From: Acidobacteriota bacterium
GTDB taxonomy: Bacteria > Acidobacteriota > Terriglobia > Acidiferrales > UBA7541
Reading direction: 5' to 3'
DNA length: 64,000 nt
NCBI GenBank assembly: GCA_013289585.1
Contig: JABCZR010000023.1
Coordinates: forward strand, 1 to 64,000
Position numbers and translations under genes: made by a program. Shown here piece after piece: positions 1 through 64,000 of this stretch. How positions within the stretch are numbered: position 1 is the first letter of the stretch; each line of letters opens with the position of its first letter. The notes beneath the pieces are model-generated. The model made no database searches, was not told the DNA's origin, and saw only the letters and a program-made list of their open reading frames with translations.

Positions 1-382
<382 letters not shown>

Positions 383-439
383 TTTCTTTCACCCTCTGCG
401 TCAGTCTTTTATGTAACGACTGCGCCGCAATTCTAAATC

Positions 440-514
440 TGGAGCGGGGGACGGGATTTGAACCCGCAACCATCACCTTGGAAGAGTGAGACTCTACCGT
501 TGAGTTACCCCCGC
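440..514 (-). tRNA. tRNA-Gly (anticodon TCC)
   Basis: On the minus strand the sequence folds into a standard cloverleaf: acceptor stem GCGGGGG paired with CCCCCGC, D loop with GGTAGAG, anticodon TCC in a CTTCCAA loop, and T arm GGTTCAAAT. The CCA end is encoded in the DNA (440-442). It is the tRNA closest to tuf. Confidence 0.97.
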
Positions 515-572
515 CCGGTGTTGCCCAAAAACTGTCCCCCGCCGCGACTCACATTACTTGTCGCTTCAATCC

Positions 573-648
<76 letters not shown>

Positions 649-785
649 CGAACCCGTGTCCCCTGCATATTTCGCCCTTCGCGGCGCACTCTTCCTGAGC
701 GGCGCTTACGCCCCGAATTGGACCGCGCTCGAACATCGCTTGATGCGATTGCCCTGCGGTTTTCTGTAACCCCACAACGAGAGCC

Positions 786-874
786 TGGTGGACGGGGAAG
801 GATTCGAACCTTCGTAGCCCGCAAGGAGCGGCAGATTTACAGTCTGCTGGTTTTAGCCACTCACCCACCCGTCC
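786..874 (-). tRNA. tRNA-Tyr (anticodon GTA)
   Basis: An 89-nt class II tRNA on the minus strand with acceptor stem GGACGGG/CCCGTCC, anticodon GTA in the ACTGTAAAT context, a long variable arm and T arm GGTTCGAATC. CCA is encoded (786-788). The long variable arm together with GTA identifies tRNA-Tyr. Confidence 0.97.
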
Positions 875-1041
875 CAAAAAATCATTTAGGGACGCGAACT
901 ACGAGTCCCGAACTTATCCTTCAACAACTTGCAAACGAATCGCGCAAAAACACAAATAGGACTCGTGTCAAGAGACACCAGCCCGTTCGTTTTCGCTTAC
1001 AGGATTCGCTCCGCCCTCGCTCCCCTGCAAAAATTTCCTGG

Positions 1042-1117
1042 TGGAGCTGGCGGAGGGAATTGAACCCCCGACCCTCTGATTACAAATCAGATGCTCTACC
1101 AGCTGAGCTACGCCAGC
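1042..1117 (-). tRNA. tRNA-Thr (anticodon TGT)
   Basis: Minus-strand cloverleaf with acceptor stem GCTGGCG/CGCCAGC, D arm GCTCAGCTGGTAGAGC, anticodon loop TTTGTAA (anticodon TGT) on a TCTGA/TCAGA stem, T arm GGTTCAATT and an encoded CCA at 1042-1044. It is the first gene of the tRNA-tuf unit. Confidence 0.97.
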
Positions 1118-1424
1118 GCCGCTCAAACCGGGTAAGGATAGCAGAAGAGGTATAAGAATTGCAAGGGGGTGCTGGCAGATTTGGAGCACGTGGAGGGCCA
1201 GCTCTGTGGAAAACGAGGCCGCCCCGTATCCACCTAGACACCACCTATCATGCCTGCTATCAATAAGTTATCGCAAGCCCGGGCCATATCGCTAATCCCG
1301 GCATCCACAGGCCAAAAACAATGCGGCTCGCAGCTCCATTCTACGACGGATTTTCGTGTCTCCGCAACCCTTCCAATGGGACAATCACTAATTCTCTGAG
1401 GGAATTGAAAATGGGGCAGCCGCG
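1118..1424. other. Intergenic region between the tRNA-tuf unit and the next plus-strand gene
   Basis: About 300 bases separate the divergent tRNA-tuf unit and the gene starting at 1425. Apart from the candidate tRNA promoter at 1135-1164 I see no RNA gene, repeat or convincing reading frame here. Confidence 0.5.
1135..1164 (-). promoter_or_regulatory. Candidate promoter of the tRNA-tuf unit
   Basis: On the minus strand TTGCAA (1159-1164) is followed after 18 bases by TATCCT (1135-1140), about 18 bases ahead of the first tRNA. Both hexamers match the sigma-70 consensus at four of six positions. Position is right; the match is moderate. Confidence 0.4.
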
Positions 1425-2504
1425 ATGAAAAGGAGAGCGTGGATCGGCGTAGTAGCACTCACAGCAGTTCTGTGTTCCATCGCCATTCTCGGCTACCAGC
1501 GCTGGCGCGCACAGAACGAAACCGCGCGCAGCGATGCTCTCGCCTTGATGCCGCCCGAGGCCGGCGCCGTTCTTTTCGCTGACTTTGACGAACTGCGTCG
1601 CGCTCCATTCTTTGCGCAACTCTTCGCCTGGGCTCCGAAACCGCAAGCCGACGCCGACTACGCGGAGTTTCTGAAGAATACCGGCTTCGACTACGAACGC
1701 GACCTTGATCGTCTCGCGATTGCCGTCCTCCGGCGGAGCAATGACTCAAGTCTCTTTGCCGTTGCCGATGGAAAATTCGATCGCGAGAAAATCATCGCCT
1801 ACGCGCGAAAAATAGGATCGGCCGCAACCAATGGCTCACGCGAGATTTTTTCGGTCTCGCTCAGCGGAAGCTCCAGGAAAATCTCTTTCACGTTTCTGAG
1901 TAAAAAGCGCATCGCCCTCACGGACGATGCCGGCCTCGCGGTTTTTCTGGCCGCAAAGAAGGCCAACGCGGACACTACGGAATGGCGGGCGCGATTCGAA
2001 CGCTTGGCAGGCTCGCCCGTTTTTGCCGTAATTCGCCAAGGCGCGGGAACCGGCACGGAGCTGGCGGCCCAGGCACCGGGCGGCCTGCGCTCACCTGAGC
2101 TCTCCACGCTCCTCGATCAACTTCAGTGGATCACCCTTGCCGGAAAGCCGGAGAATGACCGTCTGCGCGTCGTAGCCGAAGGAGAATGCGCTGCGGAAGC
2201 CACTGCGCGCCAGCTTGCAGACCTGCTTAACGGCGTCGTGATCCTGGCACAGGCCGGGTTAAATGATGCCAAAACGAGACAGCAGTTGGATCCCACAACC
2301 CGCGAGGCTTATCTCGAACTGCTGAAAAGCGCGGATGTCGCAAGGCTGGATCGCGGGGACACCAAATCCGTCCGCCTAATTCTTGAAATTACTCCCAAAT
2401 TCCTGGAGGCCGCGCGAACCGCTTCACCGGCAATTCCGCCGAACACAACCCCGAACACGCCACAGCCTCAAAAAAGCGCCCCGCAGAAGAAAGGGCACAC
2501 CTGA
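1425..2504 (+). CDS. Membrane-anchored protein of unknown function
   Basis: A 359-residue protein I do not recognise. It starts with two or three basic residues and one hydrophobic segment (about residues 5-24), which fits an uncleaved anchor or signal sequence with the rest outside the cytoplasm. The body is soluble-looking with a periodic pattern of hydrophobic strands (for example VLFADFDELRR, IAVLRR, LFAVADGKF) and resembles proteins that test 'LMPPEAGAVLFADFDEL'-type substrate-free folds rather than an enzyme. The C-terminal 35 residues are proline-, threonine- and lysine-rich. A GGGG stretch precedes the ATG. It converges on the M23 peptidase gene. No catalytic motif is visible, so no function is assigned. 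Confidence 0.8.
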   Translation: MKRRAWIGVVALTAVLCSIAILGYQRWRAQNETARSDALALMPPEAGAVLFADFDELRRAPFFAQLFAWAPKPQADADYAEFLKNTGFDYERDLDRLAIAVLRRSNDSSLFAVADGKFDREKIIAYARKIGSAATNGSREIFSVSLSGSSRKISFTFLSKKRIALTDDAGLAVFLAAKKANADTTEWRARFERLAGSPVFAVIRQGAGTGTELAAQAPGGLRSPELSTLLDQLQWITLAGKPENDRLRVVAEGECAAEATARQLADLLNGVVILAQAGLNDAKTRQQLDPTTREAYLELLKSADVARLDRGDTKSVRLILEITPKFLEAARTASPAIPPNTTPNTPQPQKSAPQKKGHT

Positions 2505-2540
2505 GGACCTGCTAAGAAACTCAGTCCGTGCGGCCAGAAA

Positions 2541-2565
2541 CAAAACCGGCGGGCCCCAGCCCGCC
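2541..2565 (-). terminator. Rho-independent terminator for the M23 peptidase gene
   Basis: Read on the minus strand, a perfect 7-bp stem GGCGGGC/GCCCGCC (2559-2565 with 2548-2554) closes a four-base loop and is followed by GGTTTTG. It sits just past the stop codon of the minus-strand peptidase gene. Confidence 0.65.
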
Positions 2566-2595
2566 ACGCAAACCCCGATACATGCTATTCGGAAA

Positions 2596-3543
2596 TTAGT
2601 CCCCGGCAGGAGTTGACTTCATATAGCGCCACGGATTGATGGGCGCGTTGTTCATACGTACTTCGTAGTGTACGTGCGGCCCGGTCGATCGGCCGCTGAT
2701 TCCGGTATACCCCACCACTTCGCCCCGCTTCACACGCGCGCCCGGAACGGCCGTGAACGCCGAGAGGTGCGCATACCAGGTCGTAATGCCAAATCCGTGA
2801 TCGATAACCACCAGACGGCCGTAGCCGGCATGGTTTTCGGCGATGGTAATAATCCCGTCCGCCGTCGCATGCACCGGTGCACCGTAGTCCGACGCCACGT
2901 CAACGCCTGTATGGAACGCGCCCTCACCGCTGAACGGATCAAGACGCTCGCCAAAACTGTCCGTGATATGCCCCATGACCGGCCAGATCGTCGGTGTGTA
3001 AGTGGAATCGGCGAAACTTGTGGGTGAGAGCAAATGCAGACCGTTGCTTGAAATCGCGATCACTGCGGCATTGCGCTTCAAAAACGTGTATTGCTCGATC
3101 GAGCGGTCGAAGGCGTCTTGGGCGTCCACAGGGTTATCACCTTCGTCAAAAGCCGCCGGGTGATACCGCAGCACGCCGTAGGTCATCGCCACTTCCGTAG
3201 CCAGCGATTGCAACGAATCCAGGCGCTGGTTCGTGTCGTTTACCGTGCTCTGCAATTGTTGGTACTGCTTTTTCAGATTTTCCTGGTCGTGCCGCAACGC
3301 GTTGTAGTTCCCAACCTTCCAGAGCATCCTCGAGTAGGAACCGACTGCCGCCGTAACGGTAATGCTGCCAATGAGAGCCAACACCGCGATCCCGTGCAGC
3401 ACATACGCCGGCACGATGACTTTCCGGAGCTTCCCCGGAGTCGACGCGATGAAAAATGTGTAGCTCTTACCTCTCATGGCAAAAAGAGCCCTCAAACCTT
3501 CCAGAATTGACTTGCCGGGCGATCGACCCTGGTGCCCGTTCAT
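2596..3543 (-). CDS. M23 family metallopeptidase (LytM-type), membrane-anchored
   Basis: A peptidoglycan-directed endopeptidase of the LytM/M23 family or a regulator built on that fold. It has an N-terminal cytoplasmic tail, one membrane helix (about 25 residues around VLHGIAVLALIGSITV), a predicted coiled coil with many Gln and Leu residues (around QENLKKQYQQLQSTV), and a C-terminal M23 domain. The zinc ligand motifs are intact: HTGVD (HxxxD) and GPHVHYE (HxH), so it should be active, unlike EnvC/NlpD-type regulators. The start is uncertain: ATG at 3543 is used here; a TTG at 3561 and an ATG at 3477 are in frame and none has a good ribosome binding site. It stands alone and ends at a terminator. 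Confidence 0.93.
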   Translation of the reverse strand: MNGHQGRSPGKSILEGLRALFAMRGKSYTFFIASTPGKLRKVIVPAYVLHGIAVLALIGSITVTAAVGSYSRMLWKVGNYNALRHDQENLKKQYQQLQSTVNDTNQRLDSLQSLATEVAMTYGVLRYHPAAFDEGDNPVDAQDAFDRSIEQYTFLKRNAAVIAISSNGLHLLSPTSFADSTYTPTIWPVMGHITDSFGERLDPFSGEGAFHTGVDVASDYGAPVHATADGIITIAENHAGYGRLVVIDHGFGITTWYAHLSAFTAVPGARVKRGEVVGYTGISGRSTGPHVHYEVRMNNAPINPWRYMKSTPAGD

Positions 3544-3790
3544 TAGGAACTCTACTTTCAACCAAATCTGAACCGTGAGCCTTGGTCCGCGACCTGGCCC
3601 ATACTAAATTCTGTAGCCCTCCCCGTCAACCCTGTATTTTGCTGTTCGTAGGTCAGGCTGTGCAAACCTGTCCCCTGTCCGTTCGTACAGGGAACTAGCA
3701 CTACCACCGGGAATCATCTGGTTCAAACCGGCACCAGGGAACAATTGAATTGGACTAGGGAGCTATACTGTCTCACAAAAGAGCATTGGA

Positions 3791-4816
3791 GTGTTGGCAA
3801 AGCTGATGAAACACAATAACCGCGGCGAAAACGCCATCTTGAACCGCATCGTCGCGCGCATGGTGGACCGAGCCCGGAATCCGGCTGGCCACCGCCTCGC
3901 CCTGGGTATCGGTGACGATGCCGCCCTCTTTCGCCCTAAGCCAGCCCACGAGATCATCCTGACCTGCGACTGGTTTCTCGAAGGCACACACTTCCTTCGC
4001 GATACGCATCCACCCGACGCAGTCGGCTGGAAATGCCTGGCGCGAGCGGTGAGCGACGTGGCCGCCGTAGGCGGCACGCCTCGTTGCTTTCTCTTGAGTC
4101 TGGCCCTGCCCGACTCCCACACCGGGCGATGGCTCGAGGAATTCCTCGGTGGATTGCGCCGGGCCTCGCGCAAGTTTGACTGTCTACTTGCAGGTGGCGA
4201 CACCACCCGTCGCGCGGAAATCCTCATCAACATCACTGTCGTAGCCGAAGTCCGAACCTCCCGCGCCATTCGGCGTTCTGGAGCGCGGGCGGGCGACCTT
4301 ATCTATGTCAGCGGGCGGCTCGGAGAGGCGGAGCTGGGATTGCGCGTTCTCCGTAGAGGCAGAAGATCCGCCAATAATAAGAACCCACTGACCAGGAAGC
4401 ATTTATATCCTTCGCCGCGTCTCGCTCTGGGCCAGTGGCTTGCGGATTGTCGAATGGCCACCGCGATGATGGACCTTTCCGACGGACTTTCCAGCGATTT
4501 GGCACGGTTGTGCGAAGCAAGCGGAGTCGGTGCGCGAGTGGAAAGTGAGAAGCTCCCCGCCGTCCGGGTCTCCGATTCGGACCGCAAGCTTGGCCTGGAC
4601 CCGCTTCAACTGGCGCTGCACGGCGGCGATGACTACGAACTTCTGTTCACCGTTCCAGCGAACAAAGCCGGCATGTTGCCCAGAAAATATAAAAATGTGA
4701 GGCTGACACGGATTGGAAAAATCACAGAGGAATCTGGCGTGGTTCTGCTCCAGGAGAGCGGCGGAGAGCGGTCACTCATTTCCGGTGGCTGGGATCCGTT
4801 CCGTACGAAGCGCTAG
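3791..4816 (+). CDS. thiL: Thiamine-monophosphate kinase
   Basis: ThiL phosphorylates thiamine monophosphate to the active cofactor thiamine diphosphate with ATP. The family motifs occur in order: GIGDDAA at residues 39-45 (metal and nucleotide binding), CDWFLEGTHF, AVSDVAAVGG, LLAGGDTTR, MDLSDGLSSDLARL and GGDDYELLF. Length (341 residues) is normal. The GTG at 3791 is used; an ATG five codons on (3806) is an equally possible start, and neither has a strong Shine-Dalgarno sequence. It is a single gene with no other thiamine gene nearby, and I see no TPP riboswitch in the 230 bases upstream. Confidence 0.96.
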   Translation: MLAKLMKHNNRGENAILNRIVARMVDRARNPAGHRLALGIGDDAALFRPKPAHEIILTCDWFLEGTHFLRDTHPPDAVGWKCLARAVSDVAAVGGTPRCFLLSLALPDSHTGRWLEEFLGGLRRASRKFDCLLAGGDTTRRAEILINITVVAEVRTSRAIRRSGARAGDLIYVSGRLGEAELGLRVLRRGRRSANNKNPLTRKHLYPSPRLALGQWLADCRMATAMMDLSDGLSSDLARLCEASGVGARVESEKLPAVRVSDSDRKLGLDPLQLALHGGDDYELLFTVPANKAGMLPRKYKNVRLTRIGKITEESGVVLLQESGGERSLISGGWDPFRTKR

Positions 4817-5053
4817 CCCTGGCTAAGCCAGAATCTGCACCAGTTCAAATTTGGTACAATCACTACGGACAGTATCTTGGCCGATTTTCGTACTGACCTT
4901 AATCCGTTCTTGCGAACAATTGTTTGTCTCCAGAATCTCGCGTACTTTTCAATTGCAGCTACAGGCAGGAACCCCTACCCTCTCGGCCCTCTCGCTTGAA
5001 ACAAGAATTGAACTAAATCGCAAACAAAGGGAACCCACCTCGGAGGCGGATTC

Positions 5054-5890
5054 GTGAGAAAACTGATTGGACTTATTGTATTTCTATTGATTGTTTCACT
5101 GCCGGTAGCCGCACAGACGCAGCAGCCCATTCGCGTCAATTGCGGCGGACCAAGCTACACTGACTCGCTGGGCCACGTCTGGGCAGCGGACTACGGATAC
5201 AACGAAGGCACTGCCAGCACGGTCGCGGCCAAAATCACCGGCACGAACGATCCCGCCCTCTACCAGGATGGCCGCTGGAACGGTAATCCCATTGTCCCCA
5301 TGACCTACACCTTTCCCGTTCTCAACGGAAATTACCACGTCAACTTGTATTTCACCGAGGCCGTTACCCAGCTTCAGCAGGTCGGCGCTCGCGTTTTCGA
5401 TGTGAAGATACAGGGTGCGGTTGTGTTCCCCCGCCTCGACATCTTCGCTGAAGCCGGTACGGACGGGGCCCTGATCAAAGGCGCGGATGTGACGGCTTCG
5501 AACGGCAAGCTGGTCATTGAATTTGACAGCATCGTGCAGAACCCCAAGGTACACGCCATTGAAATTCTTCCCGGCGCCTCCGGGCCTGCGCTGACGCTCA
5601 ACTTCAAATACCCAGATGGCAATCCGGTCGTGGGAATTCTTTCCTACGCCGTTACTTCTTCTCTGCTCAGTTTCCAGGGGACCGCACCACTGACCAACGG
5701 GCAGGCGCAGTGCGTCCTGTACACCAACCCGAGCGCCATGGGGATCAGCACACAATTCACGGTGAATCTGAATTTGACGGATAGTGCCGGGCATCAGCTC
5801 TGGCAGCTGAGTTTGGGAATGAACCCCGCCCAGGTCAACCTCGGCGCGATCCAGACTTCTTCGTTGAATGTCATTGTTCAGAAGCTGTAG
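5054..5890 (+). CDS. Secreted malectin-domain protein
   Basis: A 278-residue exported protein. Residues 1-20 form a clear signal peptide ending in PVAAQ. Residues about 25-170 look like a malectin (di-glucose-binding) fold: RVNCGGPSYTDSLGHVW, then YTFPVLNGNYHVNLYFTEA, and a final VHAIEILPG strand, the usual carbohydrate-binding core. The last 100 residues are a second beta-rich region of unknown type. The GTG start at 5054 is chosen because GGAGG lies right upstream (5042-5046). It could bind a cell-wall or environmental sugar. It ends in a bidirectional terminator shared with the receptor gene opposite. Confidence 0.85.
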   Translation: MRKLIGLIVFLLIVSLPVAAQTQQPIRVNCGGPSYTDSLGHVWAADYGYNEGTASTVAAKITGTNDPALYQDGRWNGNPIVPMTYTFPVLNGNYHVNLYFTEAVTQLQQVGARVFDVKIQGAVVFPRLDIFAEAGTDGALIKGADVTASNGKLVIEFDSIVQNPKVHAIEILPGASGPALTLNFKYPDGNPVVGILSYAVTSSLLSFQGTAPLTNGQAQCVLYTNPSAMGISTQFTVNLNLTDSAGHQLWQLSLGMNPAQVNLGAIQTSSLNVIVQKL

Positions 5891-5921
5891 CCGCGGCCTG
5901 GTGCGTCTGACAGGCCGAGAC

Positions 5922-5962
5922 AAAAAGAGAGGGAGGAGCGTTTCGTTCCTCCCTCTCCTTTA
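5922..5962. terminator. Bidirectional terminator between convergent genes
   Basis: An 11-bp perfect stem, GAGAGGGAGGA (5927-5937) with TCCTCCCTCTC (5947-5957), has an A-run on its left (5922-5926) and a T-rich tail on its right. It serves the malectin gene and the receptor gene that converge here. Confidence 0.9.
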
Positions 5963-5974
5963 TTCGTCACTCGC

Positions 5975-8900
5975 TCAGAACTGGAACTTCAGGGCGAGTT
6001 GCAGGATCCGGGGATTGCCCACCGTGCTCGAATAGATCCCGAACGCTGGCGAGCCGATGTCTGTATTGGTGATGGCGAAGTTCGGATGATTGAAAATGTT
6101 AAAGAACTCCGCGCGCAATTGCAGATTGTATTTTTCCGTCAGCGGAAACTTCTTGGTGAGGAAGAAGTCCCAGTTCTGCTGGAAGGGTCCGCGGGCCTGG
6201 GCGATATTCCGTCCAAGATTTCCGAACAGAGCTCCTCCGCCGGCCCCGATGGTGAACGACTGGTTGCCGGACCCGCCCGCCGTATTGAGCCCGGAGACCA
6301 CCGTCCCCGCGGGGAAGGATGTCGTGGGCCCAACGACGCCTGTATTAAAGACGCTGGTGGTCGTGAAGTTCTCGGGCGCTCCGCTCTTCATGAGGTTCCC
6401 CAGATTGCCGATGACTTCTGGGAAAGTATTCTGTGGCTGCACGCCGAACAGGTTGCTCGGGCAGCTGGAACACGTAAGTGAATTGGGCACCCCTGATTGG
6501 AATGTGGTTAGCCCTCCGATTGCCCAATTCCCGAGCAGATATCGCCAGGATCCGGTCTTGAAGCCAGGAATATTGTACTCATAAGTTCCTTGGATCCGGT
6601 GAGTCCGGTCGAAGTCCGAGAGCGCCTTCTGTCCCGTGAGATCCACGTTGTTTCCCAGCGTTGCGCCGAGGTCCTGCGTCGGACTCCCCGAGTTGTTGTC
6701 GATGGATTTCGAAAACGTGTAGGCGGCTTGCAGAAACAAGTTGCCTGTCCGGTGATTGACCGTGAAGATGAACGCATTGTAGCCCGAATGCCCGCGTTCG
6801 GTAACCGCGTTCAAGCCGCCACCGGCATCAAACCCTAGCACGCCTGCGCGGGCCTCGACGTTGCCCAATGTGTTCGTCGTTATCGTCGTCTGCGGAACTC
6901 CGTTCGCACCGCCGACGACAATCGGGTTGGCGGCATTGGCCAGCCGCGCCTGGTTCACTTGCAAGCCATCGAGCAGGTGTACGCCCTGCGAGCCGATGTA
7001 TCCGAATTCAACGTTGAAATTCTTCGGCAGCGCATGCTGGACCGACAGATTGTAGTTGCCGACGTACGGCGTGGTCAGGTGCCGGTCGAAGGGGTTTAAC
7101 GCCAGCAGGCTTCCGTCAAACGTCGCATTCCCCCCGGCGTCGAAGCCCGTAAATGCTGGCGGCGTCGAAAAGATAGGGAACTGGCCGGCCGTTGGCAGAT
7201 TCGGGAACGGATTGGAGAGCGGAGTGCCCGGGAAAAGATTCGCGGACAACTGGAAGAAGGGCTCCCCAGTGATCAATTGCAGCAGCATCTGGTTTGAAAT
7301 GCGAACGTAATACAAGCCATAGCCGCCCCGCACCGATGTCTTGCCGTCTCCCAGGGGATCCCAGGCAAAGCCCACGCGCGGAGCGAAATTGTGCGGGCTG
7401 TTGCTCAGCAGTGTCGAGCCGCTGACGCCCGGAGTGCCCTGGATGGCCCCGAAGTTCGCAGCCGCGGGAAGGATGAAGCCGTTTTGGATTCCTGCGCCGG
7501 CGTTCGCGAGCGTGGTGGCGTCGAGGCGCGAAGGATCGAAATTGCCCAGACGGTTCTTCACATCGGTGGACGGCCCCAGGTAGTCGTAGCGGATTCCAAG
7601 ATTAAGTGTCAGGTGCCGGTTGACTTTCCAGTCGTCCTGAAAATAGGCCCCGATGTCGCGGGCGCGGAATCCCCGGTCGGTCTGGCCCGAGCCGACAAAT
7701 TCTTCCAGGATATTGCCGTTCAGAAAGTCATTGAACGTATTAAAAATCAGGGCGCCTCGCGAGGCGAAATTGTTGAATAGATTTATTTGATAGCGCCGGT
7801 ATTCGAATCCGCCCCGGAACGTGTGTTTGCCGTGCGTCCATGCAACCGTGTCGGCAAAATTGAATGTGTTGTTGGTTTCCGCCTGGTCAAAATTGGTGGA
7901 AATACCTCCGAACTCCGGCGCGATATCGCCAGTCAGTAACACCGGAATGTCGTTGAACGTGGCTTCATTGAACCGCGTCATGCCCACGGAAGCGAGCGTG
8001 GCCGTAGGCGCTGGCGTAATCGAAGTAACAATCCGGTCATAACCAAACCGTGCTTCGTTGACGAGGTTCGGCGTGATGGTATAAGTCCATGCGAGTGTAA
8101 TTAAGCGGTTGTCGAGCGGTGTGGTCGTCCCGCTCCCCAGACTGGCGCCGTCTTCCCCACCCAGCGGATTGATGGTGTTGGAATTGGAAAAGAAAAAGCG
8201 CTCCGAAATCTTGTGCCGTGTCCCGATGTTCCGGTCCAGGTTCGCGTTGAACTGGTCTTCGTTGAATAGCAATGGCTTGGAAATAGAGAACAAACCAAAA
8301 GTGCATTGAATTCCCACACAATTGGCAGCGGGCGTTCCGGAGGGAATCAGGAATCCGTTGAATTGTCCCGGAGCCTGCAATAGTTTCAGCGCCACTGGAT
8401 CGATCGTGGTTCCCGCGGGCAGATGTTGCGCCGCCACGATGTCCGCCTCGGTACGCGTTGAACCAAGCACCGGGAATTGCGTGGAGATTCCGCCGGCGAC
8501 TCCGTTGATTTGCCGCGTTCCTTCGTAGGAGCCAAAGAAGTAGGTGTCTTTAAGCTTTGGCACTGGCCCGCCAAAATTGCCTCCGAACTGGTTTTGTTTG
8601 AGTTCTGGCCGCGGTTGGCCGTCTGCATTGAAGAAGAACAGATTGGCGTTCATCGCGTCGTTGCGAAAGAATTCGTACGCTTCGCCGTGGTATGTGGTCG
8701 TGCCGCCGCGGGTCAATACATTGATGTTGCCTCCGGATGTTTTTCCCTCGGACGCGTCATAGAGGCTGGTCTGCACGCGAAACTCTTCAATGCTGTCCAG
8801 CGATGGAATTGGCACGGTGCTGAAATTGTTGGCGCCCAGGTCGTTGGCGTCGGTCCCGTTGATCACCAGGTTATTTGCGGTTCCGCGTTGCCCCGCCACG

Positions 8901-9457
8901 AATATGACCGGAAGCCCGCGCCCTGCTTCAGTGGCGTCCGGCAAATCGGAGGAAGTCCCCGCGTTCAGCGCCAGCAGGCTGGTGAAATTGCGCGTCGCCA
9001 GCGGCAACTCGTGCAACACATCTCCGCTGATCACGTTGCCAAGCGTGGCGTTAGTGGTATTGATGGCTTGCACCGCATCACCAGAAACGGTAATTTCGGT
9101 GGCCATTTCTCCCAATTCCAGCTGCACAGTCAGGTTTGTAACCTCAGTTACGTGAACCCCGACATCGTTCAAAGAAGTGCGTTTGAAGTTTGCACTTTCG
9201 ACTGTGAGTTTGTAGGAACCGGGATTGAGCAACGGAAATACGACCGTTCCATCCGCTGCGGTTTCCTTGGTCTGCGCGGAACTTAGGGGAGAGCTCAAGG
9301 TAACCTTTGCGCCTGCCACGGCCGCGCCCTGCGGATCCGTGACTGCGACGCTGACTGCTCCCGTCTTCGCCGTGATCTGCGCGAAAACCGGGCTTGCCAT
9401 AGAGAGAATGATCAGAGCGAAAAGCGCCGCTCCGTTCCGAAACCGCTTAATAAACAT
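5975..9457 (-). CDS. Oar-like TonB-dependent outer membrane receptor
   Basis: An 1160-residue outer membrane protein of the large Oar-like family that is expanded in acidobacteria. Domains in order: signal peptide (about 1-26, ending PVFAQ), a carboxypeptidase-regulatory-like beta-sandwich (about 31-110, with TDPQGAAVAGAKVTLSS and YKLTVESANF), a plug-like region with the typical LPLATRNFTSLLALNAG and INVLTRGGT segments (about 150-250), and a long beta-barrel ending in FQF, whose final aromatic residue is the usual outer-membrane insertion signal. The substrate is unknown; family members are thought to take up polymers or oligomers. No SusD-like partner or hydrolase is next to it. It has its own long upstream region. 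Confidence 0.93.
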   Translation of the reverse strand: MFIKRFRNGAALFALIILSMASPVFAQITAKTGAVSVAVTDPQGAAVAGAKVTLSSPLSSAQTKETAADGTVVFPLLNPGSYKLTVESANFKRTSLNDVGVHVTEVTNLTVQLELGEMATEITVSGDAVQAINTTNATLGNVISGDVLHELPLATRNFTSLLALNAGTSSDLPDATEAGRGLPVIFVAGQRGTANNLVINGTDANDLGANNFSTVPIPSLDSIEEFRVQTSLYDASEGKTSGGNINVLTRGGTTTYHGEAYEFFRNDAMNANLFFFNADGQPRPELKQNQFGGNFGGPVPKLKDTYFFGSYEGTRQINGVAGGISTQFPVLGSTRTEADIVAAQHLPAGTTIDPVALKLLQAPGQFNGFLIPSGTPAANCVGIQCTFGLFSISKPLLFNEDQFNANLDRNIGTRHKISERFFFSNSNTINPLGGEDGASLGSGTTTPLDNRLITLAWTYTITPNLVNEARFGYDRIVTSITPAPTATLASVGMTRFNEATFNDIPVLLTGDIAPEFGGISTNFDQAETNNTFNFADTVAWTHGKHTFRGGFEYRRYQINLFNNFASRGALIFNTFNDFLNGNILEEFVGSGQTDRGFRARDIGAYFQDDWKVNRHLTLNLGIRYDYLGPSTDVKNRLGNFDPSRLDATTLANAGAGIQNGFILPAAANFGAIQGTPGVSGSTLLSNSPHNFAPRVGFAWDPLGDGKTSVRGGYGLYYVRISNQMLLQLITGEPFFQLSANLFPGTPLSNPFPNLPTAGQFPIFSTPPAFTGFDAGGNATFDGSLLALNPFDRHLTTPYVGNYNLSVQHALPKNFNVEFGYIGSQGVHLLDGLQVNQARLANAANPIVVGGANGVPQTTITTNTLGNVEARAGVLGFDAGGGLNAVTERGHSGYNAFIFTVNHRTGNLFLQAAYTFSKSIDNNSGSPTQDLGATLGNNVDLTGQKALSDFDRTHRIQGTYEYNIPGFKTGSWRYLLGNWAIGGLTTFQSGVPNSLTCSSCPSNLFGVQPQNTFPEVIGNLGNLMKSGAPENFTTTSVFNTGVVGPTTSFPAGTVVSGLNTAGGSGNQSFTIGAGGGALFGNLGRNIAQARGPFQQNWDFFLTKKFPLTEKYNLQLRAEFFNIFNHPNFAITNTDIGSPAFGIYSSTVGNPRILQLALKFQF

Positions 9458-9799
9458 TACTTGCCTCCGGTAGAGCTTATTTTCAGGTCAGCTCCAAGAA
9501 GTTTTTTCGGAGCCGACTCTGTATCGCTTGGGTTCTCTCTCATCGAACCGCGATTCCCTGAGGGACGAGGAAAGTGCAACTGGAATGCCACGCTTCGCAC
9601 AGGGCTCAAGGATCCGCATCCCATTACAAAGACTGATATTTAAGATAATTTGAGGACTCTATGAGACAGCAAAGGCCGGGTTGATGTGCAGATACTCATA
9701 GAATTTAGATAAATTTCTTTTAGGTTCGCGTATAAACCGATAATAAATTGGACTCGATTGCGAGATCGCGGCAGGTCGGCGCGCTTCTTCAGAAAAATC
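9458..9799. other. AT-rich leader and promoter region of the receptor gene
   Basis: A 342-base gap between the penicillin-binding protein gene and the receptor gene, both on the minus strand. Around 9640-9760 it is markedly AT-richer than its surroundings, as promoter regions are. An 8-bp inverted repeat TCTATGAG (9658-9665) / CTCATAGA (9693-9700) could be an operator. I see no convincing -35/-10 pair and no reading frame. Confidence 0.4.
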
Positions 9800-12085
9800 C
9801 TAGGGTGTGATTTTTTCTGGTGAAGCGGTGGCGGGTGGTTTTTCCTTGCGGGCGGGCGGCTCATCCTCCGTGGGGGCTGTATCCGGGGTATCAACGTTGA
9901 CGCGATGCTCGGCGGCTTGCTGCTCCAGGGAAACAACATTCTGGAAATCGATTGCGGGCATTCCGGCCAGCGCGCCCTGCATGAATTCGAGCCAGATGGG
10001 TAGTGCCGCGCGCGCGCCGGTCTCTTTTTTTCCAAGCGAAATCTGTTTGTCGTCGAACCCCACCCACACCCCTGCGGTCAACTGAGGTGTAAAACCGACG
10101 AACCAGGCGTCAGTGTAGTCCTGTGTAGTGCCGGTCTTGCCGGCCGCGGGGCGGCCCAGCGCTTTGGCCTGGATGCCCGTGCCGAACTGGATGACCTCTT
10201 CCAGCATGGCGGTCATGGTGCGCGCCACATCGGGCGACAGCACGTCGTGCACCTCGGGATGCGCTTCCTCAAGCAGAGCTCCGTCGTAACTGGTAACGCG
10301 CCGGATCATGTGCGGATCGATGCGAATGCCATCGTTCGGAAAAACGGTGAAGGCCGAGACGTGTTCGCTGAGTTTCATGTCCGCCGCGCCAAGAGCTAAG
10401 GGAAGATACGGCGGAAGCGGCGTGGTAATTCCAAAGCGTCGCGTCATATCCACGACGGAGTTGATGCCGATTTTTTCCGCCAGTTTGACGGCGGGGACAT
10501 TTCGCGAGCCGGCCAGTGCGCGGCGCAGCGTGATGGTGCCTTCGAATTTTTCATCGTAATTGCGCGGCGAGTAGGGCTGGCCGCCGCTGATGGTGGTGAA
10601 CGGCGTATCCACGATAGTGTCGAATGGCGTCGAACCTTTTTCCATCGCATCGGCGTACACGTAGATTTTGAAAGAGCTGCCGACCTGCCGCACGGCCTGC
10701 GTCGCGCGGTTGAATTTGGAATCTTCAAAGCTGTAGCCGCCCACCATGGCCTTGATTTCGCCGGTGGGATTATCGATCGCGAGCATGGCGCCTTGCGGCC
10801 CAGTCTGCTGCTCGAGCTGGACGCGCGCGGTATTGTCATGTAGCTCCTGAATGGAGAACTGAGCAAGATCGCCGACCTTCAAAAGGTCAGCCGGCTTTTT
10901 CCTTCCGGTCCAGGCGAAATCGCTGGGCGAAAGAATGGCGCGGTGCGGACCGATCTTGACGACGGCGTTCTTCTCGTCAATGGAAAGCACAAGCCCGGTG
11001 ACGTAACTTCCCTTTTCAACCGTGTGGCGCCAATCGTCATCCTCGTAGCTGTCGAGTTTGCCGAGATTGTCGCGAATGACGTTCGGCAGATTGCCTTTCC
11101 AGCCGTGGCGGCGTTCGTAGGTGTGCAGTCCGTCGCGGACGGACTGATTGGCCAAACGCTGCATGGCGATATTCAGCGTCGTGTAGACGCGCAGGCCGCG
11201 CTCATGAACGGCTTCAGTGCCGTAAGTGGCCTCGAGGTATTTTCGAATTTCTTCGAAAAAGTAAGGCGCGAGGTCGTTGCGCGGATATTGAATGTGCAGA
11301 CCGAGCGGCGATTTCCGCGCGGCGGTTTCGTCCACCGGCGAAATCTTTCCTTCCTCTTCCATGCGATGAATCACCAGATTGCGACGGCCCAGAGCGGCCT
11401 CCGGATTCGAAAGCGGAGAAAATTTCGGACCGTTAACCATCCCGGCAAGCAACGCGGCTTCGGTAAGCTTCAGGTCGGTTACCGGCTTGCCAAAATAAAA
11501 TTGCGAAGCCGCGGCGAAGCCGTAGTTGCCGTGCGCCAGGTAGACCTGGTTGGCATACATGGTGAAGATTTGCGGCTTGGTGTAGCGCCGTTCGATCTGC
11601 AGCGCCAGCAGAATCTCCTGGATTTTGCGGCGGACGCTGCGGTCGCTGCGGTCCAGGAAAAGATTGCCGGCCAGTTGCATCGTGATAGTGCTGGCACCCC
11701 CGGTGATGCGCCGTTTGATCAGATTGCGGAAGGCGGCGGTGGCCATGCGCGGGAAGTCGACGCCCCAGTGCTCTTCGAAGTGCTGGTCCTCGATGGCCGT
11801 GACGGCATTGTAGAGAACCTTGGGGCACTGTTCGTAGGTCATCAGAATGCGGCGCTGGATGGCGAAGCTGCCGGCGAGCTGGCCGTCATCGGCATACACT
11901 TCGGTGACCACATCGGGACGGTAGGTTTCCAGCGCGCGTATTTCCGGCAGGTCGCTGGCATAAACGAAGATCAGGCCGGCGCCCGCGCCGAGGGCGATCG
12001 AGCAGAGTAAGAGAAACGCCAGCGCGACGCGGTCAATCAGTTTGAAGCCGCGCAAGCGCAGCGTGATCGGTGGCAGGCTCAGCAT
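9800..12085 (-). CDS. mrcA: Class A penicillin-binding protein (PBP1A family)
   Basis: A bifunctional peptidoglycan synthase: a GT51 glycosyltransferase polymerises lipid II and a transpeptidase cross-links the strands in the periplasm. An N-terminal membrane helix (about 19-43) is followed by the GT51 domain with EDQHFEEHWGVD (catalytic Glu99), GGASTITMQLAGN and KIQEILLALQIER. The transpeptidase has its three motifs: SSFK with Ser470 and Lys473, SRN at 527-529, and KTGT beginning at Lys650. The C-terminal tail is Pro/Glu/Lys-rich and disordered. At 761 residues it is a typical length. It stands alone between unrelated genes. Confidence 0.96.
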   Translation of the reverse strand: MLSLPPITLRLRGFKLIDRVALAFLLLCSIALGAGAGLIFVYASDLPEIRALETYRPDVVTEVYADDGQLAGSFAIQRRILMTYEQCPKVLYNAVTAIEDQHFEEHWGVDFPRMATAAFRNLIKRRITGGASTITMQLAGNLFLDRSDRSVRRKIQEILLALQIERRYTKPQIFTMYANQVYLAHGNYGFAAASQFYFGKPVTDLKLTEAALLAGMVNGPKFSPLSNPEAALGRRNLVIHRMEEEGKISPVDETAARKSPLGLHIQYPRNDLAPYFFEEIRKYLEATYGTEAVHERGLRVYTTLNIAMQRLANQSVRDGLHTYERRHGWKGNLPNVIRDNLGKLDSYEDDDWRHTVEKGSYVTGLVLSIDEKNAVVKIGPHRAILSPSDFAWTGRKKPADLLKVGDLAQFSIQELHDNTARVQLEQQTGPQGAMLAIDNPTGEIKAMVGGYSFEDSKFNRATQAVRQVGSSFKIYVYADAMEKGSTPFDTIVDTPFTTISGGQPYSPRNYDEKFEGTITLRRALAGSRNVPAVKLAEKIGINSVVDMTRRFGITTPLPPYLPLALGAADMKLSEHVSAFTVFPNDGIRIDPHMIRRVTSYDGALLEEAHPEVHDVLSPDVARTMTAMLEEVIQFGTGIQAKALGRPAAGKTGTTQDYTDAWFVGFTPQLTAGVWVGFDDKQISLGKKETGARAALPIWLEFMQGALAGMPAIDFQNVVSLEQQAAEHRVNVDTPDTAPTEDEPPARKEKPPATASPEKITP

Positions 12086-12245
12086 CGAAGGGTAATTCTA
12101 ACGCATAAGCAAAGTTTCAACGACGTTTCGCGTCGGAAGGCTTTGCACTTTGGGAACAGGGTGGAAAGTCGAGGTGGTGCCGGAAACACAATTCAGCAAT
12201 ACTAGTTTCTGCTATCACCTATTTTAGAAACAGGAGCCGCCCGAA

Positions 12246-12653
12246 ATGTTTGTCCTGCTTTTTACTGTCTCGTTCTTACTGGCCGGTGGCGTGGCCGCGG
12301 GCGTAGCGTGGCTATCCCAGGATCCGATTGAAGTGATTTTGCACCGCTTCCTTGCGGCGCACATCAGCGTTGGATTGTCGAAATATTTGAGGTTCGCGAT
12401 CGTCGTGGTTGGCGTTGCTTCCGGCACTCGGGTTGGCGCACTGGAAGAGTACATTGGCGCAACGTCTTATAATAAAGCGGCGCTCTCAGCAGCGCTGACC
12501 CAGGAAGTCTGGGTGCTGGAGCTGTATCGCACGGTCGTCGCAACCCTGGAAGGAATCGTTTGGCTATTGCTGGTGGTCGCGTTTTTCGTACTTCTCGCCG
12601 TCCTGATCATCCGCAAAGGCAATATGAAGCAGCTGCAAGGCGGGCAGGAATAG
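12246..12653 (+). CDS. Small membrane protein of unknown function
   Basis: A 135-residue protein with a hydrophobic N-terminal segment (about 2-22), a middle hydrophobic stretch (about 47-60) and a strongly hydrophobic segment near the C-terminus (about 98-123), ending in a short basic/Gln-rich tail. AGGAG lies about ten bases before the ATG. I do not recognise a family. It is transcribed divergently from the penicillin-binding protein gene and converges on the FmdE-like gene. Confidence 0.75.
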   Translation: MFVLLFTVSFLLAGGVAAGVAWLSQDPIEVILHRFLAAHISVGLSKYLRFAIVVVGVASGTRVGALEEYIGATSYNKAALSAALTQEVWVLELYRTVVATLEGIVWLLLVVAFFVLLAVLIIRKGNMKQLQGGQE

Positions 12654-12701
12654 CCCAGGCTCCGAAACGCAGAGTACCTTTCTCGAAACTCTCACAAGAA
12701 T

Positions 12702-13280
12702 TCAATCAAGGTGTTCATAATATTTTTCGCCGGCGCAGGCGCGGCAGAGCGTGCGGCCGTCTCGGGTGACTTCGCGCTTGAAGTTGATGCCTTCGCCGCA
12801 TTGGGCGCAGACGACGCGGGGGCCTTTGAAGCCGGGCAAATCTTCGGGCTGGACTTCTACCTTTACCCATTGCTTGTCGAAAAGAATTTCGTCGGAGAGC
12901 TGGGCGTAGGCTTTCTGCTGGCCGGCCTCTTTTTCGAGCTGGGGAAACATTTCGCGGGCAGCTTGCTTGGAAGATTCCCTGGCGGCGACGCGCACGGCGC
13001 GGCCGGTCTGAAGGTCGACGAAGGTGGCGGCGACTTTTCCCCAGTCGCGGAATTTCAGGGCGCGCTTGCCGAGGCGGCAATTGGCGACGACCGCGACGGC
13101 GTCGGTGACGCAGCGATCGATTTCGACGTAGGTGACGAGTCGCTTGCGTTCGGCGATGGGATCGTCAATGCCGAGTTCGCGCAACCCAAGCATGGCCAGC
13201 CGCACACCCAGCACCTGGCCGGCGCAAAGATGGCCGTGAGTTTTCGCAGCAAGGTCGAGATATTCAGCTAGCGTTTTCAT
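12702..13280 (-). CDS. FmdE-like protein with C-terminal zinc ribbon
   Basis: A 192-residue protein resembling FmdE, named after the tungsten/molybdenum formylmethanofuran dehydrogenase operons of methanogens but widely found elsewhere with unknown role. The N-terminal half carries the family signature HGHLCAGQVLGVRLA with the conserved His and Cys, then VEIDRCVTDAV and GKRALKFRDWGKVAATF. The C-terminal 35 residues are a separate zinc ribbon: CAQCGEGINFKRE then CRACAG. It is the last gene of a three-gene minus-strand group after a DsbA-like and a MauE-like gene (16-base gap), which hints at redox or metal chemistry. No formylmethanofuran dehydrogenase subunits are nearby. Confidence 0.82.
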   Translation of the reverse strand: MKTLAEYLDLAAKTHGHLCAGQVLGVRLAMLGLRELGIDDPIAERKRLVTYVEIDRCVTDAVAVVANCRLGKRALKFRDWGKVAATFVDLQTGRAVRVAARESSKQAAREMFPQLEKEAGQQKAYAQLSDEILFDKQWVKVEVQPEDLPGFKGPRVVCAQCGEGINFKREVTRDGRTLCRACAGEKYYEHLD

Positions 13281-13295
13281 GGGAGTGATAGCCGC

Positions 13296-13817
13296 TCAGG
13301 CTTTTTCCGGCGTGGACCAGGGGTGGGGCTTGCGAGCTTCGATGAAGGCGAAGACGGTCATCAGCAGCGCGAGAACGGTGAAGGCGCCGTCGCGGACGAC
13401 GGTCATGCCGGTGAGCTTTTCCGGAGTGCCGAAGCAGCCGCAGTTAATGTCCATGTGCAGAAGGTACGCGCGCGTCACGACCGCCAGGAATCCCGCCATG
13501 ATCGCCGTGATGGCGGTGGCCCAGATTCGCAAGCGCCAGCCAATCAGCAGCAGCAGGCCCAACACAATCTCGACGAACGGCAGAGTTTGTGCGACCACTT
13601 GCGACGCCTCGTGCGAGATCATTTTGTACGATTCAACCTGCTGCGCGAAGCTGGAGATATTCATGGAGATAGAAAATTTCAGTACGAACATTGGCCAAAG
13701 ATGATTGTTTGGCATCAGGAGCTTGGAGAATCCCGCGTAAATGAAGATTCCGCCGAGGACCAGGCGGCCGAGCCAGATGATGGCGCGGCGGGTGTTGAAT
13801 GGGCTGGATTGCATCAT
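13296..13817 (-). CDS. MauE/DoxX-family integral membrane protein
   Basis: A 173-residue membrane protein with four hydrophobic segments (about 12-30, 77-95, 100-118 and 143-163). The motif CGCFG between helices three and four, preceded by an acidic/His stretch, is typical of MauE-like proteins, which support disulfide formation in periplasmic partners; the first helix region LGRLVLGGIFIYAGFSKL is shared with DoxX proteins. The neighbouring DsbA-like gene (27 bases upstream in the transcript) fits a role as its membrane redox partner. The exact electron route cannot be read from the sequence. Confidence 0.85.
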   Translation of the reverse strand: MMQSSPFNTRRAIIWLGRLVLGGIFIYAGFSKLLMPNNHLWPMFVLKFSISMNISSFAQQVESYKMISHEASQVVAQTLPFVEIVLGLLLLIGWRLRIWATAITAIMAGFLAVVTRAYLLHMDINCGCFGTPEKLTGMTVVRDGAFTVLALLMTVFAFIEARKPHPWSTPEKA

Positions 13818-13844
13818 GAACTTAGTTTCGCCGCAAAGGAGCGC

Positions 13845-14486
13845 CTATTTCTGACTTAGCAACTGATCGAGAAACTGCTTGAGCATGTCGTAGCTCATCA
13901 CGCCGGAAAACGGATAGGTCTGACCGTTGCTGTGAAAGATCGTGGTAGGGGTCTGGTTAACGCGGTACATCTGGCCGAGAGCGGTGTCCTTGTCGATGGC
14001 GGCATCCAGTGTGCCGCCCTTTACAAGCGCGCGGACTTTGGCCATCTCCGCGGGGGAAAGAACGGTGGCGACGGTGCCGTCCACATCGCCAGTCTGTTCC
14101 CACTTTTCCTGATTCTGAAATAGGACCTGTTCCACAGGCTCAAACTTGCCGATCTGCGCGGCAGCGCGGGCGTAGCGAGCGGCAACGCGCGAATGTGCGT
14201 GCATGGGGAGAGGAAAATCGCGATGGATCAGGTATACCTTGCCCGTGGTGACGTAGTAGTCCATGAGCTGGCGATTGGTGGAGATGAAGAGGGTCTTGCA
14301 GGCCGGGCACTGGAAATCGCTGAACACTTCCATGATTACGGGCGCGGTCTTCGAGCCGAAGGCCTTGTGAGGGTCAACGTCGGTAACGCCGGAGGCGGCC
14401 TGGGGCGCGGCCGACGCGAAGAGCACCGCGAAAGCGCCAAGTAAGCCTAATAGAAGAGGTGCTGCCAAAGTACGCCGACGATTCAC
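13845..14486 (-). CDS. DsbA-family thiol-disulfide oxidoreductase, exported
   Basis: A periplasmic thioredoxin-fold protein. A signal or anchor segment (about residues 6-28) is followed by the fold with the redox motif CPAC in FSDFQCPACKTLF, and the cis-proline loop QTPTTIF near the C-terminus. It resembles the DsbA/DsbG-like group often paired with VKOR or MauE-type membrane proteins. The GTG at 14486 is chosen as start because GGAGG lies five bases before it; a TTG at 14525 is in frame but has no such site. It leads the three-gene group with the MauE-like and FmdE-like genes. Confidence 0.9.
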   Translation of the reverse strand: MNRRRTLAAPLLLGLLGAFAVLFASAAPQAASGVTDVDPHKAFGSKTAPVIMEVFSDFQCPACKTLFISTNRQLMDYYVTTGKVYLIHRDFPLPMHAHSRVAARYARAAAQIGKFEPVEQVLFQNQEKWEQTGDVDGTVATVLSPAEMAKVRALVKGGTLDAAIDKDTALGQMYRVNQTPTTIFHSNGQTYPFSGVMSYDMLKQFLDQLLSQK

Positions 14487-14711
14487 ACGATCCTCCGAAA
14501 TGCCTCGAGCGATTTGCCCCTGCAAGCACGAACGAGAATTCTACCTCGAAACGATATAAATGCGGGAGCAGCGGTTGATCCCTGGCTATGCGCGCGCCGA
14601 AAGAGATAGCCGCAGCGGGGGCACTATAAGATTGGTTGCGGCGCTGGCGGGAAGCGTTGTGCGAACGAACCGCTAGATAAGCATAAGACCCCCACCCCCG
14701 GCATTTTTTGC

Positions 14712-14954
14712 AAGTGCGGATTCTAAAGGGTTTGCGGGAGAAATTCTCATAAGTGCGGATTCTAAAGGGGTTATAAGTTCTTTGTTCCGTGCAGTTGCGC
14801 GAGGTACTTGTATGTGTTGAAAATGAAGAACTTGCATGCAAGCCGCGGAGCCTGTAAGTCCTTTAGAATGCGCAGGTCCAAGAGCCTGGTGTAAGTGTTG
14901 ATTATAAAGTGGTTGCGGAAGAGAGTGTCTCTGGCTACAGATTTTAAAGGAGTT
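14712..14954. repeat. Cluster of short repeats with the core ATTCTAAAGG
   Basis: The 19-mer AAGTGCGGATTCTAAAGGG occurs twice without change (14712-14730 and 14751-14769, 39 bases apart). An inverted copy of the core lies at 14860-14873 (CCTTTAGAATGCGC), and two diverged direct copies are at 14893-14914 and 14938-14954. Copies differ most at the CTA part of the core and share a following GTT or GTTGCGG. Function unknown; it is not a CRISPR because spacing and copy identity are irregular. Confidence 0.75.
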
Positions 14955-15152
14955 AGCCGGATACGATGTCAGGGACAAGTTAGAACAGGCGGACACGAGA
15001 GACTCCTTCGCTGGTCCGCCGCCAGTTACGAAAGCGTATTATAATGGAGGGATTAACAAAGATCAAGGAAAAGTTGATGAAGTTGGGGGATGGTGATGGG
15101 ATTGGGAGTGTAAGATAAAGAAAAGATGGCCATTACAGCTGTTATAAGAAAA

Positions 15153-15173
15153 CTTGACAAGCACACACTCAAC
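15153..15173 (+). promoter_or_regulatory. HAIR-type operator for HspR
   Basis: CTTGACA (15153-15159), seven bases, ACTCAAC (15167-15173). The known HspR operator HAIR is CTTGAGT-N7-ACTCAAG, so the half-sites match at five and six of seven positions with exact spacing. It overlaps the -35 box and the spacer of the dnaK promoter, where a bound repressor would block polymerase. HspR is encoded by the last gene of this operon. Confidence 0.8.
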
Positions 15174-15182
15174 CTGTATACT
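15154..15182 (+). promoter_or_regulatory. dnaK operon promoter (sigma-70 type)
   Basis: A perfect -35 TTGACA (15154-15159), a 17-base spacer and a -10 TATACT (15177-15182), giving a start near 15189 and a leader of about 100 bases before dnaK. The near-consensus promoter together with an overlapping operator fits negative control rather than an alternative heat-shock sigma factor. Confidence 0.8.
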
Positions 15183-15288
15183 CCATTTCGTTCTGGGCCT
15201 GGGGTAGGACCTCCGGGCTGGATGGGCATGGGTTCAGCGTTTTGCGTGCAGACCAAGAGAGAAAGAGATTCAAGAAGGAGCTGTGACG

Positions 15289-17244
15289 ATGAGTAAGATT
15301 ATTGGAATTGACCTGGGAACGACAAACTCCGTAGTGGCCGTGATGCAAGGCGGCGAACCGGTGGTAATTCCCAACCAGGAAGGGGCGCGAACGACACCGT
15401 CCGTGGTGGCAATCACAAAGACGGGCGAGCGTCTCGTGGGACAAGTGGCGAAGCGGCAAGCAGTGACGAATCCCGAGAACACGGTGTATTCGATCAAGCG
15501 GTTCATGGGCCGGCGCTACGATGAAGTGACCGATGAGATGAAGCGCATCCCGTACAAAGTGGTGAAAGGCGACCATGACGATGCGCGCGTGGAGATTCTC
15601 GGAAAGATGTACAGCCCTCCGCAGATTTCCGCGATGATTTTGGGCAAGCTGAAATCCGCGGCGGAAGATTTTCTGGGCGAGAAGGTGACCAAAGCGGTCA
15701 TCACGGTGCCGGCGTACTTCAACGACGCGCAACGGCAGGCAACCAAGCAGGCTGGAGAAATCGCCGGCCTGGAAGTGGTGCGCATCATCAATGAGCCGAC
15801 GGCGGCGGCGCTGGCGTACGGGCTGGACAAGAAGAGCGACGAAACGATCGCGGTGTACGACCTGGGCGGCGGCACTTTCGACATTTCCGTGCTGGAAGTT
15901 GGGGCGGGAGTGGTGGAAGTAAAGTCCACGAACGGCGACACGCACCTGGGCGGCGACGACATCGACCAGAGGATCGTCGACTGGATGATTGATGAGTTCA
16001 AGAAAGAGAACAACATCGACCTGAGCAAGGACCGCATGGCCTTGCAACGGCTGAAGGAAGCGGCGGAAAAGGCCAAGATCGAACTTTCGCAGATGATGGA
16101 AACGACGATCAACCTGCCGTTCCTCACCGCGGGCGCTGCCGGACCAATCCACTTCGAGAAGAACTTGACGCGGACGCGGCTCGAACAATTGATGAACGAC
16201 CTGCTGGAACGGTCGATGAAGCCGGTGAAGCAAGCGCTCGAGGATGCCAAGATGTCGCCAAACGACATCCAGGAAGTAGTGATGGTTGGCGGTTCAACGC
16301 GTATCCCGAAAGTGCTGCAGCTGGTACGCACGTTCTTCGGCGGGAAAGAGCCGCACAAGGGCGTGAACCCGGACGAAGTCGTGGCGGTAGGCGCGGCAAT
16401 TCAGGGCGCGGTACTCGGCGGCGAGGTGAAGGACATCCTGCTGCTGGACGTGACGCCGCTTTCGCTGGGCGTGGAGACGCTCGGCGGCGTAATGACCGCC
16501 CAGATTCCGCGCAACACGACGATTCCGACGCGCAAGGTAGAGACGTACTCGACCGCGGCGGACAATCAGCCGGGCGTGGAAATCCACGTTTTGCAAGGCG
16601 AGCGCAAGTTCGCAACGGACAACCGCTCGCTTGGCAAGTTCAAATTGGACGGGATTCCACCCGCTCCGCGCGGGACGCCGCAGATCGAGGTCACATTTGA
16701 CATCGACGCGAACGGCATCCTGAACGTGAGCGCGAAGGACAAGGCCACCAACAAGGAGCAGAAGATCACCATCACGGCATCGAGCGGCCTGACCAAGGAA
16801 GAGGCCGAGAAGATGCGGCAAGAGGCGGAATCGCATAGTGAAGATGATCGCCGCCGCATGGAAGAGGTCGAGGCGCGCAACCGCCTGGACGGCATCCTCT
16901 ATCAGGCGGAAAAGATGCTCCGTGAAAACCGCGAGAAGATTGCGGAAGCGGACGTCAAGACGGCGGAAGAGGCGATCGAAGACGCGAAGAAGGCCATCAC
17001 CGAAGGCGGCGTGGCACGGCTCCGGTCGGCTTCGGAAAACCTGGAACGCTCGCTGCACAAGGTCGCAGAAGAGCTGTACAAGACGACGCAGGCGGCAGGC
17101 GGGGCGGCGGAAGCGGGCGCGGCTGCCGGTGCGGGCGCCGCGGGCGGTTCGACGAGCGGCGGAAGCGCGCCGGCAGGGAAGAAACCAGGCGACGTAATCG
17201 ACGCCGAGTACGTGGATGTGGACGAGAACAAGCGTCCGAACTAA
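15289..17244 (+). CDS. dnaK: Chaperone DnaK (Hsp70)
   Basis: The Hsp70 chaperone: an ATPase domain (about 1-385) with [10 protein letters not shown], the DLGGGTFD phosphate loop and [10 protein letters not shown], the linker [13 protein letters not shown], a substrate-binding beta domain and a helical lid. The C-terminus has an Ala/Gly-rich stretch and the conserved ending DAEYVDVDE. The ATG at 15289 is used because AAGGAG lies eight bases before it; a GTG two codons earlier (15283) would be too close. First gene of the dnaK-dnaJ-hspR operon; grpE is not in it. Expression should be controlled by HspR at the upstream operator, possibly with DnaK acting as co-repressor as described in Streptomyces. 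Confidence 0.98.
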
Positions 17245-17259
17245 GTTGAAACAACAATC

Positions 17260-17294
17260 GCAGGGGCGCAGTCCGCAAGGGCGAGCGCCCCTGC
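17260..17294 (+). other. Hairpin between dnaK and dnaJ
   Basis: A 10-bp perfect stem GCAGGGGCGC (17260-17269) / GCGCCCCTGC (17285-17294) with a 15-base loop lies in the 71-base gap. It has no T-run, so it is more likely an mRNA stabiliser, a partial stop, or a dispersed palindromic element than a full terminator. Confidence 0.6.
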
Positions 17295-17315
17295 AAATAT
17301 TCCCTCAGAGCAACG

Positions 17316-18485
17316 ATGCCTACGACAGCAAAGCAAGATTATTACGAGCTGCTGGGAGTGCCGCGGAAGGCGAGCGCGAAGGATATTCGCACGGCGTTTC
17401 GCAAGCTGGCGCGGAAGTATCACCCGGACCTGAATCCTGGCGATAAATCTTCGGAAGAAAAATTCAAACAACTGCAGGAAGCGTACGACGTCCTCTCCGA
17501 TTCGAAGAAACGGCAGATCTACGACCAGCATGGCTTTTACAGCGACAATATGCCTCCCGGCGGTCCGGGAGCAGGGCACCCGGGCGAAGACGGAGGGCAG
17601 GACGTCAATTTTGATTTCGGCGGATTCGATTTCGGCGGCGGGTCCGGCGCGGCGGGCGGCGGGTCGAATTTCCGCGATCTTTTCAGCCAGTTTTTCACCA
17701 CCGGCGGAAGAGGGCGCGCGGGAATGGAGCCGGAACACGAGCCGGGCGGCGACCTGGAATACCAGATCGAAATTGATTTCCGGGACGCGGTACGCGGCGC
17801 AGTAAAAAAACTTACTATCACGCGGCTGGACACTTGCGAGACATGCCACGGAACGGGCGCGGTGGGCTCACCGCAAACTTGTCCGACGTGCCATGGAACG
17901 GGAACGATCCAGCAAGCCGCGGGAAAAATGAAATTCAACGTGCCGTGCACGAGGTGCGGCGGCACGGGCAAGCTGCGGACCGTGTGCAAAACGTGCGGAG
18001 GCGAAGGACGAGTGCGGCGGACGGAAACGATTGACGTGCGGATTCCCGCGGGCGTGGCGAACGGCGGGCGAGTGCGAGTTCCGGGCAAAGGCAATGCGGG
18101 GACGATGGGCGCGCCGCCGGGCGATTTGTATTTGCGTGTGGTGGTGAAGCCGCATGAGTTTTTCGAGCGGCGTGGCGATGACTTGTACACGAAAATTCCG
18201 GTGACAGTGAGCGAGGCGACGCTGGGCGCGAAAGTGGAAGTGCCGACAATTGACGGGCGCTCCATCGTGAGGATTCCGCCGGGAACGAATAGCGGAAAGA
18301 CGCTGCGGCTGAAAGAAAAAGGCGTGCCGAGCGCGCGAAATGGCGCTAGGGGCGACCAGTACGTGGAAATTCAGGTGGTGGTGCCGCCGCCGACGGATGA
18401 GCGCGTGCGAAATCTGATGAAGGAACTGGAGACCATCGCGCCGGAAGATCCGAGAAAAGATTTGTTCAGCAAGTCGGGAGTGTAG
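17316..18485 (+). CDS. dnaJ: Co-chaperone DnaJ (Hsp40)
   Basis: DnaJ delivers substrates to DnaK and stimulates its ATPase. All parts of a type I J-protein are present: the J domain (about residues 6-72) with the HPD tripeptide in KYHPDLNPG, a Gly/Phe-rich linker, four CxxCxGxG-type zinc-binding repeats ([32 protein letters not shown], about 171-232), and two C-terminal substrate-binding domains. Length of 389 residues is normal. It follows dnaK by 71 bases and precedes hspR by ten, so the three genes form one operon. Confidence 0.97.
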
Positions 18486-18495
18486 GGAAGCAAGA

Positions 18496-18885
18496 ATGCC
18501 ACCGCGAGCGAAAAAACGGGCCAAGGTCGGCTACATGATCAGCGCCGTGGCGGAGCTTTATAAGCTGCATCCGCAGACGCTGCGGCTGTACGAGCGCGTT
18601 GGGCTGCTGAAGCCATCGCGTTCGCAGGGAAATACGCGGCTGTATACAGATTCCGACCTGGAGCGGCTGGACGTGATCCTGACGCTAGCACGGGACATGG
18701 GCGTGAACCTGGCGGGAATCGAGATTATTTTGAACATGCGCGAGAAGCTCATCGAGATGGAACGGCAGATGGGGGAATTCGCCCAAGTGGTGCAGCAGGA
18801 ATTGTCGCGGGTGGCGGCTTCGAGGGTGCAGGGGAAGACGCAACAGCATGCGATTGTGCGGGCGACGCCGAGGTTTGGAAGATAG
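18496..18885 (+). CDS. hspR: HspR, MerR-family heat-shock repressor
   Basis: HspR represses its own dnaK operon and other chaperone genes by binding HAIR operators. The protein has the characteristic core YMISAVAELYKLHPQTLRLYERVGLL, a MerR winged helix, followed by NTRLYTDSDLERL and the helical stretch NLAGIEIILNMREK. The N-terminal ten residues are basic. The position at the 3' end of dnaK-dnaJ is the classic arrangement first known from actinobacteria. A matching operator lies in the dnaK promoter (15153-15173), so the loop is closed within this window. Confidence 0.95.
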   Translation: MPPRAKKRAKVGYMISAVAELYKLHPQTLRLYERVGLLKPSRSQGNTRLYTDSDLERLDVILTLARDMGVNLAGIEIILNMREKLIEMERQMGEFAQVVQQELSRVAASRVQGKTQQHAIVRATPRFGR

Positions 18886-19008
18886 AGATTAGAGAGCAGT
18901 GATCCGTTTCAGCGACAAGCGTTGGCAGTTCCTTCCACAGTTTTCCCAATGATGACAACTTGCTGTGCGCGAGGTGTGCTCGTATGCTGTTGGCGCTGGA
19001 GTGAAGAA

Positions 19009-19077
19009 CAGCCGGGCTAAGCCCGCCGGCTGCATGAACCGGAGCGTTACAGACCGGTCTAAAGACCGGCCACTACA
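19009..19077. repeat. Two short palindromic elements (dispersed-repeat type)
   Basis: The first (19010-19032) is an imperfect hairpin around GGGCTAAGCCC flanked by CAGCC and GGCTG. The second (19050-19077) is built on GACCGGTCTAAAGACCGG followed by CCACTACA. A close relative of the second lies at 35728-35754, which suggests a family of dispersed palindromic repeats. They sit directly before the DnaC-like gene. Confidence 0.65.
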
Positions 19078-19079
19078 TT

Positions 19080-19886
19080 ATGGCGCTGGAGAATTGCACG
19101 CTTTGCAGGGGGACGGGGTGGAAGCTGGTGCCGCGGGCGGATGGCGCGGCGGGCAGCATGGCGGTGGCGTGCGACTGCGGGATGCAGGATCGCGCGACGC
19201 GGGTGATGGAGCGCGCCCGGATTCCGAAGCGCTACGAGCATTGCGATTTTGAGAGTTACGTCACGGACCTGACCGACGGGAAGACCTGGATGGCGCAGCA
19301 CGCGCAGTCGTTGAAGCAGGCGAAGCTAGTGACGCAGGGGTTTGTGCGCGAGTACCCAGGTTCTTCTGAAAAGGGACTACTGTTCATCGGGCCTTCAGGA
19401 GTCGGGAAAACACATCTGGCTGTGGCGGCGTTGAAAGAGCTGATTCACCGCGGGCATGCGGGACTGTTTTGTGATTACCGGGAACTGTTAAAAGAAATTC
19501 AGGCGAGTTACAACCCGGCGAGCGAATCGACGGAAATGAAGATTCTGGAGCCGATTCGAACGGTGGAGATTCTCGTGCTGGATGATCTGGGCGCGAGCAA
19601 GCCTTCGGATTGGGTGCGCGATATTGTGGGGATTGTCTTGAACGCACGGTACAACGAGAACCGCACGACGATCATAACGACGAATTATCTGGATAATCCG
19701 GCCACGGAAGGTGAAGCGGCGCGGCTGCCCGGCGGCAAACTGATACTGCCGACCCGGGAGGATTCGCTGGAGCAGCGCATCGGAAGCCGTATGCGTTCGA
19801 GACTCTATGAGATGTGCCGCACGATTGAAGTATCTGCTCCGGATTTTCGGCGGGAAAAGACGCAAGCCGGCCGCGCGAGAGCCTAG
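19080..19886 (+). CDS. DnaC/IstB-like AAA+ ATPase (helicase-loader type)
   Basis: A 268-residue ATPase of the DnaC/DnaI/IstB group. It opens with a small cysteine cluster (C6, C9, C31, C33) that probably binds zinc, then the AAA+ core with Walker A GPSGVGKT (104-111), Walker B VLVLDDLG, a sensor stretch TIITTNYLDN and a C-terminal arginine-rich part with EQRIGSRMRSRLYEMC. Such proteins load the replicative helicase; IstB relatives assist IS21 transposases. No transposase or element ends are nearby and a chromosomal helicase-loader role is more likely. The ATG follows the palindromic repeats with little room for a promoter. Confidence 0.88.
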   Translation: MALENCTLCRGTGWKLVPRADGAAGSMAVACDCGMQDRATRVMERARIPKRYEHCDFESYVTDLTDGKTWMAQHAQSLKQAKLVTQGFVREYPGSSEKGLLFIGPSGVGKTHLAVAALKELIHRGHAGLFCDYRELLKEIQASYNPASESTEMKILEPIRTVEILVLDDLGASKPSDWVRDIVGIVLNARYNENRTTIITTNYLDNPATEGEAARLPGGKLILPTREDSLEQRIGSRMRSRLYEMCRTIEVSAPDFRREKTQAGRARA

Positions 19887-19922
19887 TCCTGGAATGCATC
19901 GTTCTGCTTCTTACAAATCCGC

Positions 19923-20444
19923 ATGCCCCGCGAAAAACTGAAGGATTGGCTCGAAAGCACCGACAAGCGGTCGATCGGACGCGCGAACAAAGTTGCCGCG
20001 CTGGTTTTGCGAGAGCCGCGACGATTTCCCCAACTGATTGGCTACTTGTGGAGTGAAGACGCCGTAGTGCGGATGCGCGCGGCGGACGCGGCAGAAAAGA
20101 TTTCCGCAAAAAATCCGGGCCTTCTGAAGCCGTTCAAAGCTGAACTTTTGGGGCTGCTTTTCGAAGCGGAGCAGAAGGAACTGCGCTGGCACCTTGCGCA
20201 GATGATTCCGCGACTACCTCTAACGAAGAAAGAACGACAGCGCGCGGCCGAAGGGCTGAGGCGATATCTGAAAGATACCAGCTCGATTGTGAAAACGTTT
20301 GCTCTGCAGGGCCTGACGGAGCTTGCACGAGCTGAGGCTAGCCTGCTTCCTGAAATCATCGAAAATCTAGAAGCAGCTGAACGTGCCGGGACGCCCGCCA
20401 TGAAGGCGCGAGCACGCAAATTGCTGAAGACTCTCCGTAGTTGA
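19923..20444 (+). CDS. HEAT-repeat-like protein
   Basis: A 173-residue all-helical protein. Paired amphipathic helices of about 30-40 residues recur (for example FPQLIGYLWSEDAVVRMRAADAAEKIS, then ELRWHLAQMIPRLPL, then KTFALQGLTELAR), the pattern of HEAT or armadillo repeats that act as protein-binding scaffolds. No signal peptide or membrane segment is present, so it should be cytoplasmic. It begins 36 bases after the DnaC-like gene on the same strand and may be co-transcribed. The binding partner is unknown. Confidence 0.8.
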   Translation: MPREKLKDWLESTDKRSIGRANKVAALVLREPRRFPQLIGYLWSEDAVVRMRAADAAEKISAKNPGLLKPFKAELLGLLFEAEQKELRWHLAQMIPRLPLTKKERQRAAEGLRRYLKDTSSIVKTFALQGLTELARAEASLLPEIIENLEAAERAGTPAMKARARKLLKTLRS

Positions 20445-20704
20445 CGGACCGCTGCGCCTTCGCTGAGCGAACCGCCATGCGGAAACTGCGACGGGCAAGT
20501 TTGTGGGCCGGCGCCGAGCAGCGGTTTCATTGACACAGGGTTGAGGCGGCGAGTATCCTTTTACAGTTGCAGCGTTTCGAACGCCCGCAGCATCTGTGTC
20601 CCAAGTAACCGCTCTGCGGTTAACCTCCTTGCACGGACCCCAACAGGGATTTCGCAGGGATATTTTCGACAAAACAGGGATAGACATCCCGGAGGCCAAC
20701 AACC

Positions 20705-22726
20705 ATGTTTTCCGACCACGATAACCCGTCCCATGCAGCCGCTGCGGCGCCTGCACCCGAAGCCGAAACCACTCCGAACGGGGCGCATCCTGAAGCAGCA
20801 GTAACAGCAGAGGATGCGGCCGAACAGGCTGCTCCTGCCGTAACGGAACAAGCCCAAGCTGGAAATTCATCTCAAAAGACAGAAGCAACGCCGACGGCGC
20901 CGCTAGCGACGGGCGCGTCTTCCGATGCGGCGGCGGCGCATACCGCTGCTGAAGCTCACAGCGAGACGAAAGCGGCGGACGCCGAAGCGGCTTCCGCGGA
21001 CGAAGAAGCAGCCGGCTCGGAAGAGATGAGCAAGCTGATGGAGCAGTACGACGAGAAGCAGGAAGCTGCCGCGTCGAGCGAAGTGATCGAAGTCAAAGTT
21101 GTCGCCTACACGGAACATGGCGTGGTGGTGGATCTGGGCGGAAAGACGGAAGGCCTGATTCCTGCCGCGGAATTCGCGGACACGGAGATTCCGCGTCCCG
21201 AGCCGAACAGCACGATCGAAGTGCAACGGACCGGCGAGCACAAGGACGGCTTTACGATCCTGTCGTACCTGAAAGTGCTGCGGCGCAAGACGTGGGAAAA
21301 GATTGACGCGGCGTTCAAAGCCAAGGAGACGGTCACGGGCAAAGTGGTGGACCGCATCAAAGGTGGCCTGGTGGTGGACATCGGCGTGCGCGCGTTTCTG
21401 CCAGGTTCGCAGTATGACTTGCGGCCGGTTCAGAACCTGGACGATCTGCTCGGCACGGAAATGCAGGTGCGCATCACGAAGCTGAACCGGCGCCGCGGCA
21501 ACGTGGTGGTCAGCCGCCGCGCGCTGATGGAAGAAGAGCTGCAAACGAAGCGCGCTGCACTGATGGAGACGCTGAGCGAAGGCCAGGTGGTGCACGGGCA
21601 CGTCAAGAACGTGACGGAGTACGGCGCGTTCGTGGACCTGGGGGGAATCGACGGATTGCTGCACTTGACCGATCTGAGCTGGGGCCGCGTGAAGCATCCT
21701 TCGGATCTGGTGAAGCCGGAGCAGGAGCTCGACGTCATCATCCTGAAGTTCGATAAGGAAAAGCAGCGCGTATCACTGGGGCTGAAGCAATTGATGGCCG
21801 ATCCCTGGGTGGGCGCGTCGGAGAAATATCCGGCCGGCGGCAAGGTGAAGGGCAAAATCGTTGGCGTGGTGGATTACGGCGTGTTCGTGGAGCTGGAACA
21901 AGGGATCGAAGGATTGGTCCACGTTTCGGAGATGAGCTGGAACAAGAAGGTCACGCACCCTTCGAAGCTCGCCAAGGTTGGCGACGAAGTGGATGTGGTG
22001 GTGCTGGACATCAAGCCAAGCGACCGTCGCGTTTCGCTGGGAATCAAGCAGGCGCTGCCTGATCCGTGGCTGCAGGTTGCTGAAAAATATCCAGTGGGCA
22101 CGATCGTAACGGGTAAAGTGCGCAACATTGCCGAGTTCGGCGCGTTCATCGAAATCGAGGATGGTTTCGATGGGCTAGTACACGTGGGCGATGTCAGCTG
22201 GACGGGCCGCGTGAAGAATCCGCATGAGGTCTTCAAGAAGGGCGAGGACATCACCGCCAAAGTGTTGAAGATCGATCCGGAAAATCGCCGCGTGTCGCTG
22301 GGCATCAAGCAGGTGAATGATATCTGGGGCGACTGGTTCAAGCAGAATCGCGTTGGGCAAATCGTGAAGGGCAAAGTGACGCGCATCGCCACGTTCGGCG
22401 CGTTCGTCGAACTGGGCGAAAATATCGAGGCGCTCTGCCACAACACGGAGATCGAGGAGCGCAAGCGCCGCGATGAAGGCCCATCGAGCTTCCGTCCCAC
22501 GACCGGACCGCTGAAGAGCGCTGGTCCGCTGGAGCCGGGCAAGGAATACGATTTCAAGATAATCAAAATCAGCCCGGAGACGCGGCGCATCGGCCTCAGC
22601 TATCGCGCGGCGGTAAAGCAGATCGAGCGCAAAGAAATCGAGCAATATCGTTCGACGTCGACGTCAAAGTCCTCCTCGACGGCGACGATTGGGGACGCGC
22701 TGAAATCCAAGCTGTCGGCGCGTTAG
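20705..22726 (+). CDS. rpsA: 30S ribosomal protein S1
   Basis: S1 binds mRNA leaders and brings them to the 30S subunit. Six S1 OB-fold domains follow one another from about residue 126 to 645; domains 3-5 are the canonical RNA-binding kind with EYGAFVDLGGIDGLLHLTDLSW, DYGVFVELEQGIEGLVHVSEMSW-like cores, each followed by HPS or NPH. Domain 6 is more diverged. Unusual is an N-terminal extension of about 105 residues, rich in Ala, Glu, Thr and Pro and probably disordered. CGGAGG precedes the ATG at a good distance. The gene is followed by an HU/IHF gene, the same neighbourhood as rpsA-ihfB in enterobacteria. Confidence 0.96.
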   Translation: MFSDHDNPSHAAAAAPAPEAETTPNGAHPEAAVTAEDAAEQAAPAVTEQAQAGNSSQKTEATPTAPLATGASSDAAAAHTAAEAHSETKAADAEAASADEEAAGSEEMSKLMEQYDEKQEAAASSEVIEVKVVAYTEHGVVVDLGGKTEGLIPAAEFADTEIPRPEPNSTIEVQRTGEHKDGFTILSYLKVLRRKTWEKIDAAFKAKETVTGKVVDRIKGGLVVDIGVRAFLPGSQYDLRPVQNLDDLLGTEMQVRITKLNRRRGNVVVSRRALMEEELQTKRAALMETLSEGQVVHGHVKNVTEYGAFVDLGGIDGLLHLTDLSWGRVKHPSDLVKPEQELDVIILKFDKEKQRVSLGLKQLMADPWVGASEKYPAGGKVKGKIVGVVDYGVFVELEQGIEGLVHVSEMSWNKKVTHPSKLAKVGDEVDVVVLDIKPSDRRVSLGIKQALPDPWLQVAEKYPVGTIVTGKVRNIAEFGAFIEIEDGFDGLVHVGDVSWTGRVKNPHEVFKKGEDITAKVLKIDPENRRVSLGIKQVNDIWGDWFKQNRVGQIVKGKVTRIATFGAFVELGENIEALCHNTEIEERKRRDEGPSSFRPTTGPLKSAGPLEPGKEYDFKIIKISPETRRIGLSYRAAVKQIERKEIEQYRSTSTSKSSSTATIGDALKSKLSAR

Positions 22727-22921
22727 CAGGTGCAAGACCAGGACCCGCAGGGCCCAGCAATACAATTTGATTTACGCGCAGGTCATTTTAGTGATAGGAA
22801 GGGTGCAACCCGGCGAAGGGCGAGTCCCCCGTAAGCCGTTTGGATTCACAGTTTAGGGCGGCCGCCCCGCGGCGGACGAGTTGAGGCTGTCTTTTCCGGC
22901 ACTGCGCGACGAGGCATAGCG

Positions 22922-23263
22922 ATGACCACCAAGCAACCGACATTGACGAAGGCCGACCTGATCGAGGAGGTTCTTAGCTTGACGGAGCTCCCTCGTAAAG
23001 AGTCGGAGACCATCGTCGAAACGATTTTCGACAGCATCATCGCGGCCTTGCAAAAGGGCGACAAGATTGAAATCCGTGGGTTTGGAAGTTTCCGTACGCG
23101 GCAACGGCGCGGGCGTGTGGGGCGCAATCCCAAAACGGGTGCGAAAGTGGAAGTTCCGGCGAAGAAAATTCCTTTCTTCAAGCCCAGCAAAGAGCTGAAG
23201 GATTTTGTGAATAGCGCCGAAGCGCAGGCTTCCGCCGCAGGCAGCGATTCTCCGCGCGCCTAA
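22922..23263 (+). CDS. HU/IHF-family DNA-binding protein
   Basis: A histone-like architectural protein that bends DNA. The 113 residues include the complete fold: LTKADLIEEVLSLTELPRK, then the dimer helix, GDKIEIRGFGSFRTRQRRGRVGRNPKTG with the intercalating NPKTG arm (Pro at the tip), and PAKKIPFFKPSKELK. The pattern is closer to the IHF beta subunit than to HU, and the location just after rpsA supports that, but I leave the subunit name open. A 17-residue Ser/Ala-rich tail is extra. Confidence 0.94.
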   Translation: MTTKQPTLTKADLIEEVLSLTELPRKESETIVETIFDSIIAALQKGDKIEIRGFGSFRTRQRRGRVGRNPKTGAKVEVPAKKIPFFKPSKELKDFVNSAEAQASAAGSDSPRA

Positions 23264-23418
23264 TTTGCCCGCTGTAACGGACGGGGCAGTTTTAATCCAC
23301 ACAAGAATGAATGCAGGCTCACTGGCTGGTTCAGCCGGGTCTAGAGTTGGTGTGCCACGGCCGCGCCGGTTCTGCGCTATGCTGTGCGCACATCTTTGAA
23401 AGCAAAGGAAACGCGGCA

Positions 23419-23904
23419 ATGGATTATATCTGGACTCCCTGGCGCTACCAGTACATGGCGCAGGTCACGAGCGGCGAGCAGCCGGAATGCGTTTTCTGCG
23501 ATGCGCTGGCGCGAAACAACGATGCAGAGACGTTGATTGCCCATCGCGGCGCTAAAAATTTCGTCATCCTGAACCGTTTTCCATACACGTCGGGGCATGT
23601 GATGATCGTGCCGTACGCGCACGTGGCGGAATTGAATTTGTGCGATGCGGAAACTCTAAACGAAATGATGCAGCTTGCGCAGCGGGTCGAAAAAATCTTT
23701 CGCGAGAACTACAAGCCCGATGGGATGAATCTGGGAATGAATCTGGGCCGGGCGGCGGGGGCCGGTGTGGCGGGGCATTTGCATCTGCATGCCCTCCCGC
23801 GATGGTTTGGCGATTCGAATTTTATGACGGTGACGGGTGAGACGCGCGTGCATCCGGAGGACCTGAAGGTTACGTACGAACGGCTTTCGAAGGGATTGGC
23901 CTGA
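23419..23904 (+). CDS. HIT-family nucleotide-binding hydrolase or phosphorylase
   Basis: A histidine-triad protein of 161 residues. It starts MDYIWTPWRYQYM, has a Cys pair in ECVFCDAL, and carries the triad motif HLHLHALPRW near the C-terminus with the central His acting as nucleophile. Relatives hydrolyse or phosphorolyse dinucleoside polyphosphates such as Ap4A. The ATG at 23419 is used because AAAGGAAA lies just before it and the family begins here; an in-frame ATG at 23311 would add 36 residues unlike any relative. The short gap to the next genes does not prove an operon. Confidence 0.92.
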   Translation: MDYIWTPWRYQYMAQVTSGEQPECVFCDALARNNDAETLIAHRGAKNFVILNRFPYTSGHVMIVPYAHVAELNLCDAETLNEMMQLAQRVEKIFRENYKPDGMNLGMNLGRAAGAGVAGHLHLHALPRWFGDSNFMTVTGETRVHPEDLKVTYERLSKGLA

Positions 23905-24023
23905 TGCCAGCGATCCGCCTGAGGAGACAAACCCTACAAAGTTTATCCTCGCCGCGCGACAACTCGCGGGCCAGTGGTATCGCGATTGGCCATGCTGTTC
24001 GAACGATTTTTTAAAGGAACGGA

Positions 24024-25175
24024 GTGCCTGCTGTGAATCTGGAGCTGACCGAAGAGCAAGAGCTGCTGCGGAAGAGTGTGCGGGAATTTGCGGAGTCCGA
24101 AGTGAAGCCGCTCGCGAAGGAGCTCGATGAAACGGGCCATTTTCCGCGTGAACTTTTCAAGAAAGCGGCGGAGCTCGGGCTGACGGGCATCGCGTTTCCG
24201 GAGTCCGAGGGCGGCGCGGGATTTGATCATGTCAGCTATACGATTGTGATTGAGGAAATTTCGCGGTGCTGCGCTTCGACGGGCGTGATTCTGTCGGTGC
24301 AGAACTCGCTTTACTGCGATCCTATCCATCGGCTCGGAACCGAAGAGCAAAAGAAAAAATTCCTGGTGCCCTATGCGCGCGGCGAAAAGATCGGCTGTTA
24401 TGCGCTGACGGAACCGCAAGCCGGTTCGAACGCCGCGGCGTTGCAAACGAAAGCAGTGAAAAAGGGCGACGCCTACGTGATCAATGGAACGAAAGCGTGG
24501 ATCACCAACGGCGGCGCGGCCGATGCGGCGATCGTCTACGTGAACACGGAACCGGCGAAGGGCGAGAAAGGAATCACAGCCCTTGTGGTGGAAAAAGGGG
24601 CGCCGGGATTCAAGGTTGGCAAGGAAGAGAAGAAACTGGGAATCAGCGCGACGGCATGCAGCGAGCTGATTTTCACCGATTGCGAAGTGCCGGCGGCGAA
24701 TCGCATCGGGAATGAAGGCGAAGGTTACAAGGTGGCGCTGTCCACGCTGGACGGCGGGAGAATCGGCATCGCCGCACAAGCGACGGGGATTGCACAGGGA
24801 GCGTTCGAAGCGGCGTTGAACTATTCGCAGGAGCGCATGGCCTTCGGCCATCCGATTTCACAATTTCAAGCTATCCAATTCATGCTGGCGGACATGTCCA
24901 CGGAAATTGATGCGGCGCGGATGCTGATCCGCAAGGCGGCGTGGAAACAGGACACCGGAGCGCGGTTCACCATGGATGCGGCCATGGCGAAATTGTTCGC
25001 GAGTGAAATGGCTACGCGCGTCACGCACAAAGCGATTCAAATCCATGGCGGCAACGGCTACAGCCGTGAATATCCGGTCGAGCGCAATTACCGCGACGCG
25101 CGCATCACGGAGATTTATGAAGGCACAAGCGAAATTCAGCGCCTCGTTATCTCCTCCTGGGTTCTGAAGTCTTAG
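24024..25175 (+). CDS. Acyl-CoA dehydrogenase
   Basis: A 383-residue FAD enzyme that introduces a trans double bond into acyl-CoA. The three family segments are clear: LTEPQAGSNAAAL (FAD and substrate loop), HKAIQIHGGNGYSREYPVERNYRDARI, and the catalytic loop YEGTSEIQR with Glu366 as base. Overall it fits the short-chain or branched-chain group (butyryl- or isovaleryl-type). It starts with GTG at 24024 with AAGGA six bases before. Electron transfer flavoprotein genes are not nearby, so the pathway cannot be named. Confidence 0.94.
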   Translation: MPAVNLELTEEQELLRKSVREFAESEVKPLAKELDETGHFPRELFKKAAELGLTGIAFPESEGGAGFDHVSYTIVIEEISRCCASTGVILSVQNSLYCDPIHRLGTEEQKKKFLVPYARGEKIGCYALTEPQAGSNAAALQTKAVKKGDAYVINGTKAWITNGGAADAAIVYVNTEPAKGEKGITALVVEKGAPGFKVGKEEKKLGISATACSELIFTDCEVPAANRIGNEGEGYKVALSTLDGGRIGIAAQATGIAQGAFEAALNYSQERMAFGHPISQFQAIQFMLADMSTEIDAARMLIRKAAWKQDTGARFTMDAAMAKLFASEMATRVTHKAIQIHGGNGYSREYPVERNYRDARITEIYEGTSEIQRLVISSWVLKS

Positions 25176-25198
25176 CCTCTCCGTAGTATTCTGGCCGC

Positions 25199-26380
25199 GT
25201 GCTGGAACTCGATTGCGGACTCGAATTTGATGCCGGGCGCACGGAGGAATTTTTCTCTTCCCTGCCGCCGCTACCGGCGGTTTGCCTGATACAGCCGCGC
25301 GAAGAAACGGCCGAACCGTTTCTGATTCGAACGCAGAATTTGCAGAGGCGGCTGCAACGGCTGCTGGGTCCCATCGATCCAAGCAGCAAACGATTGAATC
25401 TGAGCGCGTTTGCGAGTGGCCTCCGCTACCGGCTGACGGGCTCGGCGTTCGAACAGACTCTGACCTACTACGTGCAGGCGAAGCAGCTATTTCCCAAACG
25501 CTACCACGCGATGATGCGCTTGCGGCCGCCGGCGGTCCTCAAAGTGAATTTGAGAAATGCCTATCCGCGGTGCTACGTGACGCGGCGAATTCCGGTGGAT
25601 GATGCGGGCGTGCCGACGGGCGGCACGTATTACGGCCCTTTTGCTTCGCGGCGTTCCGCGCAAGCGTTTGCTGAGCGCGCTCTGGATTTTTTCAAGGTAC
25701 GGCGCTGCCAGATCAAGATCCGCCGCGATCCCGCATTCCCCGGTTGCATCTACTCCGAAATGAAAATGTGCCTGGCGCCCTGCTTTGCGGGCTGCTCCAA
25801 AGAAGAATACGATGCGGAGGTACAGCACCTGCTGCAATTCCTGCAAACGAGCGGCGAATCGCTACGCTCCACGTTCGAAGGGGAGCGCGAACGCGCCAGT
25901 GAGGAATTGGACTTCGAACGGGCTTCCGCGCTGCACAAGAAAGTGGAAAAACTCGACGAAGTGCTGCGCGGAAGGCCGGAAATCACGCGGCGGATTCAGG
26001 ACCTGGACGCGGTGATTCTGCAGCGTACTGCGGAAGAGCAAGCGATTGGCGTGTATGCCGTGCGGGGCGGGCGGCTCGCGGAGCCGTTTTCTTTAAGATT
26101 CGGAGAAATCGCCAGCCAGCCGCGATCAGCGGAACAACTCTTTCGGGATTACCTCGAAACGGAAATGAGCGTGGGCGAAGGCGATCTGGGAGAGCACCTC
26201 TGGCTGGTGGCGAAGTGGTATTTCAGCAATCCCCGCGACGGCGAGATTTTCTTCCGCGAAAAAGACTGGCCGTATCGTAGGATTCTCCGGGCGTGTTCGC
26301 GGCTGCTTGCGGCGAAGAGCAGCGAGGCTGCGAGTACCGAGAAACCGGGAACAGGCCCATCCAGCGAAGGAGCGCCATGA
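25199..26380 (+). CDS. UvrC-like protein lacking the nuclease domains
   Basis: A 393-residue relative of the N-terminal half of the excinuclease subunit UvrC. The match begins weakly at LPAVCLIQP (where UvrC has the GIY motif), becomes strong at YPRCYVTRRI and GTYYGPFASRRSAQAF, continues through the four-cysteine region (RRCQIKIRR...PGCIYSEMKMCLAPC), and ends with a UVR helix pair (SEELDFERASALHKKVEKLDEVL). The GIY and YIG residues and the catalytic Glu region look replaced, and the RNase H endonuclease and helix-hairpin-helix parts are absent. So it probably binds partners (perhaps UvrB) without cutting. Its stop overlaps the next start by four bases. Confidence 0.85.
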   Translation: MLELDCGLEFDAGRTEEFFSSLPPLPAVCLIQPREETAEPFLIRTQNLQRRLQRLLGPIDPSSKRLNLSAFASGLRYRLTGSAFEQTLTYYVQAKQLFPKRYHAMMRLRPPAVLKVNLRNAYPRCYVTRRIPVDDAGVPTGGTYYGPFASRRSAQAFAERALDFFKVRRCQIKIRRDPAFPGCIYSEMKMCLAPCFAGCSKEEYDAEVQHLLQFLQTSGESLRSTFEGERERASEELDFERASALHKKVEKLDEVLRGRPEITRRIQDLDAVILQRTAEEQAIGVYAVRGGRLAEPFSLRFGEIASQPRSAEQLFRDYLETEMSVGEGDLGEHLWLVAKWYFSNPRDGEIFFREKDWPYRRILRACSRLLAAKSSEAASTEKPGTGPSSEGAP

Positions 26381-27486
26381 CCAAGTCTGCGACCAAGGAC
26401 GGAACAACACGCTACGCACAGAAATTTGCGGGCCGCGCAGCAAACGGACATTTTCGTGAAGCACACCGGCTCGTGCTCTCTTCGATCGGCATTGGCACCT
26501 ACCTCGGGCAGCCGGATACCAGGACGGACGAAGGGTACGCAGCGGCGGTGGCAGCAGCGGTGGAGAGCGGCATCAATGTGATCGATGCGGCGATCAACTA
26601 CCGGTTTCAGCGGAGCGAGCGCAGCATCGGGGCAGCGATCCAGCAGCTGGCCGCGAAAGGATTGGCGCGAGAGGAATTCGTGATTTGCACCAAGGGCGGT
26701 TATTTGACGCCGGACGGCTCGATGCCGGCCGATCCCAACGAGTATTTTTTCCGCGAGTACATTCAACCGGGAGTCTTTACCGCGAAGGACATTGCCGCGG
26801 GCAGTCATTGCATGACGCCGAAATTCCTGAAGAACCAGCTCGGGCGCAGCTTGAAAAACCTTGGCGTCGAATGCGTGGATATTTATTACCTACACAATCC
26901 AGAATCGCAACTCTCGGAAGTGAGCAAGGAAGATTTCTTGAACCGCGTGCGCGAAGCATTCACGTTTCTCGAATCGGCGGTGGAGGCGGAAGAGATTCAA
27001 TATTATGGGATGGCCACGTGGAACGGCTTTCGGCAGGATGCGCGCGCGCGCGATGCCATGCAGCTCGGAGAGATGGTGCAGATTGCACAGGAAATTGCGG
27101 GCGGGCTGCATCATTTCCGCTTCGTGCAGCTTCCTTTTAACCTGGGGATGACGGAAGCGCTGACTCTCGGCAATCAATCCTTGAAGGGGCGCGACCGCAC
27201 CATCATGGAAGCGGCAAGTGAGCTGGATATTACGCTGATCGCCAGCGCTTCGCTGCTGCAGGGACAAGTGGCGCGAAATCTGCCGGGATTTGTTGCGGAA
27301 GCGTTGGGATTGGAGAATGACGCGGAGCGCGCGTTGCAATTTGTGAGGTCGTCGCCGGGAATTACGACGGCGCTGGTAGGAATGTCGCGCGTGGAACACG
27401 TAAAGGCCAACGCGCGGTTGCTGCGGGTGGCTCCGGCAACGGTCGACGAATTCACGAAGCTTTTTTCGCGCGGCGAAGGGGCTTGA
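26377..27486 (+). CDS. Aldo/keto reductase family protein
   Basis: A 369-residue (beta/alpha)8 oxidoreductase that should use NADPH to reduce a carbonyl. The catalytic tetrad is visible: Asp in NVIDAAINYR, the nearby Tyr of NYR, Lys in CTKGG, and His in YYLHNP. The strand IGIGTYLG opens the barrel. A loop after the Lys (PDGSMPADPNEYFFREYI) is longer than in most members. ATG at 26377 overlaps the stop of the UvrC-like gene (ATGA), with AAGGAG just before, so the two are translationally coupled, an unexpected pairing. The substrate is unknown. Confidence 0.9.
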   Translation: MTKSATKDGTTRYAQKFAGRAANGHFREAHRLVLSSIGIGTYLGQPDTRTDEGYAAAVAAAVESGINVIDAAINYRFQRSERSIGAAIQQLAAKGLAREEFVICTKGGYLTPDGSMPADPNEYFFREYIQPGVFTAKDIAAGSHCMTPKFLKNQLGRSLKNLGVECVDIYYLHNPESQLSEVSKEDFLNRVREAFTFLESAVEAEEIQYYGMATWNGFRQDARARDAMQLGEMVQIAQEIAGGLHHFRFVQLPFNLGMTEALTLGNQSLKGRDRTIMEAASELDITLIASASLLQGQVARNLPGFVAEALGLENDAERALQFVRSSPGITTALVGMSRVEHVKANARLLRVAPATVDEFTKLFSRGEGA

Positions 27487-27561
27487 AGAGAAGACTCAAC
27501 GCAGAGGGTGCGGAGAACACTGAGTTCAGGGAGAAAGATAAGGAAAGGAAATCTGTGGCTC

Positions 27562-28221
27562 TTAGTGAGCGGTGCGAAATACATCGTCAGTCAACCAGGT
27601 GTTGATGGCACGGTCCAGTTGGTCGAGTTTGCCGGCGAAGAAGTGATCGGCTTCGTCCACCACCACGAGGCGGTTCTCGCCTGGCCATGAGGCGACGAGC
27701 GTTTTGACTTTTTCCGCCGCACCAAATTTGTCGTTACTGCCGTGGACGAAGAGCTTGGGTTTGTTGCAGCCGTTCAGGAAAGAAAAATCTGAGCTATTGA
27801 CGGGAATTCCGAGACCGATCAGGTGGGAAACTCGGGGATCTTCACAACCCACTCGCAATCCGACTACAGAACCAAAACTAAAACCTGCCACCAAGAGCGG
27901 CACACCAGGAAATTCATTGTGGAGAAAGTCGAGTGCGCTACGGACGTCGCCTTGCTCGCCTTGGCCGCGGTCGTGTTCGCCGCCGCTTAGACCGGCGCCG
28001 CGAAAATTAAATCGCAGAACGGGAATGCCAAGGGCATCGAGAGACTTCGCCGCTTGATAGACGACTTTGTTGTGCATGGTGCCACCGAAAAGAGGGTGTG
28101 GGTGGCAGACGACGGCAGCGAGCTGCGGAGGAACGGTAGTGGCAGGAGTCCAAAGAATTGCTTCAAGTCGTCCCGCAGGGCCTTCGAGAAAAAAATTGCG
28201 CGAGTCATGTGCGGCAGTCAT
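27562..28221 (-). CDS. Alpha/beta hydrolase (dienelactone hydrolase-like)
   Basis: A 219-residue cytoplasmic alpha/beta hydrolase. It shows an oxyanion region HPHPLFGGTMHNKV, FRGAG, the nucleophile elbow GFSFGS (Ser), a catalytic Asp in HGSNDKFG and His in VDEADHFF. This is a pattern of small serine hydrolases often annotated as dienelactone hydrolase or CocE-like esterases. It converges on the aldo/keto reductase gene. The natural substrate cannot be read from the sequence. Confidence 0.92.
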   Translation of the reverse strand: MTAAHDSRNFFLEGPAGRLEAILWTPATTVPPQLAAVVCHPHPLFGGTMHNKVVYQAAKSLDALGIPVLRFNFRGAGLSGGEHDRGQGEQGDVRSALDFLHNEFPGVPLLVAGFSFGSVVGLRVGCEDPRVSHLIGLGIPVNSSDFSFLNGCNKPKLFVHGSNDKFGAAEKVKTLVASWPGENRLVVVDEADHFFAGKLDQLDRAINTWLTDDVFRTAH

Positions 28222-28297
28222 CGATGAGCCTTGAAAGTATGAGGAGTGTAGCGCACCAGGCGAAAAAGATGGAATGGCAGAATACTTCAGAGAGAAA

Positions 28298-29020
28298 CTA
28301 TTTCAACCGGCAAACGCTGACATCAAGAGCGACAGAGTCCGGCGCAGAAGCGACGCGGACTACCTTCGAACGAAACTCGCGCGCGCCGGACCATGGCGTA
28401 TGAGTGGCATCTTCAAATGCAACTTTCAAGTGATCTCCCGGGCAGTACTCGCGGTGGCTGCGAAAGCGCATGCCCTCCGCAGAAAATTCGATGGTCATGG
28501 CTTCTTCAAACCAGGGGATCGCTTCCGGCCGCACATGGACGGGCACGGCCAGGGCACGCCTCGGGCTGCCGCGCCGTTCCGGTCCATTGCGGTGGCCGTT
28601 TCCGTTGGAGGGACCGTTCGCATGCTCTTCCAGCTGAATGGCAACGGCAAAAGTCGCCGGGGCATCATAGAGAGCGAGGGCACGGGCAATTTGATCTAAT
28701 TTCGCGGAACGCTCGGCCGCTGTTGCGCTTTCCGTTTGCGTTCTCTCGCGCGAATTGGCGGAGCGAATAACCTCCAGAACTTCTGCGCAGCGGACGATTC
28801 GCGCGGACATTTCCGGCTGTCCATCGCCAAGCGAAGCGTCGTAAGGAAAAGTAACCCACAGCGGGACGCCTGCGGTGTGCGGCTCCTTGGTAGAGACAAG
28901 CAGGCCGCGGCGCGACACATCCATCGTTTCGCCGAGCTCGATTTTTTGACCCAAGGGCGTAGCCCAGCGCAAGCGCACGGGAAGACGCATCCGCACACGG
29001 CGTTGTTCGCGGCTGTCCAT
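28298..29020 (-). CDS. Protein with two PilZ-like domains
   Basis: A 240-residue cytoplasmic protein with a PilZ-like domain at each end. The first starts REQRRVRMRLPVRLRW and has DVSRRGLLVST, matching the RxxxR and D/NxSxxG signature of c-di-GMP-binding PilZ domains. The second (from about residue 150) starts ERRGSPRRALAVPVHVR and has IEFSAEGMRFRS, a weaker signature that lacks the Asp. The linker is Asn/Gly-rich. It is divergent from another PilZ gene at 29187. Confidence 0.85.
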   Translation of the reverse strand: MDSREQRRVRMRLPVRLRWATPLGQKIELGETMDVSRRGLLVSTKEPHTAGVPLWVTFPYDASLGDGQPEMSARIVRCAEVLEVIRSANSRERTQTESATAAERSAKLDQIARALALYDAPATFAVAIQLEEHANGPSNGNGHRNGPERRGSPRRALAVPVHVRPEAIPWFEEAMTIEFSAEGMRFRSHREYCPGDHLKVAFEDATHTPWSGAREFRSKVVRVASAPDSVALDVSVCRLK

Positions 29021-29186
29021 AGGCGTAACAGTACTGCCGAATCGGCTGAGATACCCTGGAGTATATTGCTGGCGTACTTAAACGGACAAGAGCTCGTACT
29101 AGGACAAAAATTTCTGATTTTCGCGTTGCAGTTTGCGCAGGCGGATGTTAGTTTTGCGCGAACCCAGCAAGACTCAGGGGGCATCC

Positions 29187-29522
29187 ATGAGTGATGGAGC
29201 GGATCGCCGTGAAGCAAGGCGATTCACGATGAGTTTGCCGTTGCGTGTTTTGCCGCCGAAGGGCCAGGAGAAAGAGCTGAGCGCCCAGACGCGGGATGTC
29301 AGCTACCGCGGGCTCTACTTTCTCGCCGATGCCAATTTCAAAATCGGCAGTGAAATCGAGTTTGTTATCACGCTTCCGGAGCAGATCACGCGCTCAGGCG
29401 ATGTGAACATCCGTTGCCAGGGGAAGATCGTGCGCGTCGAGCCGACGGAAAACGGGCGAGTGGGCATCGCGGCGAAAATCGCGCGCTACGAATTCGTGCC
29501 CGCCACGGCAAACGCCGCCTAG
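29187..29522 (+). CDS. Single-domain PilZ protein
   Basis: A 111-residue protein that is essentially one PilZ domain: RREARRFTMSLPLRV with the RxxxR motif, then DVSYRGLYFLAD with D-x-S-x-x-G, followed by the beta-barrel strands. It should bind cyclic di-GMP. ATG at 29187 is preferred because AGGGGG lies just before it; an earlier in-frame ATG at 29133 has no such site. It is divergent from the two-domain PilZ gene, and a third small gene follows. Confidence 0.88.
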   Translation: MSDGADRREARRFTMSLPLRVLPPKGQEKELSAQTRDVSYRGLYFLADANFKIGSEIEFVITLPEQITRSGDVNIRCQGKIVRVEPTENGRVGIAAKIARYEFVPATANAA

Positions 29523-29594
29523 GCCTTCTCTCCAGTTTTACTTTCTGCGAAACTCTCCGATCGCTGCACAAACTGAGTAGAATATGGTGGACGG

Positions 29595-29843
29595 ATGTTT
29601 CCGCTGGGGGAAGCCATGTATCACTACGATGTGAATCTCGCGCTGGAAGAATTGCAGGAAGACGCGCTGCTCCCGCACCCCGTGAAGCTGCGCGACATGA
29701 TTCTCCGCACACAGCTTGGTCCGAAGGAAGCGCGGGTACTGAACCACGATTTTCAGGAATACCTGACGCGCTTCGGCGAAATCCAGAAGATCGCGCGAGG
29801 AATTCTCGAGCAGCTCGCCGCCGGCCAGCGCAAGGCTTCCTGA
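29595..29843 (+). CDS. Small protein of unknown function
   Basis: An 82-residue, probably helical cytoplasmic protein (ALEELQEDALLPHPVKLRDMILR and EYLTRFGEIQKIARGILEQL). It lies 31 bases ahead of the glycosyltransferase gene on the same strand. The start may be the ATG at 29595 or, with GGGGGAAG before it, the ATG at 29616. No family recognised. Confidence 0.65.
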   Translation: MFPLGEAMYHYDVNLALEELQEDALLPHPVKLRDMILRTQLGPKEARVLNHDFQEYLTRFGEIQKIARGILEQLAAGQRKAS

Positions 29844-29874
29844 TGCTCGCCTCGCTCAGAGGAATTCCCCGTTG

Positions 29875-31014
29875 ATGAAAACCAAGCCGCGGGTATTGTT
29901 GCTCTCCGCAACATCGGGTGCAGGACACGTGCGCGCCGCGCAAGCGCTGGAAAAAGCGTTTTCCGCGCGCGGCGATTGCATCGTGGAGCACATCGACGCG
30001 TTGCAGCACGTCAGCAAACTTTTCCAGCGCGTCTACGACAAGACCTACATTTCAATGGTGCGGCGCGCCCCGGAGCTGATGGGAGTGCTCTACGAGCGCA
30101 CCGATCAGCCATGGCATCACCCGCGGCGGCGACTGGCGCTCGACCGGTTGAATACCGGGCCGATGATCCGCCTGCTGAAGCGCGTTCAGCCGGACCTCTG
30201 CGTTGCCACGCATTTTCTCCCCGCGGAAATTATCGCTTGGCTGATCGCCAAGCGAAAACTCCGCGCACGCAACGCCATCGTAGTGACCGACTACGACGTG
30301 CATGCCATGTGGCTGTGCCGCACGGTGGACCGCTATTATGTGGCGATTGACGAAGCCGCGGAGTATCTGGCGCGCATCGGCGTGCCACGGGAAGCCTTGC
30401 GAATCACCGGCATTCCGGTCGATCCACTTTTCGCAAAACCGCTGGATCGCCATGAAGCCCGCAGGCATTTCGGCCTCGCCGCGGAGGCGACCGTCATCCT
30501 CGTGGCTGCCGGCGGTTACGGGATTGGCCCGGTCGAACAATTGGTGAAAGATCTGTTGGCGCTGCAGCGGCCATGGCAAGTCGTTGCGATTGCCGGAAAA
30601 TCGGAGAAAATCCGCGAGCGTTTGGAAAAGGTGGCGAGAACGGCCGGAAAATTATCCGACGGCTCTCCAAAGCTCTGTGGCGTGGGCTTCACCACCGAGA
30701 TGGACCAATACATGGCCGCAGCAGATTTGCTTGTGGGCAAAGCGGGCGGTTTGACGACTTCGGAAGCGCTGGCACGCGCGCTGCCCATGGCTCTCATCGA
30801 GCCAATCCCCGGACAAGAGGAACGCAACGCGGATCATTTGCTCGAAGCAGGAGCCGCCATCCGCTGCAACAATTTGCCCGCGGCCGCCTGGAAAATCGCG
30901 AAGCTGCTGGACGATCCCGCGCGTCTGACCAGAATGCGTGATGCGGCGCGAAGCCTGGGCCGGCCCGGCGCAGCCGCGGCCATCGCAGAAGACGCCATCC
31001 GGCTGTTAGACTGA
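29875..31014 (+). CDS. GT28-type glycolipid glycosyltransferase (MGDG synthase-like)
   Basis: A 379-residue GT-B glycosyltransferase. The N-terminal half has SATSGAGHVRAAQALEKAF, the domain shared by plant and bacterial monogalactosyl- or glucosyl-diacylglycerol synthases (UgtP group). The C-terminal half has the sugar-nucleotide site LLVGKAGGLTTSEALARALPMALIEPIPGQEERNADHL, similar to MurG. It should add a hexose to diacylglycerol or a similar lipid at the membrane inner face; which sugar is unclear. ATG at 29875 is used with AGAGGAA before it, not the TTG directly upstream. Confidence 0.9.
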   Translation: MKTKPRVLLLSATSGAGHVRAAQALEKAFSARGDCIVEHIDALQHVSKLFQRVYDKTYISMVRRAPELMGVLYERTDQPWHHPRRRLALDRLNTGPMIRLLKRVQPDLCVATHFLPAEIIAWLIAKRKLRARNAIVVTDYDVHAMWLCRTVDRYYVAIDEAAEYLARIGVPREALRITGIPVDPLFAKPLDRHEARRHFGLAAEATVILVAAGGYGIGPVEQLVKDLLALQRPWQVVAIAGKSEKIRERLEKVARTAGKLSDGSPKLCGVGFTTEMDQYMAAADLLVGKAGGLTTSEALARALPMALIEPIPGQEERNADHLLEAGAAIRCNNLPAAAWKIAKLLDDPARLTRMRDAARSLGRPGAAAAIAEDAIRLLD

Positions 31015-31073
31015 ACGGGGGGCACCGGCACGTACGCCGCCGGCTGCGCGAATGGAACAAAGAGCAAATATCG

Positions 31074-31760
31074 ATGCGACGCAACACTCTGCTGATTGAC
31101 GCGGACGACACGCTCTGGGAAAACAACGTATTCTTCGAGAAGCTGATCGAAGATTTCATCAGCATCGTTGAACCCTGTGGCTACACCCGCGCGTACATCC
31201 GCCATATCCTCAACGAGACGGAGCGCAAGAATATCCGCCAGTACGGCTACGGCGTGCGCAGCTTCGGCCGCTCCCTCGAAGAAACCTACATAAAGCTCGC
31301 CGACCAGATGGCCAAGCGCGAGACGCTGGCGCTGATTCACAGCCGCGTCGTGGACCTGGAGCGCACTCCGCCAAAAATTATGGACGGAGTGCCGGAGACG
31401 CTGGCGTATCTCACTGAGCGGCACCGCCTCATCTTGTTCACGAAAGGCGAGCCCGCGGAGCAGGCGGCCAAGGTGGAGCGCTCCGGGCTGCAGGGGTTTT
31501 TCGAATTCATCGAAATCGTGCCGGAGAAGGATCCGCAAACCTACGGCGGCCTGGTGCACAAACACAAAATCGTAAAGTCCCACGGGTGGATGATCGGCAA
31601 CAGCCCGCGCAGCGACATCAATCCGGCGATGAAGATCGGACTGAACGCCGTCTATATCCCTCACCAGCACACCTGGAATCTGGAGCACGAACCGGTGATG
31701 GGCGGCTCGGGAAAACTTGTGATTCTGCCCGCCTTCCGCGAACTGCGCGGCCATTTCTAG
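31074..31760 (+). CDS. HAD-superfamily hydrolase
   Basis: A 228-residue HAD-type phosphatase. Motif I is DADDTLWENN with the nucleophile Asp and acid Asp, motif II is LFTKG, motif III the Lys in VPEKDPQTY, and motif IV GNSPRSDINPA. This layout matches small-molecule phosphatases related to phosphoglycolate phosphatase-like proteins with a helical cap domain between motifs I and II (residues about 15-110). It follows the glycosyltransferase by 59 bases. The substrate is not evident. Confidence 0.9.
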   Translation: MRRNTLLIDADDTLWENNVFFEKLIEDFISIVEPCGYTRAYIRHILNETERKNIRQYGYGVRSFGRSLEETYIKLADQMAKRETLALIHSRVVDLERTPPKIMDGVPETLAYLTERHRLILFTKGEPAEQAAKVERSGLQGFFEFIEIVPEKDPQTYGGLVHKHKIVKSHGWMIGNSPRSDINPAMKIGLNAVYIPHQHTWNLEHEPVMGGSGKLVILPAFRELRGHF

Positions 31761-31846
31761 CGCAGGCATCCTGCCCAATTTGGACGTTGTACCCGGTTAC
31801 GCACGCCTGAAACTAATCCCCTGTGGCTTCCCCGAAGGAGAAACTT

Positions 31847-33013
31847 ATGGCTACCGCGACGACTCCCATGCAAACCGACTGGCGCCAGGAGTGGTTCGAA
31901 ATCGAAGACGCCACCTATTTGAATGTTTCCGGCCAGTCGCCGATGCCGCGCGTGTCCATTCGGGCCGTGCAAGCCGCGCTCGAAGCGAAGAAAAGTCCGC
32001 ATCACATGCCGGACTCCACTTTCTATGAAGTTCCGAATCGCATCCGCGCATCCATCGCGCGTCTGATCGGTGGCAAGCCCGAAGAGATTGCGGCGACAAG
32101 CGGAGCAAGCGCCGGCGTGGCCGCGGTCGCCTACGGTCTGCCATGGAAGCCGGGCGACGAGATCATTACGGCGAAGAGTGAATTCCCGCTGCAGTACACG
32201 ACATGGAAACCGATGGAACAGCGCGAGGGCGTGAAACTGAAAATCGTGGCTCCCCGCGAGCGCTTTATTACTGCAGACGATTTGATCGCCGCGATGACTC
32301 CCAGGACGCGGCTCGTTTCCGTAAGCCTGGTGCGTTTCGACGACGGCTCGCTGCTGGATGCGGCGCGCGTTGCCGCTGCCTGCCACGCGCACGGAGCGTT
32401 GTTGCTGCTGGACGCCAGCCAGTGCTGCGGCGCGATGCCCATGGATGTCCATGCCCTTGGTGCGGACTTTGTCGTGAGCGCCGGCTACAAGTGGCTGCTC
32501 GGTCCCTTCGGCACGGGTTTCTTATGGGTAAAGAGCGAGCACCTCCAGATGGTCCGGCCAGGGCCATTTTATTGGATGGCGGTGGCGGGCTCGGACAATT
32601 TTGCAGCATTGAATTTCGATGATCCCAAACCTGCGCCAAGCGCTAAGCGCTGGGACGCGCCGGAGTGGGCCAGCTATTTCAATTTCAACCTGGTGGCCAT
32701 GGACGCGTCAGTGGAATTCGTCGAGCGCATGGGACCCGAGCGGGTTCTGGCTCACAACCGAAAATTGATCGAACTGCTTTTCGAACGGCTGCCCAAAGAT
32801 CGCTTTGTTCTGGCGAGCCCTCTCGACGCCGCGCACCGCGGCCCGTACGGATGTTTTGCCGCGCGAAGCCTGGAGAAAACGGCGGAAGTTTACCAGCATC
32901 TGCGTAACGAAAATGTTGTCGTCAGCCTGCGCGAAGGCAACATTCGCGTTTCGCCGCACTTGTTTAACACCGAGCGCGACATCGATCGCCTCATCAGCGT
33001 GGTCACTCCGTGA
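31847..33013 (+). CDS. Class V aminotransferase-like PLP enzyme
   Basis: A 388-residue PLP-dependent protein of fold type I. It resembles cysteine desulfurases and isopenicillin N epimerase-like enzymes: TSGASAGVAAVAYGL binds the phosphate region, LLLDASQCCGAMPMDVHALGADF holds the Asp that pairs with the pyridine nitrogen, and SAGYKWLLGPFGTGFLWV contains the Lys that forms the Schiff base. The C-terminal small domain has the LREGNIRVSPHLFNTERDIDRL ending. GAAGGAG sits seven bases before the ATG. The next gene overlaps it by four bases. Reaction not assigned. Confidence 0.9.
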   Translation: MATATTPMQTDWRQEWFEIEDATYLNVSGQSPMPRVSIRAVQAALEAKKSPHHMPDSTFYEVPNRIRASIARLIGGKPEEIAATSGASAGVAAVAYGLPWKPGDEIITAKSEFPLQYTTWKPMEQREGVKLKIVAPRERFITADDLIAAMTPRTRLVSVSLVRFDDGSLLDAARVAAACHAHGALLLLDASQCCGAMPMDVHALGADFVVSAGYKWLLGPFGTGFLWVKSEHLQMVRPGPFYWMAVAGSDNFAALNFDDPKPAPSAKRWDAPEWASYFNFNLVAMDASVEFVERMGPERVLAHNRKLIELLFERLPKDRFVLASPLDAAHRGPYGCFAARSLEKTAEVYQHLRNENVVVSLREGNIRVSPHLFNTERDIDRLISVVTP

Positions 33014-33939
33014 CGGAGCAGCAGGGCTGGCCCAGAATTGCCGTCGTGGGTGCGGGCGCCGTAGGCGGATACTTCGGCGGGCTGCTGACCCGTGCGGGCG
33101 CGCCGGTGGCGATGATTGGCCGGCCAGCGTTCGTCGAAGCGGTGAAAAAGAACGGACTTTTCCTCGACACACTGCAGTTTCAAGAGAGCGTCCAAGTAGA
33201 AGCGTCAACCGAGATCGACGCGGTGCGCGGCGCGGAAGTGGTCCTCTTCTGCGTGAAGACTACGGACAACGCGACGACCGCGCGGGCATTGGCTCCGCTG
33301 CTTGTCCCCGGCACGCTGGTCCTCAGTTTTCAAAACGGCGTTGATAATGTGGAACAGATTCGCGCCGCGGCTGCCATCGAAGCGCTTCCCACCGTCGTCT
33401 ATGTGGCGGCGTCCGTGCCGGAACCCGCCCGGGTAAAGCATGTTGGCCGTGGCGACCTTGTTTTCGGGCCAACAAACGAAAGGACGGAACGCGCGGCTGC
33501 TCTCTTTACGCGCGCCGGCGTGCCTTGCCGCATCTCGGAAAATATAGAAGGAGAGCTCTGGACCAAGCTGATCTGGAATTGCGCGTTGAATGCCGTCTCT
33601 GCACTCGGGCGCGCGAAATACGGCCAGATTGCCGCGAGCGCCGACGCGCGGAAGGTAGTGGAGACGGTTGTGGACGAGGTGCTATCCGTCGCACACGCCG
33701 CAAATGTACACCCGCCGGGGCTGGAAGATCCCAAGACCGCCATCGCGGGCGCTTTCAAGATCGCCACGCAAATGGCGGAGGCGCTTTCGTCCACAGCCCA
33801 GGACATGAATCGCGGCAAGCGCACGGAGATTGATTCGCTGAATGGCTTCATTTCGCGCCGAGGGGCGGAACTAGGCGTTCCCACTCCCGTCAACCACGCT
33901 CTATATGCGCTGGTGAAACTCGCCGAGGGGCGCTCCTAA
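33010..33939 (+). CDS. Ketopantoate reductase family protein (PanE/ApbA-like)
   Basis: A 309-residue NADPH-dependent oxidoreductase. The N-terminal Rossmann fold has VVGAGAVGGYFGGLLTRAG; FCVKTTDN and FQNGVDN follow; and the helical C-terminal domain has GELWTKLIWNCALNAVSAL with the conserved Lys, then SSTAQDMNRGKRTEIDSLNGF. These match 2-dehydropantoate 2-reductase, which makes pantoate for coenzyme A, but many relatives act on other 2-oxo acids. The GTG start overlaps the previous stop (GTGA), so it is coupled to the aminotransferase, which hints at a shared small pathway. It could be panE. Confidence 0.88.
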   Translation: MTEQQGWPRIAVVGAGAVGGYFGGLLTRAGAPVAMIGRPAFVEAVKKNGLFLDTLQFQESVQVEASTEIDAVRGAEVVLFCVKTTDNATTARALAPLLVPGTLVLSFQNGVDNVEQIRAAAAIEALPTVVYVAASVPEPARVKHVGRGDLVFGPTNERTERAAALFTRAGVPCRISENIEGELWTKLIWNCALNAVSALGRAKYGQIAASADARKVVETVVDEVLSVAHAANVHPPGLEDPKTAIAGAFKIATQMAEALSSTAQDMNRGKRTEIDSLNGFISRRGAELGVPTPVNHALYALVKLAEGRS

Positions 33940-33963
33940 TCTCAATTCTGAAAAATGAGTTGT

Positions 33964-35676
33964 TTACCGGTCGTTCCGGTAATGAAAAGGGATGTGCACG
34001 ATGGCCTCGAGTTCCACCGGCGATCCTTGTCGGGTCGCAGGCCGGAATTTCCACTGGCTGAGCGCCACCATGGCGTTGGCATCAAGCTGCTCATCAATGC
34101 CGCGCACCAGTTGGATGCTGTCCACAGTTCCGTCGCGGCGGAGCACAGCGTAGAGCACCACTTCTCCATCGATGTGTTCGCTGATGAGCGCGGGCGGGTA
34201 TTTCGGGTCGACCTTTCGCAACGGAGAAGGCCCAACAAGGTCCGACGAACTGAGCCGCGGTCCATCGGCGCGTGTGCGCAGCTCAGAGAAGTTGAGAATC
34301 CAGCTCCCCGTCGCGCTGTTCAGGTTGGGCATATTGACCAGCAGCTTATAAATCCTTTTCGACGCGAAGATTTGTTCCGGTTGCGCGCCCGCGGGGAGGT
34401 CCGCGAAATTCGGCGGCCCTGTTCTTTCCGGCGCGTCATCAATTCTTGCGTGCGCTTCCGGCTTGGTAATCAACGTGTGTGGCGTGGGCGCGGCGATTTT
34501 CGAAGCTCCACCAAGGCCGGAAACGCCGTTGTTAGCCGGTGGATTTCCGCCGCTGATGCTCACATCCATCGTATTTTTTCCGCCGCCGTTGCCCGTTCCG
34601 GCTCCTCCGGTGCTCCCGGGACTGCCGCCTGCTCCCCCGGTTGGGCCATGCGTTGCGTCTGGCGAGCCGCCTGGAACTCCCGGCTGCTTCCCTTCCGGCG
34701 AAATGGAAATACGCGCGGCAAGATTTCCCTGCGGCGGCTGAATCGCCGGCGCCGGCGGGCCAGGAGTTGCTGACAGTGCAATGAATGTCGCTGAATTTCC
34801 ATTCGCGGCGCTGGCTTGCGCGGCGCCTACTTCCGGCGCAGGTTCGGCGTCTCCTGTTTGCGCGCGCGGCGCGACTCGCGGCGGTGCCCCGGCGTTCAGT
34901 TCCAGTTTTGGGCGCGCAGGTGCGTTGGGCGAGGCGGGCAGGGCGAGGTCCCCGAGTTTCTGGTCAAAGGCGGGCAAATCCGGCGGCGGCGCGGTCGTCG
35001 CTGTGGCGGTTCGATGTTCGCGTGGGCGCAGCTTGGCAAGTGTCTCTTCGCTGATCTGGATCCTCGGCCGCGCAGGCCCCGGCAACTGCTGGAGCTGAAC
35101 AATGTTCGGCAGATTCGGAAGAATTTTTGGAGGCTCCGCGGGCGCGGCGGAATTTATAAGAGTTTGACGCGCATGGTTCGGATGTGCCGGGTCAGTGAAA
35201 ATGCGCTGCCGTGGATGGAAAGCGTCAGCGCCTTCCTGCGGGAGCGGTTTTTGCGGTTCGCCGCGGGGACTGGGCTTGGCTTTGGGAGTCTTCGTCGCCA
35301 GGAGAGGCAGATCGGTGATCGGCCCCGACCAGGTGAGTTCCGTGTTATCGAACGCGGGATTGTGGCGGGGCGCGGCCCGAAATTGCGGGAAGGGCATGAG
35401 AAGAAAAGCGACATGCCACAACGCCGCGGCAATCAAGGCACGGCCGGGAATACTTCTCTTGACCCAGCTGTCCTTGAAGAAACTTTCCGCCAGAAAATCC
35501 TTCGGAACGTTGGTCCAGGTGAGAACGGCGCGAACGCTGCTTCCGATGCCCTGATGAAAACTTCCCCAAGCGAGGTCAAGCTTCGGTTCGTGCCCGGTTT
35601 GCGGGCGCGCGGGAGCGGCAGGAGTGGTGGCCTGTCCCAAGAGATCCAATGCCCTGCCGACCTGGCTCAAAGGCAA
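33964..35676 (-). CDS. TonB-family protein with a long low-complexity region
   Basis: A 570-residue protein. After about 70 cytoplasmic residues comes one membrane helix (RALIAAALWHVAFLL, about 78-94), then a very long Pro/Ala/Gly/Asn-rich region, and a C-terminal TonB domain (about 480-565): VDPKYPPALISEHIDGEVVLYAVLRRDG then MVALSQWKFRPA. The TonB fold normally reaches across the periplasm to energise outer membrane receptors; this window carries two such receptors. The start codon is a TTG with AAAGGG before it and is the least certain part. It follows rsmD on the same strand with a 148-base gap holding a palindromic repeat. Confidence 0.87.
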   Translation of the reverse strand: MPLSQVGRALDLLGQATTPAAPARPQTGHEPKLDLAWGSFHQGIGSSVRAVLTWTNVPKDFLAESFFKDSWVKRSIPGRALIAAALWHVAFLLMPFPQFRAAPRHNPAFDNTELTWSGPITDLPLLATKTPKAKPSPRGEPQKPLPQEGADAFHPRQRIFTDPAHPNHARQTLINSAAPAEPPKILPNLPNIVQLQQLPGPARPRIQISEETLAKLRPREHRTATATTAPPPDLPAFDQKLGDLALPASPNAPARPKLELNAGAPPRVAPRAQTGDAEPAPEVGAAQASAANGNSATFIALSATPGPPAPAIQPPQGNLAARISISPEGKQPGVPGGSPDATHGPTGGAGGSPGSTGGAGTGNGGGKNTMDVSISGGNPPANNGVSGLGGASKIAAPTPHTLITKPEAHARIDDAPERTGPPNFADLPAGAQPEQIFASKRIYKLLVNMPNLNSATGSWILNFSELRTRADGPRLSSSDLVGPSPLRKVDPKYPPALISEHIDGEVVLYAVLRRDGTVDSIQLVRGIDEQLDANAMVALSQWKFRPATRQGSPVELEAIVHIPFHYRNDR

Positions 35677-35727
35677 TTCCCTTTCTTCAAGAATAAACCT
35701 CGCGCCGCTCGCTTAGAGTGGTGAACG

Positions 35728-35754
35728 GCACAGGTCTGAAGACCCGCCACTACA
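35728..35754. repeat. Dispersed palindromic repeat copy
   Basis: GGTCTGAAGACC followed by CGCCACTACA. It closely resembles the element at 19050-19077 (GGTCTAAAGACC core, then GGCCACTACA), 17 kb away in another intergenic gap. The core is a perfect 4-bp GGTC/GACC stem with a TGAA/TAAA loop. Confidence 0.6.
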
Positions 35755-35824
35755 AGCAACAATACGCGAACACTTCATAATAGATGAGACCCTGCCAGCG
35801 GGGGTTTACTCGGCAGAGTGATTT

Positions 35825-36406
35825 TCACCGACCTTCGCCGCTGCGGCGGCGGTAAAAACTCAGGGCGGCATCGCCCTGCTTGAGAACGCGAAACCTCCGA
35901 AGTGTGCCGGCTTCTTCGCACAAGTCAAAGTTACGGCGGTGCTCGGCGACCACAATGCCGCCGGGCGCGAGGAGTTCCGCGGAACCTAGAAATTCTAACA
36001 CGCGGGCGTACTCTTCCGCAGCAGCGTAAGGGGGGTCCAGGAAAATACAGTCGAAACCGGGTCCGGACGGCGACTTTCGGGAAACCAACATGGCGAGACC
36101 GCGAAGCGCGTCTACAGCCATCACAGTGAAGCCGGAGCGGATTTCGAGCGAGTCCAGGTTCCGACGGATGAGCTTCGCGGCAGGCGCGTGTTTCTCAATG
36201 AAAACGGCTTCCTTAGCTCCCCGGCTAAACGCTTCGATGCCAATCGCGCCAGTTCCCGCAAAAAGATCAAGGAATCGCGCGCCAGCTATGCCCGGCCCCA
36301 GCACGTTGAAAAGCGTTTCGCGCAGGCGATCGCTGGTGGGCCGGAGAGCAAGACCCTTAAGGGTCTTCAGGATTCGGCTGCGGTAGGTTCCGGCGATGAC
36401 GCGCAT
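35825..36406 (-). CDS. rsmD: 16S rRNA (guanine(966)-N2)-methyltransferase
   Basis: RsmD methylates G966 of 16S rRNA with S-adenosylmethionine. The 193 residues show the whole family pattern: VIAGTYRSRILK at the start, RPTSDRLRETLFNVLG, the SAM-binding DLFAGTG (47-53), FIEKH, and the catalytic DPPY in FDCIFLDPPYA. Length is normal. It is transcribed in the same direction as the TonB-family gene behind it. The often-linked coaD gene is not next to it here. Confidence 0.95.
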   Translation of the reverse strand: MRVIAGTYRSRILKTLKGLALRPTSDRLRETLFNVLGPGIAGARFLDLFAGTGAIGIEAFSRGAKEAVFIEKHAPAAKLIRRNLDSLEIRSGFTVMAVDALRGLAMLVSRKSPSGPGFDCIFLDPPYAAAEEYARVLEFLGSAELLAPGGIVVAEHRRNFDLCEEAGTLRRFRVLKQGDAALSFYRRRSGEGR

Positions 36407-36624
36407 GAGTGCAGTTATTAGTTGTCAGTTTTCAGTTTTTAGTCAAGGAACAAAGCATCTTTACGTTGGATCTGCTTGAGGGCGCTTGTCCGGTCACACG
36501 ACTACTCGTGCGTTAGCGGCGAGAAGGACACATGGGCAATTTTTCATGGCGGGCGCTTTTTTGGGGGTGGCAACATGGAGATAACCAAGGCCCGAGGAAT
36601 GCACCCAAGGAGAATGGAATTCTT

Positions 36625-37107
36625 ATGGCTCTTCTTGACTCTATGGTAAGCGCGAATTTTAGAGGTGATGGCGCTGGCCGGGTGGTCATCTTTCCCGCGG
36701 ACCGCCGCAATCGCGGCTACGTTGTCAAGTCTCCGGCTGAGGAACTGAAAATCAGATCTTTTCTGAAGATGTTTTATTCCGCTCATTTCTCAATCCTCTT
36801 TCTAGGTTATTTCTTGGCCTTTGAGTGGTCGAGGCAGATCTACCGCGCATTGGGCAGGCCAGAAGCGCACATGTTCAGAGCTATGTGCATTTCTGCGGGA
36901 TTATATTTTTTCGTTACGGGAGTCCCCTATTTTCTGCTTTGGAGGGCCTACAAGAAATCGTTCTTGAGTTTCGTCTCGCCCGAGGATGAAGTTGCCGTAT
37001 CGGGGAGGAGTGCCGGACGGCAACGCGTTTCTCTTTTCATAGCCGGTGCGCTGATCGTCTTGGCTCTGGGTGCGGTATTGTTATTCGCTATTCGCCATAA
37101 GCCGTGA
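36625..37107 (+). CDS. Membrane protein of unknown function
   Basis: A protein of about 160 residues with three hydrophobic segments (about residues 46-65, 79-98 and 136-155 counting from the ATG at 36625). The N-terminal part has VVIFPADRRNRGYVVKSPAEELKIRSFLKMF, a pattern that looks conserved in kind (a polar start and then two closely spaced helices). AAGGAG lies 12 bases before this ATG, a long spacing; an ATG at 36532 in frame has AAGGA three bases before it. I do not recognise a family. Confidence 0.65.
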   Translation: MALLDSMVSANFRGDGAGRVVIFPADRRNRGYVVKSPAEELKIRSFLKMFYSAHFSILFLGYFLAFEWSRQIYRALGRPEAHMFRAMCISAGLYFFVTGVPYFLLWRAYKKSFLSFVSPEDEVAVSGRSAGRQRVSLFIAGALIVLALGAVLLFAIRHKP

Positions 37108-37240
37108 GGTCACCGCGAGGATTTCTTAAAGTCCAATTCAGAACGGATCGGTTCGCGAGTGAAGGAGGCCTTCTGCGCTCCCTCGTGGAGCTAACTGTCG
37201 ATGAACGCGGCCGCGCAACAACTGAACTCGCGCTAATCCT

Positions 37241-39358
37241 TTAGCCGATGCGGGCGAGGTGGTAGCGGCGCTGCCATTCCGCCGGGAGTTGGCGAAGGAT
37301 GCGCTGCATCGTGTCTTGTTGCGCAGGATCCTCAGCCAGCGTAAAAGCTTCGCGGCGCGCAAGTTCGAGGAGTTCTCGGTCGCGTATCGGATTCGCAATG
37401 TGGAAGCCCATGTCGCCGGACTGGCGGGTGCCGAAAAATTCGCCGGGGCCGCGGAGGAGCAGATCGGTTTCGGCAATTTCGAATCCGTTCGAAGTGCGCA
37501 CCATGGTCTCGAGCCGCGCGCGCGCCTCGTCAGTCATTCGAACGGGCGCGACCAGGATGCAATGCGATTTCTCCGCGCCGCGGCCGATCCTCCCGCGTAG
37601 CTGGTGGAGCTGTGAGAGTCCGAAGCGTTCGGCATGTTCGATGACCATCACGGTGGCGTTGGGCACGTCAACGCCGACTTCCACGACCGTTGTTGCCACA
37701 AGAATCTGCGCCTCGTTCTTGCGGAAACGCTGCATCACTTCTTCTTTTTCTTCGCTCGAAAGCCGGCCGTGCAGGAGGCCAAGCTTCAATTTTGGAAAGA
37801 CTTCTCTCGATAACCGCTCGTATTCTTCCATTGCTGCTTTCAGCTCGAGCTTTGATTCTTCGATCACCGGATAAACGACGTAGGCCTGGTGTCCAGCGGC
37901 CACTTCGCGGCGCAGGAATTCCCACACGCCAGGGAGATGCGGCTCCGAGGTCATGCGCGTGGTGATGGGCGTGCGGCCGGGCGGCAGCTCGTCGAGAACG
38001 GAAACGTCCAGATCACCATAGAGCGTGAGCGAAAGCGTGCGCGGTATCGGCGTCGCGGTTAGCACCAGCACGTGCGGCGCATGGCCGTGCGCCGCGGCTT
38101 TGTCCATCAGGCGCTTGCGCTGCAAAACGCCGAAGCGATGCTGTTCATCGATGGCCACGAAGCCGAGCCGCTCGAATTCCACGTTGTCCTCGATCAGCGC
38201 GTGCGTGCCAATGACCAGTTGCGCTTCTCCGGAGCGAATGCGCTCGAGGGCCGCGTTCTTTTCTGCGCTCTTCAAGCCGCTGATCAGCAATTCCACGCGA
38301 TAGCCGCCGTTGGCCAGGATGCGCCGCGCGGAAAGAAAATGCTGCACCGCGAGAATTTCCGTCGGCGCCATCAGCGCGGCTTGCGTGCCGTTTTCGATGG
38401 CGATGACCGCGGCTTGCAGCGCGATGATGGTCTTGCCGCTGCCGACATCGCCCTGCAGCAGCCGGTTCATCGGCGCGGGCTTTTCCAGGTCCGCCGCGAT
38501 TTCGGCGAGTACACGCTTCTGCGCCGCCGTCGGCTTGAAAGGCAGGATGCGCTTCAAGGCTTCACGCACCGCATCTTCGCGAACGCGAAACGCGATGGCA
38601 TTTTCCTTGCGCGTCGCCCTGCGATCCAGCGCGAGGCTGAGCTGATATAGAAAAAACTCTTCGAAGATGAGCCGTTGCTGCGCCGGAGAACGAAACGTGT
38701 TCAGAGCATCGAGCGATTCTCCCGGATCGGGGAAGTGTGTGTGGATCAGCGCGTCGCCCCGCGAAGGGTAGCCGAGCCGTGCACGCAATCCCTCGGGCAA
38801 CACGTCCGGCATCGTTCGATCAATGAGCTGCACGGCCGCATACATGGCGCGGCGAATCTGGCGCGAGCCGAAAGTGCCGATCGCTTCATAGATCGGCACG
38901 ATGCGCCCGACTTCGGTGGAATCCATCTCCTCGCTGCTGAGCACTTCGATCTGCGGATTGACCATTTCCAGCCGTGCGGGCCGCAGCTTGTCCACTTCCG
39001 CCTTGCCATGAAGAATCAGAAGCTGCCCGGGCTTTAGACGTCCTTCCAAATACCCGCCGTGAAAAAACTTGCAAGGCAGCAAGCCGCCCGAATCGTCTTG
39101 CACCAGCAGATGATAAATGGCGTCGCGTCCCCGCATGGTGCGCACCGCCTGCCCGCTCATCACGCGCACGCGAAGCGTGTACGTGCCGTTTGGCTGGATG
39201 TCCTTCACTTTTGAGAAATGAATTCGGTCTTCGTAGCGAAACGGCAGGTAGCCCAGCAAATCTTCCAGCGTTCGAATCCCGCGCTGCGCCAGCAATTCGG
39301 CGCGCTGCGGGCCAACACCTTTGATCATGCGCACTTCTGTGCTGAGGCTTTGTATCAT
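37241..39358 (-). CDS. recG: ATP-dependent DNA helicase RecG
   Basis: RecG remodels stalled replication forks and branched DNA. The 705 residues show an N-terminal wedge/OB region (MIKGVGPQRAELLAQRGIRTLEDLLGYLPFRYEDR, then an OB fold), helicase motif I GDVGSGKT, motif II DEQH in VAIDEQHRFGV, motif III LTATPIPRT, and a C-terminal helicase domain with VGVDVPNATVMVIEHAERFGLSQLHQLRGRIGRG. The ending RRYHLARIG is normal. The ATG at 39358 follows straight after the family start of MIQSLS. It stands between an unknown membrane gene and the duplicated protease, facing both. Confidence 0.97.
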   Translation of the reverse strand: MIQSLSTEVRMIKGVGPQRAELLAQRGIRTLEDLLGYLPFRYEDRIHFSKVKDIQPNGTYTLRVRVMSGQAVRTMRGRDAIYHLLVQDDSGGLLPCKFFHGGYLEGRLKPGQLLILHGKAEVDKLRPARLEMVNPQIEVLSSEEMDSTEVGRIVPIYEAIGTFGSRQIRRAMYAAVQLIDRTMPDVLPEGLRARLGYPSRGDALIHTHFPDPGESLDALNTFRSPAQQRLIFEEFFLYQLSLALDRRATRKENAIAFRVREDAVREALKRILPFKPTAAQKRVLAEIAADLEKPAPMNRLLQGDVGSGKTIIALQAAVIAIENGTQAALMAPTEILAVQHFLSARRILANGGYRVELLISGLKSAEKNAALERIRSGEAQLVIGTHALIEDNVEFERLGFVAIDEQHRFGVLQRKRLMDKAAAHGHAPHVLVLTATPIPRTLSLTLYGDLDVSVLDELPPGRTPITTRMTSEPHLPGVWEFLRREVAAGHQAYVVYPVIEESKLELKAAMEEYERLSREVFPKLKLGLLHGRLSSEEKEEVMQRFRKNEAQILVATTVVEVGVDVPNATVMVIEHAERFGLSQLHQLRGRIGRGAEKSHCILVAPVRMTDEARARLETMVRTSNGFEIAETDLLLRGPGEFFGTRQSGDMGFHIANPIRDRELLELARREAFTLAEDPAQQDTMQRILRQLPAEWQRRYHLARIG

Positions 39359-39512
39359 TCTTGCGAATGCCGGCGAACAAACGGCGCATTCTCTTTATAT
39401 CATTCCCGCCAGGAACCTTCCTGTGTGCGGCTGTCCCAAGCGAAACTTGCTTCCCAGCCACACGTATCGTTAGAGTGTGGAATCCGCGTCTTTTTGCCGA
39501 ACAGGAGGCCTG

Positions 39513-42500
39513 GTGGCCGGAGAGCGTCTGACTGGTTCCGAGAAGCGCGCGCTATTTTTCTGGGTGGTTTTCGGTATCCTCGGCGCGCTGTTCGCTTACA
39601 AATATTTCTTCCGCGCCTTCCCGGAAGCTTCGGTCAACTTCAAAGTCTCTCGCGAAGAAGCTCTGGCGCGTGCGCAAAACTTCGTAAGCGGCCTCGGCGA
39701 AAACGTCAGCGGCTACCAATCCGCAATCGTTTTCGATGTGGATGACAACGCCAAGGTCTACCTCGAACGGGAACTCGGACAGCAACAAGCCAACCGGCTG
39801 ATGGCTTCGGAACTGAACATCTGGTTCTGGGATGTGCGTTTTTTCAAACCGAAGCAGGAAGAAGAATTTCGCGTTCGCGTAAGCCCCGCCGGGCAGATCG
39901 TCGGCTACACACACATCGTGCCCAAATCGCAGGCAGGCGCTTCGCTCGATCGAGCCGACGCGCAGGTTACGGCGCAGAACTTCCTCGCCAACAAGCTGGG
40001 CATGAACTTAAGTAGTTGGGATTTTCTGTCCGAAGAGGCAAATTCGGAGAAACAGGCTGCCCGCCTCGATTGGTCCTTCACCTGGGAGAAGCATGGTTTC
40101 CGATCTAAGGACGCGCCCTATCGCTTGAAGGTCCGCCTGCAGGGCAACAGCATCGGCGAGAGCGAAGAATTCCTGCAAGTCCCCGAGGCCTGGGAGCGTG
40201 GTTACAAAAGACTCCGCTCTGGAAACGATACGCTCGCCCTGGTCTTCATCGTCCCTTATCTCTTGCTCCTGGGAATCGCTGTTTGGCTGGCGATTCAGCT
40301 GACGAAGAGCGGGAAAACAACGTGGGGCGCAGCAATCAAGCTTGGCGCGCTCGCGGCGACTCTCTTGTTCCTGCAGTCGTTGAACGACTGGCCGCTCTGG
40401 GGCGCGGGCTACGACACCAAGGACGCCTACTCCACATTTATCCTGCTGCAGGTCGGGCGCGCGCTTCTGCTTGCCCTGGCAACTGCAATCACCATTACCC
40501 TGGTCCTGCCTGCCGCCGAGCCGCTCTATCGCAGCCTACAGCCTGGCCAGCTCCGCCTATACCAGGTCTTTACGCGGCGTGGCTTGCGCTCCAAGGAGTT
40601 TTTCTCGGCCTCCGTCGTCGGGTTGTGCCTCGCCGCGGCCCACATCGGTTTTCTCGTCGCCTTCTACATGGTCGCAACGCAATACGGAGCCTGGGCGCCG
40701 CAGGAATTAAATTACTCCGACAGTGTCAACACGCTATTCCCCTGGATTTCCGGCGTAGCTATTGGACTGCTGGCTTCGATGAACGAGGAATTCACTTTCC
40801 GGCTCTTTGCCATTCCGTTTTTCATGCGCGTCACGCGCTCGCGGTGGATCGCTGTTATCGTGCCAGCCTTTCTCTGGAGCTTTCTGCACAGCAATTATCC
40901 GCAGGAGCCGGCCTACATCCGCGGCATTGAAATCGGAATCATCGGAATCGTCGCGGGAATCGTGATGTTGCGCTGGGGTATCATGGCCACGCTCATCTGG
41001 CACTACACCGTGGATGCTTCGCTGGTCGGCTTGCTCCTGATTCGCTCGAACAGTCTCTATTTCAAAATTTCCGGCATCGTCGTGGCTGCGGCGGCAGCAG
41101 CTCCGTTGCTCTTTGCCTGCGCCTCGTACCTGGCCCGTGGCTCGTTCGAAAGCGACGAGGATCTCCTCAACCGCGCCGAGCCCGCTCCGGAAATTGATTT
41201 TGCCAGCGAACCCGTCCCCTCCACTTCCGAAATCAGAACAAGTGGCTACACCGCACTCGCGCCAAGCATGATCGTATTCCTTGCCGTATGCCTTTTATCT
41301 GGAAGCGTTTTGACTTGGCGCCTGAAGCCGCCGTCCATCGGCGAATACCTGAAACTCTCGGTTGATGCGCACACCGCCCGCGCCCGCGCCGACCAGATCC
41401 TCAGCCAGCGCGGCCACGATCCAAATTCCTGCATTCACGCCACTGTCTTCGCCGATATCGCCGACCCCCTGGTCAACGAATACCTGCGGCAGCGCATCGG
41501 CATCGCGGGAGTGAACGCCATCTACTCGGGGCCTGTTCCGGCCGCGCTCTGGCGTGTGCGCTACTTTCGCGATGGCCAGACAGAGGAGTTCGCCGTCATC
41601 CTGCGCCCCGATGGATCACTGCACTCCGTCCGGCACACGCTTGCCGAGGAAACGCCCGGCGCTTCGCTCGCAAAAGAAGAAGCGGTTGCGCAGGCCGAGA
41701 AATTCCTCCGCGATGAAAAAAAACTCGACCTGAAGGATTGGACGCTTGTCGAATCCAATTCAGACAAACGGCCGCATCGCATCGACCACACGCTGACTTG
41801 GCAACAGATCGAGCCGCTCGAACCTGCGCCGTCGTCAACTTCCAGTACTGCGGATCTAGCACATGCCCGCATCGAGGTGCAGGTGCTGGGCAACGAAGTC
41901 ACGAACTATCGCACGTACATCAAAATTCCCGACGACTGGCGGCGCATACAGGAAGAGCTTCCGCTTTATCGGACCATCCTCACCTATGTTCTCCCTTTTC
42001 TTTTCTTCGCCGCACTAGGCCTCATTCCGCTGATCGTCCTGCTGAAAAATCTGAAATCAGAAGACGCCCGATCGATTCCCTGGAGACGCATCGGATTTAT
42101 TTCCCTTTGGGGACTGTTCGGATTTCTTCTGGTTTTTCTGTTGGGCAACCGGATCGCTGCGTTTTTGAATGCCTACAATACCGCCGTTCCACTCAAGCTG
42201 ACGTTTGGAATACTTGCTATCGCGGCGCTGCTGGGTGCACTTTTTACTCTGGGCCGCATCGCGCTACCGTTTGGCGTAGCGTGGTATTTCGCCGCGCGAG
42301 CATTCGGTCAAGAGCGTCTGCCCGGCAGCGCTCGCATGCCCGGCGAATATTATCGTGATGCCTTGTGGATCGGCTTGGGAGGAACCGCAGGGCTACTTGG
42401 CCTGGAAAGTCTTCTAAACACGGTTTCGACCTACTGGCCCACGGTGCATCGCTCGCTTCCCGCCAGCTTCGGATTGGACTTCGATGCCATTCTGCCTGCC

Positions 42501-42926
42501 GCCTCGATCGTGGGAAGCAGCTTGATCGAAGGTCTGTTCATGACGGGGGTGGTCGTAGCTCTCGCCTCTTTCTTGGCTGCACAAGTGCGCCCGCCCTGGC
42601 TACGGATTTTAATCTTGCTATCTGGCGCCCTGGCGCTCCTTGGCGGAGGGTGGGGCAGCCCCGCGGATCTTGCCAAACAATTCCTGGCGCGCCTGATTCT
42701 GCTGGCGGTGCTCGCTTTCGGCGTGCAGCGCTTAATGCGCCTCAATCTTCTCGGCTGTTTCCTGATCGTAGCGGGGACTTCAATATTCGCTGGCGCCGCC
42801 GAGTTGCTGGCGCAACCAGATTCGTTCTACCGGGCAAATGGCTACGCTCTCCTTCTGGTTCTTGCCTTATTTTTCGCCTGGCCCTTCGCTGCCTGGCGTC
42901 TGCGTGCAGCCGCGGCCAGCAGCTGA
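39513..42926 (+). CDS. Giant CPBP-family membrane protease with internal duplication
   Basis: A protein of about 1137 residues, far longer than the usual 200-300 of CPBP (CAAX-like) intramembrane metalloproteases. Order: one N-terminal helix, an extracytoplasmic region of about 200 residues (PepSY-like, with ASLDRADAQVTAQNFLANKLG), then a polytopic block with the protease motifs EExxxR (Glu425, Glu426, Arg430), His459 in SFLHSNY, and His497/Asp501 in HYTVDA. A second extracytoplasmic copy follows (ASLAKEEAVAQAEKFLRDEKK) and then a second polytopic block that lacks those motifs. GTG at 39513 is used because AGGAGG lies four bases before it; a GTG at 39477 is also in frame. Confidence 0.85.
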   Translation: MAGERLTGSEKRALFFWVVFGILGALFAYKYFFRAFPEASVNFKVSREEALARAQNFVSGLGENVSGYQSAIVFDVDDNAKVYLERELGQQQANRLMASELNIWFWDVRFFKPKQEEEFRVRVSPAGQIVGYTHIVPKSQAGASLDRADAQVTAQNFLANKLGMNLSSWDFLSEEANSEKQAARLDWSFTWEKHGFRSKDAPYRLKVRLQGNSIGESEEFLQVPEAWERGYKRLRSGNDTLALVFIVPYLLLLGIAVWLAIQLTKSGKTTWGAAIKLGALAATLLFLQSLNDWPLWGAGYDTKDAYSTFILLQVGRALLLALATAITITLVLPAAEPLYRSLQPGQLRLYQVFTRRGLRSKEFFSASVVGLCLAAAHIGFLVAFYMVATQYGAWAPQELNYSDSVNTLFPWISGVAIGLLASMNEEFTFRLFAIPFFMRVTRSRWIAVIVPAFLWSFLHSNYPQEPAYIRGIEIGIIGIVAGIVMLRWGIMATLIWHYTVDASLVGLLLIRSNSLYFKISGIVVAAAAAAPLLFACASYLARGSFESDEDLLNRAEPAPEIDFASEPVPSTSEIRTSGYTALAPSMIVFLAVCLLSGSVLTWRLKPPSIGEYLKLSVDAHTARARADQILSQRGHDPNSCIHATVFADIADPLVNEYLRQRIGIAGVNAIYSGPVPAALWRVRYFRDGQTEEFAVILRPDGSLHSVRHTLAEETPGASLAKEEAVAQAEKFLRDEKKLDLKDWTLVESNSDKRPHRIDHTLTWQQIEPLEPAPSSTSSTADLAHARIEVQVLGNEVTNYRTYIKIPDDWRRIQEELPLYRTILTYVLPFLFFAALGLIPLIVLLKNLKSEDARSIPWRRIGFISLWGLFGFLLVFLLGNRIAAFLNAYNTAVPLKLTFGILAIAALLGALFTLGRIALPFGVAWYFAARAFGQERLPGSARMPGEYYRDALWIGLGGTAGLLGLESLLNTVSTYWPTVHRSLPASFGLDFDAILPAASIVGSSLIEGLFMTGVVVALASFLAAQVRPPWLRILILLSGALALLGGGWGSPADLAKQFLARLILLAVLAFGVQRLMRLNLLGCFLIVAGTSIFAGAAELLAQPDSFYRANGYALLLVLALFFAWPFAAWRLRAAAASS

Positions 42927-43171
42927 ACTCCAGCCTGGATCCTCGCCGCCGGAAGCAACCTCCCGCCCGAGGGGGTACATCTGGCTAATCAGTGAAACAA
43001 AATCCACAGCTCCCCCGTTGTTATAGTGGGAAGCACTGCTCACCCAAGAGCTAAGGGTCCGTCCAAATTGGGTGGTCACGTGGCGCTCCGTGTGTAGCCG
43101 GTGGCTGCAATGCAGGTTAAGGTGTTGTTTTACAACGGGCAACACCGCTCCACGCGAAGAGAAAGCGAAAA

Positions 43172-43849
43172 ATGCCGCTTCCCAGATGGGCTCTGGCTTT
43201 GGCCGATGACAACGGTCGCTCGGGTAGCATCAACGCCGCCCTGGCCTCGGTGACCTCTTTGCCCAACCTTGATGAGCGGGCACTGGTGGCTCAAGCGCAA
43301 ACGGGTGACCGTGGCGCTTTCGAGGAACTCGTTCGCCGTTTTGACCGCGATGTTCTGCGTCTCGCGCTGAATCTCATGAAGCGGCCGGAAGATGCCCGCG
43401 ACGTTTATCAGGAAGCCTTCCTCAAGGTTTATCGCAATCTCCACCGCTTTCGTTTCGAATGCAGCTTTTACACCTGGCTCTACCGCATTGTCACCAACGT
43501 TTGCCTCGACCACCTGCGCCGCCGCCAGGCGCGCCCCGAAGACCAGGCTCCGGAGCTGAACACCGGCCATCACGAAGAAGGCATCACCGATTTTTTTGAA
43601 CGCCAGCGGGAACATCGCCCCACGCAGGATCCCGAACGGACGCTCTTCGGCCAGGAAATTAAAGCGCGCATCGCACTGGCCATGGAGCGCCTCTCCCCGC
43701 GCGAGCGTATAGTCTTTGAAATGAAGCATTACCAGGGCTTGAAGCTGCGCGCCATCGGCGACGCGCTCGGCACCACTGAGGAAACCGTGAAGAATTCGCT
43801 TTTTCGCGCAACGCGCAAACTCCGTAGCGAACTGGGAGGCTTGCGATGA
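43172..43849 (+). CDS. ECF-type RNA polymerase sigma factor (first locus)
   Basis: A 225-residue group IV sigma factor. Region 2 (about 35-118) has [36 protein letters not shown] and [20 protein letters not shown], the core-binding and -10 recognition parts. Region 4 (about 165-221) has [45 protein letters not shown], a helix-turn-helix for the -35 element. There is no region 1 or 3. Its stop overlaps the ATG of the next gene, an anti-sigma factor, by four bases, so the two are produced together. It should switch on the envelope genes behind it, probably including itself. Confidence 0.95.
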
Positions 43850-44952
43850 GCGCTTTTGACAAGCACCTTCGCTGCGAGGACATCGCTCCGATTCTCGTGT
43901 TCTATGTTTGTGATGAGGTCAGCGATAAGGAACGCAAACAGATCGAAGCGCACCTCGCGAGTTGTGCGTCCTGCTCCGCGCAGATCGCGGAAGAACGCGA
44001 ATTGCAGGAAGCCTTCGCCATGGGGGTGCAACCTGCCGATGAGCTGGATTCTGCCGGCACACTCCTTGCGCAATGCCGCAGCGAGCTGGCGGAGAAACTC
44101 GATGATCTTGCCGCGCCGCCGGTTCAGGAACACTGGCGGCCGTTCGGCTGGCTACGCCGCTGGATGGCGCTGCGACCAGCCTGGAGCGGCGCGGTGCTCG
44201 TACTCTTCGGCGTTCTGCTGGGCACTGAATTGATTCCCTGGCTGCAATCTGTAAGTCCTGAGAGCCCCAATGGGCAGACCGTGAACGTGATGGCCGGGCC
44301 GAAATTGAGTGATGAGCAGCTTTCCAAAATGACGGTCGCAGGCATCTCCTCTTCGCCCTCTTCCGGCTCCACGCCGGGCACCGTAAAGCTCCAGCTTAGC
44401 GCCGAGCAACCCATGGTGCTTTCCGGCAACGCTGACGACAACGATATGCGCCGGGTGCTGACGTATGTGCTCGCAAACGGCGAACGTTTCGACGCCGGTG
44501 TGCGCCTCGATTGCCTGGATGCCTTGAAGGGTGGAGTGCGGGATCAGCAAGTACGCCACGCTTTGATCGTTGCGGCGCGCCAGGATCAGAATCCGGCCGT
44601 GCGCATGAAAGCCCTGGAATCGCTGCGCGACGCGGCGACGGATGACGCGGTGCGTCAAGTGCTGCTGGAATCGCTGGAACGCGATGCGAATCCCGGTGTG
44701 CGCGTCGAAGCTGTTAACCTGCTGGTTCGATCCCTCGACCACGAAACATCCAGTTTGCCTGCAATCGCGCCTGAGGCCCCGCCGATCCCGGATACGCCAC
44801 CGTCGCTCGCGCCGGTGGCTCCCGTAACTGACCCCTCGGTGGATCATGTAATTCGCGTATTGCAGCAGTTGCAGCGCAAGGATCCCAGCCGCTACGTGCG
44901 GTTGCGCAGCGCCGCCGCCTTGCGTCAGATCGGGCCGCGCGACGTGCAGTAG
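43846..44952 (+). CDS. Anti-sigma factor with zinc finger and HEAT-like repeats
   Basis: A 368-residue membrane anti-sigma factor. The N-terminus has the zinc-finger (zf-HC2) pattern: an early Cys in RCEDIAP, then HLASCASCSAQI with H-x3-C-x2-C, which holds the sigma factor. One membrane helix follows (about 113-130). The outer part is unusual: about 120 residues of helical HEAT-type repeats (RRVLTYVLANGERFDAGVRLDCLDAL, RHALIVAARQDQNPAVRMKALESLR, VRQVLLESLERDANPGVRVEAVNLL), suited to bind a protein, plus a Pro-rich C-terminal segment and a final helix pair. It overlaps the sigma gene by four bases and leads into the DUF4097-like genes. Confidence 0.9.
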   Translation: MSAFDKHLRCEDIAPILVFYVCDEVSDKERKQIEAHLASCASCSAQIAEERELQEAFAMGVQPADELDSAGTLLAQCRSELAEKLDDLAAPPVQEHWRPFGWLRRWMALRPAWSGAVLVLFGVLLGTELIPWLQSVSPESPNGQTVNVMAGPKLSDEQLSKMTVAGISSSPSSGSTPGTVKLQLSAEQPMVLSGNADDNDMRRVLTYVLANGERFDAGVRLDCLDALKGGVRDQQVRHALIVAARQDQNPAVRMKALESLRDAATDDAVRQVLLESLERDANPGVRVEAVNLLVRSLDHETSSLPAIAPEAPPIPDTPPSLAPVAPVTDPSVDHVIRVLQQLQRKDPSRYVRLRSAAALRQIGPRDVQ

Positions 44953-44981
44953 TTCGTCACAGGGTAAACGACATTCGCTCG

Positions 44982-46796
44982 ATGATAAACAAACTCCTCC
45001 GACCGATTCGATCTTCTTCCGCTCGCCGCAGTGTTTTCTTCAAGACAGCCGCGCTGTTTTCTTGTGCTGCGATTCTGCCGGCTCTCTGTTTAGCTGGCCC
45101 CGGGATCGAGCGCTCGGGCATCGAGCCTGCAAAAAATCCAGAATCGCCCGGAGCTCATTCCTCGGTTGTTCGCGCCGGCACTCTGGAAACCAGGGACGGC
45201 CTGACACTTCGGCTGACGACTGACCTCGGTTCCGTGAAAGTTTTCCAGCTGGAAGCCGGTGCCGCGCCAGTGGTGCGGTACACCGTACACATTGAAACCG
45301 ATGCCCGGGGCCCAGCGGCGCAGCAACTCCTGGACAATTATTCTCTCAAAGCGCGCGCCCTCGGCTCCGGCGTGGAAATCACCGGTGCGCTTCCCGCGCA
45401 GGCGGCCCACCAGACCGATGCTCAGTTCTGGGTGCAGTTTGAAGTAACTGTCCCGGCCGGCTATAGCGTCGAAGTGAACACCGAAGCCGGCGACATTGAA
45501 ACACAGGATATCGGCGGTACGGCGAGCCTCCACACTCAGGGTGGAAACATTCGTGCTGGGCGAATCGGCGGCTCTGCTCTCCGCGATGCGTCGTCCGGCC
45601 GCTCTGTCGCCAGGCTGGAGACGCAAGGCGGACACATCCAGGTTCTCGATGTTGCAGGTGACCTCACGGCTTTCACGGCTGGCGGTCACATCAACGTAGG
45701 CAATGTTGCCGGAGACGCTTCGCTGCGGACCGGTGGCGGTCACGTGCGCGCCGGACAGATTGGCGGGCGCGCCGAGTTGGAAACTGCTGGCGGCAATATC
45801 ACCGTTGCGCGCGCTGGGAGCTATGTCAGCGTACAAACCGGCGGCGGCCAGATTGACTTCGGCGAAGTGCACGGCTCAGTTCATGCCCAGACGGGTGGCG
45901 GCGGTATCCGTGTCATGTACGTCTCGGGTCCGATGGAAGTGGAATCCAGCAGTGGAAGCATCTGCTTGACTCGCGTGGCTGGCGCTCTCCAAGCTGCCAC
46001 TTCGGGCGGCACCATTACTGCGTGGATCAATCCGGATGCGCCCACCGGGGGCGGAAACGTGCATCTCGGTGGCCCCTCGCAGCTGGCCTCCGGCAATGGC
46101 GACATCATCGTTTACTTGCCGCGAAATCTCGCTGCAACCATCGATGCCACCGTGGCCACCGGTGGCGAGCGACACATCGAAGCCGACCCGGCCTTACATC
46201 TGATCATTCAGGGATTGAACACTGGGACGGGCCCCGTGCATGCCACCGCGGTTTTGAATGGCGGAGGCGCGCCGCTCAAATTGCGCACTACCGGCGGGAA
46301 GATTCGCCTTCAGTTCTTGGATTCGGAGGTCGCTCTGCGCGAATCCCTGATTCGCGAACAGTTGGACCGCATCAATCTGCACCTCAAGGAATACCAGGTC
46401 GAGCCCGGTTTCACCTCCGAACCCGCGTCCACGGCCTCTCCCGTGCCCGACCCTGCCAAGACGGATTGGCTGGAAAGCTGGCTGATCAGCCTGGAGCTGG
46501 CGTTTCGCGGCGGCCTTCGTGAAGATTCTCTCGAATTTCAGAAGCGGCTGGTTGCCGCGCCCAAGCCGACTTATCCAGCGCTCGCGCAGCGCGCCGGTTT
46601 GCAGGGGAATGTCGTCCTTCAACTGCGCCTTACAAAGGACGGCCGAGTCGAAGTTCAAAAGCTGGTTGAAGGTGATCCAGCCCTTGCCGACGCCGCCATC
46701 GCCGCCATCAAGCAATGGCGAGGCAAACCGCTATGGGTCAATGGCAAGCCGGTCGAGGTGATCTCGAACGTGACATTTAATTTTCAGTTGCACTGA
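44982..46796 (+). CDS. DUF4097-like beta-solenoid protein with C-terminal TonB domain
   Basis: A 604-residue exported protein (signal sequence about residues 20-38). After an N-terminal beta domain comes a solenoid with an exact 18-residue period: GG-x-I/V repeats starting at residues 216, 234, 252, 270, 288, 306, 324 and 342 (GGHIQ, GGHIN, GGHVR, GGNIT, GGQID, GGGIR, SGSIC, GGTIT). The C-terminal 80 residues are a TonB domain (PTYPALAQRAGLQGNVVLQLRLTKDG and IAAIKQWRGKPLW). DUF4097-like (toastrack) domains occur in envelope stress proteins; joining one to TonB is unusual. It is the third gene of the sigma/anti-sigma locus. Confidence 0.85.
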   Translation: MINKLLRPIRSSSARRSVFFKTAALFSCAAILPALCLAGPGIERSGIEPAKNPESPGAHSSVVRAGTLETRDGLTLRLTTDLGSVKVFQLEAGAAPVVRYTVHIETDARGPAAQQLLDNYSLKARALGSGVEITGALPAQAAHQTDAQFWVQFEVTVPAGYSVEVNTEAGDIETQDIGGTASLHTQGGNIRAGRIGGSALRDASSGRSVARLETQGGHIQVLDVAGDLTAFTAGGHINVGNVAGDASLRTGGGHVRAGQIGGRAELETAGGNITVARAGSYVSVQTGGGQIDFGEVHGSVHAQTGGGGIRVMYVSGPMEVESSSGSICLTRVAGALQAATSGGTITAWINPDAPTGGGNVHLGGPSQLASGNGDIIVYLPRNLAATIDATVATGGERHIEADPALHLIIQGLNTGTGPVHATAVLNGGGAPLKLRTTGGKIRLQFLDSEVALRESLIREQLDRINLHLKEYQVEPGFTSEPASTASPVPDPAKTDWLESWLISLELAFRGGLREDSLEFQKRLVAAPKPTYPALAQRAGLQGNVVLQLRLTKDGRVEVQKLVEGDPALADAAIAAIKQWRGKPLWVNGKPVEVISNVTFNFQLH

Positions 46797-46879
46797 GCGG
46801 CAGCAACCTCAGCGCACGCGAATTTCGTTCAGGTCCTCGTTTCTTGAAGTTAGCAGGTACGAAGAGGGGGTAGAACGTT

Positions 46880-47644
46880 ATGCTGCGTCATTCTTTCCGC
46901 GCGACTGCTTTGCTCATTCTGGCTCTGGCCGTGGTCGGGGCTGTTCCCACTCATGCCATCACCAAGGAGTTCAATCAATCCTATCCGCTTCAGCCCGGGG
47001 GTTCCTTTGAACTCCAGAACGTCAACGGGGCCGTTGAGGTGCAGGGATGGGACCGCAATGAGATCGAAATTCATGCCGTCAAAACCGCCAAGCAGAAAGA
47101 AACTGACCTCGAGCGCGTCACGATCGATGTAGACGCCAGGCCCGACGCGGTCTCCATTACCACGCGCTATCCTCAGAATGAAGGCGTCGAAGTGGCGGTG
47201 GAGTACACCATCCACGTCCCGCACGGCGCGCGCCTCGAGCATCTGGGCACCGTGAATGGCACATTGCGCATCGCCGGCGTTGAACTGGTGGAAGACGTCC
47301 ACACTGTGAACGGAAATATTGAAGTCTTCGATGCCGGCGGAAGCGTCCACGCGCACACTACCAACGGCAATGTGCGCCTGGAGCTCGCGCACATCCGCGA
47401 CAAGAATGGCTTCACCGCCGAAACAACCAATGGTTCTCTGGTGCTTGCCGTGCCTTCCGACACCCAGGCTGATCTCGAAGCTCGCTGCCTCAACGGCAAC
47501 TTCTATTCGGAACTCCCTGTCGCCATCGAGAGCTCGGAACGTCCCCGCGAGATTCACGGCAAATTGGGTCACGGCGGAGTTCCGATTCATTTGCGCACCA
47601 TCAACGGCGGGATTCGAATCGTGATTCTTCGGTCGACGGTTTAG
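46880..47644 (+). CDS. Exported DUF4097-like (toastrack) protein
   Basis: A 254-residue exported protein. A signal peptide (about 1-26, ending THAIT) is followed by a beta-rich region: GGSFELQNVNGAVEVQGWDRNEIEIHAVKTA, then GTLRIAGVELVEDVHTVNGNIEVFDAGGSVHAHTTNGNVRLELAHI and TTNGSLVLAVP, the repetitive strand-turn pattern with 'NG' or 'NGN' at each turn that marks the toastrack fold. It lies between the solenoid-TonB gene and the PDZ gene on the same strand and probably in the same transcript. It should act in the periplasm or at the outer face of the membrane. Confidence 0.87.
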   Translation: MLRHSFRATALLILALAVVGAVPTHAITKEFNQSYPLQPGGSFELQNVNGAVEVQGWDRNEIEIHAVKTAKQKETDLERVTIDVDARPDAVSITTRYPQNEGVEVAVEYTIHVPHGARLEHLGTVNGTLRIAGVELVEDVHTVNGNIEVFDAGGSVHAHTTNGNVRLELAHIRDKNGFTAETTNGSLVLAVPSDTQADLEARCLNGNFYSELPVAIESSERPREIHGKLGHGGVPIHLRTINGGIRIVILRSTV

Positions 47645-47683
47645 CGTTTGCTGCGTCTAAATCTGCAGGAGGGTGGGACGACA

Positions 47684-48697
47684 ATGTACAAGCGAAATTT
47701 GCTTTTCGCCGGCGGGGTTGCGGCGCTCAGCGTGGCGCTGATCGCGCTGCCCGGCACTTCAGCAAAAACACAGAGCCCCCAGGATGCCAGGATCGCGCAG
47801 CTGCAACAGGAAATTGAAATCTTGAAAATGGAGCGAAGCACTCCGCAAGCCATTGTGGTGCAGGAGGAAGGCCGCGAGCAACAGGAAGTGAGTCCGCTCA
47901 TTCAAAAAGACGATGTCACCATTTTCGTGGACGGTGATGGTTCCGGCTGGCTTGGTGTCGAGACGCGTGAAGTGACCGCCGACAAAGCTAGGGAACTCAA
48001 GCTCCCCGCCGAACGTGGCGTCGTCCTCGGAAAGATTGTTCCGGATAGCCCGGCAGCCAAGGCAGGCCTCAAGGAAAATGATGTTGTGACGGAGATCAAC
48101 GGCCAGCGTGTCGAAGGCGCTGCGCAATTCCGCCGCATGGTCCATGAAATCCCTGCGGGCCGAAGCATTCAGCTTACCGTCTGGCGGGATGGCCGCTCTC
48201 AGACTCTGAGCGCAACGCTGGGTAAGTCTGAGGAGCGGCGGCAGAGCCTGAAAATGATCGCGCCGTCAGCCGGTGCCTTTGCCTTCCGCATGCCCGACAT
48301 GCCGGAAATCCCCGATATCCCTTCGATGGAGTGGAACAACGGAATGCTCTCCGGCGGACAGCCTCGCCTCGGCATTGATGCCGAAGATCTCAGCGGCCAG
48401 CTCGGCGCATTTTTTGGCGCGCCCGAGGGCGAAGGAATTCTGGTCCGTGACGTAAACGCCGGCTCACCCGCTGAAAAGGCTGGACTGAAAGCCGGCGATG
48501 TCATCACTTCGCTTGATGGTGACCGCATCCGCTCGGTTAGCGAGCTTCGGGAAAGGCTCTCCTCCAAGCGCGATGACAAAGAGAAGACGGTAAAGCTCGG
48601 CGTCCTTCGCAACAAAAGCTCTCTCTCGCTCAATGTAGAACTGCCTCCGCCGCCGGCAAAGGTCAAGCACCCGATGACCCATCGCACCAATATCTGA
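47684..48697 (+). CDS. Protein with two PDZ domains, exported
   Basis: A 337-residue exported protein. After an N-terminal hydrophobic signal (about 5-22) and a short coiled coil (ARIAQLQQEIEILKM) come two PDZ domains: one with GWLGVETREVTADKAREL and GVVLGKIVPDSPAAKAGLKENDVVTEINGQRV, the other with PRLGIDAEDLSGQLGAFFG and GILVRDVNAGSPAEKAGLKAGDVITSLDGDRI. There is no protease domain, so it is a periplasmic adaptor and not a DegP-type enzyme. AGGAGGG lies about nine bases before the ATG at 47684. It is the last gene of the locus, ahead of a strong terminator. Confidence 0.9.
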   Translation: MYKRNLLFAGGVAALSVALIALPGTSAKTQSPQDARIAQLQQEIEILKMERSTPQAIVVQEEGREQQEVSPLIQKDDVTIFVDGDGSGWLGVETREVTADKARELKLPAERGVVLGKIVPDSPAAKAGLKENDVVTEINGQRVEGAAQFRRMVHEIPAGRSIQLTVWRDGRSQTLSATLGKSEERRQSLKMIAPSAGAFAFRMPDMPEIPDIPSMEWNNGMLSGGQPRLGIDAEDLSGQLGAFFGAPEGEGILVRDVNAGSPAEKAGLKAGDVITSLDGDRIRSVSELRERLSSKRDDKEKTVKLGVLRNKSSLSLNVELPPPPAKVKHPMTHRTNI

Positions 48698-48712
48698 CAT
48701 CACCCGATCCGC

Positions 48713-48745
48713 AAAGGCCCCCGGCTAGGTCTGGGGGCCTTTTTT
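48713..48745 (+). terminator. Rho-independent terminator after the envelope locus
   Basis: AGGCCCCC (48715-48722) pairs with GGGGGCCT (48733-48740), followed by a six-base T-run. It closes the sigma/anti-sigma/DUF4097/PDZ transcript. Confidence 0.92.
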
Positions 48746-49208
48746 ATTCTTCGTCGGACGGCAGCGAGGAAAGTGTACCGTCGAACGCCGCGTAATGCCG
48801 ATGGTGCTCTTCCGGCTCGTTCACCGCAGTCCCATCGCGTTCCACCCACGCGTGCGCTTCAAACTTCTCATTCTGTTTTCGAATCCCGATGCGCAACTCA
48901 GAAGTAATCCCCTCACGCCCAAGCAGCCACCAAAGTGCCAGCGACTTCGCCAGACAAGACGGATGAACCAATCCGTGGCGATCCGCGGCGTTGACCATGT
49001 GCGCGACCAGCGCCGCGCGCCCGCTCGCCGCAGTGTTGTCTTGCTTGGAGTTTGCATTCGAAAGGAAGCGTTCCAGCGCCGCACGCGTCACGCGGAATCC
49101 ACGCCAGCGCAAGCTCAGGGAAACAACGGGCAGCAGCACGATCGCGCGCAGAAACAGGCTCTGCGCCGGGCGCTCCAGCGCGCTAAATCGCCGGAGCCGT
49201 TCCCACAT
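48744..49208 (-). CDS. Lasso-peptide-type B2 protein (transglutaminase-like peptidase)
   Basis: A 154-residue protein matching the C-terminal domain of McjB, the leader peptidase of lasso peptide biosynthesis. The catalytic triad pattern is clear: Cys in HPSCLAKSLALWWLLGREG, His in FEAHAWVERDG and a later Asp or Glu in AAFDGTLS. The fold is related to transglutaminases. It follows the PqqD-like B1 gene with a 26-base overlap, so the two are coupled. No asparagine synthetase-like cyclase or precursor gene is nearby. It might act on an unlinked ribosomal peptide, or on another substrate. Confidence 0.88.
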   Translation of the reverse strand: MWERLRRFSALERPAQSLFLRAIVLLPVVSLSLRWRGFRVTRAALERFLSNANSKQDNTAASGRAALVAHMVNAADRHGLVHPSCLAKSLALWWLLGREGITSELRIGIRKQNEKFEAHAWVERDGTAVNEPEEHHRHYAAFDGTLSSLPSDEE

Positions 49209-49488
49209 CAGCGGGCAGAACTTGCAACAGGCCGTTGTCCACGAGCCGGCTCAGCAGTTCCGTAAAGTTGGCGTGCAGCAATTCCGGTTCGACATCAAAT
49301 TCCGCGAGCAGTTCCTGGTACGCCGCATCAATGCTTGGCAAACCGGTGACGAGTTCCCACATCCGTGTGCCGGTCTCATCCAGCCCAAAATAGCGTTCCG
49401 TCTCGAGATTCAGCAGTACCGACTCGCGATCCAACACTCGGACCAGCACGTGCGCCGGCGCAGCAGCACGGTCAGCAAACGACACCAT
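49183..49488 (-). CDS. PqqD-family peptide chaperone (lasso B1-like)
   Basis: A 101-residue PqqD-like protein, the RiPP recognition element that holds leader peptides for modifying enzymes. The pattern is VLVRVLDRESVLLNLETERYFGLDETGTRMWELV, then SIDAAYQELLAEFDVEPELLHANFTELLSRLVDNGLLQ. ATG at 49488 is used because AAGGAG lies eight bases before it; an ATG two codons earlier would leave only two bases. It overlaps the B2 gene by 26 bases and is divergent from the ABC transporter. Confidence 0.9.
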   Translation of the reverse strand: MVSFADRAAAPAHVLVRVLDRESVLLNLETERYFGLDETGTRMWELVTGLPSIDAAYQELLAEFDVEPELLHANFTELLSRLVDNGLLQVLPADVGTAPAI

Positions 49489-49511
49489 CAGCATAGCTCC
49501 TTGGGGGCATG

Positions 49512-49529
49512 CGCGGTTTTCTGACCGCG
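49512..49529 (-). promoter_or_regulatory. Hairpin in the leader of the B1 gene
   Basis: CGCGGT (49512-49517) pairs with ACCGCG (49524-49529) over a six-base loop, about 24 bases upstream of the B1 start. It could be an operator or an mRNA structure; no T-run follows. Confidence 0.4.
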
Positions 49530-49642
49530 GCGGCTGGAGGGATACCCCTTGCCGCACTATTCTACCGAGGAATCCGCGGTTGCGCCATGCGTGAAGGCGC
49601 CGCGCTCTTTTCTTCCCCTCGTGCATCCAAATGTCGCGCCGA

Positions 49643-49671
49643 TTGTCTTCGGGCCGAAGACACGCTATAAG
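49643..49671 (+). promoter_or_regulatory. Promoter of the ABC exporter genes (possible leaderless transcript)
   Basis: TTGTCT (49643-49648), 17 bases, TATAAG (49666-49671). A start seven or eight bases after the -10 box falls on or next to the GTG at 49679, so the mRNA would have almost no leader, which explains the absence of any ribosome binding site. Confidence 0.6.
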
Positions 49672-49678
49672 TTTTCTG

Positions 49679-50497
49679 GTGCCCGAAGCCGCCATCACCA
49701 TCGAATCTCTGGAAAAGTTGTTCCCTGCGGCACGCAGCGGTTGGCGCGCTTTCATCCAGCCTTTCGAAAAGCCTACCGTCGTCGCACTCGCCGGTCTTTC
49801 GTTCGAAGTCCGCGAAGGAGAATCTGTAGCGATTCTCGGCGCCAATGGCGCGGGCAAATCCACTCTCCTGCGAATTCTTGCCACGCTTCTCGTTCCCAGC
49901 GGCGGCCGCGCGCGCGTCGCCGGAAACGACACCGTCCTTCAATCGCGCGAAGTCCGCCGCCGGCTCGGCTATCACGCCGGCACCGACCATGGCTTTTACC
50001 CGCGCCTCACCGGCCGTCAAAACCTGCACTTTTTTGGCAGCTTGAATCAACTTTCGAGCGCCATGGCCTCACAAAAAATCTCGCTCCTCGCCGAACAATT
50101 TCAAATTCGCGAAGCCCTCGACCGTCAGGTACGCACACTCTCCTCCGGCACTGTGCAGCGCCTCAGCCTTGTCCGCGCTTTGCTTCATCAGCCCAGCGTT
50201 CTGCTACTTGACGAACCCACCCGTAGCCTCGACGCCATCGGCGCCGCGGAATTCCGCCGTTTCCTGAAAACCGATGTCCTGCAACGCGGCCGAACTTCCC
50301 TGCTCTTCGCTTCACACACACTTCCCGAAGTCGAATTACTCGCCGACCGCGTGGCTGTCATCGATGCCGGCCTCCTTCTCGCTTGCGATACTCCGTCCGC
50401 ACTCAAACGCACCGCCGGTGTTTCTTCTCTCGAAGAAGTTTTTCTTCGCCTCACGGGACGCAGCCCCCACGCCGCGGAAGGGAGCGACACCGAATGA
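49679..50497 (+). CDS. ABC transporter ATP-binding protein
   Basis: A 272-residue ABC ATPase. Walker A GANGAGKS, Q-loop region HAGTDHGFYPRLT, signature LSSGTVQRLSLVRALL, Walker B VLLLDEPTRSLD and the His switch in FASHTLPEVE are all present. The motif set and a C-terminal extension ending in SLEEVFLRLTG fit drug- or lipid-export ATPases (DrrA/ABC-2 group). GTG at 49679 is chosen because the promoter lies directly before it; an ATG at 49631 is upstream of the -35 box. Its stop overlaps the permease start by four bases. Confidence 0.93.
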   Translation: MPEAAITIESLEKLFPAARSGWRAFIQPFEKPTVVALAGLSFEVREGESVAILGANGAGKSTLLRILATLLVPSGGRARVAGNDTVLQSREVRRRLGYHAGTDHGFYPRLTGRQNLHFFGSLNQLSSAMASQKISLLAEQFQIREALDRQVRTLSSGTVQRLSLVRALLHQPSVLLLDEPTRSLDAIGAAEFRRFLKTDVLQRGRTSLLFASHTLPEVELLADRVAVIDAGLLLACDTPSALKRTAGVSSLEEVFLRLTGRSPHAAEGSDTE

Positions 50498-51309
50498 CGC
50501 GCATCCTTCGCGAATTGTGGCTTTTTTTTTGGCGCGACCTCTCCATCGCGCGCACTTACCGCACGGTCTTTGTCCTTGAGGCCATCGAGGCGCTTTTCGG
50601 CGCCGCCATGTTTTATTATGTCGCGCGCTTTGTGGACACTCCCCAGCTCCAGCGCGCCCTTCCGCAGGGTGGCGGTTATTTCGCTTTTTCGCTTGTCGGC
50701 TATGTCTTCCTGGATTATCTCAACGCCGCGCTGGACACTTTCGACCGCAGCCTGGAAGAAGCGCGCGATTCCGGCACTCTCGAACACCTTCTGGTAACCC
50801 AGGCCTCGCTTCCCGTTTTCGTTGCCGGCTCGGCCGTCTACCCCTTTGTCGCCACCACTCTGCGCATTGTGGTCTACCTTGCCTGGAGCGTCGCGCTTTT
50901 CGGATTTCCGTTGCGTGCCGCGAACTGGCTTTCAGTGGTCGTCGTCCTGCTGGCGACCTTGCTGGCATTTTCTGGCCTCGGGATCTTTTCCTCGAGTTAC
51001 CTCCTCCTCTTCAAACGCGGCAATCCCGCCAAGTGGTTTTTTCTGGGAGTTTCCAGCGTTGTCGGTGGCATGCTTTTCCCCGTCAACATCCTCCCGGACT
51101 GGCTGCAAGTCGTGGCACGTTTAAACCCGGTGACCTATGCGCTGGAGGCTATGCGCGCCGCTCTTCTGGGAGGCGCGACCGTAGTCGAGTTGTGGCGTCC
51201 TCTGGCCGTCCTTCTTTTTTCCGCGGCCCTGCTTTTGCCGTGCTCCATGTTCGCGTTCGCCTGGGCGCTTCGCCGTACAAAAATCACCGGCACTCTCACC
51301 CACCGTTAA
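50494..51309 (+). CDS. ABC-2 type transporter permease
   Basis: A 271-residue permease with six hydrophobic segments. It begins MTRILRELWLFFWRDLSIARTYR, a cytoplasmic interface helix, and has the ABC-2 pattern in the last third: GVSSVVGGMLFPVNILPDWLQVVARLNPVTYALEAMRAALLGG. It pairs with the ATPase just before it (ATGA overlap) to form an exporter, probably as a dimer of both. It could export the product of the neighbouring B1/B2 pair, or a lipid or drug. The cargo cannot be told. Confidence 0.93.
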   Translation: MTRILRELWLFFWRDLSIARTYRTVFVLEAIEALFGAAMFYYVARFVDTPQLQRALPQGGGYFAFSLVGYVFLDYLNAALDTFDRSLEEARDSGTLEHLLVTQASLPVFVAGSAVYPFVATTLRIVVYLAWSVALFGFPLRAANWLSVVVVLLATLLAFSGLGIFSSSYLLLFKRGNPAKWFFLGVSSVVGGMLFPVNILPDWLQVVARLNPVTYALEAMRAALLGGATVVELWRPLAVLLFSAALLLPCSMFAFAWALRRTKITGTLTHR

Positions 51310-51312
51310 TAG

Positions 51313-51345
51313 AAAAAGGCCGGCTTCGCCACGCGAAACCGGCCT
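51313..51345. terminator. Terminator between the exporter and the TPR gene
   Basis: AGGCCGG (51317-51323) pairs with CCGGCCT (51339-51345), with an inner TTCGC/GCGAA stem. Read on the minus strand it ends in a T-run, so it mainly serves the TPR gene; it may also stop the exporter transcript. Confidence 0.8.
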
Positions 51346-51370
51346 CGGAATATCCTGCAGCAAAAATATT

Positions 51371-52516
51371 TTAAGACTTCTTTTTCTTCATGTTGACTTT
51401 GGTATCGATGCCCGGCGCCATCAACTGCAGCTGCTCCAGCCCTTGCTTCGCCTGTTGGCCCCACGTTCCATTGGGATCGAGCTCCACCGCTTTCTGGTAA
51501 GCCTCAATCGTCCCCGGTGCGAACTGCACCTCTTCCCGATCCCCTACTTTTTTCGTGGTCATCTTGTACACCAGCGAGGCGCCAAGCAGATACCAGGTCT
51601 GAGCGTTTTTTGGATCCAGCTCCGCGGACTTCTGCAGCGGCTCGACCGCGTCGCCCAAACGATTCGCGTTGTACAAACTTATTCCGAAGTTGCGCCACGC
51701 CGTCGCCGCATTCGCCGGATCCAGTTCCGCGCTCTTGGTGTACGCAGCCTTGGCTTCATCGATTTTTCCCATGCGCGCCAGGACATTGCCCATGTTGTTG
51801 TAGTAGCCTGGCACGTCGGGCTTCAGCGCAATGGCCTGCTTATAGGCATCCGCTGCTTCCTCGTTTCGTCCTCCGGAGTCGTAGGCTTCTCCGAGCTTGA
51901 CCCAAACCAGCGCCGCGTTAGGATCCTTTTCGCCAAGGGCCTTCTGGGCTTCCTTGAATTCGGCTACCGCCTGGTCCGAAAGGCCCGCCAGTTTTTGCTT
52001 GAGCGGGTCGCGCTGATCGGGCGTAGCCTTTAGCAGTTCTGCCCTGACCTGTTTTTCCTGAACAACCAGCGCGTCTCCCGCGGCGACGTGCGCTTTCAGT
52101 CCTTCCAGGTTCTTCTTGGCCTCTTCATTCTTCTTCGCTGCCTCCTGATACTCCGCTCCCTGCTTGGCGGCGATATCCTTGAAATTGAGATCAACCCTTG
52201 CTTCAACACCGCCCTGCACCCGGCAATTGGACTCATACGGCGGATTCGGCGCCGGGAGCATCACGCGAACGACGTAGATGCCCGTGCGCAGATTCCGGAA
52301 CATGTAGTTCCCATCTTTGTCCGTTTTCGTATCCACCTTGACGCCCTGTTCATTGACGGACTGAACGGGCAGGTCCGCCCACGGCTTGCCGGCGATATCC
52401 ATGATCTGGCCGCGAATTACGCCGTCATTTTGCGCCGCGGCGCGTGGCGTCAGAATGCTTGCCAGCGCTGCCAGCAGAATCGCGGCGAGCGCCCACGACT
52501 TATTTAAACTCTTCAT
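51371..52516 (-). CDS. Exported TPR protein with N-terminal carboxypeptidase-regulatory-like domain
   Basis: A 381-residue exported protein. A signal peptide (about 1-29, ending RAAAQ) precedes a small beta-sandwich (GVIRGQIMDIAGKPWADLPVQSVNEQG, then DGNYMFRNLRTGIYVVRVMLP) and a helical region with Lys/Glu-rich helices. The last 200 residues are TPR repeats (AALVWVKLGEAYDSGGRNEEAADAYKQAIALKP, GYYNNMGNVLARMGKIDEAKAAYTKSAELDP, TAWRNFGISLYNANRLGDAVEPLQKSAELDP, then a looser fourth). It ends in a Lys-rich tail. AAGGAG lies eight bases before the ATG at 52516. It should scaffold proteins in the periplasm; partner unknown. Confidence 0.9.
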   Translation of the reverse strand: MKSLNKSWALAAILLAALASILTPRAAAQNDGVIRGQIMDIAGKPWADLPVQSVNEQGVKVDTKTDKDGNYMFRNLRTGIYVVRVMLPAPNPPYESNCRVQGGVEARVDLNFKDIAAKQGAEYQEAAKKNEEAKKNLEGLKAHVAAGDALVVQEKQVRAELLKATPDQRDPLKQKLAGLSDQAVAEFKEAQKALGEKDPNAALVWVKLGEAYDSGGRNEEAADAYKQAIALKPDVPGYYNNMGNVLARMGKIDEAKAAYTKSAELDPANAATAWRNFGISLYNANRLGDAVEPLQKSAELDPKNAQTWYLLGASLVYKMTTKKVGDREEVQFAPGTIEAYQKAVELDPNGTWGQQAKQGLEQLQLMAPGIDTKVNMKKKKS

Positions 52517-52622
52517 GCTCCATTCTCCTTTTTCACCGGGGAAACCCCACCCGGGATGGCCGGGCAATGTGCGCCCCATTATCTCTCATCCGTGCCAGAT
52601 TCCAAGCCTGCCCGCCGCAGGC

Positions 52623-53339
52623 TTAGCGCGTTGCGGAAACCGCTCGCCGGTAAGGTATGGGATCCGGCACGCCCGCCTCCGCGAAAGCGCGCAGCCGCAG
52701 CAGGCAGCTATCGCACGCACCGCAGGCAGCATCCTCGTTCTGGTAGCACGACCAGGTCAAATGGAAAGGAGCGCCCAGCTCAATGCCCCGCCGGATGATC
52801 TCGCTTTTCTTCAGGGTAATCACCGGAGTCACGATTTCGATCCGCGTCTCCGGTCGGGTCCCCACTCGGATCAATTCCTGAAACACCCGATAGTATTCAG
52901 GCCGGCAATCCGGGTAGCCCGAACTATCCTCCGCCACTGCCCCGATGTAAATCGCCCCTGCGCCAATTGCCTCCGCCCAGCTCACTGCCACGGAAAGAAA
53001 ATGAGCGTTGCGGAATGGTACGTAAGTCACGGGAATCGCGCTGCCTTGTGGCCCCGGCGCTCCGAGTTCATTTTCGGGAACGGAAATGCTCTGGTCGGTA
53101 AGCGCGGACCCGCCAATCGCCCGAAAATGATCGAGCTGCACAACGAGCCTCTCGCGCACACCATAGAAATCAGCAATCGCTCCAAACGCCCGCCGCTCAC
53201 GCTCCTGCGTCCGCTGCCCATACCCGGCGTGGAGCAGCGCGATGTTTTCCGCGCCATGCGTTTCCCGGGCAATCGCCGTACTCACGCACGAGTCCATCCC
53301 CCCGCTCAACAACACCACTGTTTTGCCAGAATCAGCCAT
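52623..53339 (-). CDS. queC: 7-cyano-7-deazaguanine synthase QueC
   Basis: QueC makes preQ0 from 7-carboxy-7-deazaguanine with ammonia and ATP, a step of queuosine synthesis. The PP-loop LLSGGMDSC begins the 238 residues; [32 protein letters not shown] and [14 protein letters not shown] follow; the zinc site is four cysteines in [15 protein letters not shown] near the C-terminus. The ATG at 53339 follows a pyrimidine-rich spacer of 130 bases after queE. Part of the queD-queE-queC run on the minus strand. Confidence 0.96.
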
Positions 53340-53469
53340 TCAATCCTTCAGGAACCCGCACTTTCTAATTTCGCTCGTCTCTTATGCGAATCCGTTTATC
53401 GTGCTCCACCCACGAAACGTATCGGGGCTATCTTTATTTCATTACTTCATTATTTCTTTACTTCTTTTC

Positions 53470-54165
53470 TTAGACCCCCTTTGTCGCTGGCTCCCAGATA
53501 AACTTGTGCAATTGCAGCCCCAGCCGCACCGGCAGCCTGTCCGCCAGAATCCATTCCACCAGCTTGCGCGGCTCCAGCCCTGCCCACTTCCCGGCTGGAT
53601 CTTCAAACACCGGGGAAAACAAAATCTGTTTCACGCGCCCAGCCAAACCGTGTTGCAGCGTAAACTCCCGCGCAAAGTCATAGTCGCGCCGCGTCGAGAG
53701 CACGAATTTCACTTCATCCTTCTCGCTCAGCGCTTCCAGGTTGCGCATTTCGAATGTGTCCGGTTCGCCCGAGTCCGGGCACTTCACGTCAACGATCTTG
53801 ATTACCTCACGCGGAAGCTCCCCGATGAAACGCTCGCCGCTGGTTTCGATCATCACCGTATAACCGCTGGCAATCAGTCTCTCCGCGAGTGGATAAATTT
53901 CTTCCTGCAGCAGCGGCTCGCCGCCTGTCAATTCCACCAGCGGAACCGGCGCTTGCGAACCCTGCATTTTCTCGCTGCGCCCCGCCAGCTCATCCACCCG
54001 CGTCCATACCTCTTCGACACTCATTTTCTTTCCACCGTGGAATGCGTACGCCGTATCGCACCACGTGCAGCGCAGGTTGCAGCCCGTCAGCCGCACAAAA
54101 ATGCACGGCAGTCCCGCCCGCGTCCCTTCTCCCTGAATCGATTTGAATATTTCGGTGATAACCAT
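53470..54165 (-). CDS. queE: 7-carboxy-7-deazaguanine synthase QueE
   Basis: QueE is a radical-SAM enzyme that contracts the ring of 6-carboxytetrahydropterin to 7-carboxy-7-deazaguanine. The start VITEIFKSIQGEGTRAGLPCIFVRLTGCNLRCTWCDT contains the CxxxCxxC cluster (Cys29, Cys33, Cys36) that binds the 4Fe-4S cluster, followed by ELTGGEPLLQ, which binds SAM. The middle and C-terminus are regular. Length of 231 residues is normal. It lies between queC and a small membrane gene that comes before queD. Confidence 0.96.
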   Translation of the reverse strand: MVITEIFKSIQGEGTRAGLPCIFVRLTGCNLRCTWCDTAYAFHGGKKMSVEEVWTRVDELAGRSEKMQGSQAPVPLVELTGGEPLLQEEIYPLAERLIASGYTVMIETSGERFIGELPREVIKIVDVKCPDSGEPDTFEMRNLEALSEKDEVKFVLSTRRDYDFAREFTLQHGLAGRVKQILFSPVFEDPAGKWAGLEPRKLVEWILADRLPVRLGLQLHKFIWEPATKGV

Positions 54166-54181
54166 GGCCTGCCACTATCCG

Positions 54182-54370
54182 CTAGGAACGGTGGGTCTCC
54201 GTTTTGCGCGCATTCCGCCGCGACAACCAATAGATTGCGCCAAAAAAAAGCGCCATCGCAATGATCAGGCGCGGATACCCCGGCGCAAATCCCATGTATC
54301 TCAGGACAATCACGTATCCCGCCGCCACCAGCAGCGCCGGAATCATAATGATGAAGAAAGTTCGGTTCAT
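54182..54370 (-). CDS. Small membrane protein inside the que operon
   Basis: A 62-residue protein with two hydrophobic segments (about 4-22 and 32-50) and a basic C-terminal tail. It lies 16 bases before queE and 24 after queD on the same strand, so it is very probably translated with them. No link to queuosine chemistry is known; it may be an unrelated helper. Confidence 0.6.
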   Translation of the reverse strand: MNRTFFIIMIPALLVAAGYVIVLRYMGFAPGYPRLIIAMALFFGAIYWLSRRNARKTETHRS

Positions 54371-54394
54371 CGGTTCACCCGCGTCTCAAATGTC

Positions 54395-54775
54395 TTAGGC
54401 TCCGGGCCGGTACTGCGCTCTGCTCGTGTCCGTTTCCCACAAAATCACGTCCGTAACCTTCGCGCCGGGCGGCAAACTATTTAATTGCCGCGTAACCTCA
54501 TCGTAAAAATATTTCGCCACGTTTTCCGCAGAAGGATTCACGGTCTTGAACGGCTCCAGGTCGTTCATGAACTGGTGGTCAAGCCTGCCCATGATCTCTC
54601 GAATCACCTGCTTTAGCTGCGTGAAATCAACAAGCAACCCGATCCCATCCAGTTGCGGTCCCTCCAGCGTCACGCGCACGCGATAGTTGTGGCCATGCAC
54701 GTTCTCACACTTCCCTTTGTAACCGCGCAGGGCATGTCCCGCCGAAAAGGTCTCTTCCACGCTGACTTGAAACAT
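54395..54775 (-). CDS. queD: 6-carboxytetrahydropterin synthase QueD
   Basis: QueD converts dihydroneopterin triphosphate to 6-carboxytetrahydropterin. The 126 residues show the zinc and catalytic residues of the family: His14 in SAGHALRGYKGKCENVHGHNY, Cys23, His27 and His29, then LVDFTQLKQVIREIMGRLDHQFMND with a second His, and TVNPSAENVAKYFYDEV. It is the first of the que genes here; the upstream neighbour DinG ends 52 bases before, with no preQ1 riboswitch seen. Confidence 0.96.
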   Translation of the reverse strand: MFQVSVEETFSAGHALRGYKGKCENVHGHNYRVRVTLEGPQLDGIGLLVDFTQLKQVIREIMGRLDHQFMNDLEPFKTVNPSAENVAKYFYDEVTRQLNSLPPGAKVTDVILWETDTSRAQYRPGA

Positions 54776-54827
54776 ATCTCTCCAGAATTGATTCGCCAGC
54801 TCACAGCGATTTCCTATAGATCACGGC

Positions 54828-56957
54828 TTATCTGGCGGGGCTGGCTGAATCAAGCTTTAATCGTGCTGTACCGCCGCTTCCCTTGAGAAACCGGGCGACC
54901 TCTGCCAACTCCTGCGTCGTCCCGTACCGCGGCAGCGACTCCAGAAAAATTTTACCATAGGGCATGCGCTGGAGCCTGGTATCCAGCAGCGCGAGAACCC
55001 CGCGATCCGTTTTCGTTCGAATCAGGCGCCCGAAGCCCTGTTTGAGCGCCAGCACCGCTTGCGGGACCTGAAATTCCGCAAAGGGGTTGCGCCCATCCTC
55101 CTGCAAAGCCCGCACCCGCGCCGCTACGATCGGATCGCTCGGTACCGCGAACGGAAGCCGGTCTACGATGACGCAGGAAAGCTGCTCCCCCGGCACATCT
55201 ACGCCCTGCCAGAAACTTGCCGTCGCAAATAACACCGCCCCATCCGTGTTCTTGAACCGCTCAAGCAGCACAGAGCGTGGCGCCGTTCCCTGCAGGAGCA
55301 GCGGAAAAGGAACTCGCGAACGCACGCGCTCGAATAAATCATTCATCTGCGAATAGCTGGTGAAGAGACAGAACGCGCGGCCTTCGCTCAGTTCCAGCAA
55401 TTGCACGATTTCATCCGCCGCCGCAGCCTGAAAACCCGCATCGCGCACATCCGGCATCTTCTTCGGCAGATACAGCAGCGCCTGACTCGGATAATCGAAC
55501 TCCGGTGGCAGCGCACGGTCCTTCGCATGATCGATTCCTAGTCGCTGTCGAATGTAATCGAACCGCCCACCCACCGTGAGCGTCGCCGACGTCAGGATGA
55601 CCGAATCGAACTGCTCGAACAGCCGTTCCCGCAGAATCTGGCTCACGTCGATGGGCGTGGCCGTCAGGAAGACTCCCTTATTCCGCCGCTCATACCAGTA
55701 AACAAAGTTCTTCTCGTTCGATTCGAACAGGAATGAAAGCTCCTGCCGCAGTTCGAAACTCCTTCGCGCGATGCGCGTCAGCTCTTCCGGCTTCTGCGCC
55801 AGCGCCGCGAATTCCGTCTCCATGCTTTTCAGGGAGGTCACCAGGGAATCGTAAGCTTCGCGGTTCTGCTCCAGAAAAGCCTCCCGCTCGTTTCGCGAGA
55901 AGGAAAAGCGTCCGTCGCGCGGCGGAAATAATTCGAAGAAGCCCCGGCTGCGCTCGCGAATCCGCTGCGTCTTTCGCAGCAGTGACGGCGTGCCCAGGTG
56001 CAGCAAACGCAGCGTCTGATCCGCGTCCCGCGCCAGTTCCTCAAACCGGTAATTCGAAATCTGTCGCCCGAAATAGTCGCTGGCCACGTCTTCCATCTCA
56101 TGCGCTTCATCGAACACCACCGCCGAGTACTCCGGGAGGATGCTCCCAAAATCATCTTGCTTCAGCGCCAGATCCGCAAAAAACAGATGATGGTTCACAA
56201 TGATCAGGTCGGCCTCTTTGGCACGCTGCTGCATTCCGGTTATAAAACAGGGATTAAACGACGGGCAATTCTTGCCCGTGCACGTGTCCCTTCTCGCGTC
56301 CAACTTCCCCCAAAGCTGCGAGTCATCCGGCAAAAACGTCAGCTCCGCGCGGTCGCCCGTCTCCGTCAATTTCGACCAATCCTTGATTTGCCGGAACGCA
56401 TCCAGCTCCTCCATGCCGCTCAGCAGGGCCTGATCCTGCATCTGATTCAGCTTGGAGATGCATAGAAAATTAGCGCGCCCTTTCATCACCGCCACCTTCA
56501 GGTTGGGCGCGAAATGTTTCTGTAGAAACGGAATGTCTTTCTGATAGAGCTGCTCTTGAAGGGATTTTGTCGCCGTCGAAATGACTACGCGCCGCCCGCT
56601 GCAAATCGCCGGCACGAGATAGGCCAGGGTCTTCCCCGTGCCCGTGCCCGCCTCCACGATCGCGTGATGGTGCGTTTCGAACGCATCATTCACCAGCTCC
56701 GCCATCTCCAGTTGCCCCGGCCGGTGCTCGTAGTCGGCGCTGACTGTGGTGCGGTCAAATCCGCCTCTCATGCATTTTTCAAGGAATCCGCCCGGCCCAA
56801 ACACTTCCTGCATGGACGGCTTGGCGGTTCCCCCAGCTGATCCCTCCGCGGCACCTTGCACCGCTTCGGCAATCGCTGTGGGATCGTCCTCAACCGGAAA
56901 TGGCTCGCGCACACGGGCTTTCCCGCCCCGTTTTTCTTTTGCCTCCGGAGGAATCAT
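54828..56957 (-). CDS. DinG/XPD-family ATP-dependent DNA helicase
   Basis: A 709-residue superfamily 2 helicase. Walker A AGTGTGKT, then four cysteines spaced as in an iron-sulfur domain (the DTCTGKNCPSFNPC segment), the DEAH box in FDEAHEMEDVASDYFG, and a C-terminal half with TSATLTVGG, SFWQGVDVPGEQLSCVIVDRLPF and the final QGFGRLIRTKTDRGVLALLDTR. This is the pattern of DinG or YoaA, 5'-3' helicases that process damaged DNA or R-loops. Its N-terminal extension of about 60 residues is charged. It may be co-transcribed with queD; promoter likely in the 280-base gap at its 5' side. Confidence 0.93.
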   Translation of the reverse strand: MIPPEAKEKRGGKARVREPFPVEDDPTAIAEAVQGAAEGSAGGTAKPSMQEVFGPGGFLEKCMRGGFDRTTVSADYEHRPGQLEMAELVNDAFETHHHAIVEAGTGTGKTLAYLVPAICSGRRVVISTATKSLQEQLYQKDIPFLQKHFAPNLKVAVMKGRANFLCISKLNQMQDQALLSGMEELDAFRQIKDWSKLTETGDRAELTFLPDDSQLWGKLDARRDTCTGKNCPSFNPCFITGMQQRAKEADLIIVNHHLFFADLALKQDDFGSILPEYSAVVFDEAHEMEDVASDYFGRQISNYRFEELARDADQTLRLLHLGTPSLLRKTQRIRERSRGFFELFPPRDGRFSFSRNEREAFLEQNREAYDSLVTSLKSMETEFAALAQKPEELTRIARRSFELRQELSFLFESNEKNFVYWYERRNKGVFLTATPIDVSQILRERLFEQFDSVILTSATLTVGGRFDYIRQRLGIDHAKDRALPPEFDYPSQALLYLPKKMPDVRDAGFQAAAADEIVQLLELSEGRAFCLFTSYSQMNDLFERVRSRVPFPLLLQGTAPRSVLLERFKNTDGAVLFATASFWQGVDVPGEQLSCVIVDRLPFAVPSDPIVAARVRALQEDGRNPFAEFQVPQAVLALKQGFGRLIRTKTDRGVLALLDTRLQRMPYGKIFLESLPRYGTTQELAEVARFLKGSGGTARLKLDSASPAR

Positions 56958-57235
56958 CGCCGAATTAGATACGCGCTTCGCCAGATAACCGCCTTCATTC
57001 CCGCTTCGCGAATGGGAGAGACCAGTAACGATAACATAACCTCACCGCTTGCTCTTGTCGCACTCCCACAAGGCAGCCCTGCGCATCTCTCTCGATTCAT
57101 GCCATTTAGCAGTTGAACACTTCGCCGCTTTTTGCGATTCACCCCGGATTCGGGCGCGTTACATTCAAACTGTTATCTAAAGCGTTTTCCTTCCCAGGTC
57201 TGGCAAACGCAGGGTAGTCTAGTGTGGGGTGCCAC

Positions 57236-58714
57236 ATGAATCGTAGCAAAGCTCTGCTTCTCATTCTCCTGACCGCCTCGCTTGCCTTAGCCGCCTGCAG
57301 CGGTCCATCAGGCTCGCATGTCTGCACCGTCAACTGCACCACCGGCGATGCCACCGTCAGCTTCACGCTGGCCGCCGTGCCCATCGCTCCTCAGCCGGCT
57401 ACCTCCATCCTCTCGTTCGCCGTCACCCTCAACGGGATCAAGCTGACTCCGGCTACGGGCGGTACGGATGTTAACGTTCCCCTTAACACTTCCACCTTTG
57501 TTGTTGATTTGACGCGTCTCCAGAGCGACTCCGCCTTCGCCGGCCAGGTGCTGGCAAACATTCCTGCCGGAACCTACAACCAGATCACCGTTGGAATAGC
57601 GAGCGCCGTCGTTACCTATTGCACCAACGCGGGCGTCTCGGCTGGCTGTGACCCACTCAGTATCAAGCAGGTCAGCGAGCCTTTCGCGACGATTACCCCC
57701 GCCACTTTCTCGGCGACCTTCACCTCTGGCCAGCAAACCGGCATCCAGATCCGCTTTGACATCGGCAAAGCCTTGACCATCAACACGGTCACCCAAGCCG
57801 TAACAGCGGTAAACCTCGGCGCCACAAATGTCATGACCACCGTCGCGCTCCCCCCGCTTCTCTCCAGCCTCGCCACTGGCCAGTTGGATTTCGTCGAAGA
57901 CTTTACCGGCGTAGTCACCGCCGCAAGCGCCACGTCCGTCACCGTGCAAACATCCTTGCGTGGCTCCATCACCGCAAATGTAACGCCAACTACTATCGGG
58001 TCTCCAAATTGCGTCATCGACAACAAGGCTTGCGTGGCAACAGTAGGTCAGATCGCCAGCATTGACACGGTCCTCAACAACGATGGCACTTTCTCTTTGC
58101 TGGAATACGACCCCCTCTCCGAGACCAGTGCCGACGTCGTCGAAGGAATAGTCACCGCCACACCGCTCACGTCCAATCAATTCGATATCGTTGCAAATGA
58201 TATCCTCGTCGCCTCGCTCGGCAGCGTCATCGGAACCAGCCTCGGCGTCGGCGCACCTGTACACGTCACACTGAACCTCGGCACGAATTTCTTCGTCATA
58301 GACACCAAAGGCTTGACGCCCATTCCGGCAACAAACTTCCAGGGCAGTCAGTCCGCAACCGATATCCTTCCTGGCCAAACCGTCGCCCTTCGCGTGACCA
58401 GTTTCACCGCGGCGACTGCCACCGTCCCCGCCCAAATCACTGTGGACGCTGTCGTCCTCCGCTTCACTCGTGTCGCAGGGGCCGTCTCGTCCGCCACTAG
58501 CCTGACTTTTAACATGCAGTCCTTGCCGCTCTTTTTCGGCCCCACAAACTCGTTTCAAACCCAGCTTTACAGCGGCTCGCCAAGCACCTATTTCGACGGC
58601 ATAACGCCGGGAACTAATCTGACGGTCGGCAATACTGCCGCGACGCGCGCGCTGTACTTCGGCCCGACGGTCACACCCGCATTCACCGCCGCCAAAGTCC
58701 GCCAGTTCCAGTGA
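57236..58714 (+). CDS. DUF4382-like lipoprotein
   Basis: A 492-residue lipoprotein. The signal ends in a lipobox LALAAC at about residues 16-21, where the Cys would be lipidated. Two beta-rich regions follow: about 35-200 resembles DUF4382 (ATSILSFAVTLNGIKLTP, NIPAGTYNQITVGIAS), and about 215-490 contains repeats in the style of DUF5666 (DFTGVVTAASATSVTVQTSLRG, VVEGIVTATPLTSNQFDIVAND). It is rich in Thr, Val and Ala with few charges. ATG at 57236 is used, with GGGGTG upstream. Function is unknown; it should lie on the outer or inner membrane surface. A strong terminator follows. Confidence 0.85.
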   Translation: MNRSKALLLILLTASLALAACSGPSGSHVCTVNCTTGDATVSFTLAAVPIAPQPATSILSFAVTLNGIKLTPATGGTDVNVPLNTSTFVVDLTRLQSDSAFAGQVLANIPAGTYNQITVGIASAVVTYCTNAGVSAGCDPLSIKQVSEPFATITPATFSATFTSGQQTGIQIRFDIGKALTINTVTQAVTAVNLGATNVMTTVALPPLLSSLATGQLDFVEDFTGVVTAASATSVTVQTSLRGSITANVTPTTIGSPNCVIDNKACVATVGQIASIDTVLNNDGTFSLLEYDPLSETSADVVEGIVTATPLTSNQFDIVANDILVASLGSVIGTSLGVGAPVHVTLNLGTNFFVIDTKGLTPIPATNFQGSQSATDILPGQTVALRVTSFTAATATVPAQITVDAVVLRFTRVAGAVSSATSLTFNMQSLPLFFGPTNSFQTQLYSGSPSTYFDGITPGTNLTVGNTAATRALYFGPTVTPAFTAAKVRQFQ

Positions 58715-58737
58715 TTTCTCCGCCTCCGCAAAAGGCA

Positions 58738-58780
58738 AACGGGCCCGCTGACGATCTCATCAGCGGGCCCGTTCTCTTTT
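58738..58780 (+). terminator. Rho-independent terminator after the DUF4382-like gene
   Basis: A 14-bp perfect stem AACGGGCCCGCTGA (58738-58751) / TCAGCGGGCCCGTT (58760-58773) with an 8-base loop, then CTCTTTT. Confidence 0.93.
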
Positions 58781-58860
58781 CCCTTTAGGAATTTCTAATT
58801 CCCGACAGCTCCGGATCTCCTCTGTCTAACAACCAATCACTGGAAACCCATAACTGTCTT

Positions 58861-60549
58861 TCACGCCGGCTGCACCCCACCCATCGTCGTACTGGGCGGC
58901 AGCGGCGGCGTATACGGCCCCGACGGCATTCCCGGCGCAATCACTGGCTGCAACCGCCGGTAAACCACCAGCGAAATCGCGCCAATCCCCCAGAACGCTG
59001 CACCATACTTGAACACCCAGCCCACGTGCGGAATCATCGTGCACAAACGCAGCAGCACAAAACCCACCACCATCCGCCCGACCAACGGCCAAATCTCCTG
59101 CGTGCGCCCCATCAGCCATTGCCCGATCAGCGCGGCCACCACAATCTGCCCGAAATGCAACGCCGCGAACCATAGAAAGAGCGTCGAGATCCCAATGAAC
59201 AGTCCGACCACCGTGACGCACGCAATCAATGCCGCGATTGGCAGGCCGCACCCCACCAGTATCCCCAGCCCCGCCGCCGCGCCATATTGCTCCGTGGCTT
59301 TCACCGCTTCTTCCGAGAAGTTCGGCATCAGCGCGAACAACACCAGCCCGAACAAGATGTATGCCGAGGCCCAGATCACTTGCCAGATGTAATAGCTGCT
59401 GTCGCGATATTCCTTCCTATGCTCCATCTGCTTGAATTCCACCGGCGACGCCAGCTTCGCCGACGATGAAACCTCCGCCGGCTTATCGCCTTCAAAGTGA
59501 ATTGGCCCGCCCACCTGCGCGTTCGCGCCGATAATCAACGTGTGCCCCTTCTCCCGGATGCCGCCCTCCACGGCGCCATTCACGTTAATTCCAGTTCCAA
59601 AAAAGAGAATGTCCCGGCCCACGTGCCCGTCAATCGCTAGCGAGTCGCCAAACATGGTAACGCTGCCTCCGACTTTTCCCGTCGACTCCACCGTCACCAC
59701 ATCGCCGAACCACATCATGTTTTTCCCCACGCTTCCGGAAATCACTGCGGTGTTCCCTGCCGAACGCACATTGCCGTCCACCGTCCCGCGAACCTGCAAA
59801 TACCTTCCTGCGCTGATTACGTCTCCCGTCACCTGCCCGTTAATTTCAATATCTTTCCCTGCCGCAAATACATCGCCCTCCACCCTGCCTTCGATCTTTA
59901 CGCGCTCGCCGGAAAGATAAACATCGCCTTTGATGATTTCATCCTTGTTCACCGTGGGGCTCTGCCCTTTGCGAAACTCCGTCGCCGAAGCCGCCGGCGG
60001 CATCGACACCACCGTGCACAAACCAGCGAAGACCAGCGCCAGCGCTGATCCGCGCCGGATGCGCCGCCGGAAGACCAGCGCACCCAGTCCCGCCAGCGTC
60101 AGCATTGCCAGTACCTCGAGGAGTGTGATCACGGATTGCCATCCTTTCCACATGGTGCCCTGAAAAATCAGCAGGCCCAGCAGGTTCGATCCGCCGAATC
60201 CCGCCTGCTCCAACTGCGTCTGCCAGAGCAGGATATATTGTGTATAAAATGCGTAGACTCCCGTTGCCGCCAGCCCAAACACCAATCCCCAAATCCATTG
60301 CATCGATCGCCGCGCTTTTTCCTGGAATTGCGCCAGCCGCGATGGCAGCGGCTCGTCTTCTTCCAGCATCGCGCGCGTCAACAGCCGCGATTCGCGCTCC
60401 ATCGCGCGCAGCAGCGTCCGGCAAGCCACGCATTCCTGCGTGTGCGCCGACACTTCCAGCCCACGCGCGCGGTCCAATTGCCGCTCGATATACAGCAGGC
60501 ACGTCATTTCGTCCAGATGCTTCGATTTCTCTTCCGGTGTCTGGCTCAC
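58861..60549 (-). CDS. Anti-sigma factor fused to a bactofilin-like beta-solenoid
   Basis: A 562-residue protein. The N-terminus has a zinc-finger anti-sigma domain (HLDEMTCLLYIERQLD, then HTQECVACRTLL with H-x3-C-x2-C). Three hydrophobic segments follow (about 86-106, 137-157, 170-188). A regular beta-solenoid of bactofilin or 'polymer-forming' type fills about 195-370, with V-x-G-D/S-V repeats such as RVEGDVFAAG, QVTGDVISAG, TVDGNVRSAG, KVGGSVTMFG. A C-terminal block of four helices (about 390-510) follows, then a Pro-rich tail. With three helices before it, the solenoid should be outside the cytoplasm. It overlaps the sigma gene by four bases, so it is that sigma's regulator. Confidence 0.85.
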   Translation of the reverse strand: MSQTPEEKSKHLDEMTCLLYIERQLDRARGLEVSAHTQECVACRTLLRAMERESRLLTRAMLEEDEPLPSRLAQFQEKARRSMQWIWGLVFGLAATGVYAFYTQYILLWQTQLEQAGFGGSNLLGLLIFQGTMWKGWQSVITLLEVLAMLTLAGLGALVFRRRIRRGSALALVFAGLCTVVSMPPAASATEFRKGQSPTVNKDEIIKGDVYLSGERVKIEGRVEGDVFAAGKDIEINGQVTGDVISAGRYLQVRGTVDGNVRSAGNTAVISGSVGKNMMWFGDVVTVESTGKVGGSVTMFGDSLAIDGHVGRDILFFGTGINVNGAVEGGIREKGHTLIIGANAQVGGPIHFEGDKPAEVSSSAKLASPVEFKQMEHRKEYRDSSYYIWQVIWASAYILFGLVLFALMPNFSEEAVKATEQYGAAAGLGILVGCGLPIAALIACVTVVGLFIGISTLFLWFAALHFGQIVVAALIGQWLMGRTQEIWPLVGRMVVGFVLLRLCTMIPHVGWVFKYGAAFWGIGAISLVVYRRLQPVIAPGMPSGPYTPPLPPSTTMGGVQPA

Positions 60550-61154
60550 GAAGCTCCTCCCGCAGCCAACGCGCTGCCGCCTTCCAGGGCCTGCCGCAGT
60601 TCATGCCGGGCACGCAGCAGCACCACGCCCACAAAGGCGCGCCGCACTCCCAGCGCATCGGCGATTTCGTCGTAGCTCATGTCTGAGTAATAGCGCATCA
60701 CCAGCGCCATGCGCGCCCGCGCGCCCAGCTTCTCCAGCGCTTTGCGCACTTCCTCGCTGGTGCGCTGCTCGATCAGCCGTTCCAGTTGGCTGGGGTCCGG
60801 ATGCTCCAACGGCACATTTTCCAGGTCCCCGGTTTCCTTGTCCTGCCTTGTCCTCCGCCGCCGCAGCGAATCCCAGCAGTGGTTCGCCGCCACTTTATAC
60901 AGCCAGGCGGTAAAAGACCGCGTCGTATCGTACTGGTTCAATTTTCCGCGTAATTTCATGAATACTTCCATCGTGGCGTCTTCCGCGTCTTCCCTTGTCG
61001 GCAGCGCGCGCCGGCAGAATCGGAAAATCGCCGGAGCGTAGTCGTGATACAGCTGCCCCCAGGCCTCGGCGTCACCCGCCCTGGCCCGGGCGATCACCTC
61101 CGTCGGCTCCATCGTTCCCGGCGCACTCATCCGGCCTGGTCTCTGTGTTTCCAT
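60546..61154 (-). CDS. ECF-type RNA polymerase sigma factor (second locus)
   Basis: A sigma factor of up to 202 residues with region 2 (AEAWGQLYHDYAPAIFRFCRRALPTREDAEDATMEVFMKLRG and FTAWLYKVAANHCWDSLRRRR) and region 4 (LEKLGARARMALVMRYYSDMSYDEIADALGVRRAFVGVVLLRARHELRQAL). The start is not settled: ATG at 61154 is given, but ATGs at 61130 and 61112 are in frame and the first has no clear binding site. The stop overlaps the anti-sigma gene by four bases. This is the second sigma/anti-sigma pair in the window and probably controls envelope genes. Confidence 0.93.
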   Translation of the reverse strand: METQRPGRMSAPGTMEPTEVIARARAGDAEAWGQLYHDYAPAIFRFCRRALPTREDAEDATMEVFMKLRGKLNQYDTTRSFTAWLYKVAANHCWDSLRRRRTRQDKETGDLENVPLEHPDPSQLERLIEQRTSEEVRKALEKLGARARMALVMRYYSDMSYDEIADALGVRRAFVGVVLLRARHELRQALEGGSALAAGGAS

Positions 61155-61640
61155 AGACTAGTACGCAGCCCACCCTCAAAAACTTACGCAAACTTAACAA
61201 TTCGCTATAACGCAATACCCGGCTATCCCTCCCCGGGTCAGCACTCTACCAGAAACACCTCGGCGGGCTAAGTCTCCCAGCAATATCCCTCTCCGCCGCC
61301 CTGCACAGCTCATTCTGTGGCCCCATCACGCCCGCCAACCATCACTTTTTCCGCTACTCGCTATGCAATTCATTATCCTTGACACTTGCAGCATTTGCGG
61401 AGTAAAACTCGCCTTACTAAGTCAGTTCGGCTTGTATGTTGTGGCGTTTTTTGAACCGAAAAGAAAGCGAGCTGGTCCGGGGAGCTTGTTTTCATCTTCT
61501 GCTGTAGGTTCAGATCTTTGAGCCGATAGCGAACGGTTCGCCATGCGATCTTTCAGTCATTTTTTCGTTCTTCAAAGCATGCGGCTGCAGAGCCGTATGT
61601 GCGTGGTGTTTTTTTGATCTCGATGAGGGGGGTGTTGCTT
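61155..61640. other. Intergenic region between the sigma gene and the last receptor gene
   Basis: 486 bases between divergent genes. It should hold promoters for both. On the plus strand TTGACA (61379-61384) is followed after 18 bases by TAAAAC (61403-61408), a candidate with a weak -10 that would give a leader of about 225 bases for the receptor gene. I see no RNA gene or repeat. Confidence 0.4.
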
Positions 61641-64000
61641 ATGAAGCGTCTAGTCCTGGCTGTCCTTGTAGTGCTTTCCTTAACGGTGGCGGCAAATGCG
61701 CAAACGTTCCGCGGCGCCATCAACGGTACGGTAACTGACCCATCCGGCGCGGTCGTTCCTAACGCCGCCGTGAAGGCCACGGAAACCGCCACCGGAATTG
61801 ATCATAATGCCGTTACCACGACGGATGGAGCCTTCTCTTTCCAGGACATGCCGCTCGGCTTCTACAATGTCTCTGTCACCGCCGCGGGTTTCCCCGTTTA
61901 CACCGTGGATAAGGTCGAGGTCGTCGCCGGCTCCATCTACACCTTGGCCGTCAAATTGAGCCTCCAGCAGCAAACCACGACCGTCGAAGTCTCCGCGGCC
62001 GCCCTCACCCTCGACACTACTACCCAAGTGCAGACCATGACGATCTCCTCGAATGTCGTCCAGGACGTTCCGCTCAACGGGCGCGACTTTACGCAGCTCA
62101 TTGCCGTCACTCCCGGCTACGGTGGCTATTCCGTCGGCGGCTTTGGCTCTCTCAATGGAACCCGTCCCAACCAGATGAACTGGCAGATTGACGGCGTGGA
62201 CAACAACGACTTCTGGCACAACATCCCGGCGGTGAACCAGGGCGGCGTCTCCGGTATTGCCGGCGTCGTCCTGCCGATCGATTCCATCGACGAATTCTCG
62301 GCCCAGACGCAATCCGGCGCGGAAGCCGGACGCAACGCTGGCGGCACAGTGAACTTGGTCATCAAATCCGGGTCGAATAGCATTCACGGTTCGGCTTACT
62401 ACTACAACCGCAACGAATATTACGCCGCCAAATCGCCTTTCTTCGCGCCCAGCGCTACCGTCACAAAGGCCCCGCCGCTCCGCAATGAAAACTATGGATT
62501 CTCCGTTGGCGGCCCCTTCATCAAGAACAAGCTCTTTTATTTCGCTTCTTATGAAAAGCAGCAGTACATTATTGGGCTCTCCGGAATTGCCACCGAGCCT
62601 TCCGACGCCTGGGTCTCCTTGGCTCAGGGTTTGCTCGCCAACTGCGCAAATCCGCCATCCTGCACCTCGAAGTATGGCTCTTATGCCCCTGTTAATGCGG
62701 CCAGCTTCACTCCCAACCTGATCGGCCCGACCGGCTTTTGGCCGAGGTCCGGCGCTGGAAGTATCGCCGCCCTCCCGGCCACCAACAATAACTACTTCAG
62801 CCCTGTCGCTTCTACGGGCTACAGTTACAACGGCGTCGCCAGAGTGGATTACCAGATTAATGACAAAAACCACCTCTATTTCCGCTGGTTCGGAGGGCAG
62901 GGTAGCCAGACTGCCCCGCTCGGTGGTAGCCCCGCTCTGGGTACTGCCAGTTCGAACTTGAAGTACTATTTTGAAGTCGCCCCTATTCACGTTTACAACT
63001 ACTCGCTGGTTCTGAACACCACGTTTCAATCCAATCTCACCAACCAGATTCTCGTCGGTGGAAATTATTTCAATCAGCTCTTCCACGACTTCAATAACAG
63101 CTTCAATACCCAGGCCATGGGCCTGTTCCTTAGCCCCGACGCCACCAATCATGGCCAACCCATCTTGGGAGCTCCAAACATCGTCATCGGCAATTTCGAG
63201 CAGATTGGTCTCACGCCACCGGAAGGCCGCTATGACCTCACTTTGCACCTCACGGACATTGCCTCCTATGTCAGGGGGAAGCACCAGATGCGCTTTGGGG
63301 GTGAGATCCGGCAGGGGCGTGTCAATGAATTCTATCATCGTCGGGGGACCGGAAAGTTTGTCTTTGACGGGCTTCAGGGACCTTGGAGTGGGGCTACCGG
63401 ATGCGGTGCTGCATCTCCTACCGCCGCGTGCACCGCATTGCTAGGAACAAACTCCACAACGAACGTCCTGGCAAATGCCGAGGCACTAGCCGATTTTCTT
63501 GCCGGCGATGTGTCAACTTGCACCGTGCCTGCCGGCCAGCCAGCTAAGTCCGCCTGCGGCTCGTCCATTGCCGTAGGCAATCCCGAGCGTTTCATCAAGG
63601 TCACTGGCTTCGACCTCTTCTTCTCTGACGCCTGGCAGGTAACTCGGAAGCTCAGTCTGAACCTGGGTATGCGGTACGAATACTTCGGGCCGCTCCATAG
63701 CGATAACAATGACCTCCCTGTCTTCATCCCGGGGAGAGGGCTCCTCGTTCAAGGTAAAGGCATCAGTAACATCTATCCTCCGGACAAGAACAATTTCGCT
63801 CCGCGGTTCGGTTTTGCCTACCAGCCAACGGGGCGGGGCGACCTCGTTGTCCGCGGCGGAATCGGCGTTTTCTACGACCAGATCAATATGAACCCGTTCC
63901 TGGACTTCCGCCCGCCCATCAATGCGGCCAGCGGCTTGCAGGGCAATCCCACGGGACCTTCTCCCGTATCCACCTACACGTTGAGTGGCTACAACTGGCA
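61641..64000 (+). CDS. Oar-like TonB-dependent receptor, N-terminal part (runs off the window)
   Basis: The first 786 codons of a second Oar-like receptor. GAGGGGGG stands nine bases before the ATG. A signal peptide (about 1-21, ending ANAQ) leads to a carboxypeptidase-regulatory domain (GAINGTVTDPSGAVVPNAAVKATE, TTDGAFSFQDMPLGFYNVSVTAAGF), a plug-like region (VPLNGRDFTQLIAVTPG, GTVNLVIKSGSNSIHGSAYYYNRNEYY) and the beginning of a large barrel. It differs strongly in sequence from the receptor at 5975-9457. No stop codon occurs before the window end. It lies alone beside the second sigma locus. The substrate is unknown. Confidence 0.93.
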   Translation, partial: MKRLVLAVLVVLSLTVAANAQTFRGAINGTVTDPSGAVVPNAAVKATETATGIDHNAVTTTDGAFSFQDMPLGFYNVSVTAAGFPVYTVDKVEVVAGSIYTLAVKLSLQQQTTTVEVSAAALTLDTTTQVQTMTISSNVVQDVPLNGRDFTQLIAVTPGYGGYSVGGFGSLNGTRPNQMNWQIDGVDNNDFWHNIPAVNQGGVSGIAGVVLPIDSIDEFSAQTQSGAEAGRNAGGTVNLVIKSGSNSIHGSAYYYNRNEYYAAKSPFFAPSATVTKAPPLRNENYGFSVGGPFIKNKLFYFASYEKQQYIIGLSGIATEPSDAWVSLAQGLLANCANPPSCTSKYGSYAPVNAASFTPNLIGPTGFWPRSGAGSIAALPATNNNYFSPVASTGYSYNGVARVDYQINDKNHLYFRWFGGQGSQTAPLGGSPALGTASSNLKYYFEVAPIHVYNYSLVLNTTFQSNLTNQILVGGNYFNQLFHDFNNSFNTQAMGLFLSPDATNHGQPILGAPNIVIGNFEQIGLTPPEGRYDLTLHLTDIASYVRGKHQMRFGGEIRQGRVNEFYHRRGTGKFVFDGLQGPWSGATGCGAASPTAACTALLGTNSTTNVLANAEALADFLAGDVSTCTVPAGQPAKSACGSSIAVGNPERFIKVTGFDLFFSDAWQVTRKLSLNLGMRYEYFGPLHSDNNDLPVFIPGRGLLVQGKGISNIYPPDKNNFAPRFGFAYQPTGRGDLVVRGGIGVFYDQINMNPFLDFRPPINAASGLQGNPTGPSPVSTYTLSGYNW

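Follow-up and report, generated by a model that had tools for sequence, protein, structure and literature searches.

Organization of the Operon

The window, i.e., the whole stretch of 64,000 nucleotides analysed here, contains five co-directional genes on the + strand. A sequence-only reading had described them as same-strand genes with small gaps and one terminator, and all five open reading frames lie where it had placed them. The genes for an ECF sigma factor (43172..43849, 225 aa) and for an anti-sigma factor with a zf-HC2 zinc finger, a TM helix and a HEAT domain (43846..44952) overlap by 4 nt (ATGA). Gaps of 29, 83 and 39 nt then precede, in turn, the genes for a toastrack protein fused to a TonB C-terminal domain (44982..46796), a second toastrack protein (46880..47644, 254 aa) and a two-PDZ protein (47684..48697, 337 aa). 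The start of the PDZ gene is ATG 47684, preceded by a ribosome-binding-like GGAGG, the ORF list giving TTG 47648. The unit is closed by an intrinsic terminator (48713..48742, + strand), a 12-pair G+C-rich stem-loop with a T-rich tail, which is the strongest of 10 terminator-like sites found in the region (7.4 expected). Within the operon, a search for sigma-70-type promoters came up empty, and the one further ECF-like match, at 45780, is intragenic, in line with one unit free of separate inner promoters.

The Sigma and Anti-Sigma Factors

The sigma factor matches Sigma70 regions 2 (Sigma70_r2, 70.9 bits) and 4 (r4_2, 46.3 bits) above the Pfam cut-off with no match to region 3, which is the architecture of ECF factors, and it shares 84-92% identity with 18 homologues of the genus. 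The 4-nt overlap with the anti-sigma gene is found in the 17 genus loci in which both starts are resolved. The zinc finger of the anti-sigma factor (aa 10-43, Hx3Cx2C) scores 27.5 bits (Pfam cut-off 22.2), and its residues E24, H36, C40 and C43 are invariant across 29 diverse homologues. One main hydrophobic peak, at aa 115, marks a TM helix at about aa 111-135, and the topology deduced from this single helix would place the zinc finger in the cytoplasm and the HEAT domain outside it. The HEAT-like domain noticed in the earlier reading is borne out by HEAT_2 (40.2 bits, cut-off 27.7; aa 199-302 and 330-362). The AlphaFold2 model shows helical repeats, with a pLDDT of about 90 where the HEAT repeats lie and of 69 for the whole protein; Foldseek returned no match to it at E <= 0.001, only generic helical-repeat proteins, and a PDB sequence search retrieved alphaRep designs, which inform on the fold only and not on function. 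In profile searches, neither the anti-sigma factor nor the toastrack proteins matched RseA or RseB at E <= 0.01. We know of no case in which HEAT repeats serve as the sensor on an anti-sigma factor.

Directly upstream of the sigma gene lies a gene (39477..42926, + strand) for a putative intramembrane metalloprotease of the Rce1/CPBP type with a YcdB-like part (Pfam Rce1-like, 36.5 bits). The motifs EExxFR, FxxSFLH and HYTVD are present in 12/12 homologous ORFs longer than 1100 aa; EExxxR together with catalytic His motifs is the Rce1/CPBP signature. PrsW and Rce1/CPBP proteases belong to one superfamily. Among 21 genus loci, the gene precedes sigma in 20, the contig of the remaining one beginning inside sigma, and it does so in two other genera as well (L142, L143); its product is a candidate site-1 protease of the system. 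Homologues of RseP and HtrA are encoded elsewhere in the window's genome.

Promoter and Predicted Regulon

A predicted ECF-type promoter, GAAAC(-35)-N17-CGTT(-10) (42994..43019, + strand), starts 178 nt before the sigma start and is followed by a 5' leader (43020..43171, + strand) in which an alignment of 30 loci reveals conserved boxes (GCTCAC..., CGTCCAA...TGGGTG, and GAAAGCGAA ahead of the sigma start). Both elements (42994-43171) lie outside the interval of the sequence-only reading (43172-48697). Of 30 genus loci, a set that omits L005 and L028 for too little upstream contig, 27 carry the pattern G[AG]AAC-N16-18-CGT[TC] upstream of sigma; dinucleotide shuffles gave a mean of 0.44 and a maximum of 3. 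The operon's own predicted promoter is of the GAAC/CGT type, which is a trait of ECF sigma factors. Outside the genus, a loose form of the promoter precedes sigma in just 2 of 16 loci, so that the regulon predicted below applies to the genus. The leader has a fold z-score of -1.88 (8/200 shuffles equally good), and no Rfam family matched the operon region.

In the window's own genome, an earlier, broader pattern gave 3 matches versus 2 in the control, and the genus-derived pattern, applied next, pointed to a TolC gene. The exact form GAAACAAA-N14-CGTT has two matches in that whole genome, at the sigma operon and at TolC, with 0 in the reversed control. A strict scan of 36 genus genomes, based on one motif that may miss targets, yielded 92 matches against 25 in the reversed control. 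Of these, 20 lie at the sigma operon and 30 at the gene for a TolC-family channel, and 16 precede PadR/ADOP permease units; the 26 left unassigned are about at background level. The sigma-operon and TolC assignments were made by eye, via contig and position. TolC gave 37 matches in 34/36 genomes; 27 of the 30 TolC loci examined carry the promoter, and in the genomes of the other three it is the second TolC copy that has it. Two permeases (TIGR03434, ADOP) and one PadR (TIGR03433) scanned against these families all scored above the cut-off, the remaining units being assigned by BLAST. A loose match to the promoter is present at only 4 of 21 PadR loci (window's genome and three relatives), including one of six in the window's genome, with a 16-nt spacer. 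Inspection of 24 of the 26 remaining matches (all except G034:C152 and G033:C138) found among them GrpE (L327, one genome), an outer-membrane barrel (L334) and a beta-lactamase-like gene, which may be chance hits or part of a wider regulon. Another ECF sigma factor could also read the same promoter.

A role in envelope or export stress is consistent with the ECF promoter and with TolC and PadR/ADOP as predicted targets. Since the same promoter stands at the sigma operon, at TolC and at the PadR/ADOP units, the operon probably encodes a self-activating envelope-stress response that controls export. These recurrent targets would also suit a Bce/Lia-like regulator of export and antimicrobial resistance, answering a membrane-active compound with TolC and ADOP/MacB-like permeases: the PadR/ADOP permeases match MacB as well, and the toastrack is the LiaF/LiaG domain, both toastrack proteins matching LiaG below the cut-off. 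However, the solved structures closest to PDZ1 are the PDZ1 domains of DegP/DegQ, and the PDZ2 region comes closest to the tandem PDZ domains of aq_1964, a homologue of site-2 proteases, all of which points to protein quality control. The single match at GrpE also speaks against a resistance regulator, as do the reliance on a single strict motif and the fact that, to our knowledge, no role has been established for the large ADOP family. We regard this alternative as possible but doubtful.

The Toastrack Proteins

The two DUF4097-like neighbours of the earlier reading, one with a TonB end, are recovered by Pfam: the first protein matches DUF4097 (28.4 bits, cut-off 22.9) and TonB_C (65.5 bits), and the second DUF4097 (33.1 bits). 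In the first, a beta-helix spans about aa 60-445 and the TonB domain aa 527-603 (model pLDDT 77). Foldseek relates the model to the toastrack 4qrk (E 2.3e-6) and to the TonB C-terminal domain of 6i97 (6i97_D; TMt 0.85, rmsd 1.3), so that the TonB domain is genuine in sequence and in predicted structure. The N-terminal hydrophobic stretch, which could be either a signal peptide or a TM helix of the kind through which ExbB/ExbD energise TonB, suggests together with the TonB domain that this protein is exported; the second toastrack, with a hydrophobic peak at aa 10, is probably exported too. Elsewhere in the window's genome, a LiaF-TM/toastrack protein lies near an ECF pair (L194).

Such a fusion raises the prospect of FecIR-type sensing, in which the occupancy of an outer-membrane receptor would be relayed through the toastrack to the HEAT anti-sigma factor. 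The TonB domain is found in 16/16 genus proteins, and one promoter match lies at the outer-membrane barrel gene, yet the domain occurs in 10/21 other family proteins and in 0/28 outside the family. The fusion noted earlier is thus present in the window's protein, but as a family-level feature and not as part of the operon core. Because the domain is absent outside the family, signalling by a TonB receptor is down-weighted; with no FecR-type domain on the anti-sigma factor (Pfam) and no receptor among the recurrent targets, we consider it very unlikely.

Conservation of the Gene Order

The gene order recurs at the levels of genus, family, order, class and phylum and is therefore more than a chance arrangement. 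Of 40 PDZ-anchored regions outside the genus, 31 hold the sigma, HEAT anti-sigma and PDZ genes as a group, the others being three truncated regions and six solitary PDZ genes; these regions, mostly one per genus, were chosen from the best-scoring matches listed among 241 matching genomes. Sigma, HEAT anti-sigma and toastrack are found in 20/20 regions from other classes, drawn from the stronger matches among 37 genomes outside the class. The arrangement proposed earlier is therefore kept in other acidobacteria. Outside Acidobacteriota, the search covered close relatives. Partners vary, some families having neither or only one of the toastracks and three regions of family f5 having no adjoining PDZ gene. 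This variation would suit an ordinary house-keeping operon of structural envelope proteins co-transcribed with an ECF pair and without a sensing role, but sigma and a membrane anti-sigma factor lead the unit in all 20 other-class regions too and the promoter is common to distant export genes, which makes such an operon very unlikely.

The PDZ Protein and C-Terminal Tails

The two-PDZ protein is last in the operon, as the earlier reading had it (PDZ_2, 117.3 bits). Its hydrophobic peak at aa 6 makes it probably exported, and above the Pfam cut-off it matches only PDZ and, marginally, DUF6288, with no protease domain among the matches. The tails of the operon proteins show a pattern, in counts that omit open-ended ORFs and low-scoring matches. 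The toastrack C-terminus is I/L/V in 37/38 homologues, the family tail being mostly R[PS]xV-COOH (RSTV in the window). PDZ proteins (tails, e.g., RTNI, as in the window, or RRAQL) end in I/L/V in 37/37 cases with a toastrack versus 23/43 without one (Fisher 5e-7, uncorrected for phylogeny; the latter set includes some regions cut by contig ends). The anti-sigma factor ends in F/Y in 31/81 cases (14/14 in family f7, with the tail GTF/EVY-COOH), against 4.4% F/Y/W in its body.

A tentative extension is that the protease-free PDZ protein acts as a hub: the tails of the toastrack, of the PDZ protein and, in f7-like families, of the anti-sigma factor might be PDZ ligands that hold a resting complex of HEAT anti-sigma, toastrack and PDZ proteins, to be displaced by misfolded outer-membrane C-termini. 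If so, misfolded C-termini would be read without a protease. Against this idea, the pattern was spotted post hoc, the tail residues vary by lineage, and the anti-sigma factor of the window has a C-terminal Q. Sigma, too, has I/L/V/M as its last residue in 26/71 cases, without such a reason.

Relationship to Known Systems

The sigmaE/RseA-RseB-DegS-RseP and AlgU/MucA-MucB-AlgW systems of enterics and Pseudomonas likewise combine an ECF sigma factor, a one-TM anti-sigma factor and adjacent genes for periplasmic partners, and they share PDZ domains of the DegP/site-2-protease type. The AlgW PDZ domain is described as recognising the C-termini of OMPs or MucE (PMC8545111). Unlike these systems, the operon here has a zf-HC2 and HEAT anti-sigma factor, toastracks, no RseB match and a protease-free PDZ protein. 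Lia/PSP systems also place a toastrack alongside a membrane-stress regulator, and toastrack contexts include an operonically linked sigma factor, according to PMC11237479, which argues for an intracellular toastrack. By contrast, the toastracks here stand behind an export-type N-terminus, one copy with TonB, and the five operon proteins lack PspA, PspC and LiaF-TM (Pfam). In the text of that paper, TonB, PDZ and acidobacteri have 0 occurrences, and of five occurrences of "heat" those checked are not HEAT repeats. SigmaW/RsiW-PrsW-RasP of Bacillus is another envelope-stress ECF pair, in which PrsW is the site-1 protease (PMC10202637); the operon described here differs from it by a HEAT ectodomain and by toastrack and PDZ partners, and its upstream protease is only a candidate for acting on the anti-sigma factor. 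Literature searches, with the main ECF classification outside their coverage, did not turn up any account of an operon that combines a HEAT anti-sigma factor with toastrack and PDZ proteins; none is described in the available parts of PMC3174227, PMC7406223, PMC10087280, PMC6411480 and PMC8999054.

A Proposed Envelope-Stress Response

Taken as a whole, we give a probability of roughly 60% to a self-activating ECF sigma/anti-sigma envelope-stress system of Acidobacteriota that governs export functions. We infer envelope stress as the signal and the PDZ protein as an adaptor. In the resting state, the cytoplasmic zinc finger would hold sigma, and the HEAT domain, which a single TM helix would hold on the outer face of the inner membrane, would offer a sensing or docking surface. 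In the periplasm it would be joined by the exported toastracks and the two-PDZ protein as sensors or brakes, replacing RseB/DegS. Envelope damage would change this complex and lead to removal of the anti-sigma factor, perhaps by proteolysis, for which the RseP-type site-2 protease encoded elsewhere in the genome and the upstream Rce1/CPBP protease are candidates. From GAAAC-N17-CGTT promoters, free sigma would then transcribe the genes for TolC and the PadR/ADOP permeases as well as its own operon, raising export capacity and replenishing its own inhibitors.

The predicted ECF-type promoter before sigma and its recurrence at TolC and PadR/ADOP genes are new in this analysis. Acidobacteriota are an abundant soil phylum, and our literature searches found no worked-out envelope-stress pathway for them. 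The operon offers a widespread and concrete candidate for one, with a putative HEAT sensor, exported toastracks and a predicted regulon. It would also link a stress sigma factor with some of the ADOP permeases and with their PadR partners, which makes the function of these proteins open to testing.

Gene content and layout of the operon

The ECF sigma factor gene (43172-43849) is joined to that of its anti-sigma factor (43846-44952) by an ATGA overlap, which is also present in the 17 genus loci with both starts resolved. Genes for a toastrack (DUF4097) protein ending in TonB (44982-46796), a second toastrack protein (46880-47644) and a PDZ protein (47684-48697) follow on the same forward strand, up to a single terminator (48713-48742). 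ORF calling, Pfam and NCBIfam bear out the five-gene unit proposed by the sequence-only reading.

The sigma factor comprises regions 2 and 4 only. In the anti-sigma factor, Pfam places a zf-HC2 domain and HEAT repeats, and the hydrophobicity profile shows a single main segment. Its AlphaFold2 model has a modest overall pLDDT of 69, rising to about 90 in the helical-repeat part, and together with Pfam it upholds the HEAT-like domain initially suspected. The third protein is predicted to fold as a beta-helix toastrack (match to 4qrk, E 2.3e-6) and ends in a genuine TonB domain (match to 6i97_D, TMt 0.85, rmsd 1.3). According to Pfam, the fourth is a second toastrack and the fifth a tandem PDZ protein devoid of a protease domain, so that the two DUF4097-like neighbours, one TonB-ended, and the terminal two-PDZ protein all stand as first described.

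Conservation across the phylum

The operon is real and phylum-wide: the gene order, sought in other acidobacteria, is conserved. Genus loci on long enough contigs keep the order Rce1/CPBP - sigma - anti-sigma - toastrack/TonB - toastrack - PDZ. The anti-sigma has a single match in its own genome. Counting that genome, 56 of 61 have a match at E <= 0.001; some of these are weak and fall on other anti-sigmas. A close-relative scan, sampling one genome per species, returned 19 loci, 18 titled Acidobacteria, Acidobacteriales or Acidobacteriaceae. The other (L047) is an acidobacterial operon on a contig titled Betaproteobacteria, probably from a mislabelled genome. In one metagenome-assembled genome (L045, 8001-9036) the anti-sigma is broken across two frames, by either a sequencing error or pseudogene formation.

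Of the 299 genomes searched in the class, 241 match the PDZ profile at E <= 1e-20. Among 40 PDZ-anchored regions outside the genus, chosen from the best-scoring matches listed, sigma, anti-sigma and PDZ lie in order on one strand in 31; three are partial operons at contig ends (L148, L152, L154) and six carry solitary PDZ genes (L147, L164, L166, L170, L173, L174). A profile built from 29 diverse anti-sigmas, searched in 297 genomes of the phylum, has matches at E <= 1e-15 in 70, and 37 of these belong to other classes. All 20 regions read among the stronger of these 37 show the sigma - anti-sigma - toastrack order, with toastrack identity Pfam-confirmed for two, and PDZ comes next in 5/20. 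Strong matches to the second toastrack come from family and order only, while the TonB domain is found in 16/16 genus proteins, 10/21 from the rest of the family and 0/28 outside it. Because the sigma - anti-sigma - toastrack order is kept widely and the other parts patchily, the conserved core consists of the ECF sigma factor, its HEAT-repeat anti-sigma and the exported toastrack; we infer that PDZ, second toastrack and TonB are additions to it.

Other ECF/toastrack units were also encountered. Next to the main operon of sister genera and families lies a convergent toastrack gene, accompanied by sigma where the region reaches (L050, L051, L053, L054, L055, L059, L140-L148, L150). The window's genome has its second ECF sigma/small ORF/toastrack unit on a different contig from the main operon (L195, C16, about 33068-35528). 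Contig C22 (L194, about 58069-61780) holds a Lia-like unit that includes an ECF pair: the genes for an ECF sigma and a zf-HC2 protein are close to that for a LiaF-TM/toastrack protein and share its strand.

Proposed mechanism and relation to known systems

Sequestration of sigma by a zinc-finger domain is standard for this anti-sigma class. The zinc-finger domain would likewise hold the sigma factor here, and the HEAT domain should sit outside, beside the exported toastrack and PDZ proteins. Sigma release could go through regulated proteolysis: the genome encodes an RseP homologue (C3:280431), which scores 308.6 bits and exceeds its cut-off, as do two HtrA homologues, and the operon is preceded by a putative Rce1/CPBP protease gene with a YcdB-like part (39477-42926). 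This gene is found ahead of sigma throughout the genus and in two further genera of the family, and its catalytic motifs are kept in 12/12 long copies. In Bacillus, PrsW is described as the site-1 protease of RsiW (PMC10202637).

It is conceivable, though rather unlikely, that C-termini of operon partners act as PDZ ligands, a form of recognition with precedent in the reading of the MucE C-terminus by AlgW (PMC8545111). The second toastrack ends in I/L/V in 37/38 cases, as does the PDZ protein in 37/37 operons with a second toastrack versus 23/43 without; within the family, these two tails stay conserved and the segments before them are more variable. The anti-sigma ends in F/Y in 31/81 (14/14 in f7, one of the other families). 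The first toastrack is aromatic-ended in 2/63 and I/L/V/M-ended in 1/63, and sigma in 0/71 and 26/71, respectively.

By proposal, the operon works like sigmaE-type systems, but it differs from them: it shows no match to RseA or RseB, and none of its genes encodes a protease. With Lia/PSP it shares the toastrack domain, whereas the other Lia/PSP parts are absent. A 2024 PSP survey notes a linked sigma factor in toastrack contexts and argues that toastrack is intracellular (PMC11237479); the toastrack proteins here, in contrast, have export-type N-termini, one with TonB. A literature search that did not extend to the large ECF classification returned no description of this operon, and the sigma may already be a numbered group there.

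Promoter and predicted regulon

The G[AG]AAC/CGT[TC] layout is the usual ECF promoter form. Such a promoter (42994-43019; G[AG]AAC-N16-18-CGT[TC]) is present in 27 of 30 aligned genus upstream regions, mostly about 180 nt 5' of sigma (range 112 to 222); mononucleotide and dinucleotide shuffles gave means of 0.31 and 0.44, with a maximum of 3 in both. As for separate internal promoters, no sigma-70-type site was found in the operon region, and the sole other ECF-like match in the operon, at 45780, lies within coding sequence. Between promoter and sigma start, the 30-region alignment reveals a conserved leader (43020-43171) with boxes GCTCAC... and CGTCCAAATTGGGTGG, which has no Rfam match.

The genus promoter scan pointed to a TolC-family gene that this promoter also precedes. 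The promoter is present at 27 of 30 TolC loci read, among them that of the window's own genome (C3:100104); the other three loci are from genomes whose second TolC copy has it. By eye, no efflux partner is evident among the neighbours of the own-genome TolC gene in the stretch read. The strict form GAAACAAA-N14-CGTT yields 92 matches in 36 genomes versus 25 for the reversed pattern: 20 at the sigma operon, 30 at TolC, 16 at PadR and/or ADOP permease units and 26 left unassigned (24 inspected), the last about the background level. Single-genome matches among these 26 include an FtsX/MacB-type permease (L340), an outer-membrane barrel (L334) and a beta-lactamase-like gene (L293). Also among them, one genome has the strict promoter form where a GrpE co-chaperone gene begins (L327, 43-627).

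PadR and the permeases of two relatives are TIGR03433 and TIGR03434, above cut-off; the other units were assigned by BLAST. In the window's genome the strict form has exactly two matches, the sigma operon and TolC (control 0), and one PadR/ADOP-type unit (C2:139609) bears a variant whose spacer is 16 nt. The shared promoter implies that these genes are controlled together, either by the operon's own sigma, which would then be autoregulated, or by a different ECF sigma factor that has equal specificity.
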